Source of the DNA: Paramacrobiotus metropolitanus
Lineage: Eukaryota; Tardigrada; Eutardigrada; Parachela; Macrobiotidae
Direction of reading: 5' to 3'
Length of the DNA stretch: 64,000 nt
Assembly (NCBI RefSeq): GCF_019649055.1
Contig: NW_026570344.1
Coordinates: forward strand, 248,001 to 312,000
Shown here: positions 1-64,000 of the stretch, piece by piece
Position numbering within the stretch: the stretch's first letter is position 1
Layout: the number at the start of each line of letters is the position of its first letter
The notes under the pieces: model-generated
Told to the model about the DNA's origin: nothing
The model's input: the letters and a program-made list of their open reading frames with translations, nothing else
Databases searched by the model: none
Position numbers and translations under genes: made by a program

Positions 1-1946
1 AACCACATAGCTTGTCCGGATGATCCGACCAGGGAAGCGTGTTTTTCGTCCGAAATGGTTTGCGATGGTAAATAGCAAGTACCGCTGAACTGTTATGAGT
101 AAAAAGATCGGAGCTATACAGTAGTAAAGTGCAGACCAATGGCAGGCAAAGTGGACTGTCCCAGCGGCGTAGACGAAAACTGTCCCGTTGACTGTGGTAT
201 ACCGGCCGTACAGCCTTGGCACGTGCAAGCAATATCCAACAGAATATATGGTGGCCTTGAGGTACAACTGTACTTGTATGTGGGTACCGCCGGGCAAACT
301 AAGAACCTGTACACTACATGCTAAGGTCCTGTTCTTTGAATCACATGAACCAAGATGCGTTCGATAATTCCGGTTCGACTTATCAGGCTCGACCGCACAG
401 TTTTCCTTGGCATGCTGCTTTGCTGTACAAAGATGGTTTTATGGACCACATTCCTTATTGTGGAGGAACCATTGTACGGATCGGTTGTCCAACGGTGAAT
501 TTGAAAACAGTGCGTATTGGGGGCGCTTTCTTATTTTGTAGATCGATCACCACTACATTATCACTTCGGGAGAGTGTTGCTTTCGGTAAGCATTGCAATC
601 TTTGGGCAGCACTCTATAAATTCCACTCTTTACGGTGATTTGTGTATAAGTACTGTAACTCTATACCCAGGAGTCAGGACTGGGGATCGGCTTTTATATT
701 ATATACAGAAGTCGAATGGGATTCACAGACTAGAAGAGTATCTAAATGTATTCCTAGCTACTAATCTTGCAGATTTGCGGCTTCCTTCGATTCTCATTCT
801 CGCATAAAAGTCCTTGTTGGAGAGCACGACCTCTCAAAAGAATACGACGAAAATGCTCTAGAATATGCCGTGCAGAGAGTCTCTCGCAATTCGTTGTCAG
901 TTGGATCAAGTTCCCATGACTTATGTGCAATAAAAACCTTGGAGGTGAGCTGCGTAAATCTGCTCTGATCATTATTTTCGCGTACATTTTCATGTTGTAC
1001 TATGTTTTGATGCAGCCGTTTCCTTGGCATAAAAAAACGGCGGCTTAAAATACGGCTTAAAATTTCGTTGAAATGTTAAAATGGTACAAAAAAGCCAGGA
1101 TTAATAATACAAGTACACTGTTGCAGATAACCTCTTCTTACTCATATTATTGAAAGATATCTCTCTCAAGCCCCGATTCAAGTTATTGTCAAAATAAATG
1201 AATGAAAATATATAAGTCATCGTACTTTCACACTCGCTTTTGTAGCCAATGTTGTTTAATCATGACGTCAGCCCTGTATGCTTAAACATGCGAAATGTCC
1301 CGACGGGAACCCACTGCTTCTTGGCCGGCTGGGCATCGGAATGCCAATCGATTGGCGACACACTGCATTATACCCAGATGGCCATTCGTAATCCAGAAGA
1401 ATGCGGGTGGAACGGGACCTTTTCCACATCGCATCTAATTTGCGCTGGCGATGCGGATCATGGCGGGTAATAAGTTACCGATACACAAGGGTCACTTTTC
1501 TGGAATTCCAATTGCTTTTTGAAATGCTAACCGAATCCACTGAAACTGCTGTCGCATACGAATTACGTAGGACAAGAACTTGTAGGCATACATAAATTAC
1601 ACATGTCTGTTTTGGCATACATTCCAATTTACACATGTCTGCTTTGTAGTTTTAAAGCTGACCAAGGCGGCGCGCTGGTCTGTCCTGTACCGAACGACCC
1701 TGGCCGATGGGAAATGGTCGGGGTATACCGCAACAAGTGAGTGGGCTGCATTATCGCAACGTATGCTACTGCTATAAACTGTGTAAATTTCGTCACCCAG
1801 CTCTGTTATCTAAGCTGGTTATTAAATAAAGGATCGAGTTTTAATCATTCCAATCGAATTTCAGTGACTGGAACGGAAAAGGTGCCCAATGGTTCACCAA
1901 AGTGTCCAACGCAGTAGACTGGATCGCGGAGACAGTTATGTCCTGA
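1..1946 (+). CDS. LDLa plus serine-protease homologue (catalytically dead), 5' end outside window
   Basis: Partial gene. Exons read as 1-67, 146-261, 387-473, 542-585, 773-944, 1246-1466, 1650-1736 and 1865-1946; the phases join throughout. The first two exons make an LDL-receptor class A module (CPDDP...CFSSEMVCDG then KVDC..GVDENC), followed by a short linker and a trypsin-fold domain starting ARPHSFPWHAAL. The catalytic His site, normally TAAHC, reads TSGECC, so His is replaced by Glu. The Asp site is kept (HDLCAIK). The Ser site, normally GDSGG, reads ADQGGAL, so Ser is replaced by Gln. It should therefore not cleave peptides. Such homologues in arthropods act as cofactors or adaptors in clotting or melanisation cascades; any such role here is inference. 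The tail ends in the usual C-terminal helix (VDWIAETVMS). Exons upstream of the window presumably hold the signal peptide and perhaps CUB domains, as in the neighbour. Confidence 0.85.
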
Positions 1947-2917
1947 TCTGATCTGTTGACTAAAGATTTTATTCACTGCGGTATCGTATAAAAATCTTCG
2001 CTCAAGTCACCTATCAATATTAAGGTCTTCATGCCTAGCCACCAGATGAAGTTGTTTTTTTCTCTGTGGTTGGTATTGCATTGTTGTGGAACTTGTGGTA
2101 ATATTAATTTCAAAAGTTGATACTTGTAAGTAAGTCAGTGCGTGAAGAATTATTTAATAGATTGATACTTTACTGCGTGTGCCAATCCCCCGGCTTCGGT
2201 TTGTCGTATAATATGTGCTGGCTTGGAAGTGTCAAGTTCCTCCTCAAACTCCATAGCATCCATACAATAATTTATGAATTTCGTACAGTTCAAATTTCCA
2301 AATACCGTTCGGTATACAAAGACCGACGAGCTTTTTGCCTTCCTATACTACAGTATCTACCGACAAATATTCAATATATAAGAAATTTATGATATCGAAT
2401 GAGTTTCAGATTCATAAGCACGAGTACAAACAAAAGCCGCTAGGAAGCATTTTCTGACGCTTACACTGTGTCCTTTATCCGATAAGCAGCATTTGATGAG
2501 TAGAGACCATGAAAGGGTTTTTCTTTTAATGCGTATGTTCGCAAACAATTAATTTTTGTGATAAACATTAATTCTGTTAAAAGATGCAGCTACATTCACA
2601 TTTCCCGAAGAACAATTAGTAACTGTTGTTTGATGTTCTTGAAAATGAACAATCGCGCACTATCGTTGCACTATTGTTAATTGGGTACTCTTGTCTAGTA
2701 CGCAAGCGATAAGAAAAGTGCGCGGTCTTATTTGCATTCAGTCCTGTCTCGGGCAAGCGAACATTATGCAGCAACGATACCGGTTCATAAAAGTGTCCGT
2801 CCTTGTTCAGTTGTTCCCGTCAGGTTACGTAGGGTCCAAAATTTAAAAACTCTGCGAACGAATTTGTCAATATTTCCGAATGTACGCCTCTGATAAAAGG
2901 AAGTACCTGTCGAAATA
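1947..2917. other. Intergenic gap between the two protease homologues
   Basis: About 970 bases with no convincing exon. It is AT-rich and must contain the 3' end of the first homologue and the promoter of the second. I see no repeat or RNA gene. Confidence 0.5.
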
Positions 2918-5900
2918 ATGGAGCCGCTACTCCGGATCGGGCTGCTAGTCACCTCCCTCATAAGTGCCAGCTGTGCAGCCATTGCAGGAGGTGCTCGCAT
3001 TGTTTGTATAAATAAGCTTTTGACAAGTCTGTCTTTTTTTGTAGTAACTGTGCATTACTCTAAATCATACACGTGTTAAACTCACGTGTGACATTTTCGA
3101 TATTTTCTGTGGCCATAGAAAAACTGAAGAACATCGTGCACACATGACATGGGGATGGGCGATTTATAACAATATTAATTTTTTTGTCTGAACTGTATGA
3201 TACGGTTATGAATTACTGTATTTATGTATCCCCTTCGAAAGTCTAAATTTTCCAGTATAATGCCCATTCATTCTGACAGATGGATGCAAAGCGCCAGCGT
3301 TCCTGACTGCTTCTTCCGGTAGCATTGCATCGCCATATTATGATTATCCCGAGTACAATCCAGGATACACGACACTAGCATGCCGGTGGACCATTTATAA
3401 TCCAAATCGCAGCGTAAGTGCGTTTGAGAGAAACGAAACGAATATTTGCGAAAATCAATATTAGGAGAAGTGTGCTGGTACAAGCTTGCAAATTGTCCCG
3501 TAATTTCCATCGTAAAGGTACAGCTAGCGCGAAATTTGCGCTTGAAACGATGGCCACTTCACTACGTTTATCGCCATTATCGGATTGCCAAAATGCGCTC
3601 CGCAGTTAGATTGTCCATTACTGCACCGGCCGTTTTCTAACCACCTTCAGCCAGGCAATTACTACTATTCTAAATTTCTAATCAAATTATCTGGCGTGCA
3701 CCAAGCCACCAGCCAGCCAAATGCATGTTACGTGCCTAATTAGTGTGGCGTGGCGCGCCGTAGTAAGGATTTTGGCGTAACCTGCAATTTGTGTATTTCT
3801 CTTTTCTGATGCGATGGAAATTACGGGACAAGCTTTTACATGTACCAAATCCGTGTACATGTATGAAAACTTTCGCTTTCGCGCACTCACAAACACTTTT
3901 TGCCGCAATGTACTCGTAAAAACGTTGAAATGCAGAGGTAGTAGTATTGTAGGATTTCGTAATTTGGGTTTGAATCCGTAGAACTTGCTGATATCGTTTG
4001 CGCCAAGATTCGAACTGGACTTCATGTCGACGTGTTCGACGCTGCAGCTCCCATACCAAGCACTCTATTTGTATTACGGCGCCAGAAATGGGTCTGTTTG
4101 CAGCCGGAACAGTGCATATCCGGCAGACTACTTGGGTGACACGCTGATTTACGGTACGACGGACTTGACCAGCTTATGGAGTCTTCAAAATGTTCGCAAA
4201 GTTTAGCGCAATGCTTTGAAATTAAAGGACCACTTTGCCAGACCGGTGTGCCCCGCTCGGTTATACTGCCATCATCTGAAGGAGTCATAACTGTGGAATT
4301 CTGTACGAACACTTGATCTGTAGGGGTAAACACGCAGTGCATTTGCTAATTGTAAGTGGAAACTCTTATTTACAGGCAAAACCGTTCCGCTCTACGCGTA
4401 TGTAGTGTTTGGATTATGTTTTTACTTTCAATGTTAAGTTTTCATAGTTTGCGCAGTGTTGTTAAATTTACTAAGCCTTTTTGCAGAGCCGAATTTCGCA
4501 TGTTTTTTAATGCAACAGACGACGCACCTACTGAACTCATGCCTCGTCCGTGGGCAAACTGTAGCAGCGACATCCATCTGGGCGGCGTAAATGTCAAATC
4601 CATATATATCGATTCACCCCGGTTTGCATCGTATACTGCAGCAGTTTGCCAATGGAAGATATTCGCTTCATCTGGACATGGATATATAAAAGTAAGCGTA
4701 TCACAGTACTGAAGATACAAAACTGCAACAATATGCAGTACATTTCACAATGAACTCTTTCTAAACAAAGATCATCCCAGAAGAAATTCGCAGCTCTAGC
4801 CGAAAATGTCAACTCTATAGCGACTCGATGACCGTGGTGGATGGCACAAGTACAGCAAATTTCTTTTAATTGTGGTTTGTGTTGATCCTCTGCTAAACAG
4901 GATCTGCTATGTGTTTGTATTAATTTATTTATATATACTTCCAAGTGTCTATATAGCCAATACAACCGTTGTGGACTGGTGCGGCGTCCGCCATTATGAT
5001 GTTGCACCTGTTCGTGTCAGTGGAAACACAGCGGTACGTCGAGATTTAAAAGTGTGCAGGTGTATCAATAAAGTACTATGAGCTCTTGTGGTCTCCTCCA
5101 GTAAGATATGTTTTATGTAGATCATCACTCTGCTACAATCCACAAGTAGGAGTGAGTTCAGACTGAAGGTGGAGCGTAAGTACTACGCGTGGTGTGCCGA
5201 CACACCCTGAAGTTTATCTTGTCCAACCGTGTTATTACAGTGTCCAACTGTCCGCACGTCAATCATACTCGCTGTCCTAACGACCCACACGGAGAGTCGT
5301 GCTATTCTCCCGAAATGTTTTGCGATGGTAATTATTACATTAAAGTTCAACTTCGATTGATGCTGTATTAGTAGCTGTGACCTTTCAAGCCCGTTGCCGA
5401 GCAGGTAAAGTGGATTGCCCAAACGGCGCCGACGAAGACTGCCTGGGTGACTGCGGTGTGCCGGCAGTACAACCGTGGCAGCTGCAGCCAGTGGGTGGTA
5501 CCAAGGTTGTGGGAGGCACTGAGGTGGGCTTGGTCTCCGTGTTTCCGCAATGTCTGAAAGAGCTAAGATTATCCTGCAATGGAATAACGTTAAATAGGCT
5601 CGGCCACACAGCTTCCCTTGGCATGTCTCTATTTATTTGTACCCGGACTCAGAGCAGTCTTTGCTGCCAGACTGCGCAGGAACACTTGTAAGAACTGAAT
5701 GCTGAAACGTAGCGTCTTGGTTCCATTGTTGAGGCAACAAAGGCATACTAGGATAGTACGAATGACAAGACCTTATCATTCTATCCTTGTAGATTGACCA
5801 TCGTTACGTGCTGACGGCGGGCGAATGCTGTTCGTTTATGTCGTAAGTATCGACATCGACATTTGCTGCCATTTAATTCTCTGGTCGCCGATCACATTCT

Positions 5901-8191
5901 CACCCAATGACTGTGCATTGTGATCCTACAAAACATAACCTTTTTGAGTTGTGTTCACACACTGCCTATAATTGATGCTAATTTTTTAGACCAGACTCTT
6001 ATCGAAGTCAAATCCGAGTGGGGCAGCATTATATGCTCACCTCGCACGAACAAAATGTTCGTAATTACACAATTGAAAGGCAGTTTTACTCATACGGTTC
6101 GTATACGGAGTCCAAGCATCTGTGCCTAGTCAAAACCAAAGAGGTACGTCAACATTTTCACGGTACGATTTTCAAAAGCATCAATTATAAAAAATGATGA
6201 TTAACTTGAAAGGTAGTTTGTCGGACTGCATTGTATACATAACACAGTACTTTATGTACGTGTAATCAGCTCGTTGCACCGAATCTGAGGGCCTTAAACC
6301 GAGTTACCTAAAATACTTGCAGTTGTGCCGGTGTCTTATATTATCCGGTAGTGCTTTTCGTGCTTCCATTGGATCCTACAGTACATATATAAAATTATGA
6401 ATGCCCTTTGCAGTTGGCACTGTGCATTAAAGTACTAGTAACACTTTTTTTAACCCTGATGTATGGATTTACGTATTTAAATGGGAGCTAATTATGGGCG
6501 CACAACCATTCAGTACGTTGTTATTGCATTGTTGGATAATTTGTGTTAAACTTGTTGGATAATTTGTGTTTAACTTGCTAACAAGGTTCTGGTTTGCCAG
6601 GATAACTGTAGATTCGTTTCCTTAATATTGACTGTAGTATGCATGTAGTTCCTTTTCTACGTTAATGTCCCCTTGTCGCCTCCTCTCCATAGCGCTGTAC
6701 GCGTAATGGTCATACAAGGAGCCAGCGACCAGACAATTCCAATATTTCTTTTCATGTATGAGCAACAGCTTGTTGATACACGACTGCTGCACGTCCCGCT
6801 ATATAATTATGACCTTCAATATTTACTTTATTTTTCAATATTATGTGATACGAATACGATTGCGTTAATAGTATTATTGTATTTCAGTCATAATACATAG
6901 ATTGTATGTACACATTCTGATTCATATGACGTTGAATTGTACTCATACAGTAGCCAATTTTTATTGATCAGTACGTAGCGAAAAATGCAGTACAAAAGTA
7001 TCGGTTAACAATAACAACTATCCATAACATCATCTCCGTTGTACTGATTGGCCATCAGTACTTACTTCAGTAATGCTGTGGAAAACCAAACTTAAGCCAA
7101 TCTGTATTTAGGCTGTCTTTTCATTCACAGCCGATATTTCTTAACGACAATGTGCAACCCGTGTGCCTGGGTACCCGCAGCGTTCCTGTTGGAACGCACT
7201 GTTACTTGGCAGGATGGGAAGATTCTGCTGTAGGATGGTTTGGCGGAGAATGGTGGGGCGAGGAGAGAGGCGCACTGCGGTACACTGCGATGATAATCCG
7301 CAATGCCGAGGAGTGTGGTGTACTTCCGAATGTGACATCGACCCACCTCATATGTGCCGGTGGACCAGAGAACTACGGGTAAGCAGGTCTTCACAGCTCA
7401 TAAATAGCTGTCCATTGTAATGTCCAAAGATAATGACATTAGAAACATTAGAATAATGAATTCGTCATTTTAGAGTGTTCTGTTTAAGCGTACGTGGAGA
7501 GAATAGTGTTCAGACACTACCTTTCACTAACCATCATGACTGAAAATATTGTACTTGTAGAACTACATACGAGTATTTAGTATTTACCCCTTAGATGGCT
7601 GTTTCTATTGCAAGCCGTGCTTGTGATACAAAGCACTTAATTTTGCTTCTTTTACAATCAACAGTTTTCTAGTTTTTGGGACGCCTTGACCTAATACTGC
7701 CTTTTAATTTGGTGGCGTTCAGACGATATCCTCCAGTCCATGTACAGCGTTGCACATTTTGATCTGCTAGTTACCTAGTGTTTCGTTTTGAGTCGGTTTG
7801 TAGCTAAACATGTTCAATTCGATCATAAGGAAAAACGCTGCGTTGCACATTAGTCTTTACGTTGCTGTTCATTTAGTTGCAGTAGTTACTACTCTTACGA
7901 CAAAGGAGGAGCTTTGGTCTGTCCTGTTCCTGGAGATCCCGATCGATGGGAAATAGTCGGGGTGTTGCGCGGAGAGTAAGACAAAGACGTTAATTTTCGG
8001 CATGTCTTGCCATCCGCCTATAACTGCATTACTATGAGCTTACGAGACAAATGAAGCCCTTCAGGAAATTTTTATTCATATATTCTGTTTACAGGGATTG
8101 GTTTTCCACTACTTGCACCGGACCAAACTTATTCGACAAAGTTTCGGCGGCCGTGGACTGGATTGCTGAAGTTGTCATGTCAACATCGTAG
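2918..8191 (+). CDS. Secreted CUB-CUB-LDLa-serine-protease homologue (catalytically dead)
   Basis: Complete gene of about 16 exons. The start exon 2918-2990 encodes a signal peptide (MEPLLRIGLLVTSLISASCA). Next come two CUB domains: the first on 3280-3413, 3982 to about 4097, and from about 4172; the second on about 4493-4691, 4771-4849, 4957-5033 and 5121-5175. An LDLa module follows (5241-5327, 5405-5523). The trypsin fold is on 5598-5687, 5793-5842, 5990-6143, 7131-7378, 7883-7975 and 8095-8191. All three catalytic positions are changed: His to Glu (LTAGECC), Asp to His (SKHLCLVK), Ser to Lys (YDKGGAL). The domain order and the intron positions of the LDLa/protease half match the upstream gene, so the two are tandem duplicates. 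It is probably an extracellular binding or scaffold protein. Boundaries inside the first CUB (about 4090-4500) are uncertain: the reading frame changes there and I assume one short intron (about 4098-4171). Confidence 0.82.
3417..3890. repeat. Diverged inverted repeat inside intron 2 of the CUB gene
   Basis: A tract near 3490-3516 (TGTCCCGTAATTTCCATCG) recurs in reverse complement near 3811-3832, with weaker matches outward on both sides. This looks like an old fold-back element. I find no clear target-site duplication, so the ends are approximate. Confidence 0.4.
6532..6579. repeat. Short tandem direct repeat
   Basis: A unit of about 22-23 bases beginning TTGTTGGATAATTTGTGTT occurs twice head to tail in the long intron of the protease homologue. 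It probably arose by replication slippage. Confidence 0.6.
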
Positions 8192-9625
8192 ATCTAGAGC
8201 TGTTAAACAGAGTTTCGGTAAAATTTGGTACTCGTGGCTCCGGATCGGCAAAAGAATGTCCATCTCCGCAACATTGGTGTATGGGTTTTGTCCGTTCTCA
8301 GTACATAAAACATACATTGATTGTTCTTGTGAACCAGTTCCTCGTTTTTTAAGTCAATAATTAAAACTTTTGAAAACCGACCAAAATCATTATCATTTCG
8401 GTGTTGCTTCCTTAATATTAGTTAAGTCTGGCACTGAAAGTTGTGCATGTTGAGTATCGTCGAGTGTACTCGGTGAATACATGCGCGTATATTATTAATT
8501 TGAGACAACAAATTATTAATTTGAGGCAATTGAGCGGATATTGAGTTTCCGGGTATCAGAAGAATCCTCAAACCAAGCTCTCAGGGCATTGTTTTTTCGG
8601 AAGTTGTACTGTACATATGCACTGTATTTATGTCGATTTTATGGTGAGGTATCGTGCACCCTTAATTTAATACGAGTAGCGACGTAAGTACAGAAGTATC
8701 ACTCTTTGGTAAAGCAAACCGACGTTTTTCAACATGCACCTAATTAATCCAGTCGTCGCTCGTGTGAAAACTTACTACTGCAACTGTACATGGCTGGTGC
8801 GAACTTCTACTACGTACAAATTCGAGAACGTCCCGAATCGTTTCCAGTCTGGATCGCTGTCTAACATGTAACCTGTAAAGCATGTGAGCGGGAAAGCTTC
8901 CACGTTCACAATCAGATGTATTCATTTGCTAAAACTAACAATAAGTGACTGCGAATTCCTACCAGTTTTTGAAGTTCTACCCGTAGCTACCATTTTATAG
9001 CCAGGTTATTCTCAAACAGTTTGTGTTTAAACGTTTTGGAATTTTTATTTCGCCGATATCACAATGTCTCCGATAAATGCCCATTACGCCCCACTACCAG
9101 CACCTCCGGTGCAAACGGCTTCGTGAAGCGACGATCGGAACCGTCAACATTAGACGAGTAGCCGGGGCCCTCCATGAAGAGGAGCAGTGACGAAGAACCT
9201 GGCGCAAAAACGCGCACATGGACAAGCAAGTGAAACGGGCTTGAGTTGAATTTAGAGCGCGGCAAACCGGAAGAGACAGATAATGGTATTCTGCTTGTTA
9301 CGCGCCTCGATGCTCATGCCTTTATTTATTTGTTATGCGAATTATGGGACAGTCTACGGCGCATGGGAAGCCGTCATCCTCTGAATAAAAACTATATAGT
9401 GGTTTTGAGGATGCCGGTTTCGTTAAGGGACGAGCGGTTTGTGTTAAGGCATGATTTTTATGTAAACGTTAGTATCGGATAGTGTGAGGAATGCATAACT
9501 TAAAGAAATTAAAAATTGTTTTCTGAGCAAATGGCGCATTATAACTGAGTAACGCAAAAATGCGAACATAAGTAAGATGTAACAATCACTCTAAGCGCAA
9601 ACAATTAACAACCCGTCAGTCCATT
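8192..9625. other. Intergenic gap between convergent genes
   Basis: This separates the + strand protease homologue from the - strand PSAT gene, so both 3' ends lie here. A 68-codon minus-strand frame (9059-9265) has coding-like composition but no start context, splice partner or family match. Otherwise I see nothing. Confidence 0.4.
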
Positions 9626-12395
9626 TCAAACACGGTTTCGATCGTAAAAATCCTGCATAAAATCAGCTAAGACTTGCGTTTCTTCCACTGTGACGGCATT
9701 GTACAGTGACGCCCGCATCCCACCGACCGAGCGGTGCCCTTTCAGCTGGACCATGTGTAGTTTACCGGCTTCCTGCAGGAAGCGCTTTTCCAGTTCTTCA
9801 TCGCCGTTTACCCCGCCGACGCGGAATGGGACGTTCATCCGTGAGCGATAGCGTTTATCCACGGGATTGCTGCAACAATGTAAAGACAAATACTTAGTGA
9901 CTTGAAAATATCCAGAGTACGTGTAGTCGGTTCAAGATATTTATATCAGCCAGCCGAAAGTTGGTAAGTGTGAACGTATAACTGTTCAGGATAAACATAT
10001 CCGAAAAAAAGCGAAATTCCTCTTGAATCCTTTCCGCAGTTTTGCTCTATTAAAAACTTAACAGTTATGACAAATATTCGTTATTAATGCTGTTGTCACG
10101 CGTAAATATTAAGAAGTGAAATCAATTTTTAAAATAAAAAGTAAGTCCCAAAAGCGCCACAGGGAGTACGTACTAATAAAATCCATTGGATTTATCAATT
10201 ACGCTGTAAATCAGCGATGACTTCCGTTGGCTCATTTCATCCATAGCGTCCAAACCGCCATGTTTCTTGATCCAGTTCAACACCAAACCCATCACGTACA
10301 CACTGTAAACACCAAAGTTAGTCTGAATCTGAAACCAGGCAAATACTCTTATACAGCAGAAGCACCTTACTTAAAACATGGAGGTGTATTGTACAGTGAA
10401 GTATGTGCGTCCAGTAGTTTGTAGTCCAACACCGATGGACATTCCTTGCGCGCATGCCCAAACAAATCCTCTCGTATAATACCCAGTACGACACCAGCGC
10501 ATCCCACGTTCTTCTGTGCACCACCGAACACCATCCCATACTGTAACGACAAATTATGAATTACAATGTAAAATGCTGAAGGAATGAAAAGCAGTGCAAG
10601 CGTTGACAACGTGAAACCGATCAAAAACCAGGAGTTTTCGGTAGTTTTCGCCTGTGTAGTGCACAGATAAAAGTGTTTTAGATAGTTTCCAGCCAGAGAT
10701 ATGAATGAATTTTACGAGTAGTTATGACTGTATTTCAGAATTTTAAAAAAATACTGCGAACTTCGAAAAACAGTACAAGCCATACACTAACGCAGTACCA
10801 CAAAACCAAAAAAATAGACTTGCTGTTACTTGCATACTCGTACCTTTGAAACGTCAAACTTTCGGCTCATCAGACTGCTAGAAATATCTGCTACAATAGG
10901 GAGATGACCAGGAACAGAGGTGAACGTCGTTGGCAGCTCCACTCCATGCACAGTTTCATTGCCGCAGTGATAAAAGTAAGAGGAATTATCACTGAATTTC
11001 CATTCCGATTCGTCCGGAACACCTAAAACGTAATCAAAAGAAAGACTGTTTAAAACCAACGCCAAATACAGGTACAACAGAAGAAACAGCTAAAAAATTC
11101 CAGAAAATAAAAAACACAAATCTACGAGAAGTGCTAAGCTGCTAACAGCTAAGAACATGCAAAACTAGTGAATCCGTAGTCCGTACTGCAGATATCCTGA
11201 CCAGTACTCACTCCCGAACTTCTCCGGTGTGGGCGCTACCAGATGCACCGTTCCGTATTTCTTGGCTTCTTTAGCTGCTGCCTGTGACCAACTTCCGCTG
11301 ACGAGGTAGTCGGCCGTTCCTGTGCGCATTAAATTCAGGGGGACAGCGGAGAACTGGCCAGCGCCACCGCCTTGCATAAACAGGACTTTATAATTAGCTG
11401 GCACATCCAGTAACTCCCGAACAGTCTTTTCTGCTCCAAAAATGATGGATTCGAATTCCTTGGAGCGATGGGACATTTCTGTGGAGACATAATTGATGGG
11501 ATAAGGAAAAAAATCTCAGATTATGGAAAAAGCGTAGTGTTCTATCAGGATAAATATCCGTTATATCAGACCGGAGAATACACGAAACTGACAAACGCAA
11601 ACGCAAAAAAAACCAGAATTATGGCACTAATTATTATAACAACGATGTGCAATAATAAGAATTTCACTAATTTGTACTGATTATAACCAGCAATATACAT
11701 CTTTTAATACGAACAGCAATTTTTCTACTGATCTTAGGGCTCGTCTCGAATTCGAAGCGAATCTCGGTTCGATACAGCAACACCTCGCGAGGTGGCTTCG
11801 CGTACCGTATCTGTAGGCGTGGCCACTGCATACAGCCACCTCGTGCGGTTGAGCAACCGTACCATAGCGAGATTCGCTTCGAATTCGGGACAAGGCCTTA
11901 CAACCATATAAAAGGATACTATGTACCGATTTGCGATTTAATAATACGTACCCATGACACTCAGTCCATGTCCCTGAAAATCCACCAGTTCCTTTTGAGC
12001 AATCTCCAGCACCTAAAAACATACTTTTATATTTTTTGGAATGTCAAAAGTGTGCAGCTTATTACTCACGATTTTAAATATGCAAAACCAGCAGCCGTTT
12101 TCAGTTTGCAGAACTCTAACAAAATCGCTTCAACTGGAATGGTTTTTTTATAGTAAGTACTCGTACTTGTTTAGTTGCTACTGCACTACTAACTGCATTC
12201 TGCAGCACCTTCAAAAGTTCAAATACACTTTTAGTTTTTTCACACTTTTAGTTTTATCAACAAATAATATTTATACGTCGTTTATGTGACTACTATTTTT
12301 GATATAACAGGTCTTACCTCTTCGGGAATTTTTGCTGGTCCGGGAGAAAAATTAATAATTTTCTTTTTTATGCAACCGTTTACAACAGACTCCAT
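9626..12395 (-). CDS. PSAT1: Phosphoserine aminotransferase
   Basis: Complete seven-exon gene: 12318-12395, 11952-12012, 11212-11478, 10844-11022, 10371-10540, 10174-10302 and 9626-9869. They sum to 1128 bases, or 375 residues, close to the family norm of about 370. It makes 3-phosphoserine from 3-phosphohydroxypyruvate with glutamate, using PLP, in serine biosynthesis (cytosolic). Landmarks are the N-terminal [20 protein letters not shown], the glycine-rich [16 protein letters not shown], the PLP-lysine motif [29 protein letters not shown] and a C-terminal [12 protein letters not shown]. All seven exons join in frame, so the gene looks intact. Intron 2 holds a small inverted-repeat element, listed separately. 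The start ATG lies just before the conserved N-terminus and no earlier exon is needed. Confidence 0.95.
11737..11897. mobile_element. 161-bp inverted-repeat MITE in PSAT intron, TTA target duplication
   Basis: The ends are imperfect terminal inverted repeats of about 30 bases sharing a perfect core CGAATTCGAAGCGAATCTCG. The element is flanked by TTA on both sides (11734-11736, 11898-11900). A 3-bp TWA duplication is the hallmark of PIF/Harbinger (Tourist-type) elements. There is no coding capacity. Confidence 0.75.
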
Positions 12396-14176
12396 CTTAA
12401 CGGTAAGTGATAAGGTGTGGACGGTGTACCTTCTTTAAATAAGTACACTAATTACAAAGTGCAGATTACTCGTTAAAAGACGTCCAAATTGAATTAAAAA
12501 CCGAATTATCCAGGCAGAATTCACTTAAACCAAGGAGCTGGAAATTCTGCAGCTGTTTATGAACTGCACGGGAAAACAATAAAACACAAGTGTTTCGTTG
12601 TCGCTGTGGTGGACACGTTCAACAGTACTATGTTTTCCAATAAAACGAAGACGATTGCTACAGCCTCTTTTTCTAGGTCAAATGTGCAATGTACACCTCA
12701 TATCTATAGATAAAAATCACCTGAATAAAGTAAGTATACTCTACGACCACTATACTCCACTTCAAGAATAGTACTACCGTAAAATATGCGGTACTGTATC
12801 ACAAAATAATTTGGGATCCTTGCTATTGCGCTGCTTCAAAGTTCAAACCGGAATCTGTCTACTTGGTCAATGGCCATTGTATTGGTTTAAAGTTAGTGCA
12901 CGCATTAATACGATGATACGTATTGTACAGTACGTGCAGTAAAGATGCGTGAGAATGTACCAGTCTACCGCACAAGAAATATTATATAGGGGGGAAAACC
13001 ATGTCAGTCGAACTAATTCACGGCACTGCTGCCGTTACCCGGCTGGAGTGTGACGTTACGGCAGTACATGCGGCTAAATCAGGCGCGGTACATAAGCACC
13101 ATGTTTAGCCACAACGTAAAACTCCAGCCGGCTAACGGCAGCAGTACAGGGGAATGGTTCGGCTAGACTGCTTTTTCCCCCTATATAAATATCTGTATGC
13201 ACTTTATAACGGTACCGTACTTGCGCAGCCAAGGTCAATCACCGCAGCTGCGCTATAATATTACTGTACGTTATAAATTATTATTGTAAGTTTTTTCCAG
13301 CCTGGCTACGAAGTAACGTATCTAGGAAAAAAATATATAGGAATGATATGCTGCACCGATGAGTACTGACGCACTCTGCACAATTTACAAACGGCAAAAT
13401 AATTATGTAGAGTTCTCGAATATTGGGCAGTTGGATATATTTATATAACTTTACTGCACGCGTTATCATTAAAGTTACCGACTGCCATAATAAGTTTTGA
13501 CCAGGGGTTTATCAATAAATAATAACTGAGAATGCAGTGGTTGTTGGCGAACGGCGATAATCGGATTGGCCGATTTTGTATGAAGAGCGGGCATGACTCA
13601 TCATTAAATGTGTGTTCCGTACATACCTGGGCGATACAAACCGGTTGTGAGTCGTACGTCCCTCGGACCGCACCTGCGTTTCACGGCGTGACAGTGCTGA
13701 AAAGCAGCATTATTACGCATACAGACGGAGCATTGCCGCCGCAACTGCAAACGAGGCCCCAATAGCAGCCAAAATATGTATTTTCTCTGTTTCGTCCTCT
13801 CATAAGTTGGAAATGCTGCGAGGCTGCAACCAGTTTTCTAATCCTTGTATTTTAAATCACCAAAAACCTGCTCAATCCGGTGAATCGCTTCGTTTGAATT
13901 CAGCTGCTCATTCGTGTAGTCGTATAATATTACTGAGGAATTTTGTTTTTATCAACCCATTGCAGTTTTTAATTTTTTGGGGCAATTTCCACGGACTCTG
14001 GAGTGCTGTTGCGCAATACCGTCGGCAGGCTTATCATGGTTTTAAGGTGTTTTCTTTAAGGGAGTTGTTTCAATAATTGCCGGAAATATTGTTGAGGGTG
14101 GCGGAGGATATTTGCGTCGTGTCAGCAGCAAAGCTCTCGCCACTTCCGGTCATCGCAGCAAAACACACAGCTTAAA
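12396..14176. other. Intergenic region with one MITE
   Basis: This separates the divergent PSAT (-) and Ly6 (+) genes and so holds both promoters. Apart from the inverted-repeat element at 12983-13187 I see no gene. Small frames near 13532-14076 show no splice structure or family signature. Confidence 0.45.
12983..13187. mobile_element. About 205-bp inverted-repeat MITE
   Basis: It begins TATATAGGGGGGAAAA and ends TTTTTCCCCCTATATA. The two arms stay complementary for roughly 65 bases, including the block CTGCTGCCGTTA.CCGGCTGGAGT. Ends rich in TATA make a TA duplication likely but hard to place exactly. It is non-coding. Confidence 0.7.
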
Positions 14177-17100
14177 ATGGTTGCGCCTAATTGGGATTTC
14201 TTGGGTTTTTATTTTTTTATCCTTTTATCGCTTGTTAAAGGTAAATACATTAATATTCCGTATTAATTTTTTTATTAAGTGTTGTGTATTACAGCTCGGA
14301 GTAAAATAAGGCTATTGGTAATGACTAAAATTTTCAGGCAATACAGTAACTTTACTCTCAGGGTTTATTTACTGTTCTTGTCTTTTTGGCTTTTTATAGT
14401 AATATAATATCTATATATTTTCGGATGTACGTATTATGTAGTTTTACCATGACTGTTTCGGAAGGGGCAGACATTCAATTCTAAAGTCATTTTCACAGGC
14501 AAATGCTAATCTTTACAGCTCGATTGTAATGAAATATTTTTTTGTGTTGAATTAATAATATGAACAGTATCAAAATCAATCTTTTTAAATCTTTTTAAAT
14601 CCGGAATTTGAAAGCATGAGGTTCGGTGATAAATTGATGTTGTCATATAACGATGTTACCGCTAACCTAAATTACCTAATTGACACACAGTGCGTCGAAA
14701 AAGATTAATTTTTTGGGATGAGCTGTATCAGCTTGTCAAAATCCTTGCGGTGTTGCTGAAATAATAACCGGCAATGCACGCGCATACTGAAACGTTCAAG
14801 GGAATGGTTTCTTGAAACGAAAATACAAAAAAAACGTTAACGTGTATAGAATGGAAGTTGTGTGGTTAATCTAGCTAGAAGCAAGCCAATCTTTTGTGCA
14901 TATACTGACTCCTTGCTTTGGTATAATTGGTTATTTTTCGCAGATTCACTGGCAATACGGTGTTACGAATGCAACCCGGGTAGTTCTTTCGGCATAGGCG
15001 GCAGTGGGACGTACAGCTCCTCCTCCTCCTCATCCAGTTCCAGCAGCACTTCCGGTCAGCAGAGCGACTGCTATAACGCTGACAGCCGACAGATCCGCGA
15101 CTGCGCATGGGATGTTAATTCCTGCTTCACCGTCGTTTTCCCTGGTCCCACAACCGGTAAGCCTCCAGATGCACTGACGTACCGTAGGTGCGAGTACACA
15201 TGCTTGTATGAATTTCCTGATGGTGAGCTGAATTTTGGAAAAATCGCTTATCTGTGTTTTTGAAATGTAAATATGTACTCGCAGTCTGGAATTTGTTTAG
15301 CGAGAACTAAATGCGCTATATGTGTATGTTTAAGAGTAACAGCGTAAATGCCCACTTAAATCAATTAAAAAATTCTAAAATAGCAAAATTAAGTATAAAA
15401 ATCAGATTTCGTATGATTTTTTAATTTGCTAATAGGAAAATACTCGTATAACGTTGTTTCGTTGGGTGCTTTCGTTTTCACTCTTGCGTCCATGAAGGAT
15501 TTCGGTATTCGAACTAGTCATTGGAAGACGCGTCGTAATTAGTTGATCAACAATCTTCATTTGATTATTTTGTATTACTGTTTATTGGCATAGTGCCTAC
15601 GAGACTAGGTCCTAAAATTTCCATGGGGCTTGCATGGCGATTGACAGGACCGGCCAAGTGATTTTTTGCCCCATTAATCAAACCAGTAATTTTACGTTAC
15701 TGCTGCATTGACGGCTGACCGCAATGTAAATTTGCCGCTGTTATGCAATTTAGCGGATTTGCTTGATCAAGTTTCACATCGTCAGCAGTGTGAATATGTT
15801 TATAGTGTTGTAAATTACGAATTAATCATTAATCTTATTTACCTACCGGTAACGCTAGCCAAAACAGTCAACTTTGTCTTAATTCGTTCACGAACAACAT
15901 TATTGTGTATTGTGGCTATTGTGCACTAATCTGTGAGTGGACGTTGGACATTGGGCATAAATATTGCACATTAGTGTATATCGCTTGTACTTCAAAATTT
16001 TATGAAAACTAACTATAGTGCGTTTTTATCTTTTGTGTAGTATAAATTGCATTATCTACTACAGGTCTTCATTTTTTCGGTTTTAGAATCGACATTATAA
16101 CAAACAGCGAATTTTGAAAGTTGTAGTTTGCCATACAGTATTCTGCTATAACTTATAATAAGTTAATAACAATGACTTCTGAACGATAATAAACTATGGA
16201 AATTATGCAAGTTTTAATTAAAATTTATTCAGGCCTTGGCCTTTTTGTCCTGCGTTGAGATAGCAGAATTAGCTCCTAATAAATCATCTTTACAGAAAAT
16301 CGATATTCGCCGCAACAAGCGTACCTAGAGTAGACTAGGTAGCTTTGGCGCAGAGCAATCGACCTAGCACGAGCAGCAGAAGAGTTATAAGGCCAAGTTT
16401 GTTTTCCTTTTGAGCTGTTATTGCTGGCCGACGGCAGGTGCCGCCTGTTTCCCGGCGTCCCCACCAATCAGCGTAGTGGCCGCTTGATTATAGGAATCGA
16501 TTTCTTCCTGAAACTGGTTTTCGCTGTTTTTCACTGGCGTTACATGCATGTAGGATCAGTGGTCAGCGGAATCCATAAACGCATGAGGCATGACCAACGG
16601 TACAATGCAATATACATAGAAGTATCGTAGCTGTATTTCAGGGCAGTTTTGCTGGCGGCAGTCATTTTAGCCTTTTAGGTGTTTACAAAGAATCCGTTAA
16701 AATTAATAATAATTTTAACGCAAAAATAAAATATATAAACATTTTAGCTGCGTCTCCTAATTTTAATTAGTAACAATTAAGTCAATAAATGTTTTTTTGG
16801 GAATGACATTTTGCGAACGTATTAAAGTTCATGTTTTTTCAGATGAATTTTATTGGTTCTGTGATATATTTTATTGCTGATGAATAGGCACAGCTAGCAC
16901 TGCCAGGAAGGGCACAGGTTTGCTAGTTTTGATTAATTTTTTGATGACTGCAGGTTTCACAGTACAAAATAACTTAATAGTGTCGATGACTATAAATTGT
17001 CTCTGTGTTTACGTACAATACATCGACCACTGTCCCTAGTGGAGAATATTACGGACACGGTCCGTCATCCACTGTAAGTGATCATGTTTTGTGGTCCCAT

Positions 17101-20100
17101 TATTTGGTCTGTAGCCTGTGTTGTACTCTGTACGTTCAGTACAACTTAGAGTAGCATGGTTTCGACTTGCTCATTTGGCTGTGCCGCTCCATTTTTGAAC
17201 AAGTTTATTTATTTGAGTCATATTCGTGTCGGTGGCTGTACAAAAATAATCTACGAACAATGGAATTTATTCCTGCCGTGATCGGTCGTGAAAATTGCCG
17301 GTTTTATCGGAACGTTGGCATATATGTGCAATTTTAAAGTGGAACGAGGCCAAGTGTAATTGTATTTGGTTAAAAGCGCATTCTAAGCGCGATCAGGCGA
17401 ATATTTTGTTAGAGATTTAAATATGCTGTTCAGCATGGCTTAAGTGCCCTTAACGACAATTTTATGCGTGCCGCGGCTTGACCGTGCATGCTTCACTGAT
17501 TTCGTAAAGGATTTTTTGGCGAATATTACTAAATTAATCATAACTGCCTTTTTGCGCACTGAAACAAAAAATAAAAACTTTTAAGCATTTCTGTTTGCGT
17601 TTTTTTACTGTTTGGAACTTTGCAGTCTTCCCGTCGACTATTTGCTCGTGTTCAGATACACATTTTGTGAATGAATTTCCGTTATGGGCAGTAATGCCCA
17701 CTTAAATCAATTAAAAATTCTAAAATAGCAAAATTAACTTAAAAATCAGATTTCATATAATTTTTTAATTTGCTAATAGGAAAATACTCGTATAACGTTG
17801 TTTCGTTAAATATGGGTGCTACTGCTTTCGTTTTCACTCTTGCGTCCATGAAGGATTTCGGTATTCGAATTAGTCATTGGAAGACGCGTCGTAATTAGAT
17901 GATTAACAATCTTTATTTGATTTATTTTGTATTACTGTTTATTGGAATAGTGCCTACGAGGCTATGTCCTAAAATTCCATGGGACTTGCATGGCGATTGA
18001 CAGGACCGGCCAAGTGATTTTTTGCCCCATTAATCAAACCAGTAATTTTACGTTACTGCTGCATTGACGGCTGACCGCAATGTAAATTTGCCGCTGTTAT
18101 GCAATTTAGCGGATTTGCTTGATCAAGTTTCACATCGTCAGCAGTGTGAATATGTTTATAGTGTTGTAGATTACGAATTAATCATTAATCTTATTTACCT
18201 ACCGGTAATGCTAGCCAAAACAGTCAACTTTGTCTTAATTCGTTCACGAACAACATTATTGTGTATTGTGACTGTTGTGCTCTAATCTGTGAGTGGACGT
18301 TGGACATTGGGCATAAATATTGTACATTAGTGTATATCGCTTGTACTTCAAAATTTTATGAAAACTAACTATAGTGCGTTTTTATCTTTTGTGTAGTATA
18401 AACTATAAATTGCATTATCTACTACTTTATCCTATGTATTTTATCCCAATTTTTAGCAGGTCTTCATTTTTTCGGTTTTGGAATCGACATTATAACAAAC
18501 AGCGAATTTTGAAAGTTGTAGTTTGCCATACAGTATTCTGCTATAACTTATAAGTTAATAACAATGACTTCTGAACGATAATAAACTATGGAAATTATGC
18601 AAGTTTTAATTAAAATTTATTCAGGCCTTGGCCTTTTTGTCCTGCGTTGAGATAGCAGAATTAGCTCCCTAATAAATCATCTTTACAGAAAAATCGATAT
18701 TCGCCGCAACAAGCGTACCTAGAGTAGACTAGGTAGCTTTGGCGCAGAGCAATCGACCTAGCACGAGCAGCAGAAGAGTTATAAGGCCAAGTTTGTTTTC
18801 CTTTTGAGCTGTTATTGCTGGCCGACGGCAGGTGCCGCCTGTTTCCCGGCGTCCCCACCAATCAGCGTAGTGGCCGCTTGATTATAGGAATCGATTTCTT
18901 CCTGAAACTGGTTTTCGCTGTTTTTCACTGGCGTTACATGCATGTAGGATCAGTGGTCAGCGGAATCCATAAACGCATGAGGCATGACCAACGGTACAAT
19001 GCAATATACATAGAAGTATCGTAGCTGTATTTCAGGGCAGTTTTGCTGGCGGCAGTCATTTTAGCCTTTTAGGTGTTTACAAAGAATCCGTTAAAATTAA
19101 TAATAATTTTAACGCAAAAATAAAATATATAAACATTTTAGCTGCGTCTCCTAATTTTAATTAGTAACAATTAAGTCAATAAATGTTTTTTTGGGAATGA
19201 CATTTTGCGAACGTATTAAAGTTCATGTTTTTTTCAGATTACAACTTTTATTGGTGCTGATGAATATATGGCAGCAGCACTGCCAGGAAGGGCACATCTA
19301 GTTTTGATTGTATTTTTTGTGTGCAGGTTTGCACAGTACAAAGTAGCTTAATAGTAATGATGACTATAAATTGTCTCTGTGTTTATACGTACAATACATC
19401 GACCACTGTCCCTAGTGGAGAATATTACGGACACGGTCCGTCATCCACTGTAAGTGATCATGTTTTGTGGTCCCATTATTTGGTCTGTAGCCTGTGTTGT
19501 ACTCTGTACGTTCAGTACAACTTAGAGTAGCATGGTTTCGACTTGCTCATTTGGCTGTGCCGCTCCATTTTTGAACAAGTTTATTTATTTGAGTCATATT
19601 CGTGTCGGTGGCTGTACAAAAATAATCTACGAACAATGGAATTTATTCCTGCCGTGATCGGTCGTGAAAATTGCCGGTTTTATCGGAACGTTGGCATATA
19701 TGTGCAATTTTAAAGTGGAACGAGGCCAAGTGTAATTGTATTTGGTTAAAAGCGCATTCTAAGCGCGATCAGGCGAATATTTTGTTAGAGATTTAAATAT
19801 GCTGTTCAGCATGGCTTAAGTGCCCTTAACGACAATTTTTATGCGTGCCGCGGCTTGACCGTGCATGCTTCACTGATTTCGTAAAGGATTTTTTGGCGAA
19901 TATTACTAAATTAATCATAACTGCCTTTTTGCGCACTGAAACAAAAAATAAAAACTTTTAAGCATTTCTGTTTGCGTTTTTTTACTGTTTGGAACTTTGC
20001 AGTCTTCCCGTCGACTATTTGCTCGTGTTCAGATACACATTTTTGTGAATGAATTTCCGTTATGGGCAGTAATTTTTACTGTTGCCTCCAACTTTCTGCT

Positions 20101-21795
20101 TCGCATAGCGCACAGTATTGTCGTGAAAACACTTGATCAATTTGTTTTACACTAATCACGAGTCTGCAGTACAAGACAAAAATATGTTTCGATGGGAAAA
20201 CGTCCGGTTTTCGCTGCGAATGATTGCATGAATCCCTAACTTATGAAAATGTAAATACTGCTTAAGTGTCGTTGTTGGACATTTTTCAGAAGTGTGCAAA
20301 ATGAGCAACAAATCCTGCAAATTTTACGCATGTCAAACAGATGATTGTTATTTGATTAGCGACAAGTACGACAACATGGGCGTTAACGTTATGTGTACTG
20401 GCCACTACTTTTGTTGTGCAGCTCGCTGACTTCCGCTGACTTTGCTTTTAATCTGTCGAGTAACAAAAGAAAAATCCGCTTTAAATTATTCGTGGCATTG
20501 TACAGATACTTTCGATGAAGGCATATGGAAATACAAATAAAACCGAAATCCAGCTGCAGAAAAGCATTTGTTTTTGTGTAGTGTTTTGTGCCGTGGCTGG
20601 AGTTTTCATTATGGAAGTGTACGAGCTGACGGGCCACGGCTCACAGCCACAGCTGGCACGATAAAGGAAGCCACATTATGGGCTACCCATGACACCATAC
20701 CGGCAACCGTAAAGTGTTGCTACTGTTGCATAAAAGAAAACATAACTAATCTTTTCCTGGCTTTTTAAATTTTAACATCCTGGTATTATATTTTATTTTC
20801 GTACATTGATTTCACGATACTTATTGGTACGCGCAGCAGTGCCTTTCAGCCGGACTGACCACTTGAGATTTCGCTGATGCGCCACCGCTACAAAACTCTT
20901 CTTCTTTGCAGGGAGCTCCCCGTCTCCCTCGGCTTCCTCCCTGGGCGCCGCTTCTATGGCCAGCCCCGCCCTGGCGCAGCAGTCTCAAGTGGTCAGTCGC
21001 GGATGTGGTCGAGCGCCCCACGCTAAACCGGGCGAGGTGGGCGAGGACGAGTGCAAGATCGTAATCCTCAACCAGCCCCCCGGCAACCCCACCACCTCCG
21101 CCACCCTCTCCCGCGCCACCGTCTGCCAGTGCAAATCCGACCTATGCAACGATAAACGCCCTGACCAGGTACCGGGTGCCGGTCTCTCGTCAGCCGTCAG
21201 TGCCCAGTACACGTCCATGTCGGGTAGCAACAGTTGGATCTCGCCGTACGGCAGCGGAAGCGCCTTTCCCGGCGGTCCCTACCGGGATTACTCCATGAAC
21301 GGGAGCCCTTACGGGAACTACGCCGGCAGTCCCAATCTCATCCCGGGATACCCGCAGAACAATTACAACGTGGGAGTGGCCGGGCGGTCCAGTCCGGCGT
21401 ATGGGCCGGCACCTAGCAACTTCAATCAGGGCTCCGGATTTTATGCGCCCAGTGGATTCTCCCAGTACCCGCAGTACCCGCATTATCCACAATATCCTGG
21501 GAACAACCAGTATCGTCCGAATGGCTTCGTCACCGGCAGTCCGCAGAACGACGCAGTGGACCGGAAGGTGGTGTTTAATCCGGCGACGGGGCAATACGAA
21601 ACCGTCGCACCGGATCAAAATGGTCAACGGCGACCCTGGACCACAGGCGCAGGGACGGCTGCGGACCAGACCGAGTTTGTGGTCACACAGGAGCGCGAGT
21701 ATAAAGCGCAGTTTAATAATAACTTCAACGGGGTGGCCACGGTGTCGGTGTCGACTGGATTGTTGTTGCTTCTGACCTTTGCTCTACTGTTCTAA
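14177..21795 (+). CDS. GPI-anchored Ly6/uPAR-like protein with long Tyr/Pro/Gly-rich tail
   Basis: Three exons, 14177-14240, 14944-15222 and 20912-21795, join in phase to 408 residues. Exon 1 is a signal peptide (MVAPNWDFLGFYFFILLSLV). Exon 2 starts the three-finger fold with IRCYECNPG, carries an 11-serine run in the first loop, and continues with DCYNAD, RDCAW and CEYTCLYEF. Exon 3 closes the fold with RGCG, DECKI and the diagnostic VCQCKSDLCND. About 170 residues rich in Tyr, Pro, Gly, Asn and Ser follow (YPQYPHYPQYPG). A C-terminal hydrophobic run (STGLLLLLTFALLF) is typical of GPI attachment. Ly6 relatives sit on the outer membrane as receptor or channel modulators or in septate junctions; the target here is unknown. 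The 5.7 kb intron 2 holds a tandem duplication. A second 3' module for this gene type follows at 22318. Confidence 0.8.
15347..17693. repeat. Tandem duplication, unit A (about 2.35 kb)
   Basis: Unit A runs from TAATGCCCACTTAAATC to GTTATGGGCAGTAAT and is repeated at once by unit B in the same orientation. Only small frames are present, such as a 69-codon frame at 16421-16630 that recurs unchanged in unit B. There are no long terminal repeats or transposase. The outer ends carry a weak inverted match (TGCCCA/TGGGCA). Confidence 0.85.
17694..20073. repeat. Tandem duplication, unit B
   Basis: A near-identical direct copy of unit A over its whole length, with scattered substitutions, small indels and extra sequence near 18404-18460. 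Divergence is concentrated around 19230-19370 (matching about 16840-17000 in unit A). Both units lie wholly inside intron 2 of the Ly6 gene. Confidence 0.85.
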
Positions 21796-22317
21796 AATCA
21801 AAGGGACCTGTTGTATGAAACACGGGTTGACTCTGTTAAGCGTCGGTCCGGATATTTTCAGGTTTTACTGTTATGGAAACTCAGTATTTTGATGATCTGT
21901 TGCGTTACCGGCGGCAGTGCTTCGTTTTTGACACAGCCATCCGGGTCATGGTTCGTTTTTCGAATTGATGTTGTCCAGTTTTTCAACATATGTCGCTGCT
22001 TGTTTTTCTTCCTTCTCTAAGGTTGTGATCTTTTTTACGGTTTGATTTTGACGGATTGAGTTGTGTTACGGTTTGTGAGCTTTTCCGCAAGTATGGTGAA
22101 GTACAACGTGTATGTAAATAAACGATGAGCAATCAATGGGCACGACACGTACGCTGGTCACTACGCTTGACAAACAATGCAGCACGATACACAACTAATG
22201 TAAACTGATCTCCTGATTAATGTAGAACATTGCAGCGAACAAAAGAGTACGCTTACGCTGTATTGGTAATTTTCAAGTTTCGAGAAAAACTTCAGTGTTA
22301 TTACCATGTTGCAACAG

Positions 22318-23575
22318 GTACATACGGGAGCGGCGTCGGTACACAACAAAGTCAGTTCACGATCGCCGGCAATCAACCGTACGGGAATCCGTACACGTCC
22401 ACACAAGGATTAGTGGCGCAGCGAGGATGTGGAAAATACCAGGGAGTATACAATGTTGGAGACGAAGAATGTCAGGTAACAATTTCTTTCTTACTTTGCT
22501 TCGCACCGCTGACGAGTGTGCGTCTAGTTTAGTTTAGCGGAGGCAGTTTTTTTTGCTGATATATCGCATCCTTTCTGCTGTTCAGCGCTTTTTTAAAAAA
22601 ATTTCTTAATTAGTGAATCTGTCTTCGTTAATAAAGTTGTGCCTTGGAAGCTATGTAGAACATGCGTTTGTTTATTCATTGTCGCTTTGTGTAGGTGGTG
22701 ACCCTTCCTAATACACAAACGCGCGCTACGGTCTGCAACTGCCGGTCGGACTCTTGCAATTCCAGGCGGCCTGATCAAGTGCAGGTAAGTTTCCTTGTTT
22801 GCTGACTTGCGTAACGGCCCTATATATTTTCTGAATTCATTAGCATTCTTGAATAAGCTTGAAAAATTTCGAAGCGAACACCACACAGTTTGTTAAATCA
22901 AAAAGCATCACTCGTTTTTGTTTCGAGTCCAGTGCCCTATGGTAAAAATACCTGCGTAAAATGCGCATTTACGCGGTATAGACATGCGGTGGAAAAGCTG
23001 TATTCCTGCCTTTTGTGAATGTATGTTAAAATAAGCGTTTTCCCGCAAAAAACGCGTGTGAGAGGAGAGCATTTCAAATCCATTCTTGTACGTAGAATGT
23101 TTAAATCTTTGTTTGTAGCCAAATATTGTTACAGAGCCCCTTGTCGCAAGGTACCGGCTTCTACCCAACCCCATACGGGCCCAACACCCAAAACTACAAT
23201 ACGCAGACCGGTATGTACGGTCCCAACAGCCCGTACAATCCCTCCGGCAGCGGGCCGTACTACGGCTCCAACTACTACCCGTACAATCAGAACCAGTATC
23301 CCAACCAGAACCAGTACAACCAATACAATCCAAACCAGCAGCCGTACTATCCTAATCAGCCCTACAATTATCCCGGTCAGGGCCAGTATCCCGGTTATTC
23401 CCAGCCCGGTTTCTATCCGCCGCAGAATCAGCCCGGCTACAACAATTATCCGTCCAATCAGTACGGCAGTGGTTATTACAATACGCCCGGACGCTACGGC
23501 GGCGCAGCCAGCGCGTTAACGGTATCGTGGATGGCGGTAGCGGGTCTGCTGTTGTTGGCTCAGTTGTTGTTATAG
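22318..23575 (+). CDS. Second Ly6-like C-terminal module with Tyr/Pro/Asn-rich tail; no 5' exon found
   Basis: Exons 22318-22475, 22695-22784 and 23135-23575 read continuously. They encode the second half of a Ly6 fold (RGCGKYQG, DEECQ, VCNCRSDSCNSRRPDQVQ), a Tyr/Pro/Asn/Gln-rich tail (NQYPNQNQYNQYNPNQQ) and a hydrophobic C-terminus (AVAGLLLLAQLLL), again a likely GPI signal. It parallels the 3' exon of the gene just upstream: RATVC.C.SD.CN..RPDQV aligns in both. I find no signal peptide or CYxC exon between 21796 and 22317. The first exon here opens in the same phase (two bases of a Gly codon) as exon 3 of the upstream gene, so exon 2 at 14944-15222 could splice to either. It is either an alternative 3' end of that gene or a truncated duplicate. 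Confidence 0.7.
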
Positions 23576-24174
23576 TGAAGCAGCTGTATAATGTCGAGAG
23601 TATTTGCAAAGGGTTTTTTACAGAATGTCCACTTTATTTGTTGTACAGTAATTTGTTATCGGATATAAATTGTAAAGAGCATGGTTTTTCTTCAACTGAA
23701 ATGTGCCGTACAAGATGATTCCATATATACGTTTATTGGTTATACCGTTATGTTAATCGTGAAACAATATGAAAATTATTACGAAGTTACGGTAACATGA
23801 TGCATTCGCAATCGGTTGCTTCAAATGTCAAAAGTATAACAAACAGGAAGATAGCAAAATAGTGAGAGCACATAATGATACTATCTATATAGTGCATAAA
23901 ATATTAGAAAACGGGGAAACGCAGCATCAGTTTTGGGAACAATGGAAGGAGCAGAAGAGTTTAATGAAGTTTTAATGTTGTAAAAATAGTGTTTTTCTTG
24001 ATTAATGTATATTACGCTTTGCCAAAGGTTAACAAAAGTGTTTAGAAAAACGATTAGAACAACAATTTTTATGGGGTAGTATGTGTACCCTATACCAATG
24101 TTTATGAACACCAGCAGCAAGTATTGTACAAGAAGTACAAATAAATCTTATGTATATGCTTGCCAATCACTGCA
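23576..24174. other. Gap between convergent Ly6 module and receptor gene
   Basis: AT-rich, no convincing exon; it holds the 3' untranslated ends of both neighbours. Confidence 0.4.
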
Positions 24175-25307
24175 TCAATTTGTGAATATGGAACGTATTG
24201 CCTGGATCAGTTCCAGGAATGCCGCTCTCAAATCACTTAACGCTATTACGAAAAATACCGGATCCAGCAAAACTTGTACGCTATAGAAAAACGCAGCAAT
24301 ACTGAAAACAGTTTGATCTTCGGGGTTAGGAATAAACGTGTACATTGTGTACACCACCAAGTTCGGTGTCCAACAAACCACGACGCTGATTGTTAACAAC
24401 GTCAGGGTCAGCATTCTGCCTGCTGATGAGTACACGGGACGTTGCGAGGGCTGGAAAACTGGTTGGTCTTGTTTGATGACCCGCTGTGATATCATGGCAT
24501 TGCTAACATCTTGAATGGTGGGCATTTGGTTGTTTTTGGATGATCCTAGCGGCCCTAATCGTCGAAGTTGCTTTAAGCGAGCCCGGTGTTTGTAAAAGAT
24601 AAACGGAAAGGCTGTTATAATAACCAGCAGTGGTACAACAAACAGCAGAAAGTGCATAGTTATACTCCATGACCTTTGCGCTTCCAGATTGACGTAACAC
24701 CCGTTAATACCGATATCTTGTCGGTAGTACAGGTAATCCGTAATTAAGCCGGGCATTATCACGATATGAACATATATCCATTTAGTAGCACAGATGGCTG
24801 CGAAAACGCTGACCTTTTGATTAGATTTATAGGAGTGAGGAAGCACTAACGCCCACAGTCGATTAAACGTTATTAGCAAATGGGCGTTGCTGATGGCAGC
24901 TTCTGCAAAACAAAGGCTGTTTTTTTAAATAATGTACAGTAACTTATATTCACGAAACGGGTATAACAAAACATGCATGCTACTAAGTAGCATGTTAAAG
25001 TCTTTAGTTGCTTACGTAAAGCATAATTGCTGTACAGATATGCCGAACATGCGGCGGAAGTTTTGAATTTCCAATAATCTGGGTGAAATTCAATTCCAAT
25101 ATCGAAAACATTTTCCCAGATGCAGTAGATAAAATTAGTCAGAGTTAAATTCAACATAAATACGTTAAATGGCTTTCGGTTAAAGTTGTTGAGACGACAG
25201 AAGAGAAATAGAACAAGCACATTGGCTGGCACACTGAGAAAAAACACAATTGTTGTGCTGATGGCTGAGAAACTGGGGTGATCGAATTGCTGGCAGCTGT
25301 TGTCCCA
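24175..25307 (-). CDS. Rhodopsin-like G-protein-coupled receptor (orphan), first of pair
   Basis: Two exons are read, about 25016-25307 and 24175-24902, giving seven membrane segments: TM1 FFLSVPANVLVLFLFC, TM2 FMLNLTLTNFIYCIWENVF, TM3 ending NAHLLITFNRLWAL, TM4 around TKWIYVHIVIMPGLI, TM5 HFLLFVVPLLVIITAF, TM6 ISVVVCWTPNLVVYTMY and TM7 FFYSVQVLLDPVFFVIAL. The TM3 cysteine and an ECL2 cysteine (GCYVN) are present and TM6 has CWTP. The usual DRY is NRL and NPxxY is DPVFF, so this is an unusual class A receptor. The ligand cannot be told. The extreme N-terminus is unresolved: the coding frame meets a stop at 25308-25310, while an ATG in another frame (25357) opens an Asn/Thr-rich stretch, so an upstream exon or a frame break is likely. 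The paralogue at 28935 shares its intron position. Confidence 0.82.
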
Positions 25308-25310
25308 TTA

Positions 25311-28300
25311 GGCGCAGCGTTTGTCGTGGTAATAATGATGGAGGCGTTAATCATCGGGCAGGACCATGACAATCATTTCGCACACTAGCCTCGACCGCAG
25401 TGACCTTTAAGATAAAGCTTCAAAAGCAATCCGTTAAAGTATATACATATCAGGTAGTTACTGCATGTACCAGTACCTACTGCATCAGTGCAGATCGCTC
25501 ATAGTATCGTGCGCCTTTGCCTTTCGTTACCACCAGCGCTAACAATAAGCGTCATCTTTTCCACTATTTTCAGTCAAAACCTTTTTTTACCGGCATGTCG
25601 ATAGTTAGAAGATGCAGGCAGTACAAGTTAAATTGTAGGGTAAGAGCAAGATCGGTTTCCAGCATGAGTATCAGAATAAGTAAAATTAATGAGTTATCGA
25701 CCAATTATACAGTAACGATCGAACTTCCGTAATTCAGCTCGAATTTCAGCTGTGCAAACTTCATGCGATCGCGAGAACATCACTGCAAGACCCGTTTGGA
25801 ATTCTATCCAGTTCGGCATACTTTACACTGATGGTTTGCAAACTTCAATATCTGCGCTATGGATGAATCCGGGACAAATGCTGGCATTCCTTGACGAGAA
25901 AGGAGTACATGCAGCACAATAGCACTAATGTTGGTATATTGCACTGTACTTGCACACTGAAGGTCTGCTTAGGGTACAGAGATCAGGAATTACTAGTACG
26001 CATGAGTGGATGATGGTCATGAACTACCACAAAATCCGTTTCACTGTTTTGTTTACTAGTACTTAATGTTTTTAACAACGAAAAACAACGAAATTACTAG
26101 AGTGTAGCATCTTTATACTGACTCCACAAAAATAAATATTATATAATTAATATATCGTAGTAATAATGAGAAACGGAATGCCATGCGCAGCAAGAAAGCG
26201 GCAAAATGTGCCAGTCTAGCGCATATGATACTGTATTGTCAACTTTGTGAAGAATTTAATTGTCAACTGGAGGAGTGATACACGGCTGTTGACGGACGAT
26301 TGATTTCCTTTTCGGGGACCGTGAAGTCCCAGTTGGCTTCCTCTTCCCATTACTCATTTTGCACGTATTAAGACACGTTTTGCAATTGTGGAACGTCCGG
26401 TGCTTGTTTTAAGAGGAAGGCAGGCAGAATTCTTATGTATCAGCAGCGTACGTCGTCTCGCCGAAACGGAAAATTACGTGTTTTCCGTTTCGGCTCTGAA
26501 TAAACAAACGACAACAAATAGCAATTTTCGAATTGATGATACCGCAGTATTTGACATTTATTTAGCCAAAACTCGAATAAGCGATACATCATATTACGAG
26601 TATACTCTTGCACCATAGATCAGATGGTAGATATACCGCAACAAAAATATAACAAAAATGATCATATTTTATTTATTGGCGTAAATCCGCGTTTACGTGA
26701 TTATGCCCAATTTTTAACAGTATAATTATAAGTAAAGTCAGTTCTTATCGACCTTCGGTTTAAAAGTTTTTATGACGATACAGGCTGAGGCAGCCTTAAA
26801 ACTGCTCTGGTTTACACACACAGTATAGGAATTTAAACGTGGCTGAACTCAATAAACGCTGAATACCAAAATCCAACCTATTATTACAATCAAAAAACTA
26901 GCTCGCGGCCAAAGTTGACGGGCTTACACATAACAAAATTAACATGTGTAAATACGATGCATCGGATAGAGATATCGAAAAAAAACCAAAAAAAAGAAGC
27001 TAGGAATCTAGCATTTTCTACCTAGAATTTAAAATTAACACACGTAACCGTTACACGCAAGCCCATCCACAGATTCCGTACTAAACCGGGTAAACCCTTC
27101 GAGCGCAGTGAATGCGTTCTTCCCAGCTGCTTTATTTTGTTTTCAAGTCACCTTACTCAAGTACAGCATGACGAGCTGTTCCCTTACCTACGAATATCAC
27201 ATTCCTTGGTTTTTCTGTCCGGAAATGGATATTTGATTTTCAAGTGTTCTGACCAGCGCGCAACAAAGCACACCTCACTTTTAACTGTCAAGTGGTTTAT
27301 AGCATAATGCATGTGAAACGGTTGTATTAATATCGTCTTCAGATATCAAGCGTTGTTGGTTCAGTGGTAGAATGCTCGCCTGCCACGCGGGCGACCCGGG
27401 TTCGATTCCCGGACAACGCATTTTTTATATTTTTTCCACAGATTTTCTTCACTAACCACACGAAAAGTTATAAAAAAACCTTTTTTAGCAGTTTCTGACA
27501 TTAACAGTTTTGTTTTCTGTCATATAGAACAGAAATCAAACAATATTTGCATTAACTGCTCGTAAGCCTTGTTTTACGAACGTAAGACTTCTGTTTACGA
27601 GTTACGAGTTATAAATTAGTCGGCCCCATAGTCAACCGTTTTCTGAGACGGAGAAAAAAGTTTCTCGACGGGACGGTACTGACCCGGTTTTCGTGGTCAC
27701 GGATTTCCCACGACACGGTCCGCTCCGACTTACCGTCAACGTTAAATATTGAAAGTTGTGTTCCTCAAAAGTTGTCATTGCTGGCTATATTCTTTTGACG
27801 GTAGGCAACCGCCCGCTGAATCGGTTGGAAGTCACCGTCTAGGGCGGTTGAAGGCACGCCGTAAGCGGCATTAGCTTATGGCAAGCCGAGTAATTATAGT
27901 ATTTGGTAATAAATGCTGTACTGTGCAGTATTGTACATGTCGATTACAGTAGGATGAGTGAGTGAGGCTTTGCAATGATCAAACAACATTTCAACAAGTC
28001 AATTATGCACTTCGATACTGCATATTTGCCAAATCTGAGAAACTAATTTTTCTAAACTTTCAGCCTGGCAATCTACCAACTCACAGTAATTTTCGCTAAA
28101 ATACTTCACAGTAGCTTTCCATATTTATTATTATCCCAAATGCCTTTCAATGTTCACAGCTGCTCCTGATTCGAGATTATTCGGTATTAATTTTTTTATA
28201 CTGTTAATGTTTTACAGGCATTTTGCTACAATTTAATGGAAATGTAAAACACGTAAACTTTCCAAACGGCTCTAATGGAAAATCATATAAGTATGATATG

Positions 28301-28934
28301 TACTGACTTCCAATATGGAAAATGTGCGTACAGATGTAACTATTTTGTAGCTTAAATGTCTGTTTAACAAAAGAGTGCATTTATGTAATAATGGAGATTA
28401 GTATTCATATATAGGTGCATGATATAAAGTGTATTAATAATCTGGCGTCAAGGTGGGCAGTGGCCGCTTAGGCGCATTATGTATGATTAGGCCGAAAACA
28501 AACGGAGACCGTATTAGGGAGGAGCCATCCTCTCTACACCGAAGTCGTCGAAACCACAATTTCGACGTTCGGTTCAACACAGTCATGTCCCTCAAGTCAT
28601 CCGTAAAAAATGGGACGGAGTCAGGGAATGGTGTCCTCATAGTTATCAAAATTTGGACACCTTTTGTCAGAGCTGCCGTTTCGGTGAACTATGAGAGCAC
28701 GCCTAGGCTATTTCATAGGCATACGTTATCGGTTTTCGCAAATGTATGGTGGCTTTTTACTGTACGCGACTGCGCTCGATTACAGATACATAACATCAAG
28801 CCGCTAGAGATTCCTGAGTTCCTACCTTTCCCATTGTTGTTTCGTGTAGTTCTTGTTTCTTCCATGCTTGAACAAAGTGACGCCCAATCGGCAATCGGTA
28901 GCAATGACAATTAATCCGTCTACCCGGGTAGTTA
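25311..28934. other. 3.6 kb region between the two receptors
   Basis: The only firm gene is the tRNA-Gly at 27350-27420. A 153-codon + strand frame at 28453-28914 has no family signature, signal peptide or splice context, and its opposite strand is partly open too, so I do not call it. No repeat element was recognised. Confidence 0.45.
27350..27420 (+). tRNA. tRNA-Gly (anticodon GCC)
   Basis: A 71-base cloverleaf without intron. The acceptor stem GCGTTGT pairs with ACAACGC, followed by discriminator A. The B box is GGTTCGATTCC and the anticodon loop is CTGCCAC, with anticodon GCC. A T-run follows directly, the usual Pol III terminator. The sequence is identical to the copy at 52803. Confidence 0.97.
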
Positions 28935-30050
28935 TTACTTTCTGCAGTTACACGACGTCAGTAACTGTAGGAATGCAATTCTGAGATCGCGAAGTGCCAC
29001 TAAAAACAGAACCGGATCCATAAGCGCTTGCACGCTGTACATGAACGTAACTACAATAAATATGGTGAGATCGTCCGGTAGAGGGATAAACGAGTACAGC
29101 GTAAAGGCGATAAAATTCGGCGTCCAACAAATCATCACGCTTACGGTTAGCAGTGTTAAGAGAAGCATCTTTTGCGAGCTGTTTCGGAACAGGCCAGTCC
29201 TTTTTGCGCTGATAGTGGATTCAACCGTCGCTGGCTTTTTTAACACTACGCCATCGTTGTCACATTGTCGTCACGTAGTTGCAACATAGTCAGCCGATGC
29301 AGTCGTTGCCGGTGTTTGTAGTGTATGAAAGGATAAGCCAACGTCATAATGCATAATGGCGTACACTGCAGCAGAGACTGCATGATGACATTCCAGGTTT
29401 TCTGGGCTTCTATATTAAGGAAGCAGCCTCTGCTTGATCTTACTGGATCTTCTCGATAGTACAGGCCATCGCTGATAAGTCCCGGCAGCATAATGACGTG
29501 GACGAAGATCCATTTAGCCATGCAAATGGCGACAAAAACACTGACTTTTTGATGAGTTCTGTACGAATGTGGAAACAAGATTGCCCAGAGTCGATTTAAG
29601 GTGATCAGTAAGTGAGCGTTGCAAGTTGCGGATTCTAAAGATAAATATTTAGCACCAAGTAGGAGTACTAGATGCTAATCAAGGATATTTCTAAAGGTCA
29701 CACTTACGTATCATGTAATTGCTGTATAAATATACCGAACATATCACAGAACTCCTGGATTTCCAGTAGCTGGGAGAGAAGGCAGCTCCAATATCGAATG
29801 CATTTTCCCAGATACAGTAAACAAAATTTGTTATGGTCAGATTAAGCACAAAGACATAAAAGGGTTTCCTTTTTAGGTTGCGGACACGAGAGAACAGATA
29901 CAGCACCAGACCATTGGCGGTTGTACTGAGGATAAACACGACCGTGACGCTAATGGCTGTAAAGGTCGGCGTTACTAAATTACCCATAGATGCGCCCGTG
30001 CCATTTAAGGAGTAATTGGACCTTTGCAAGCTGCTATTAACCAAATCCAT
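28935..30050 (-). CDS. Rhodopsin-like GPCR (orphan), second of pair; frame break in third intracellular loop
   Basis: Exons 29708-30050 and 28935-29634. The start is MDLVNSSLQRSNYSLNGTG, an N-glycosylation-rich outer tail; an in-frame ATG at 30104 would add 18 residues. Paralogous to the receptor at 24175: the same intron after TM3, NAHLLITLNRLWAI in place of DRY, TM6 VSVMICWTPNFIAFTLY and TM7 FMYSVQALMDPVLFLVAL. Between about 29249 and 29275 the frame ending ...RDDNVTTMA stops (TAG), and the frame beginning ...VLKKPATVESTIS carries on through TM6 and TM7. The two open frames overlap by about 24 bases, within intracellular loop 3. This is either a one-base frameshift that inactivates the gene, an assembly error near an A-run, or an unusual splice. 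All other key residues look intact, which favours a recent loss or an error. Confidence 0.78.
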
Positions 30051-30104
30051 ATAAATACAGTTAAAGGAAAAATAACTATTCAATACAATGCCGTAGCGAA
30101 TCAA

Positions 30105-31187
30105 AATGCATTCTGGTAATTGAAAAGTTTTCTTGAGAGCCGCAACAGACAGCTGTTAGAAATAGCATTTTAGTACCAGTGCAGTTGCACTATCAAGTAC
30201 CGATATTTTTCCTGATGGTTCCACTCAAAATTATAGTCATGATGTCGGGTTTTGATATGTCGTTTGGTGTATAAATAGGAGCAACATGCAACAATATATA
30301 CCTAATACCAGGGCATGAGCACGCAGCTGTGGAAACGATGTCAAATTCTGATTAACTGTCAATACCTGTTCAAGTTCCTAAACCGTCATACTCAAATTGT
30401 TTTTTCCAAAGCTAGTTGCATGCCTAAGTTATGTAGACGAAAAGTGATGAGGCTCTAATTAGTTACGCACAAATCTTATTAATGAGTTAAAATGTGTGTT
30501 AATATATTATGTACAATATTTTTGAGATAATATTTTTGTAAACAAACTTTTTATTTTTGCAAATGAAAAACAGTTGTTTGTCCGCACTTATTACGCGCTT
30601 AAGTTACGCGAAAATTCATTTTTTGGTAAAGGTATGAGGTAAAGCCAATCCTGCTTACCGAAGCTGAAACTTAGCGGTCCTCAAGCTCACGGTTATCGTT
30701 AAACATGTGCAGTGAATGGGAAGTTGGGAACGTCGGGCGTACAGACAGATATCGACACTCTGATCACTTCCTGTTAAGTTCCTTTCATATTAAGTGATCG
30801 TTGAAATCAGTGTGGAAGATTTCTTACTTGGGTATGTGATTTCTAGAGCGTTAAACGACCAAACAGTTCTATCTGTAGACCGTTTGAGTGCATCAGTACC
30901 AGTAGCTGGTTTCACGATTAGTCTGCCGGCTACGCAGTATCTTAATGAATCCAGAACATGCTTTGCATTTCTGCTTGCTGATTTCGTTGCTACTGCGCTT
31001 ATGCCAAAAGCAAGTAGGTACAATACTTACAATTTTTAAATAAATACGAGCATTCCATGCGTCAAAAAAGTTTACATTGACATGCTGCCGTATTCGCACT
31101 CTTCATTCGCTCTCCCAGTTTGTGGGAAGCGCATGAATAAAGTAACAAGGTAACAACCAGTGGCAAATATTGTAATATTATGAACTA
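30105..31187. other. Gap between receptor 2 and peptide gene 1
   Basis: It holds the receptor-2 promoter side and the 3' end of the first WYLGR gene. Frames at 30790-31099 on both strands overlap each other and have no supporting features. Confidence 0.4.
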
Positions 31188-31721
31188 TCACTTCCTTCGT
31201 CCAAGGTACCAAGTGGTGGACACGGCAGTTTTGATTGACGGCAATCCATTCAACAGCTTCGACGAGCTGGAGGAGGCAACAGCCTGTGGCTTCGGTTTGA
31301 GTAATTTCTTCAGGTCCTCATACGACATGGTGGACAGGTCGTTGATTGGTTTGGCCAAACCAAGAAAATTGCGACCATGCTTGTACCGTAGCTTCATGTT
31401 CTCCAGTTCCATGAAAGGGTCAGGTCGACCTAATGTAAAAGACTTCATTATTTTATGGTGTTCGGGTTTGCTCTATAGTTTATATACATTTCGGACAATA
31501 TCGCACCAAGTGGACAGATCGGAGGAGAAATAGGCAAATTATTTTTATGCAGATTACTATTTTGGTGCTGTCTGCAAAACATATAGGTACAGTCAGTTGC
31601 ATTTACTTACTGTACCTCTGCGCGCTCTGTTAACACCGCTTGAAACGTCGCACTGTCGCCCAGTGATTAAAAGAAGGAAAAGGCATGCCGTGAAAAAGAC
31701 TAACCGCATAAGCAAAGCCAT
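31188..31721 (-). CDS. WYLGR-family secreted peptide precursor 1
   Basis: Two exons, 31616-31721 (106 bases) and 31188-31429, spliced in phase 1, give 115 residues. Exon 1 encodes a signal peptide (MALLMRLVFFTACLFLLLI), then a lone cysteine in GRQCDVSSG and the linker NRARR, which with the next Gly is a furin-like RxRR site. Exon 2 holds the core (LRYKHGRNFLGLAKPINDL, DLKKLLKP, a five-serine run) and the C-terminus VSTTWYLGRRK. The terminal Gly followed by three basic residues is the standard signal for basic trimming and amidation, which would leave ...TTWYL-amide. There is no cysteine in the mature part. No known neuropeptide family was recognised. A TATAAG-type box lies about 90 bases upstream of the start. 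Confidence 0.75.
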
Positions 31722-31808
31722 GGTCAGTGAAAAAATGGAAAAGACTCCTGGATTTTATGCCACTGAACCTTCAAGTCGTATGCCGTTTATTTTGTACCAC
31801 ATTTTCCG

Positions 31809-31816
31809 CTTATATA
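31809..31816 (-). promoter_or_regulatory. TATA box of WYLGR gene 1
   Basis: TATATAAG on the minus strand, about 90 bases upstream of the ATG at 31721. Matching boxes precede the other members of the array. Confidence 0.5.
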
Positions 31817-33113
31817 CGGGCTGCAACGCTGTACAGACACCAAAAGCCACAGCCCTCCATGACGTGACCGCTGCTGAAAATGACGTCCAGGCAGTTCTTC
31901 TGATCGCCTACTTACGTATATACTCAGACACTGTAAAATTAAATGAATACTTAATGCATCCGTTTCTAGATCTCCTGAAAAGGTAAAGGGAGGCTGAAAT
32001 TAAGGAAATTCGGGGTAAACAAGTGGCCATAAAATCACTGTCATGGCGCGCGTGGGGCATTCTAAGTACTGGAAGCCATTTAAAAATCCCAGGATTGCGG
32101 GGCAAGTCGCATGACATTTGAGTACCAACTGAACCGAACTAAGTGTCGTATGTCGCAGTATGCTCAGGAATTCGAGAAAAGGTTACCACCGAGAAAGAAA
32201 ATGTGACAGTGGTGCTGTGGTAGTCTTCTTATGAATTTACTTACTGTAATTAAAAGTGATAAGAAATGTGCTTGATGGCGCTGATGCTCGGCTTATTATT
32301 AGGATATATATTAGCTTACGACTATTTTAAGCTATGAAACTATTAAACTATTAAACTATAAACTGATTACATAATTAACTGTATCAGTTGCTGATGGACA
32401 AATATTTTGAATGTGAGCAGAGACTTCACGACTGTCCTACATTTTGGCAACCGAGAGAACAAATTCCCAAATTTAACGCAGTTTCACACAGAGAGGAAAG
32501 AACAATTGGTATTTATTTGATTATAATCTTTTTGAGCCATAACAGAAGGCAGGCTAAAAAATTAGACCCCAAAAAGACATAAAGGATAAAGTTTGGGGCC
32601 TATAAAGTCTTGGGTTTGGGGTTTATTTTATAAAGGATAAAGAAGGGGCGATTTAATTATCACAAGCCGTGACCTATACAGGATGAGGATTTTCCTAGAG
32701 AAAGCAAAATGTTTGCGATACAGTCAATCCAGACAGATTGGATAGGGTCGATGACGTTATCAGATTTTCTTTGTTTTTGGATTGTTCTGTTCGGAGTTTA
32801 CAAGGAATCCGTCAAAACTTAGATCTGTCAAGGAAAATATCTTATTCCTACAGGTCTTCCCGTGAACAGAAAACATAGCGAGGACAAAGAAACCAATAAC
32901 GCCATAAAAATCAACATATTGTTGGGAAACTGTGCCACATGCATTTTGTTGTGACAAAGATCTGATCTGTAAAAGCTTCAGATGCGCATGCCGCGAGTCG
33001 CAAACACTCTTTGTCTGTGCAATACGTATCAGAGAAAGAAGCAATAGCAAAGACCAGTTTTTTTTATGTGAGCGCCACACATTAATGTTACCACCCTTCA
33101 AAATTGCATTTAC

Positions 33114-33219
33114 CTCTTCGCCATCTGTGGATTCCCCTGGAAAGGTCACACTGTCTTCCGCTAACTGCGAGAAGAAAGAAGCATGCCGTTAAACAGAACC
33201 GCTGGATTAACGAATTCAT
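33114..33219 (-). pseudogene. Orphan first exon of a WYLGR-type gene
   Basis: The 106-base open segment runs from an ATG to a clean GT donor (AGAG|GTAAAT), the same length and phase as exon 1 of members 1, 3 and 4. It encodes MNSLIQRFCLTACFFLLAVS, then GRQCDLSRG and HRWRR (RxRR site). It is the closest match to member 1 (TAC.FLL...GRQCD). A TATATAAA box lies at 33283-33290. I searched the bases down to member 1 for the WYLGR-encoding exon 2 and found none, so this copy seems truncated. It could still be a live first exon joined to an unrecognised second exon. Confidence 0.65.
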
Positions 33220-33282
33220 TGCAGGATGAACTCTTGTAATTCAGTCCAATCGGCTAACGTGAAAGCAGTGTGTGTCACGGTG

Positions 33283-33290
33283 TTTATATA
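33283..33290 (-). promoter_or_regulatory. TATA box of the orphan WYLGR exon
   Basis: TATATAAA on the minus strand, 64-71 bases upstream of the ATG at 33219, placed as in the intact members. Confidence 0.5.
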
Positions 33291-34745
33291 GATGAAATGC
33301 TACATTTCTATTGTGCAGTCTTTCACGGCTAAATCCATACCTAAGTTGAAAATACCGGTCTTATCTTTGAACTGGATTGGCGATATGAATGCTTATGAAT
33401 ATTTAAATACAGCCCTTAAAAAATTTCATGTCACATCAGGTCTTTCTTTAGTATACAGGAAAATCAAAAGCAACCGGAGTAAGTCATGCCATGCAAATGT
33501 TGCATGAGTCTCTTCTAAGAGCCAAAGGTCACTTACATATTTACGCCGCCCAAACGTATGGTTCGCTGCGTTTTTGCATAACACACGTTCACCGCGTAAA
33601 CCAGGCTTAACCAGCTCACCAAAACAAATTTCACCAATTGAATTATGGTTTACAGTCCCGGATGACTGGTTCTTAAATACCTATTAAACAAATTTGTCGG
33701 TAAACCCAGTATTCACAAAGGTCATTTTTTGCGGAATGTCACAGGTCCTCTAAGTGTGACTTTGAATGTCACGACAACTGCACCATATTAATTTTAATAG
33801 TGTTTTCAAACCTGCTGCAATGTTTGCTTCTAAAGGCCGCATCAGCAGCGTAAAGGTCACAACAGCTTATCAAAAAGAGCTCCCCTCGCTAGCGCTGCCG
33901 ATATCATAAATTTCTTGGTGTCAGGCACAAGCGACAAAATCAAAATTTTTTCAGTGGTGATGTCGGTAAACCCAGTATTCACAATTTTGTAAGAAAAGGT
34001 TTTTGTAAGAAAATTGCGAAGAGGAGGAACTCGGCTGTGCTGAATATAGCTACTATAAACTGCATCATAACGATGTTGATTTCTGAATAGGAAAATCAAC
34101 TGGGTACGGCAAATAATGATAGGCGTACTGTAAATAGGCTTGTGTTTCATAAACCGAACGCATTTCAGCTGATGAGGGACACAAACAAAGCAGTTAAAAA
34201 GCTATATTTTCATCGTACCCGTAATGCAAGCTGCTTTTTCCCAATGACAGCCGCAGTTGGATGAAGGCGGTAAACGGAGTGACCTCTAATACTTACGTAT
34301 AACGATGTAGGTACATGTACGATTACAGTGGTAAATGTAGGTATTCATCAATAAAGGTGGTATGTAAGTGCTGTGTTATTGTTTGTTACGTTTTACACTT
34401 CCCAGATCAGATGCAGTGTGTAATTGTAACTGAATATGAGGGCGAAAATGTGCACTGAAACTATTTTGTGTGCATAGTTAACCATTGTCATGGGTGCAAA
34501 AATTAAAAATTTAAGCAGCAGCTAACGCTGACACAACAGTATGTTTTCCTGTTGCCCTTTCCACAACGGCAGGCTACGTAAAATTTCTCCGGAAACTGTG
34601 AAATGAGGAAACGATGGATTTATAGTTTGCTTTTATACAGATAAAAATATACAACAGTATCCACCACTATGGTGTCCCCGATCAGCGCACAAAGCATCCG
34701 AAAAAGCATAACAGGTGCTTGTCTTTGGACATTCAGTGCTTCTGT

Positions 34746-35288
34746 TTACTTCTTGCGTCCAAGGTACCAGTTACTGGTCAGCTCCATGTTTTCGCCGGAT
34801 GGCAGGACATTAGCCGGTAGGGAGACGTTGTGCAGCTGTTTTGTGGGGAGGGTGATTACTGACCGCAACGTCTGCATTTTGCTCAAAGCGTGGATATCGG
34901 CAGGTGGCATATTGATGCGGTCGGTGAGTGGTTTGGTTAGGAAGTACATGAGACGGTCGTGCTTATGCTGTGGCTTCATGTGCACCAATAAGTTTTCGCC
35001 TGCAAAAATGCAAAGTCATGAACAAGGTTTGCTACATTGTGTAGAATGTTTTTCGAACCCCTGGAAGTTGGAAGAATATCGTTAAATTTTCACATGCCAA
35101 GACGTGTGCACTTGCAGCTCTTTAGTGAATACGGTGCAAGGCATAACGTCGCACTAGACATTCTGTCTTCACATACCTGTGCCTATTCGCATTCCCGTAT
35201 TAACCTCCGAAAGGTCACACTGGAATCCACTAATGCCAAGTGACACGAAACAAGCCATGAAGAGAAAGGCTTGCGTCAGTGATACCAT
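34746..35288 (-). CDS. WYLGR-family secreted peptide precursor 2
   Basis: Exons 35177-35288 (112 bases) and 34746-34999, phase 1, 121 residues. The signal peptide is MVSLTQAFLFMACFVSLGIS, followed by GFQCDLSEVNTGMRIGTG. The linker lacks the RxRR site seen in members 1, 3 and 4. The core KPQHKHDRLMYFLTKPLTDR aligns with members 1 and 3, then ADIHALSKMQTLRS, and the C-terminus is LTSNWYLGRKK. Donor (ACAG|GTATG) and acceptor (TTTTTGCAG) are canonical. GTATAAAT lies about 95 bases upstream of the start. The conserved tail again predicts ...SNWYL-amide after removal of RKK and conversion of Gly. Confidence 0.78.
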
Positions 35289-35377
35289 TTTGGATAGTTA
35301 TGAGGGAAACGAGATTATTCAGAGCAACAAGGACAATTAACAGCGCATGTACAAAGACTTCCCTCAAGATCTCTTCA

Positions 35378-35385
35378 ATTTATAC
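35378..35385 (-). promoter_or_regulatory. TATA box of WYLGR gene 2
   Basis: GTATAAAT on the minus strand, about 90-97 bases upstream of the ATG at 35288. Confidence 0.5.
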
Positions 35386-36854
35386 TCTATGATCCCTTGA
35401 CCAAGCAAATGTCTGCAATTTAAATGGCGGCTGACCCAACTACTGTACAATATTAACAAGTTGATACAACTATTTTTATGTGCTCTATCAATAATTTTCT
35501 GTCAGTAATTTTTCACATCCGCCTCTTTTCTGGGACCCTAGAACGCTGCAGTTCAAGGTAAATTTTTAATGCATAAAATACTCAAGGGATGTTTACTGGG
35601 GATTCGGAGTAAGTTGTTTCGAAGGTCGCTCAGCAGTCTACGCCCCACACCGCCTGGAGTTTGAGTGAAAGCAATTAATCGCGGTACTGCACTTTAATTG
35701 GCGCTGTTTTCCAAAAGGAAGACTGCCACAACGTTGCATAACGGATGCAACATAGTTCAGTTACTTCGCTTCTGAAATATTAATGCAACATCCGTCTTGT
35801 GCTTGTGACTTTCAAGGTCCTAATGCGTCTAGAGATTCGTCCTTGAACTGCATGGGGTCAAACTTACGTTGTTAACCGCTGAATTATGTTGTTCAGGTGA
35901 TGTGATATATTCATTTTTTGCAAAATACAAGACGTACATACATATGTCAATTCACCGACGGTTCCACATTACTGTACCATGAAGCCAACGTGCTAACTAT
36001 TGCTCCTGGTTTCTTAATATGATCTCTCTAAACTCATCACTACGCAAACCAACACAAACTGCAAAACACAACACACGAATTTCCAGAAACCTGAAATGGC
36101 TTCGGAGTACCAAACACTTTGACGCGATTTATTTTGGTCTACTTCTGTAAGAAATATTGCCAAAACTCAAATCTTGCCGGGTGCTGCTAGTGTGCAAAGA
36201 GCTGATTTATTTAACTATGCAATGAAGATCGATAATTATAATATTAATATTTGTATTATATGTATATATAGATATGTAGTACACGGTAGCGGGTAGAGAG
36301 GTGAACGATTGACTTATACACAAACCAAGAAGACTGCGATTTCGCAATGGCATGATTTCTCGACCGTAGACCAATAAAATAGGACAGCACAAGCAAAGTC
36401 AACACTTCTACAGCTTATCGGTTCAGACTCAGAGGAAAAGTCGCGTTGCCGAAAAAGTGAAGGGTCTTGAAAATCCAAACTGTATAAACAAGATTACCAT
36501 TTACAAGGTCATTATATGATCGCAAACTTTGCCTTTGGTTAACATTTAGCGATAAAATCAAAGATTTCACATTTCAGTCTTCATACGACGGCATTTCATT
36601 GTAACATATTATAACATGTACAGTGGCTGAGAAGTCGGCTAAAAACCTAAAGCTCATTACTACATTTACCATCAGCAGATAATTATTATTCATAACTGCT
36701 TCCGCGCTTAAATACTGCTGTAATAAACCCAATTAACACGGGATGATTTTGGTGATGATCGCTGCAACGCTTTTCGGTAATGACCCCGTCGGCAGGACAT
36801 TCGAGCAGTGTCCGGTGAATGACCTTTCTGACTTGGAACCAGTGCACTCGCTGG

Positions 36855-37483
36855 TTACTTCTTTCGACCAAGGTACCAATTGCTGGTTGGAACGCTCTCG
36901 CTGGATGGCAACACACTGGGCGGCACCAGTGAGCTATCCTGGTGTTTGGCGGATGCACTGCGTTCTGAGACTACTGACTTCAGCGGCTGCAGTTTGAGAA
37001 GTGCGCGAAGGTCCGCCGATGGCGTGCTTGTTTCGACGTCGGCAACTGGTTTGGCCAGGAAATATAGCAGACGATTGTGCTTGTAATGAGGTTTCATGCG
37101 CATTAGGTAGCTGTTGCTGGGAAAGGTATTAGATGGTTCTGGATTAAAGCAAAATAATAGCAGGTGGGATTAGGAAGTACTTCACAAATCTCTGTTTGTA
37201 CAGAAACGTAAGCTTATTGTTTTTCATAAATAATCTGACATTTCTTATGAGAAAACAAAATTCGATGGCTGAAAAATGAACATAACAAACGCTTTACAGG
37301 AAGTAAGTCATTGTTATAAATTTCGCAAAGTAAATAAGAATCGCAGTTAAATTAGGTATGTAAATTTATGACTTGACCTCTTCGTGTCCGTAAGGCTCCA
37401 TCTAAATAGTCACAAAGGCATGTATTGATGGTGAGCAATACGAGGCACACTGCGAAGCGAAGGTTCTTCTTCAACAGAACCAT
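36855..37483 (-). CDS. WYLGR-family secreted peptide precursor 3
   Basis: Exons 37378-37483 and 36855-37138, phase 1, 129 residues. The signal peptide region is KKNLRFAVCLVLLTINTCL, followed by CDYLDG and the furin-like linker LRTRR. Exon 2 begins EPSNTFPSNS and continues with KPHYKHNRLLYFLAKPVADV, SADLRALLKLQPLKS, a Ser/Pro-rich spacer (DSSLVPPSVLPSSESV) and PTSNWYLGRKK. The 3' half is almost identical at DNA level to member 4, so these two duplicated recently. An RxRR site at the linker plus GRKK at the end would release one large amidated peptide of about 90 residues. Confidence 0.8.
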
Positions 37484-37601
37484 TTTCAGCAACCACAATG
37501 GATTACGAAGCAGTGTAATTATTATTGATAGTGACCAAATCTATTTTAGCAAATTTTTCACTTAACCTTCAAAGCTTTAGCAAACACAGTGAGCGCATAC
37601 C

Positions 37602-37609
37602 TTTATATA
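37602..37609 (-). promoter_or_regulatory. TATA box of WYLGR gene 3
   Basis: TATATAAA on the minus strand, about 120-126 bases upstream of the ATG at 37483. Confidence 0.45.
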
Positions 37610-39284
37610 CGCCTTGTATCTTGTCTTGTAACTGCATCGAATTCTTAGTGATCTACCCGCGGTGAACTGAAATGTCACGTTGACTTACTCTCGAGATTTG
37701 AATAAATAATTCATAAATAATCAGCAAACAGCGGGGAAAAATTATGGCCATAACAAGGTCAGTTAAAAGTACACTTGGGTAGTTTCTTACGTGAGGGAAG
37801 TGTGACGGGTTATTAATATGCATAATTGCAGCTCTTAAATAAGGTATAAATTCTGCTGATTTTTAGACCTTTAATTTTGTGCAGCATTGATGCGAATATT
37901 ACTGCACATTTTAACTCGGGCCGTGGCGACATGTGTTTATGAGAAGATAAGTTGATTTTATCACTTCTTGACCCGACCTTTAATTCCCTGCTGTTGGTAC
38001 CCACGTATAATTACGAGTAGTAACTGACGACCACAGGCGCCTTTTCTTACCCTTTTGCGATTTAAAATAATTGTTTACTAATTTGTATTATGTTTTGGTG
38101 CAGTAGCGAAAATTATAACTTCTCCAGGCGCGTCTTGTATATTATGGAATGGAATGAAGAATTCGTTTGCCCGGTTCGATTTCGTAAAAAGGCATTCATG
38201 GATTAGATGTGCCGAGCACCGTCAAAATACGGAGCCAGGACGGATGCGTTTTAATTGTAACAATTTCGTTGTAATTTTACGTAGTCTACGTACTTCAGAC
38301 GTACCAATTAACGTCAAACATTGCGCGATAACTCTACTTAAACATACTGTCGCCGTCACGTCTCGGGTCTGCACAACACACGTCAAAAAAGTGATACCTG
38401 ACGAACCGGGTTGAATGATTTCGGCTGATTAGTAATTTACCATTAGTAATATACAATGAAAATGCGCCAAAACCCTATTTTTAAGTAAATTTCTGCATTA
38501 GAGAGCTGCTAGTACTGTAGTTTATTCTAACGGTAGCCACACAGAACTATAAATTAAACTGCCGTTTTAAAACTGCAAGAATCTTTAAAGTATAAAAGTC
38601 ATTGTGTTACACTGCGTAACAAGCGAAAAAATAAATGCCAAGAATAAATAACATATTTATCTGGCGACAGCCGCGTTAAAATTAGTCGGCAATCCGCCTG
38701 CCTTCACGACCTTTCAAAGTATACACTATATAGTCTTAACTGAAGTTTGCGTTTACTCGCTAACTTGTTTCAACGATGCGAGAGAAACGCCGGCAAGAGC
38801 TGCTCTCTCTTTTGAACAGGACATCAATGTTAGCCGCCGGACTTGAGCGAACCGACGGATGTTATTCTCCTCCTTCCTAGAATGTACCACGACTCCACGA
38901 GCATGTGTGCCAGCGAATCGCCTGCCTTTCCTGTTTGCGTACGGTGCGCAAAACTGCCATTTTACCTACGGACTACCTAACCGTCAGCTCTATCTCATGC
39001 TGGCCCAGTTGCATTTATCGAATTGGTGTTTTTTCGGCATGTGCGAGTCTTTTGCCTGTTATCTCCATTTTTGTGTGTGTCAAAGTTTGATATTGATCAT
39101 TGGAAGTTAACGTTTGTAATCTTCCTGTTACCCGCCTTCCCAACCCTTAAGCAATTAAGTTTTGTCTTGTTGGCTTCCTCAGTTATAGCAGCGTTATTGT
39201 GAAACTCATTAAAGGTCATTCCTCACTCGCGCTGCTCTCTCGCTATGGTACGCACAGAACCGCACCGGAAGGCAGCCGCAACAT

Positions 39285-39383
39285 CCTGGCCACGTATCAG
39301 GATCCATCTCACTCCCTGGCCACGAATTAGGGTATCACCTGGCCACGTATCAGGTGTCTTCGACCCCCTGGCCACGAATCAGG
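39285..39383. repeat. Four-copy interspersed repeat CCTGGCCACGWATYAGG
   Basis: The 17-base unit occurs at 39285, 39315, 39338 and 39367, in one orientation, separated by 6-13 unrelated bases. Only the positions marked W and Y vary. Function unknown; it may be a degenerate minisatellite or a clustered protein-binding site. Confidence 0.75.
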
Positions 39384-40058
39384 TGGCACTTCGCGCGATA
39401 ACACGTATACGCTCCTTCCGGTGGCCGAGCATGTTCTGACGTTTTCCACGAGACTCCGCGGCCGAGACGAGGCTGGCCATATGCCCCAAAACCATGCCGG
39501 CGTTTCTCGAATACATCGTTAATGCCCCTATAATGCATGGTCGGCCTATAATTTATTTTAAAAAATTACACGTTCAGCTGGCCTTAACGTCTTACACTCC
39601 TAACGTCATACAAAGTTATAATGTTAGAACACCATAATACTCGTATATTATACTGTATAAATTAAACAAGTCAAATGCTGTATACAAAGTAACAACAAAG
39701 TGCATCCTAAACCAAAGCATAAATAATTCATAACCTTCCTTAATACAGAAGTAGGAAATATGATAATGGGAATTAAGCAATTTTAAGAAACTGGCTGCGA
39801 TAATTTTTTATGCCGCGGGGATTGGAATCGTGCATAATCTCATTAGTAAGTGATATCCAGGGAACCCTCCTGCTTCGGCGGTTGTGTATATGAATAAAAC
39901 TGATAATGAATGTAGGGCAAAATTTAACGAATTTCGTGCTAGAAAATTGCAATGGGTGATACAAAAAAATAAATCAATGCTGGGCACTAGTACTTTTAAT
40001 GTGTGACGGTTTATTTGATTTAACATAGCTGTAAGGTATACAATACATACAATACATA

Positions 40059-40089
40059 GTTTCAATCACTTTACAAAAGTGATTGAAAC
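40059..40089. repeat. Perfect 14-bp hairpin, 3-base loop
   Basis: GTTTCAATCACTTT, loop ACA, then AAAGTGATTGAAAC. The stem is perfect. There is no T-run after it and no adjacent gene that would explain it. Confidence 0.7.
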
Positions 40090-40716
40090 AACTGGCAAAT
40101 TATAATGGTCTAAGCAAGGAATAAAAATTTAGGCCTCATAACGAGACTGACCAATGGACACATTAACATAATTTGCTTGTGAAAGCCAACAAAAGTACAT
40201 ACTGCTGATTCCCGTTGTGAAACTGAAATTACAGCTATGGAAGGGGTCACAAAAGCGCAGCGGCTTCCCTCGTACATATGTGCCCTTGGCCCGGCTCAAA
40301 ATACAAGAATGATGTCGACTCAGAACAAAAGAATGATTAGTGAGAGCACAGCAAAATTAAAGTTTGTAAAGTGTTGATCCGCGCAAAATAGGTCTAAGCT
40401 TTTCGAAAATTCAACCTTTGAAAGGAAATGCTCCAAGACATGCTCCGCATTCCGTAAGTTTTAAAAGTTTTTAGGGTTTTAATACTTGAGACTCTTTAAA
40501 ACCTACAGTGTTTTAAAATTTAGCAACCGGTGCTACGTTATCGATGTTGAGTTATGCTGCATAAAAACGAAAAAGATTATTGGCAGTTGTGATTTGCTTA
40601 TGATCATGACTACGCCTACGGTATACGATTGCAGGTTTACATCTATCTCTATGTATAGTACTACAAATTTATGTTTTCTGTTTTGAGATTGTCGCATTAA
40701 GTGGGTATTTTGCCAT

Positions 40717-40813
40717 CCGGTGTATGGCGTACCAAATAAGTTTTAAGGTTTTAAGGTGAGTTTTAAGTTTTAAGGTTTACGGGGGGTGAGGTATTTGGTA
40801 CGCCATACCGGTG
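40717..40813. mobile_element. About 97-bp palindromic element
   Basis: TATGGCGTACCAAATA (40723-40738) and its exact reverse complement (40792-40807) flank an internal run of TTTTAAGG-like repeats. CCGGTG lies outside both arms. This resembles a very short MITE. Confidence 0.55.
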
Positions 40814-41353
40814 AGACAGTTATGCGCTAGAATTTAGTACGCACGATTTTACTTCATTATTCAAGTAGCTCATAAATAGTTCGAGCAGTAGCGATTTCCG
40901 GGTTAATTCTGAGGGAGTTGCTATAAAGTATATATATCGAATTCAAGAATAGAGCATGGCGCAAGTATTCGCAGTCGGGAACGTACGATCTACGCTCGTG
41001 CTTCCTTTTTCCCCCATTACGAATGCATGTACTTGTATTTAATCGACAGGAAGAAAGACTGTGTGGAAACATCCGTTATTTGACATCTGCCTACGCTATC
41101 TTGATGGGAACCAACCGCTTTATTTAGCTGGAATGTTCCTGCAAAGAAAATCCGAAATAAAATCGTTTGCCGTTGCGTTTTGAATAAAATTAAATATTCA
41201 GGCTTGTTGGAGGAAAATTTCGACCTGATATTTCCAAAATAACATTTTGATATCACGACAGATAGGGCACCCTGTATACGCAAGTTATACCGCTTCCGCT
41301 CTCCGGGTTAAGCAGATGGAAAAACCAACATTCTTCCTTCTTCGGTCACATTA

Positions 41354-42321
41354 CCGGGTGGCTGAACAAAATGGCGGTCTGTTTTACCAGAGTGCGCTGG
41401 GTCCGTCCGATGCCTGACTGACACCGTTTTAGTCTTATTCGAAAGAGCAATGTTTTCAGCATATAAAAGTTAAATTAAACCGACAATAAACAAAGGTTTG
41501 ACTTTTTTATGAATTTTTTTGGAAAACTAGGTGGGTTTGACGGTTGGCCAGGAAGCGAAAATTTGATTTCATCCCTTTTTAAACAAAAATTCGCTACTGT
41601 TCAGTAAAGGACATTCATGTAGCTCACGTTACTATTTCGGATAGGGGTTGTTCTAGTTTTTTTGCTGTTGGAAACAGGAAAATTCTAGCAACCGTATTTG
41701 GCCAGTTTAGGAAATAACTGATCATGAAAGTCCACACGAATAATTGTCGTGAAATCCACAAGCAGAGTTTTCGAAAGCAAATTTCTGACCAGCGTTTTAG
41801 GAGCTTGTATGGTTTAATGTTATTTCTGCAAGGACAATGTGTTAGTTACATATTGTATAAAATCGAAACCGACATCTTTTGCTGCAACCTGTCATTTAGC
41901 CGAAAATTTAAATCAAAACTGCTTAATCAAATCAAATAAAACATCGGCATTTTTTGGGAAAGTCAAAAAGTGCGCTGGTGAATAATTCGTCCAGCGCATG
42001 CGGCAGGTCCAGAAAATTTTTACTAATGAAAGAAGATGTAGTTTTCTAGACAGAACATTAAAAAATAACAAAAACGTCCGTACGGAAAAGAAATGCCACG
42101 ATATTCTAAGTTTTGCGAGCTGGCCAGAATATGTTTTTGGCATGACTTTGATTAGAACCATTTAAAACGAGAACGGTTAAATTTTTTTACAAACGTTTTA
42201 TTGTTTTTAGTAGCCAATAAATTGTCTATTTAACAAGTCTAAGTACGAGTAGTTTACGGGGGAACGCGGTTTGTGAGGAGCAAATTAAAAACGGAGCCCG
42301 CCATTTTGTTCAGCCACCCGG
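41354..42321. mobile_element. 968-bp inverted-repeat element with TA target site
   Basis: The 24-base perfect terminal inverted repeat starts CCGGGTGGCTGAACAAAATG, and TA flanks both ends (41352-41353, 42322-42323). TA targets point to a Tc1/mariner or related family. The internal sequence has no transposase-length frame, so it is non-autonomous. Confidence 0.75.
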
Positions 42322-43254
42322 TATTTGCGTGTGCTAAGTGCACCGAAATCCGGTCGATACTTGAAGATATTTCTACTCATACACCTGCTATTAGCCATAA
42401 TTAACAGCATTCAAAATAATTTGTTTTATGTTACAGATGCAGTACGGATATTCTACCAGAACTAACATTAGCACCATTACGTGTAATATGGTTCAAATGA
42501 AATAAAGCATGGATACACCAAGAAACTGGAAAAACCGCTGCTTCCTGTGTTCCCTGAACGGATGTTGCGTTTTACCGTTAAATATCTGGTGGGAAGCTCT
42601 GAAGTAGACATCTATGAGAGTGGGTTTCTCCTGTATGACACTGCAATAAATCGTGCCCGGTTTCGGATGAGGGCAGCATGGCCGCCAGTCCCCACGGGTC
42701 CCCTACCATGTTCCACCCTTGACCCAACTAATAATTACTGAAAAACTGAAGTAAAAGATCGACCGGAATGAGTGACTGCTGTACATTTAATTATGTCACA
42801 GAATTATCTATTCTATGTTAACTTTTGTTTACGAAGTTACTGTTCAAGTATGCTGCTGCTTAAGTTTTAGAATCTGCGGAGGCAGGAGGTACGTACTGTA
42901 GTTATTCAGTCATACCGTATAAAAACGCCACGCATAAACTTTTTCAAATCAACAACTTAAGGGGACGGCTATGAGACCTTCATTTTTACAATACACAACT
43001 CAGGTATGTAAAGTTCGAAGCTAAGTTTTTGAGTCCAATACTTTATTAAGTAATACTCGTACAGCTATAGTACGACAAAGGGCAAAATGATTGTTAATGT
43101 CAGTCAGATTGTAGCAATGATTCAGACGTTTGCTCTTTTAGAAACCCAACTGACAAGCTGGTACGTTGAACAACAAATGCGACACACAAAACTCTGGTAG
43201 CATACACACCGATAAAACCGAGCGCTGTATGGACATTAACGGGCGTACAGTAAG

Positions 43255-43787
43255 TCACCTCTTCCGACCTAGGTACCAGTTGCTGGTCGGAATGCTCTCG
43301 CTGGATGGCAATACACTAGGCGGCACCAGGGAGCTGTACTGGTGCTTGGCGGATGAGCTACGTTCTGACGGTCGCAGTTTAAGTAGTGCGCGCAGATCCG
43401 GCGACGACGTAATGGTCATTTCGGTTATTGGCTGGCTCAGAAGAAACAGTAGGCGATCGTCTTTGAACTGCGGGATTGTATATGCCTGGTGTCCTTCGGC
43501 GGTTGAAGGTTCGACTATATATGTCTATAATTATTTCACAATACTGATTTTTCTAGATTTTTGATTTAGACTTTAGAGGATAGGTGGATGTGTACAAGCT
43601 GTATTGTTAAGAATCGTAATATTGCCCGCACTTTACCATGTTGCATATGTTTCTTTGGGGATTTCTAACCCGTAACCTTACCTCTTCGCAGTCGCTCTAA
43701 CCAAGTTCCAAGGTCACACCGGCAGCCACCGATTACGAATATAACAAAAAGCATCTGCAGGTAAAACTTAGGTAGTGATGCGGCCAT
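43255..43787 (-). CDS. WYLGR-family secreted peptide precursor 4
   Basis: Exons 43682-43787 (106 bases) and 43255-43514, phase 1, 121 residues. The signal peptide MAASLPKFYLQMLFVIFVIG precedes GCRCDLGTW and the furin-like linker ERLRR. Exon 2 opens with EPSTAEGHQ (compare EPSN in member 3) and continues with IPQFKDDRLLFLLSQPITEM, SPDLRALLKLRPSER, HQYSSLVPPSVLPSSESI and PTSNWYLGRKR. Alternative acceptor AG at 43494 also keeps the frame. The last residue is Arg rather than Lys, still basic. The second exon is nearly identical to that of member 3 over its 3' half. Confidence 0.78.
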
Positions 43788-46374
43788 TTCGGCAAACTGC
43801 GAATATGAAGCACACCGGGAACTGAAGGAACACGCAAATCAGTCTTCAAATGCTGAGGCGACCGTGATAAAAACTCTTAAAACTACTAAAACTATCGAAC
43901 TACAGAATTTTTCTCTCGCCTAAACTGCCATATACTAACCACGAGTACGATTAGATTTGTGCAGTTTTATATTCGCTTCTCATCAAATCCCTCGGGGACA
44001 GCAAGCAGAAACTGTCTAAAATATTGCCGTGTTGCATGCGTCTGGTTTGTATTAAAAATTCGCCTATGCCAGGAAAGAAACCACCAGGAACGCAGAATTA
44101 TAACGTCTGAGAAATTAGGATTTATTAAGGGAATGATTAAAGTGTGCGTGGGGAGTTTTGGCTACAGAATATGTCATCTAAATGTGTAATTCTAATTGCT
44201 TGGTATTCTTCGTGGATCGGTGAACTACCGATGCGTCAACTGCACGAAATTCCCGCGATGATAGAAAGATCACGAAATGCCATGCCAGACATTTGCCATG
44301 GGAGAATTGATCGCTTTAGGCTTAACAAATTCGACGTCACGCGGCCACTACGATGCATCTCAAAATCACCTGCGACATCAGACGGCAATATACTGTAGAT
44401 GTTTCAGAAGGCAATATACTGTAGATGTTCAAGTGATTGCGTTAATTATTGATACTAACATCACAGGGCTCACCGACACAAGGTCGAACGCACGAAGTGG
44501 ACCTTCACGAAGGCGATGGCAAAACAAACACGGGGACACATGAGAAACTTAGACAAATTAAGAAAAACTAAGAAAATTTAGAATTAAAAAGGCCTAATAA
44601 ATCTAAAAAACCGAAGAAGTCTAAAAAGCATAGAAAACCTAAAAAACGGTTGCTCGACAGTGTGTCGGCTCGTCTTGGTGACGATCAGCGAAATAGCGGG
44701 TCACCTTAGGGGCGTTTAATTTCGATCAAATCAAGCCTTAAATGTACGCCTTATGTCTTCATGGTCTTAATGTGTTGTGTCTTAAATGTCGTATGTTTTT
44801 AACTTTTAATGGCATCGTCTGCAACTTGGTGCCGCTAATGCTTCACGCTATCCGAATTATAAAATTAATGTACATAAAAAAGTCAGAAGGCATGCACTGG
44901 CAAGTCCAAAGTAACTTGCCTAATTACTAGGTACTCACTGTACAATGCTACCATGGTAAATTATTTAAAAGAAAAGTCGCAAAAAGACAGTGTTTCTTGG
45001 TAAAATAAGCATAAGTGCTATTAGAGTGCATATAAAATGCATTGCACGGGTTATGCACAGATTTATCGGGATTCGCGGGAAAAGAATAATCGTATCCATA
45101 TTGTCATGCATCGGTAATTTCATAATTCAACTTCAAGGTGGTAAACTGGCTCACTTCGTTGCCTATCGCTCTGATGGATATGCAATGCGTCAAGTAGGTG
45201 CTTGCATTTTAAAAAGAGTGCTATTAAAGTTGTTTAAGTAAATTTGATCTCATGAATTTTGCGAAATTCTTTTGCCAGATACCAACATTGGTAGGTGTGA
45301 ACCGAACATTCTATATCTATATATATCTAGTGTCTTTCCCCAGTACCATACTATACCATATTAAATAAAAATACATGTGCATGTGCCAAAGCGTCCACAC
45401 CTCCTGCTGAATTTGTGTGTGTTCTTTTGTTCGAATTTTGCATGCTACCTTGGAGTTGGAGAGGTATGTTAAAAGGATGTACTCCGGTGCTTTTAACTTC
45501 AAAATACATAAGTTGCTTTTGAATCAACGTGCAATCATCGCACCGTTCAGACTGTAGAGGTATTTAGTATCTATTTATTCTGTTTTTACAGTACATTGAT
45601 TTGAAGAGTGTACGATATTCACTAGATTAAAAATTCGGAGCGGCTTTAGGCTGGGCTTATTCCTGCTTTTGTTAATTATCTGTGTTCATTGCCGGACTGC
45701 CAGTCAGTGGCCTCACTGTAGTAGTTGCCTGTACATTTTCCCGTTATATACTGGAACCTTTTGTGCAGGAAACGGAGTTCTTTAAAAACATAAAAACGAA
45801 GTTACTAGCTAGCAACTTCGTAATTGTGCTTGCAGCTATTGCACAGTCAGTATCTGTGCTTCTAGCAGTAGAACAGTAGATCGATCTGCTGTTCTACAAA
45901 CTAAAGATATGTAGTACAAACAACATCGTAACTTTCGCTATAGTCCCAAAACCTTGACTTATACAGGCCCTTGATGATCTCGGCGTGAATTATCGTTTTT
46001 TCACCAGTCAATATCAGGTTTTTTTCGTTTTTTTATGTATCGTTTTTTTCCCCAGGAATTTATTATCATTACAACGTAAATTTAAATGAAGCCGCGCAGT
46101 CAGAATTAAGAAACCTTTGCATTGTCTGACGAACTTTTCCCGTTCTTCTGTTTATTTTGAATACCTGCTCCATGATTTCAAATTACGTATCCACTAGAGT
46201 AGAACATGTACAGAGGTACGTGTTATGCTCATTTTGTTGCTTTAATTTGTCGGTAAATGTTTCAACACGTTTTCTGTTTTTTGAAGAATAATACTGAATT
46301 CCGATTGTAACATTATTGAAACATTAAAAATTTAACAAATTTAAACAGTGCTGATATAAAAATAGGTAAGACGG
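43788..46374. other. Intergenic stretch between WYLGR genes 4 and 5
   Basis: No gene recognised. It holds a two-copy 26-base direct repeat near 44381-44434 and an A-rich tract (44540-44650) with many CTAAAAA-like words. An AATATAAAA box at 43965-43973 could serve gene 4. Confidence 0.4.
44383..44430. repeat. Two-copy direct repeat (26-base period)
   Basis: GGCAATATACTGTAGATGTT occurs twice, 26 bases apart. Confidence 0.7.
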
Positions 46375-47970
46375 TCACTTTCTTCGGCCAAGATACCAAG
46401 TACTGGTCACAGCGCCCTCGCCAGACTGCAGGATTCCGGACTGCACCAGAGCACTGTGTTCCTGTCGCGCCGTTGATGGACGCTCCAACGGCTGTAATTT
46501 AAGCAACGCGCGCAGATCCGTGTGGGTGGTGGATAGGTCATCCATTGCTGCTGTTTTTGATGTCGAAAGTCGCAGCAGGATGCGATCGACATGGGTGTGT
46601 CTGGCTTTCGTGTGATCGAAATGTTCTTCTGTCAGCATTGTACGGGAATAACCTATAAATAAGTTGAAAGAAGCCAGAAAAATTGCCCTTCTCCGCTAGT
46701 AACAAGATTGCTAACATTTTATGACACTTACCAGGGCACATAGGGGTCCTCCAAATTCAGAAAAATTTCATATTATGTAAAATGGTAGTATACTATCGTA
46801 GTATGGTCAAAAAAATATTTTCATCTGCCATGGTCAAGAGGGCGTGGCCAGACAGCATTTAAAAGTTTGCATATTATCACATACTATGCAATGCAGTGAG
46901 TGGAGTTATTCGTAATTAGTTTTATATTAAATTTTTACTGTAGCACCGTGAACTTTGAAACTGTCGAGTGGTGATGTAAACGAAAACCACGTGCGGCGGC
47001 TCGTGTCACTGCTGCCTAAATAACATTTTCCAAAATCTGTTATGAAATGCAGTACGAGTACATATCTGCTAATTAGTAAAAGAAGTTTTTTGCACGGTTT
47101 ACTCGTACATACAATACTAACTGATAAAAAATTTTCGAAAATGTGTACTGGCAGCAATGACACGAGCTGCCGCACGTGGGCATCGTTTACATCACAACTG
47201 GACAGCTGCAAAAGTTCACGGTGCTACAGTAAAAATTCAATATAGAACTAAATACGAATAACTCCGCTCACTGCATTGCATAGTATATGTGATAATACGC
47301 AAACTTTTAAATGCTGTCTGGCCACGCCCCCTTGACCATGGCAGATGAAAATATTTTTTTAAGCATACTACGATAGTATACTACCATTTTACAAAATAGG
47401 AAATTTTTCTGAATTTGGAGGACCCCTATGTGCCCTGGTTAGGTACTGATGGTGAGTACAAGTCATTTAGATGCGCAGTTACTTTGTGCAGTCAACTTTT
47501 AAATTCATCAGGTACAGTTGTAGCAGCTACGCCCGATTATAAATACCGTACACGTTGAATACTGTATTAAGCGCAACATGTTATAGGAGCACCGATGAAT
47601 TGTTATTAAGCAGCGGTCATCAAGATCACAAGAGTTCGGGCGCCGTTTACCATTCTTAAGGTAGTAAGAACACACCGATTTAGTAAGCAGTGATTGATAT
47701 AATGTAGTTTCGAGTAGGAGTGAGACTTTATAAAAGTATAACGTCGTAATTTTATTACATAATTTATACAAAAATATCAATAGTAAGCTAGGTTGCAACG
47801 GGATATCGGTGATGATCAGTTTTTGACCGATTGCCTTATGTCGGTTAAACGCGCCTACCTGCCCGTATTCTGGTCTCTCCATGCAAAAGGTCACATTTTC
47901 CCTTGCTCATAGTAAACAAAAAGGCAGATGCCACCAAAACCATAAATCTGAAAACTTTAGCCAGAAACAT
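46375..47970 (-). CDS. WYLGR-family secreted peptide precursor 5 (most divergent)
   Basis: Exons 47859-47970 (112 bases) and 46375-46652, phase 1, 129 residues. The signal peptide is MFLAKVFRFMVLVASAFLF, followed by KGKCDLLHGETRIRAG, matching member 2 in lacking RxRR. The core is diverged (HTHVDRILLRLSTSKTA), but TDLRALLKLQPLERPS and VTSTWYLGRRK are kept. The 1.2 kb intron is far longer than in the other members because a 708-bp fold-back element is inserted in it. The conservation of DLRALLKL and WYLGRRK while the rest drifts suggests that these two segments carry the function. Confidence 0.75.
46731..47438. mobile_element. 708-bp fold-back MITE with TTA target duplication, in peptide-gene intron
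   Basis: The arms are inverted copies of each other for about 300 bases, beginning CCAGGGCACATAGGGGTCCT and ending in its complement. TTA flanks both sides (46728-46730, 47439-47441), as in PIF/Harbinger elements. There is no coding capacity. The arms are near-identical but not perfect. Confidence 0.85.
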
Positions 47971-48239
47971 TGTGATATCCATTACGGTCCTGCAGCTGTC
48001 ATCGCATTCGGATGCGTAATACTACTGATCCTACCCAAGAAAGCTTACAACGATGATTGTTGCAGCTTGCAAGCAAATCGGTGACCAGTCTTCCACATTC
48101 AGCGCAGTAAAACCGTTATATTTAAACGCTACAGCTGCTCAGAAACATAAGAACATTTTATTTGGCTTGACGAGATTCTACCTCTATTGTGCCGCAGGAG
48201 AAACCCCGGAATAACTCGCTGATATTTCCATAAGCATCC

Positions 48240-48581
48240 CTAATTCATATTTTCACCTTCCCACGCTGCTTATGGTTAGGTAGACGACGCAGATGGGAAG
48301 TAAATTCTTTATGGATGACGGGAATTGTGAAGTGGTTTGGAAACCAGATATCCGAGTGCGGTCAGGGCCGTCGTGTGCGTGGGTACCCTTCTATACAAAC
48401 GGGTCAATCGATGGTGTATGTGACAGGCCGTCAGTCCAGCAGCACAGTACGCATCACGAAATTCCCAGGATGTACCGGCTGTCTGCGAAAGGCAATCAGG
48501 ATTACTGGTTGTCGAAGGGATGATCCAAAAATAAGTGCCACGAAGGTTACAGCACAATGCAAGGAGCGGTCAAAACAGTGA
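48240..48581 (+). CDS. Candidate terminal exon of a small basic cysteine-containing protein
   Basis: An open frame follows a possible acceptor (TTATGGTTAG) near 48281 and runs to TGA at 48581. It is basic and has spaced cysteines (SECGQGRR, FPGCTGCLRK, ITGCRRDD, AQCKERSKQ). No family is recognised and no upstream exon was found. It could be a chance frame. Confidence 0.25.
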   Translation, partial: LIHIFTFPRCLWLGRRRRWEVNSLWMTGIVKWFGNQISECGQGRRVRGYPSIQTGQSMVYVTGRQSSSTVRITKFPGCTGCLRKAIRITGCRRDDPKISATKVTAQCKERSKQ

Positions 48582-51067
48582 TATAATCGTTCTCGGGAAA
48601 TACAGGAACATAGTGCTGCAGAAGGTCATGATTATCGATTTTGATTTCGTGATTTTCCGTGCTATATTAACAAGGTAGTTAACTGGCTTTTGATAACTAT
48701 ATAATAGCTAAGGACTATATTTATAGTAAGTCCCCGGCCATGCTAATGATGTTGCACAAATATATGTACAGAACGTTTAGTTTAGTGAATGTAAGACTAG
48801 TTGAGTTCAAGGTTATCTGTATGCGAAAACCAAGACGTAAGAATATGAAGGACGTAAGCGAAAACGTCAGATAACTGAATACTCCTTATTTTCATGCAAA
48901 ACGTTATCAATACCTGTACCTTTATGAAGGGAAGTATGGTATGTTATGCCTTACTTCAGTATAGATATTGCGACTTTTTTGGGTTTGTCACTAAAACTGT
49001 ATTGTCTGGCATTTGGATCATTTCAGGCCATATAAATTACCTAAGTATACCTCAGTCGCAGTTGCTTTTCTTGGGAGGTTTTTCTTGGGCGGGTGGCACT
49101 TGGCAGAACAGCCCGTAATCTTGTGAAGTTTGGCCAGCTCGGCCGGTAGTTAACCACCGCATTTCAATGCAGATCTGAGTTTCTGCCACAGCTGGTCGCT
49201 AAAATGCTTACCAATTCGCCGCCGATAACCAGACTTGCAAAACGTCGAAGTATAGGCTATAGCAAACCGTTTAAACGCGCATATATATAACAAGAATTGA
49301 TAAACATAAATGATACTCTGATTGCTAAATGCAAAAGACACAATGTTTTGTTCTAATTAAGTACTTGATAATATTATCGTCTAATATATACATAAATATC
49401 GGTATACGGCTTGCAGCAGCTTTCCGTGCAAGAATGGCGAATCGTTAACGCAAACATGTTTACTAAAATATTAATATAAAATATATTTATTAAAATATAT
49501 TATATTTATGCAGACATGTTTATTAAATGGTGACCACTCCGTACACACCCTTTCACACCCTTTCACTCCGTACACAACCTTTTGCACTCCCTTTCATTCC
49601 GTGCACAACCTTTTTGCGCACTACCATTCACTCGGTGTACTACCAAACTTTTATATATATTTATATATAATATACTGAAACGCTTGTAATCTATATTACT
49701 ACAGAAAAGCAAAACTACAAAAAAATACTACTCGTACTACTTTTCTGCAACATCATGGGACCGTTCCGACGAAGACGTCCTGGTGTATGACAGCGTCAGC
49801 AAATAACTCACGTGGCAAGCGAAGATTGAATAAACAAGTGTTACGGAGCAGGTCTTGCGGAGATTAGAGTAAAAAACGTTGCTGTTCAAATAAAAAAGCG
49901 GGCGAGATTGCGCGTTTTTTTTTATTCCAGAAATAACTACTGTGAAAAAATTAAAAAAATTAAAAGGTTGTGTACGGAATGAAAGGTAGCGCAAATAGGT
50001 CGTGCACGGAATGAAAGGGAGTGCAAAAGGTTGTGTACGGAGTGAAAGGGTGTGAAAGGGTGTGTACGGAGTTTTCACCTTATTAAATACACTTCACGCA
50101 TTTTACTAATAATGACAATTGAAAACTCCTTTAGGGTCTACGCTCACTGCCATAAGTTATCGTTAATATTAAACGTTAAGGAATTACATATGGGACAGAA
50201 GCTCATGCATGCAGTTGTGCACAATCCCCATACGCGCCATGTGGTAGTACAAGAGTTTGTTCAAGTTGCAAGATTTATACACATCTTTAGCCGAAACCTC
50301 CATTTACCAAAATTTGTTAATGGCTTATCTTTGGATTTTGCCGTAAACAGAATCTATGATATCTATGTATCACAGGCTTATGGATAACCAATGCTGCACC
50401 ATGCGGGTCGTTGGACCGTGTGTGTCCATGTGCCATGTATGTTTCCGGGTGGCAGTCCCAGTTTTCTTCGAATATCCATGTTGTTTGCAGCACATCCAAG
50501 CCGTAAAATGTGCAGTGATGACAGTTGGATGATTAATCGTCTATTGCCATTGTTAACCGTCTGATAACAGCCTGATATCGTAGCAGTCAGAGCGGTGCCG
50601 ACATAATCAAATCACAATAAATAAAAAGTCTATGTTAAACGTACAGTACTATCGTATCTTTTCCGGGTAATTATAGAAACCCCTGCACTTTGGTAAGAGG
50701 TTTTATTGACTCTGTACTTTGTTACGTCAAACGTTTTCGATTGCGATTTACCTGACAAATGTTGTGCAGCCTCGTATCACTCGACACATGTAATTCACAT
50801 GTTTTGGAATTCTTCTTACAGTTTTGGAAGAGGAATTTGTAGAAGGTCTGATTAACGATCGATCATTGCGCTGTTACCGTCCATATATCGATAATTAAGT
50901 ACAGAAACGTACTGCATCGCGCAACAGGAATCTCTGGCTTTTGGGATGTGAAAAATTACATGCATGGCCTGTGTTTGTTGATTAAGCCTCCATTGGCGTT
51001 GAACCCGCTTCTACCGGTCCTTCGGACATCTTACCTTTTGAGGAAGTGATTACGCCGCGGATTTTAT
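48582..51067. other. Intergenic stretch with one Mutator-like element
   Basis: Nothing coding recognised. The inverted-repeat element at 49529-50079 occupies part of it. Frames at 48894-49118 and 50052-50387 are unsupported. Confidence 0.45.
49529..50079. mobile_element. 551-bp inverted-repeat element with 9-bp target duplication (Mutator-like)
   Basis: The arms of about 100 bases are built from a repeated motif close to CTCCGTACACAACCTTTTGC; the right end is the complement of the left. TTATTAAAT flanks both ends (49520-49528, 50080-50088). A 9-bp duplication with long terminal repeats is typical of Mutator-type elements. No transposase frame. Confidence 0.8.
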
Positions 51068-52078
51068 ATGGAGACCAGTACCGTTGGCATATTTTTCGGC
51101 GTTTGGGCAGCAGGTTATACAGCTGCTACCTTTGATACTAGCTTGTCATTTAATTAATCACTGCATAAACATATGAAATGCATACGTACACATTCAGGTA
51201 TGATATTTCATGTTAATGCACATCTGTAAAAACATCATTTCAGTTACCGTATTGATTGTGTTGGGATGCAAACTATTCGCACGCTATTGCTACAGCCGAT
51301 GGGGTGTCCGTGCAAATGGCCATCCGGAAGCGGGCGCAACAACGGTGAGTTCACGACCTATAATATCCTACTCTAGAGGAGGGCAGAAACTACAACGTAA
51401 TTCAAGAAGACAATTCAGATTATTCTGCGACTACGCCGGTGTACGTATGTGTATAATTTGTATATTTGCGGAGTCGATTTTAATAGCTTTGCTGCTCATA
51501 GGTACAGTTCAACTTTCCATATATATAGAAGATGAATAATTTATTAATTTCGTATTCCCAAAACCCATAAAGTATATCTTCAGAATAATATTACCATCGT
51601 AATCAACGGCGTACCCAACGACACCGGTTCTACCGGTAATTCCGGTCTCCACTCTCCGGAAGTAACGCGGAGAATGCGTTTGTTGAACGCCATGCACCAT
51701 CGTCTCCACCGGCAGCGCTCGCAGTCTCTCTCCGCCGTTGACACCGTCCGGCTTCCGCCCGGAGCGACGGCAGGCCAGTCTAGCCATAACAGAAACCGCC
51801 GCCGCTGGGGCGAGGCGCGTCAGATCAACGAACTGCCACCCACGTACCAATTGGCTGTGTCACATCCGTCCATCTATCGGCCTCGCAAATCCGTGCCGTG
51901 TATCTTTGAGCGACAGGAAACCATCCCGCCGCCTCCGCATTACGATGATTTACAAATTGACACATCGTTTTCTGTTGATCTCCGGGTATCCGTTGATCAG
52001 CTGGATAGCGGCGGGGCGGCTCTTTCGCATAATTTGTCCGTATCCGCGCCAAACCTTTTCGAATCGCCGGCCACTTAA
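51068..52078 (+). CDS. Small single-pass membrane protein with cytoplasmic PPxY motifs
   Basis: Four exons, 51068-51113, 51244-51344, 51379-51438 and 51584-52078, join in phase to 233 residues. Near the N-terminus one hydrophobic segment (IFFGVWAAVTVLIVLGCKLF, crossing the first junction) is followed by RYCYSRW, so the tail should be cytoplasmic with the short N-terminus outside. The tail has an Asn/Ser-rich part (NNITIVINGVPND), a basic stretch (HRLHRQRSQS) and two WW-domain ligand motifs, LPPTYQL and PPPHYDD. PPxY tails commonly recruit Nedd4-family ubiquitin ligases (as in NDFIP, commissureless and Shisa-type proteins). I cannot assign it to one family. The exon 3 acceptor (CTCTAGAG) is the least certain junction. 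AATAAA lies about 60 bases past the stop (52139). Confidence 0.7.
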
Positions 52079-52802
52079 TTATGCATGCTTATCAATGCGT
52101 ATTGTATTTAATGTTATGTATGATATTATTTATTACGTCAATAAATGATTCTTGTATCTTTTATTGTCGTTATCTGTCACAGACTCTCAGCGGCTATACT
52201 ATCGAGTTACTTGCACGCAACAGCTGCATGATATTATAAGTAATAAAAATGATTTGGTGGATGTTTATTGTTCCGAACAAATTAAACTGATGTTTTTCTA
52301 AAAGAAGCAGGCACTGGGTTGCAGTAAATAGAAAAAAGACTCATCTTGCAGTAAATAAAGAATAAACAGGAAGCTTCGGATAGCGGAAATACCACAAGCT
52401 TACAATCTCTTTTACTTTTTTTTTCAAAGGAATTTAAAACGTTTTGAACAAGGTACGTTAAAAAAAACAAAAATGTACCCAGTATTTGAAGCAGTTGTAT
52501 GTGTTACTGTCAATGCAGCCGGAGATAAACTTTAGTGAAAATTTTGCAGTCAAGTCCACACATCACAAAGTATGGCACTACAAATACGAGTACAATATAT
52601 ATAACAATAAGCAGCCGACTGTGCTGTACTGCTTTTGAATGACCACAATAAACGAAGAAATGTGCTGGCTGCTGACGGTTTGGGGCTTTCTGCTTTAAAC
52701 AGGAAATTTGAGAGGTTCAATTTGGGAGGTTCAGTACTCAGTACTGCTAGAAATGATTCGTCACATACATCGCTTTGGAGAATAACAATCGTATCGATTC
52801 GA

Positions 52803-52873
52803 GCGTTGTTGGTTCAGTGGTAGAATGCTCGCCTGCCACGCGGGCGACCCGGGTTCGATTCCCGGACAACGCA
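52803..52873 (+). tRNA. tRNA-Gly (anticodon GCC), second copy
   Basis: Base-for-base identical over 71 bases to the copy at 27350, with unrelated flanks apart from a short GCG-containing start. It has a full cloverleaf, the GCC anticodon in CTGCCAC, the B box GGTTCGATTCC, and a T-run immediately downstream as Pol III terminator. Confidence 0.97.
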
Positions 52874-53086
52874 TTTTTTGTTTTCGTGATGTGGTAATTT
52901 GGGTTGGAATTTAGAAAAAGAATTGTTATTAACTGCTAACAGAAGGCCATCGAAATTAGTTTACTTTTTTTCAACAATGCATCATCGTTTAACTTCAGGA
53001 AATTATATTTCTGTATTACCTATTAAGTAAATACAGTACCGTAGTTTTACAATACTTTGCCGTAGTTTTACAAATAAATTACCTGG

Positions 53087-53144
53087 TATCGCGTTAATTC
53101 GTCCGCCTGTGGTTGTAATCGCGTTAATTCGTCCGCCTGTGGTT
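53087..53144. repeat. Perfect two-copy 29-base tandem repeat
   Basis: The unit contains GTTAATTCGTCCGCCTGTGG and is repeated immediately in tandem. Confidence 0.75.
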
Positions 53145-53861
53145 GCAGAATTACAGTTGACATAACCATACAGAGAAAATTAGCTGACAGTCAGACATAT
53201 GCTCGCTTAATCACAGCAGTAATGGAGTGTGAAAACAGGAGATTAAGGATATCATCTGCTGACTGAACAATAAAGGCGTTTGTTAATGTTTTCAGCATAT
53301 AGACTTACAAAAATAAACAGTTTCGCACCAGCTGATTTTAGTCTTGGCGACCGAGCGGAACTTAAGGATATGTGGAATACCATGGATGGCTCGGTACCCA
53401 TGCTGCATTAAGCGTCACACGGTAAAACAACATAAATCTAAAACAGCTTCCTGTATGTTGATAAAGGGTAAAAAGAGTACACTGTGCTGTATAAAGCCAT
53501 TTAGTTTAAACACATATCTATACTTTATAGTGAACAGTAAGCACGAGTAAATCGCATTCAGTTTTAATCACTTCGTTAATATTGCAGATTTGCACGTGTG
53601 ATTTTATATTTTACATGCTTCTTAAACTTTACGTCAATTGCTACCCGTAGGCCCTACCCTAAGGAATGGGAGCCGAAAGACATTCTTTAGTAAAGTGAAA
53701 TGCTATTTTGGGAAATCTTAAATCACCGGTAAATCGTCGTTTTAACTGCAGACGGTTCTGGGCTCGGAAAACCGAGCGGATTTCACTACATTGGAACTGG
53801 AACTGACAAGTGCCAGATTTTCCGAGGATAATCCACAAGAAATCCGTAGAAAGATCGAACC

Positions 53862-56040
53862 ATGGTGACTGCATTAAATCTTATTATCCTTATCATTTTG
53901 TACGGATATTGGGACATATCGTTTATGGTTATTTCTACATATATTTTAAAATTTCAGCTGTTTTAAAACGCTGCTTTGAAATATTGTACAGGTGTGTACC
54001 GATATCCCTTGTCGCTATTCTTATAATACTAATAATATCATTGCCATTGGCCACGGACAAAAAAGAACGCAACGCCTACAAATACATCGCGGAACCAATT
54101 TGTAACGAAACATGCCGGTATTTTCCGAACTTGAAACTAAATTTCTAATTAAATTTAGGCTAACTGTTTTATTATAACTTATGTACAAAGTGTGAAATTT
54201 TTAGTCCATATTTAGTGTTACAACCACAAGAACCGAATTTGGTGGAACTCATTTATTTGGCCAATACTTCCACTGAAATCTTGGTGCCATCGTTGTCGTT
54301 GTTAAAGAAATGGTTAGATCTTGATCTCACGGTATCTGCTGACAGTATTATCGCACGCATTATGCACCTTGTCAAACATGCCGGCAACTCGCTGCATTCT
54401 TTATCCATAAATATATTAACTAATGATGTTCCAACAAACGTCACGGCCACAGATGGCTGGACCAGGTACGAAACTTCCGGCCAAATAACATTTGCATCCG
54501 TACATCACGTCATAAGGATGAAAAGCATTGCCTTGCCCATTGTAACGCCGGTCTGGATAATCGACAAACGGCATTTCTACCTGAGTTTATCGTCCAGCGG
54601 ACTACGCGGTGAAAACTGCCCGTGTATTGGCGGGAAGCTTGCTCGAATCTTTAATTCGTTCTGGCATGCAACGGTATACGGTCGTGGAACGGGATCGGAG
54701 ATCAGTCAGAGCAGCATAACCTTTGAATCGAAATGTTTCAGTGGGCCAGAGACAGGGCTGCTATCCGTATGTACATTATTGCGCTGCGGAATCGCACTGA
54801 AAGGCCACTGGAATATTAATTTTATATTATAGGTATCGCCGGAATTCTTAGCGGAGCGTGTCGTACTGCCTTCAAGTCTGCTAAGGCTGATTAAAGTGCT
54901 GGAAAATGCATCAGAGTTTCTGTTGATGATCGTGCCCGGATACTCTCCAACTGCATCAAAATCTGCCAACGACACGCACCGGTAAATAATGACGTTAGTG
55001 TGTTTCGCACATCCACATACGGGAACGTCTGCCGTCATTTCCCTGACCAGCTGGACAGCAGCTTAAGTAATTAATAATGCGTATGTTGTTAATAACGCGC
55101 ATGTTCGAAAACTTCACAGTTCAATTTTACGGTGCAACGATAGATCCTAAAGTTTACTTGGAAAGAAACTAGCGGTGTACTTGTATATGCACCATTTATT
55201 ATACAGGAAATATTGGCCATTCGTGGACAATGCCATCCGCTCCACACTGCATGATCGCAGGTACGGGAAATGTTTTGTACTATACCATTGCATGCACGAT
55301 TTACACTTAATCCACTGACCGTCATTAGTTATCGTTGACAATCGCTATATATTAAGTTTTTGAGCGGCTTTTTCTGGCTTTCTTTCTGCTTTTATTCATT
55401 TACCGTAGTCATGAGCGTTACTTTTTCTGGTTTCTTCAGGTTGTCCATAAAGATGCTGGTGCTGTCGCCCAACCCAGCAGTTGATCAGCCGTATCTGCGA
55501 TCACTAGCTGCTCTTGGTGACCTAAACGGACAATCCATAAGAATTGTTAGTGCTCTTACGAATAACCACTGTTGTTTCTATTCACATCACATATATCAGG
55601 CGTATCATTTACTGCAGAAAATTAATAAATTGGAAGAACGTGCGAAATCACCACAAGTGTTCCCTGTTGTCATCACAGCACACGCTATCAGTTTAGGTAC
55701 ACAAAATTATTAATGTATCTTTCTCTACATGCGTGTACGATGTAGCGGTGATAACTGGCTTTCTTCGTGATTCTAACAATAAATGCTTGCATTAATCGCT
55801 GTTGTAGGCATGATCCACATTGCCGGCAATTCTTATTTCCGTTCCTTGGGTATCAGCATTACGTTGTCACGTACTCGTAATATTACGCTGTCGAATGAGC
55901 GGTGTTTCGGCGCGCAGCATGACTACCTGCGGGCCATGTCCGTACATTTGGATAACGATTTCATAGAAGATGTCTGGCGCACAGGAATGGACACCTTTCT
56001 AACAATGTGGGAGGATGCATCCGCCGAGAATGTCTTATAA
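53862..56040 (+). CDS. PLD3/PLD4-like secreted or lysosomal protein lacking HKD catalytic motifs
   Basis: Six exons, 53862-53899, 53992-54101, 54216-54766, 54833-54981, 55440-55696 and 55808-56040, join in phase to 445 residues. The N-terminus is hydrophobic (signal or anchor: CVPISLVAILIILIISLPLA). The fold pattern of PLD3/4 is visible: WIIDKRHFYLSLSSSGLR then GGKLARIFNSFWHATV (first lobe end), PSSLLRLIKVLENASEFLLM (second lobe start), PYLRSLAALGDLNG, IHIAGNSYFRSLGISITLSR and a final DTFLTMWEDA. In active relatives each lobe has H-x-K-x4-D. Here the first reads VTPVWIID, with H and K replaced, and the second lies in VFPVVITAHAISLG with no HxK. It is therefore probably not a nuclease or phospholipase. 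Active PLD3/4 are endolysosomal 5' exonucleases or lipid synthases; this one may bind ligand only. Several NxS/T sites fit a luminal protein. Assignment rests on pattern, not search. Confidence 0.6.
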
Positions 56041-57994
56041 TGATACTAGAAAATTTACTACTGGGATTTCGGTTTCGTCTCCATATTATATGATTGTTTG
56101 AGTTCTATCGAGACGCCTAAAATAAGTTGTTTTTCGGATGGTAGCTTGATCTGGTTCTAAGAACATGCTGAAATTTTACAAATTATTCTAACACATTAGC
56201 CGCACGTGTATGTATAATTCTTCTGGGTTATTTTGTAGACAAGTTATACGGAAAGCAGATTAACAAATGCAAAAGGTCACCCACTAAGCTACCACATAAA
56301 ACCCTTCGAATTCATAAAGCATTGATTGCATTTGCAACATTGTCGGCCGCGTACGTGCACGTACAGCCATGTGTGTGAAAGGGAAATTAGCAATTTGCTG
56401 GGGCCTTTTTTCAATCATGCCCTCGTCGTTACGTGCAGCGGCTGCGCTGTCCATATAGACACAGGCTTGGCCAAATAGAATACAGCATATGCGGAAGCAA
56501 GGGGTCTGGCTTGCAATCGATTGCCGATTTGGCTTTGATATGCAACTGCCCGCGCTTTGCATCCTCAGGATTCTGCGCCACGTAATCACGGGACGCCAAC
56601 CGGAACACGGTTACGCATACACACAAAAGCAATGCACCGAATTAATCCTCCCAATCAGCCGGATCACACACGCTGCACTGACATGTACGACCAATGCATC
56701 CAGGCGGCAGCTTAGCCGCGTATCCTTTTATTTTGCCCACTTTTTTGCACTCTTTTCCTGCTCTTGGACTAGCACATTTTTGAATAAACAAATGCACCTT
56801 CAAAAATAAGTGCTACAAAGTTTTTTATTAAATTTTATGAAAAAATATTAAACGTTGCAGTTTTCCTAAATAATAAAAACCTTGCTTGTGTTCTTATTGT
56901 AAGAATAATGTTTTGCATATTTGCTTAAGCCTCCAAACTAACCATAAGTAAATACGCATTATCATTTCGCGTAGCTTTAGTATTTTTAAAAACCATGTTG
57001 CAATTTAAGAACCAACAAAATAAATTTTTTTACTAGATAGGCACACGATAGCGGTAAGCTTGCATATAACATATACAGATTTGTCTTCACCAAAAAGAAC
57101 TTATCACATGTATAATAAATTTTCAAACTAGTGAGATTTAATGTTATAAAAAGTGTTTTGCTTCCTGAATATTTTTACAAGTAGTTTCTTCCCGTCCTGC
57201 GATCATATTAGCCGGTCGTTAGTTACAAGGCAACCCTAAAAGCAGCTCCCTATCTGTAACACTGTAACTGCCACAGTCACTCGGTGTTCTTCGTACAGGG
57301 CCTGATCCTACTCTATCCCTGACTGCGCGCCAGTGCGTCGCGCTCATACGGATCGCCAATCGTCCGTGTCAGATCCCAGTGCGCCGGCTCCAGTGGAATA
57401 CTGCTGCAGCGGAACACCGGTGCAGCGTTTGCGCAAGCGTGCCAGCCGGGCGTATATATTTTTCTCCCGCCATCCTGCTGCGTGTCAGCGGATCACTTTC
57501 AATAACATTTTATTTTGCCGGTTGAATGTGTATACGCCTTCGTGTACATGCGCGTCGCGATCTCGGCGATCCATCGCCCACGCTGCTGTATCATTCCATG
57601 TGTTGATGATGATCCCTTTTTCCACAAGAAAATTGCTTACTAATTGATCAACCGGCGAATTGTTATTTGGCGCAATAAAGTGCAATTTATAAATATACGC
57701 GCGCACACTATTGTGCATGATTATAAAGCGATGTACAAATACGCTGCACGCAAACTAGGTTAAAAGCGCAAGATCGTTTGTCTTTTGCTAACCGACTGCG
57801 ACATCTCAACGGCCCAAGGTCGTTCCGGTCAATTTGCCTGACCAGAAATGTCCCGGAACTGCCATCTCTCATCCATCTTATCCCGGCATCCTCTGGTTCC
57901 CAATTCCATCACCCTCCTGCAAAATCTCCGCTTCCGGTCAAAGTCTGTCATCATCCATTAGAGACAACAACTAACTGCAATAGTTGTCACCACA
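56041..57994. other. Region with unresolved minus-strand coding fragments
   Basis: The minus strand has two patches of coding-like sequence. At 56284-56640 two adjacent frames are open in succession (FRLASRDYVAQNPEDAKRG, then NDEGMIEKRPQQIANF). At 57310-57718 there is DQLVSNFLVEKGIIINTW, then in another frame PLEPAHWDLTRTIGDPYERD. Each patch changes frame partway, so they may be a degraded gene or one with unrecognised introns. No family recognised. Confidence 0.3.
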
Positions 57995-60900
57995 ATGGGC
58001 AACTGTAATTCCTGTTTTGTAATCATGTCGCTCTTGTCGTCGGCGGCCACCTGTGCCGGGTTTTTCTTACCGTACTGGATCAAGGGTCAACTGAAGCAGC
58101 AGCCGACGGTGGTGGCCACGTTCTTCGGGACGTTTCGTCGTTGTGCCTTCCCGCAGATCAGCGCTGACCAGACGGAGATTGTCATTGTCAATGAGTGTGG
58201 ACGGTACAGTTCGTTTATGGATATTCCCTCGGTCTACTGGCAGCTGACCACGCTGGTCGTGGGCGCGGGCTCCAGTTTGACGCTCTTTTCGGCGGTTATT
58301 TCTTTTCTGGCTTGTTGGGTCAATGAGATGTGGAACAAGCTGTTTATTAAAGTCTTGGGAATTTTGCATTTAGCTGCAGGTAAACATTGTGTGCATTTCT
58401 TCTAGAATTTGTGCAATTCATTATCTCTGCGAACAGACTACAATGCACCTGCAATAGCTGAATTGTATTGACGCTTCACCTTAAATAGAAATGTTCAAGA
58501 ATTTTTATCCAGAAGTTTATGGAGCACTTTTTTGTAACAGTTCTGCAGGTCTACCGAATATCATTTTACAGCATGATCATGAGCCAAGAACTTAATTATT
58601 TTGTAATGTGGTAGTTCAGCGAAAATTATTCGAAAAGAGCAATCTTAAACGACAGGCGAAGGTGATTTTTGTATGTTACGGGAGTTTGATATTTAGCGTA
58701 GGACGCTGGATAAGTCGGACAAGATATTATGGTGCTATACAATTTATTCGTTCTTCCATAAAACGGCAAATTATTCGAGTGTCCTTCTGTCAAAAGCCAT
58801 GGATCTATGAATACACCCTGATTTGTAAAACTGTGTCAAGAGCTGTTGGACATATTAACAAAATAAATATGAATGATAGTGAAAAAGGGAAAAAATGATC
58901 AGAATAACAAGAGCGTGAAAAAGCCTGGTGAATGGTCTGCCTAACAGGAAGTTGTCCAGCCAGCAGCAGATAATAAAGGCAGTCGGCGCTATTAAAATCC
59001 CTTCCCCAGCCGTACAATGACGGCCATTCTGTCAGGAAAAATAAATCCAATAATCAATAGTTATTTGGCTTTTAATACCGGTACCGGCACAGTAGGAGCA
59101 CAGGGATTTTCAGGCAGAATGGATACACATAAGCCAAATCGCCCGAAACGGAAGGGTATAAGACAAATATACATTATTTATATTTTTATAATTATTGATA
59201 TTCGATCAGCTGGCGGCTAACCAAATATATTTTGCATAAAATAAAAACATTTTTAAGGAAGAAAATTAAATTAACCGATAGAAAAGTACCATACATGAAC
59301 GCTTTGCTGAAAGGTGCAATCTTAATACAGTGGTAAGATAAAAAAATAAAAGATCAAACAATAACTGAAAAAGATAAATGAAAAAATAAGTTGCATAGAA
59401 TTAAATGTTTGGACCGAGAAACCATATCGGAAGCGGAAGGAATCCATTTGGTAAATGGTTATCTAACGGTTGGTGGCTGGCTTGTGTTTTGTAGGTCTGC
59501 TGATTACGAGCGGCCTGTGCATATATCCGCTCGGCTGGGATCATCGTGAAGTGCGGGATGCCTGCGGCCAGTCGGATAAATACCAATTAGGTTGGTTTAA
59601 TTGAACTCACAGTCGGAAGTTGTGTGTATGTGGCTTTCGATCACAGTGCAGTGGTTTGTTGAGAGAGCCTGTTGGCTGGGTGAGAAGACAAATACTCCAT
59701 CCAAAGGGAGTCCACTTGATCGCTAATCAGCCGCCGCTATAATCAACAACCACGATGCCGGCTACCGAATTCGCCGGCAGACCCCGCCCACCAAATTTCC
59801 CTTAATGGTCTCTGTAATTATTGACTACGAACAGCGGAGTATGTATAACAAAAAAAGAAAGAGGATATCCTATTACATATGTGGGTACATTTGTTGAGTA
59901 TGCTATTAGTTTGCCGGTTACTCTTTTTAAATTTTTCGATAATCATTGTTTTCTTTTTGGAAAGTTAATATATTTTACCTTAAGATGTAATTTTCGTTAA
60001 TTTTTTCGGTTTTGAAGCTTTTGTTGTTTTCCCTTAAGGGGGTACTTATTACAGCGATGTCATAATGATTGTTTTGAAAATGTTTACATTGGTAAAAGTA
60101 TACAGCTGGCCATGCTTCTTGGCCGATTGTCAGTCGACAACTCTTAACCTGCTCAATAGCCCATTATTATTGCAAGCAATTTGAAAATGTAATCGGAATA
60201 TTCGATCGTGATTTGCGCAGTATGGAGCTAATCGATAAATCGCTCAAAGGATCCACTGATTATTGCCAGTATTAATCGCCAGTCAATTGCAAGCTGTGCG
60301 TGTTCTCTTCCAGGATGCAACTGCAGCTGGCCTTCGTTTTTTCGTTGGTCCGTATACATAAGCGACTTTTTTGGAAAGCCTAAAGTACATTATAAAGCAC
60401 CACAGTTTTTGTCTTCTTTGATCTGTAAAAAAACATAACAGGCATACACGCACTGATATCTGTACTACGAAGTATGCATATGTACAGAGGTATGTGCAAA
60501 ATTTCTGGGTGGGTTTTTCAATTAAGTTCTAGATCTAGATGTAAGACCACAAAAAGCACGTGCGTTTTTCTAATGTAAATTATTATAAGCCAGCAAGAAA
60601 CATTAATGTGCATATTTACCACTTCACCATAAAATTAGTCACAGTATCACATTCCAATACTTTCTCGATAGCAAACCCATTTAAGATTTGAAATTGCGTC
60701 GTCAACAAGTGAACAGAAAGAGTTGGGCTGTCAAATACAAACTTATTTTATTTATTTACGGTTAGTTCAGGGAAACTTTATTTGATATATTAATTTGAAA
60801 CATTCTGGTGACCAAACAAATATGTGCACGTGTAAGCATTGTGCCTTTTTCTGCAGGATCCTGCCGGATATTTTGGTGTTATTTTATACTGATCGCCACC

Positions 60901-61026
60901 GGAAGTGCGGAGTTTTTTCTCTTCATTGCCTCATTACGAATGTCTCCCTCCATAGCTGCACAGCGTCCTGTACCGGTGGCCGCCAAGGATCCCTACACGG
61001 ACTACGCCTGTGTTCAAGATGTCTAA
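57995..61026 (+). CDS. LHFPL-family tetraspan membrane protein
   Basis: Three exons, 57995-58379, 59495-59590 and 60857-61026, both junctions phase 1, give 216 residues, the family's usual size. Four hydrophobic segments: around FVIMSLLSSAATCAGFFLPYW, TTLVVGAGSSLTLFSAVISF, KVLGILHLAAGLLITSGLC and CYFILIATGSAEFFLFIAS. Family marks in the first loop are FFLPYWIKG, FGTFRRCAFP, NECGRYSSFMDIPS and YWQ; in the second loop they are IYPLGWDHREVRDACG with a closing SCR. The LHFPL group (lipoma HMGIC fusion partner-like) has roles in hair-cell mechanotransduction (LHFPL5) and GABA-A receptor assembly (LHFPL4); which subtype this matches cannot be told. The C-terminal tail is short and polar (DPYTDYACVQDV). 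Introns of 1.1 and 1.3 kb hold nothing recognisable. Confidence 0.88.
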
Positions 61027-61723
61027 GGGGATTTTGGCGGCGTATGCGCATACGCGGCAAGTGGGGATCGGCGCGCCATTACATTAAATTATTCCTCGTC
61101 CACCGTATCGACACTCTGTTTTTTGCCCCTCTCCCCGGCTGGCGTGTACACGGAGCATAGCGCGCCCTAATGATTGGCGTTTTAACAGCAATTGATGGCT
61201 TTCTTAATCGTCCCACTTGGGATGTATAGGGGATTTTTTCCCCTCTACTTTCACGTCATTTCCAATGAGCCACGGTGGTATTGATTTTTTTCTAAACCCC
61301 TGTTGCAGTACTTATATGCTGTTCATCAATCTTGCCATATGGAAGGCTTTCTTATGAGTCAATGACGCGCTTGTCGTACGAGTGCAATGTCACGCGAATG
61401 TAACGTGCTGTACGAGTGCGAAGAATGATTGACATTAAAACTGCCCATCTGTTTGCGTGAAATTATTACGCGGATAGTAATAATTATTATTATTTATTAG
61501 CAACAACAATACGGCGTTCATTGAATGGAGAAATGAAGACGATGCACGAGGTGACCAATTGATGCAACTGACAAAACACACGCTGTGATCAGGTTGTTCT
61601 ACTTTCTTGCCGGCAAATGACACATTTGGATACATCGAGATTCTGCACATGTAGTAAAGTGTATCCGCATTCAATCTCACTTTATCGCGTAAATTCCTAA
61701 CTAAATCCAAGAAATCCACGAAA
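61027..61723. other. Gap between LHFPL and pseudo-astacin genes
   Basis: About 700 bases with no recognised exon; contains the 3' end of the LHFPL gene and the promoter of the next gene. Confidence 0.4.
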
Positions 61724-63884
61724 ATGATAAAATTGTTAGTAGTTTGTAGCGTTGTGTTGTCCACTGGGTACGCGGCAACTCCAAATGCGGATGACAAATA
61801 TCAGAAATGGGCCGACCCCGGCCGAGTGCTATACCAAACCGCGACGGACTTCGGTAAACAATGTACGGTAGTTATATGTGATCTGGCAACGAGAACTATG
61901 CTTTTTTCCCGCAGATCCCGGCGATATGCAAGTGCTTCTAAGTGCCATGCAGCAGGTGTCCCTTGACTCGGGCATGTGTATCAAATTCCAGCGCTACGAT
62001 AATCGAGCGGATGCGGGAAAGGATTATATCTATATCTCTAATAAACTGAGTGGAGGCAAGGCAATGTCGACATGTTACACTTTCCCGGGACGCAGCGTGG
62101 AGCAACAAGGACGAGGACAGTACATGGTCCTGTTTAGCAGTCGTACAGCGCCGGGCGCTGCCAGTCAAACTGCCACTGTTCCAGGTACGACACATTACTG
62201 CTGCGTACTTTAATATGTATATCTGTCCGACTGCGTAAATCTCCGAGGGAGACAAATACATTTTGAATATTTAGTACCTGTTGAAAAGATGCCAACGAAA
62301 ACGCTATCAGCAGTGCGTACACGGATACCCGCCAGTACCTCTGTCAAACACGAGCGCAAATAATGCTTACAGCACCGCTGCTTCTTGCAGTAGCAATAAT
62401 GAGTATTGACTAATTAACAATAACAGACGCAACTCCTTGATGTACGCTTAGGTGCGTGCCTGGACACGGTTCGAGATGCCATGAAGTACCTTTTCCAAGC
62501 GCTGGGATTCCGCAGCGAATACGGCCGTACCGATCGCGTCAACTACCTGGACTTCCTAGCCGCTGACCCTAACAGCCTAGTGGCCAAATCCATGGCAGAA
62601 TGGACGCCCTTCAAGATTTACCAGCCGGGCGAGGCCAGCTTTTACAATCTCTTCGATCCCTTGTCCATCACCATGGTCGACGGGAAAAAGTGGGCCAAGA
62701 ATCCTATGAACCCGGTGTTTACGCCCAAATCTAACGTGTGGATCGGCGGGAAACCGAATCTAAGTCAGCAGGATTGCCAGGCATTGGCTATGTATGGATG
62801 CGATACAATTAAGTGCCAGAACCGTAAGGCAGACATGGAGATCCCTAGTGTGACCTTTCGGTAAGGCTATGGATTGTTTGTTTGTCGGTTTCAGCGTACA
62901 GTCTGCTGGGAGGACAGGGAATTCTAGTGACGCCGCTGAGCACTCCCATGGATGCCAATGGTGTTTGTGCAACCGGACAGCAAATACTTCTTGGGTCTGT
63001 TATGGTATGTACCTAAACCGCACGAAACCAGTAAGGTTTAAGTTTCAATTACGCACGCTGTGCTCAGATATGTACTCTGTAGATACGTAGTTACGTAAAC
63101 TGCAAAATTGCAAAACAGTATGAACTTTATGAAACTGCAAAAAATTTTATCGATAGAAAACATGCGCGAACTTGCGTAAATTAACGCAAATTCGCAAACT
63201 TCTACGTTATATTGCATATCTTAACAATAATATTGTACACTGCAAGCACAATCGCGGCCATTCGATCTTAAAGCAGCCGTGGAAAAGAAAAGGTTATTTA
63301 TTCTACAGTAAGAAACTTACTTCCAGGCGAGTGGCTTGACCGTCCCCAAAGGGCCCCAAGCCGGAATCCCCTTTAACCCGCAACAATCCGCCGTCAACCA
63401 ATCCATTTCCGGTTCCGGCATCGTCCAGGGCGCGTTCATTTCCGGTGAACCGTCCATTCCGTCGGGCCCGGCCCTACCCGGACCGATGATGATGTCGTTG
63501 CCAGTGCACGAGCGGGCCGGTCTCAATAGTCCTTACGCGTTTTCCGTTGCCGGTTCCAACCCGTACAACTTCCAGATTATCCCCGACCCGGTGGATCCGT
63601 CCAAGGCCAATATCATTATCAACAGCGCCGCGCGCAGCTTCACTAACGCCCAAATCACTGTCCAAGCGGCCAATATCAATGCACCGCAGCAAACACCGCA
63701 GGTGGGGCAAGCGCTGGTGTCGATTAATTTGAACTGCGGACCACTGTTCATGAGCTATCCGCCGGGGTCATCGAGTGCTGCATCCAGGTTAAATTTTCCT
63801 AGTACACCCATCAGGATTGTGTGTGATGGAAATATGCTACAAACGCCCATGATCATCGGAACTTTCACCGTACGTAAAATTTAA
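61724..63884 (+). CDS. Secreted astacin-fold protein without zinc-binding histidines
   Basis: Five exons, 61724-61853, 61915-62184, 62452-62860, 62902-63004 and 63327-63884, sum to 489 residues in frame. The signal peptide is MIKLLVVCSVVLSTGYA. The middle resembles an astacin domain: MCIKFQRYDN and KDYIYISNK match the CVRF...DYIYI region. Then KYLFQALGFRSEYGRTDRVNYLDF sits where active enzymes have HExxHxxGFxHE..R.DRD.Y. All three zinc histidines are changed (to Lys, Gln and Ser) and the catalytic Glu is Tyr. The Met-turn SxMHY reads ASFYNLFDP. The C-terminal 186 residues, in the last exon, are Pro/Ser/Gly-rich (GSGIVQGAFISGEPSIPSGP), then MLQTPMIIGTFTVRKI; I recognise no domain there. It should be inactive as a protease and could be a binding or structural protein. 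The exon 4 acceptor at 62901 was chosen because it keeps the frame. Confidence 0.7.
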
Positions 63885-64000
63885 AAAAGTGCTTATCTAA
63901 CGACATTCTGTTTTTATTATTTTTAAAAATTAGTTCACGTAATTAATATGCATAGGAAATAAGACAACTTATGCGTGAAATCTTGAACCTTGTCATATAA

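Follow-up and report, generated by a model that had tools for sequence, protein, structure and literature searches.

In a stretch of 64,000 nucleotides from the tardigrade Paramacrobiotus metropolitanus, referred to as the window, five genes of two exons each, together with an orphan first exon, are found on the minus strand between positions 31188 and 47982 (Table 1), all of them recovered at the places given in the first-pass annotation. Gene models were obtained by enumeration of frame-keeping GT-AG introns, after which the chosen models were checked jointly, and a phase-1 GT-AG intron with predicted splice junctions could be modelled in all five genes. The predicted introns of genes A, B, C, D and E measure 1206, 167, 239, 177 and 186 bases, and the predicted proteins comprise 133, 121, 129, 121 and 115 aa, respectively. 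The earlier view that exon 1 is always 106 or 112 bases long holds for B, C and E (106 bases) and for D (112 bases), but not for A, the first exon of which has 124 bases counted from the first ATG and 112 from the second Met. On a crude splice score the adopted model was top-ranked in A, C and D, while other junctions outscored it in B and E, and the phase agreement of these two genes is partly a matter of choice because their junctions were picked to match those of their relatives.

Table 1. Features of the gene array, in window coordinates
Feature	Position	Strand	Description
Gene A, exon 1	47859..47982	-	leader MDITMFLAKVFRFMVLVASAFLFTMSKGKCDLLHGETRIRA; phase-1 donor CAG/GTAGGC; linker without RR
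Fold-back (long palindromic) stretch within gene A intron	46727..47442	.	nested inverted arms
Gene A, exon 2	46375..46652	-	end TSTWYLGRRK-stop
Gene B, exon 1	43682..43787	-	leader and RLRR linker
Gene B, exon 2	43255..43514	-	end TSNWYLGRKR-stop
Gene C, exon 1	37378..37483	-	leader and RTRR linker; weak donor GAG/GTCAAG
Gene C, exon 2	36855..37138	-	end TSNWYLGRKK-stop
Gene D, exon 1	35177..35288	-	leader; linker without dibasic site
Gene D, exon 2	34746..34999	-	end TSNWYLGRKK-stop
Orphan exon 1	33114..33219	-	106 bases; leader and RWRR; phase-1 donor, then GTAAAT
Gene E, exon 1	31616..31721	-	leader and RARR linker
Gene E, exon 2	31188..31429	-	end STTWYLGRRK-stop

The fold-back stretch in the intron of gene A extends over 716 bases, with arms of 157, 79 and 63 nt that are 86-96% complementary; near 39.2-39.4 kb, where visual inspection had suggested a repeat, a check did not bear this out. 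For the orphan first exon no exon 2 was found by tblastn at E values up to 1, and this exon may represent either a decayed copy or an alternative first exon of gene E.

Searches of the organism's own assembly (169,799,020 bases, i.e. 169.8 Mb, in 533 contigs) with genes D, F, A, E, H, J and C as queries (B and G were not among them) brought the family to at least ten exon-2 loci on five contigs, with nine full gene models and two stray first exons. The tandem array recognized in the first pass thus stands as far as the five window genes are concerned, but the family is also present on other contigs. Gene F on contig C13 has an exon 1 of 106 bases, an intron of 64 bases and the end NWYLGRK, and genes G and H lie at 498-501 kb of contig C70 with first exons of 106 and 100 bases, respectively; the same contig carries a degenerate exon 1 near 331 kb. 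Locus I on contig C56 consists of exon 2 alone and is probably decaying, because it ends in WYRG and no exon 1 was found in about 7 kb upstream. Gene J on contig C4, whose exon 1 was chosen by eye, has a first exon of 148 bases, a phase-1 intron of 2,895 bases, an RMRR linker and the end WYLG-stop. Its scores are weak (E 0.06 from the H query, 0.04 and 0.07 in the reverse direction) and it was not recovered by genome searches with D, F, A, E or C; it was counted as a distant member because its leader, aligned Cys, RxRR site, intron phase and STWYLG end agree with the family and because it has in common with H the block MSYxDL(K/R)SLL(K/R)L. Other matches were set aside, namely one on contig C71 (E 0.69), taken as chance, in a frame that looks unrelated and, by impression only, capsid-like, one on C62 (E 0.21) in a coiled-coil-like frame, also judged chance, and those on C288, C187 and C105 (E 0.67-3.2), likewise judged probable chance matches.

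Every one of the nine full models shows a putative leader with one aligned Cys, an intron in phase 1, the WYLG motif and a core centred on D(L/I)xxL. Judged from the match between C and B (E 2e-23) and from exon-2 dN/dS values of 0.15-0.50 in the seven gene pairs compared, the observed pattern is far above chance. Each of the ten first exons encodes a hydrophobic stretch (maximum Kyte-Doolittle 11-mean 2.33-3.04), and cleavage sites permitted by the -3/-1 rule are present. A putative RxRR convertase site is seen in seven of the nine full models and in the window orphan; within the window it is carried, as noted earlier, by B, C and E, and it is missing from A and D. The putative mature chains of the nine models would have about 67-90 residues and a net charge of -4 to +6, the mature start in A and D having been set arbitrarily at residue 41. 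An AlphaFold2 model of the exon-2 product of C, based on the sequences of the five window genes, consists largely of coil; it has three short helices (8-12, 22-27 and 41-47), one of which covers, with low confidence, the DLRALLK block, and its mean pLDDT of 57 makes it too weak a basis for a fold search. Upstream of the ATG, a TATA-like box was found in eight of ten first exons (all except A and J) within an interval of 40-200 bases that was fixed after inspection, compared with 17.5% of random window places.

The final codons were read at all ten exon-2 loci. The C-terminus had been described as invariant, and WYLGR(K/R)(K/R) is indeed present in all five window genes; outside the array this does not hold, the basic tail being missing in four of the ten loci overall. 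W, Y and G are retained at every locus, including those without basic residues, and the Gly is followed by Arg or Lys in six (A-F) and directly by a stop in four (G, H, I and J). Gene G reads GGA TGA AAG AAG where E has GGA CGA AGG AAG, and we read this as an Arg codon that became a stop in G, the Lys codons downstream of it being still recognizable. The TGA of G is common to H and I, so that the stop in these three loci may go back to one common event; in J the corresponding codon is TAA. Amidation requires a terminal Gly, and the basic residues serve to expose it, according to PMC6669573; loci in which these residues are absent and Gly comes last are therefore in a state that amidation by peptidylglycine alpha-amidating monooxygenase (PAM) allows. 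The amidation idea of the first pass gains from these Gly-last members on C70, C56 and C4 and from PAM-family and convertase domains in the genome, but such ends are not proof of amidation, because WYLG itself might be a conserved motif and because the three TGA loci may not be independent cases. The genome has 14 matches to Cu2_monoox_C (the PAM family and relatives), which do not prove PAM because PF03712 spans other copper monooxygenases too, and eight matches to the P_proprotein domains of convertases.

Of the 36 pairs that the full models can form, seven were used to assess selection by codon counting. In all seven pairs exon 2 is under purifying selection (dN/dS 0.15-0.50), which is strongest at the C-terminus: in the seven final aligned codons, up to and including the Gly, pN is 0.00 in five pairs and 0.06 in the other two, and pS ranges from 0.37 to 0.75. 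Constraint does not look uniform, since values above 1 were obtained for exon 1 of the B-F pair (1.16) and for the N-terminal stretch of the E-G pair (1.37); the regional values are rough, as saturation left four of them undefined and brought many more close to that state. The tree joins B to F (98/98) and places E together with G and H (99/96), and J, A and D form long branches of unsure placement.

Database searches gave no Pfam match at E values up to 1 for the exon-2 frames of A, B and C or for spliced D, and the exon-2 frame of E gave one unrelated sub-threshold match (E 0.18). Nor was there a Pfam match at E up to 1 for nine exon-2 members, or at E up to 0.1 for J, and no profile match was obtained to the curated Pfam neuropeptide families (NPY/NPF and others). 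The prokaryotic library NCBIfam yielded nothing for J, C or G, and PDB yielded nothing at E 10 with C alone and only two ribosomal proteins (E 1 and 1.3, without significance) with the nine-member profile. No significant match to a known non-hormone family was thus found in Pfam, NCBIfam or PDB, and the first-pass annotation, which knew of no described family with this signature, is not contradicted by these three libraries, none of which gave an above-threshold match, or by the open papers listed. Among the papers listed for WYL strings nothing was relevant, and in a collection of 5.39 million open papers, searched for such strings and for neuropeptides of tardigrades, no description of the family appeared among the papers listed; the tardigrade neuropeptide literature found deals with conserved families such as PDF and tachykinins. 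How far the family may be called 'undescribed' depends on these searches, which do not extend to the main survey of tardigrade neuropeptides (Koziol 2018). Within these bounds the WYLG family would be a new sequence family inside the class of amidated peptide precursors, and it is possibly tardigrade-specific.

Several explanations of this family have to be weighed. That it consists of chance open frames or pseudogenes only is scarcely credible: the stray exon at 33219-33114, the C56 exon 2 with its WYRG end and the degenerate C70 exon 1 near 331 kb would suit such a reading, yet phase and frame are kept in all nine models and the low exon-2 dN/dS of the seven pairs makes for a substitution pattern by which it appears already contradicted. 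It seems quite improbable, too, that the genes encode a secreted but unamidated protein in which the WYLG tail serves as a motif for docking or for structure and the basic residues have no significance of their own; the persistence of W, Y and G at ten of ten loci, even without basic residues, is what such a motif would lead one to expect, but the four loci lacking the basic tail all terminate in Gly, and the chain is predicted, at low confidence, to be mostly unordered.

Amidated exocrine peptides (antimicrobial, salivary or stylet-gland, or seminal-fluid), which would take the same secretory and PAM route and act outside the body or in the mate, are the main rival, a less remote yet still unlikely source of these features. 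A tandem array with duplication and decay, copies scattered across contigs and a leader and N-terminal stretch that drift fast in some pairs are in keeping with them, and the dN/dS values above 1 noted for B-F (exon 1) and E-G (N-terminal stretch) form a pattern that exocrine families can show, which we count against a hormone. Venom antimicrobial peptides and toxins are amidated by the same enzymes, as described in PMC6669573. Against an exocrine role stand the charge, which is not consistently positive as expected of cationic antimicrobial peptides, the lack of a conserved cysteine framework (one Cys only, at the leader end), and the concentration of the strongest constraint on a short C-terminal tail, as in receptor ligands.

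The family probably comprises secreted precursors of putative amidated peptide hormones or neuropeptides. This role, suggested in the first pass, is still the likeliest, but the present evidence does not separate a hormone from an amidated exocrine peptide. Under the hormone reading, the leader would route the precursor into the secretory pathway, and a furin/PC-type convertase would then cut after RxRR at the exon junction, in those models that carry the site, to release a flexible peptide of the length given above. A carboxypeptidase would trim the C-terminal basic residues where present, and PAM would convert the terminal Gly, already exposed in G, H and J, to yield ...(S/T)(N/T)WYL-NH2. 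Receptor binding would fall to the D(L/I)xxL block together with the conserved C-terminus, with the leader and the N-terminal stretch left to drift. Points counted against a hormone are the absence of a dibasic linker in A and D (two of nine models) and the weak scores on which the membership of J depends. Furthermore, neuropeptide precursors more typically yield short peptides in repeated copies than one long mature chain with a single bioactive product.

Comparison with known systems places the family in context. With animal amidated neuropeptide and peptide-hormone precursors it has in common the putative leader, the convertase site, the C-terminal Gly with or without basic residues and the tandem-duplicated paralogues, but it differs in having a single long chain and no significant Pfam match. 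Precursors of the melittin/mastoparan type end in Gly, the stop standing directly behind the Gly that becomes the amide, and in this they resemble G, H and J; they give rise, however, to short cationic venom peptides, whereas the WYLG chains are much longer and near-neutral in several copies. The tardigrade pigment-dispersing factors, according to PMC11879619, were likewise sought as amidated peptides and have two to three paralogues in Paramacrobiotus and other eutardigrades, but they are 18 residues long, in contrast to the WYLG chains of about 67-90 residues, nine exon-2 members of which are without a Pfam match.

Two GPCR genes (24175-25307 and 28935-30155), 56% identical over 118 aa, adjoin the array. 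Their adjacency was rejected as evidence of a peptide-receptor linkage because this receptor family is very large in the genome, with at least 150 scored matches among 946 candidates; none of the matches listed lies near the family members on C13, C70 or C4. A frame beside the C56 exon is only weakly receptor-like, its 7tm_1 Pfam match being weak and below the cut-off (E 0.011); PDB gave nothing for it at E 0.01, and a stretch of 90 aa taken from it did not match the window receptor. Elsewhere in the genome, a tandem cluster of SAHS-like genes was observed at 446-467 kb of contig C3, with up to 56% identity to Ramazzottius SAHS1, in keeping with a tardigrade genome; SAHS proteins are not known from outside the tardigrades.

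A more far-reaching form of the hormone reading, which we regard as doubtful, would have a hormone family of at least nine paralogues, confined to tardigrades or eutardigrades, arise from one J-like WYL-amide ancestor and signal via members of the same genome's much enlarged class A receptor family, with loss of the dibasic tail in one branch making amidation independent of carboxypeptidase trimming. The copies in which the stop follows the Gly amount to a natural experiment, showing how much of the amidation signal is dispensable in a peptide that remains under selection. If the family is truly a lineage-restricted one with multiple paralogues, it would offer a handle on tardigrade-specific physiology, such as moulting, reproduction and entry into the dried state.

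The two class A GPCR genes adjoining the array of predicted secreted precursors share 56% identity with each other across 118 amino acids; among proteins of solved structure, they come closest to muscarinic receptors (E 4e-7). The family to which they belong is very large, as a search across the same genome returned 946 candidates, with at least 150 scored matches, and among the matches listed six members are carried by the array contig itself. The genome also carries a tandem cluster of SAHS-like genes, which are typical of tardigrades (C3:446-467 kb).

Within the array, orphan exon 1 has an unbroken reading frame and retains both a phase-1 donor and a TATA-like box; it could be an alternative first exon that is spliced onto exon 2 of gene E.

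Positions of features in the window
Feature	Position	Strand	Remark
Class V aminotransferase exon	11165-11515		E 3e-9
Class A GPCR gene	24175-25307	minus	adjoins array
Class A GPCR gene	28935-30155	minus	adjoins array
Orphan exon 1	33114-33219	minus	
Fold-back stretch	46727-47442		inside gene A intron; nested inverted arms of 157, 79 and 63 nt
LHFPL-type membrane protein exon	57962-58405		E 5e-15
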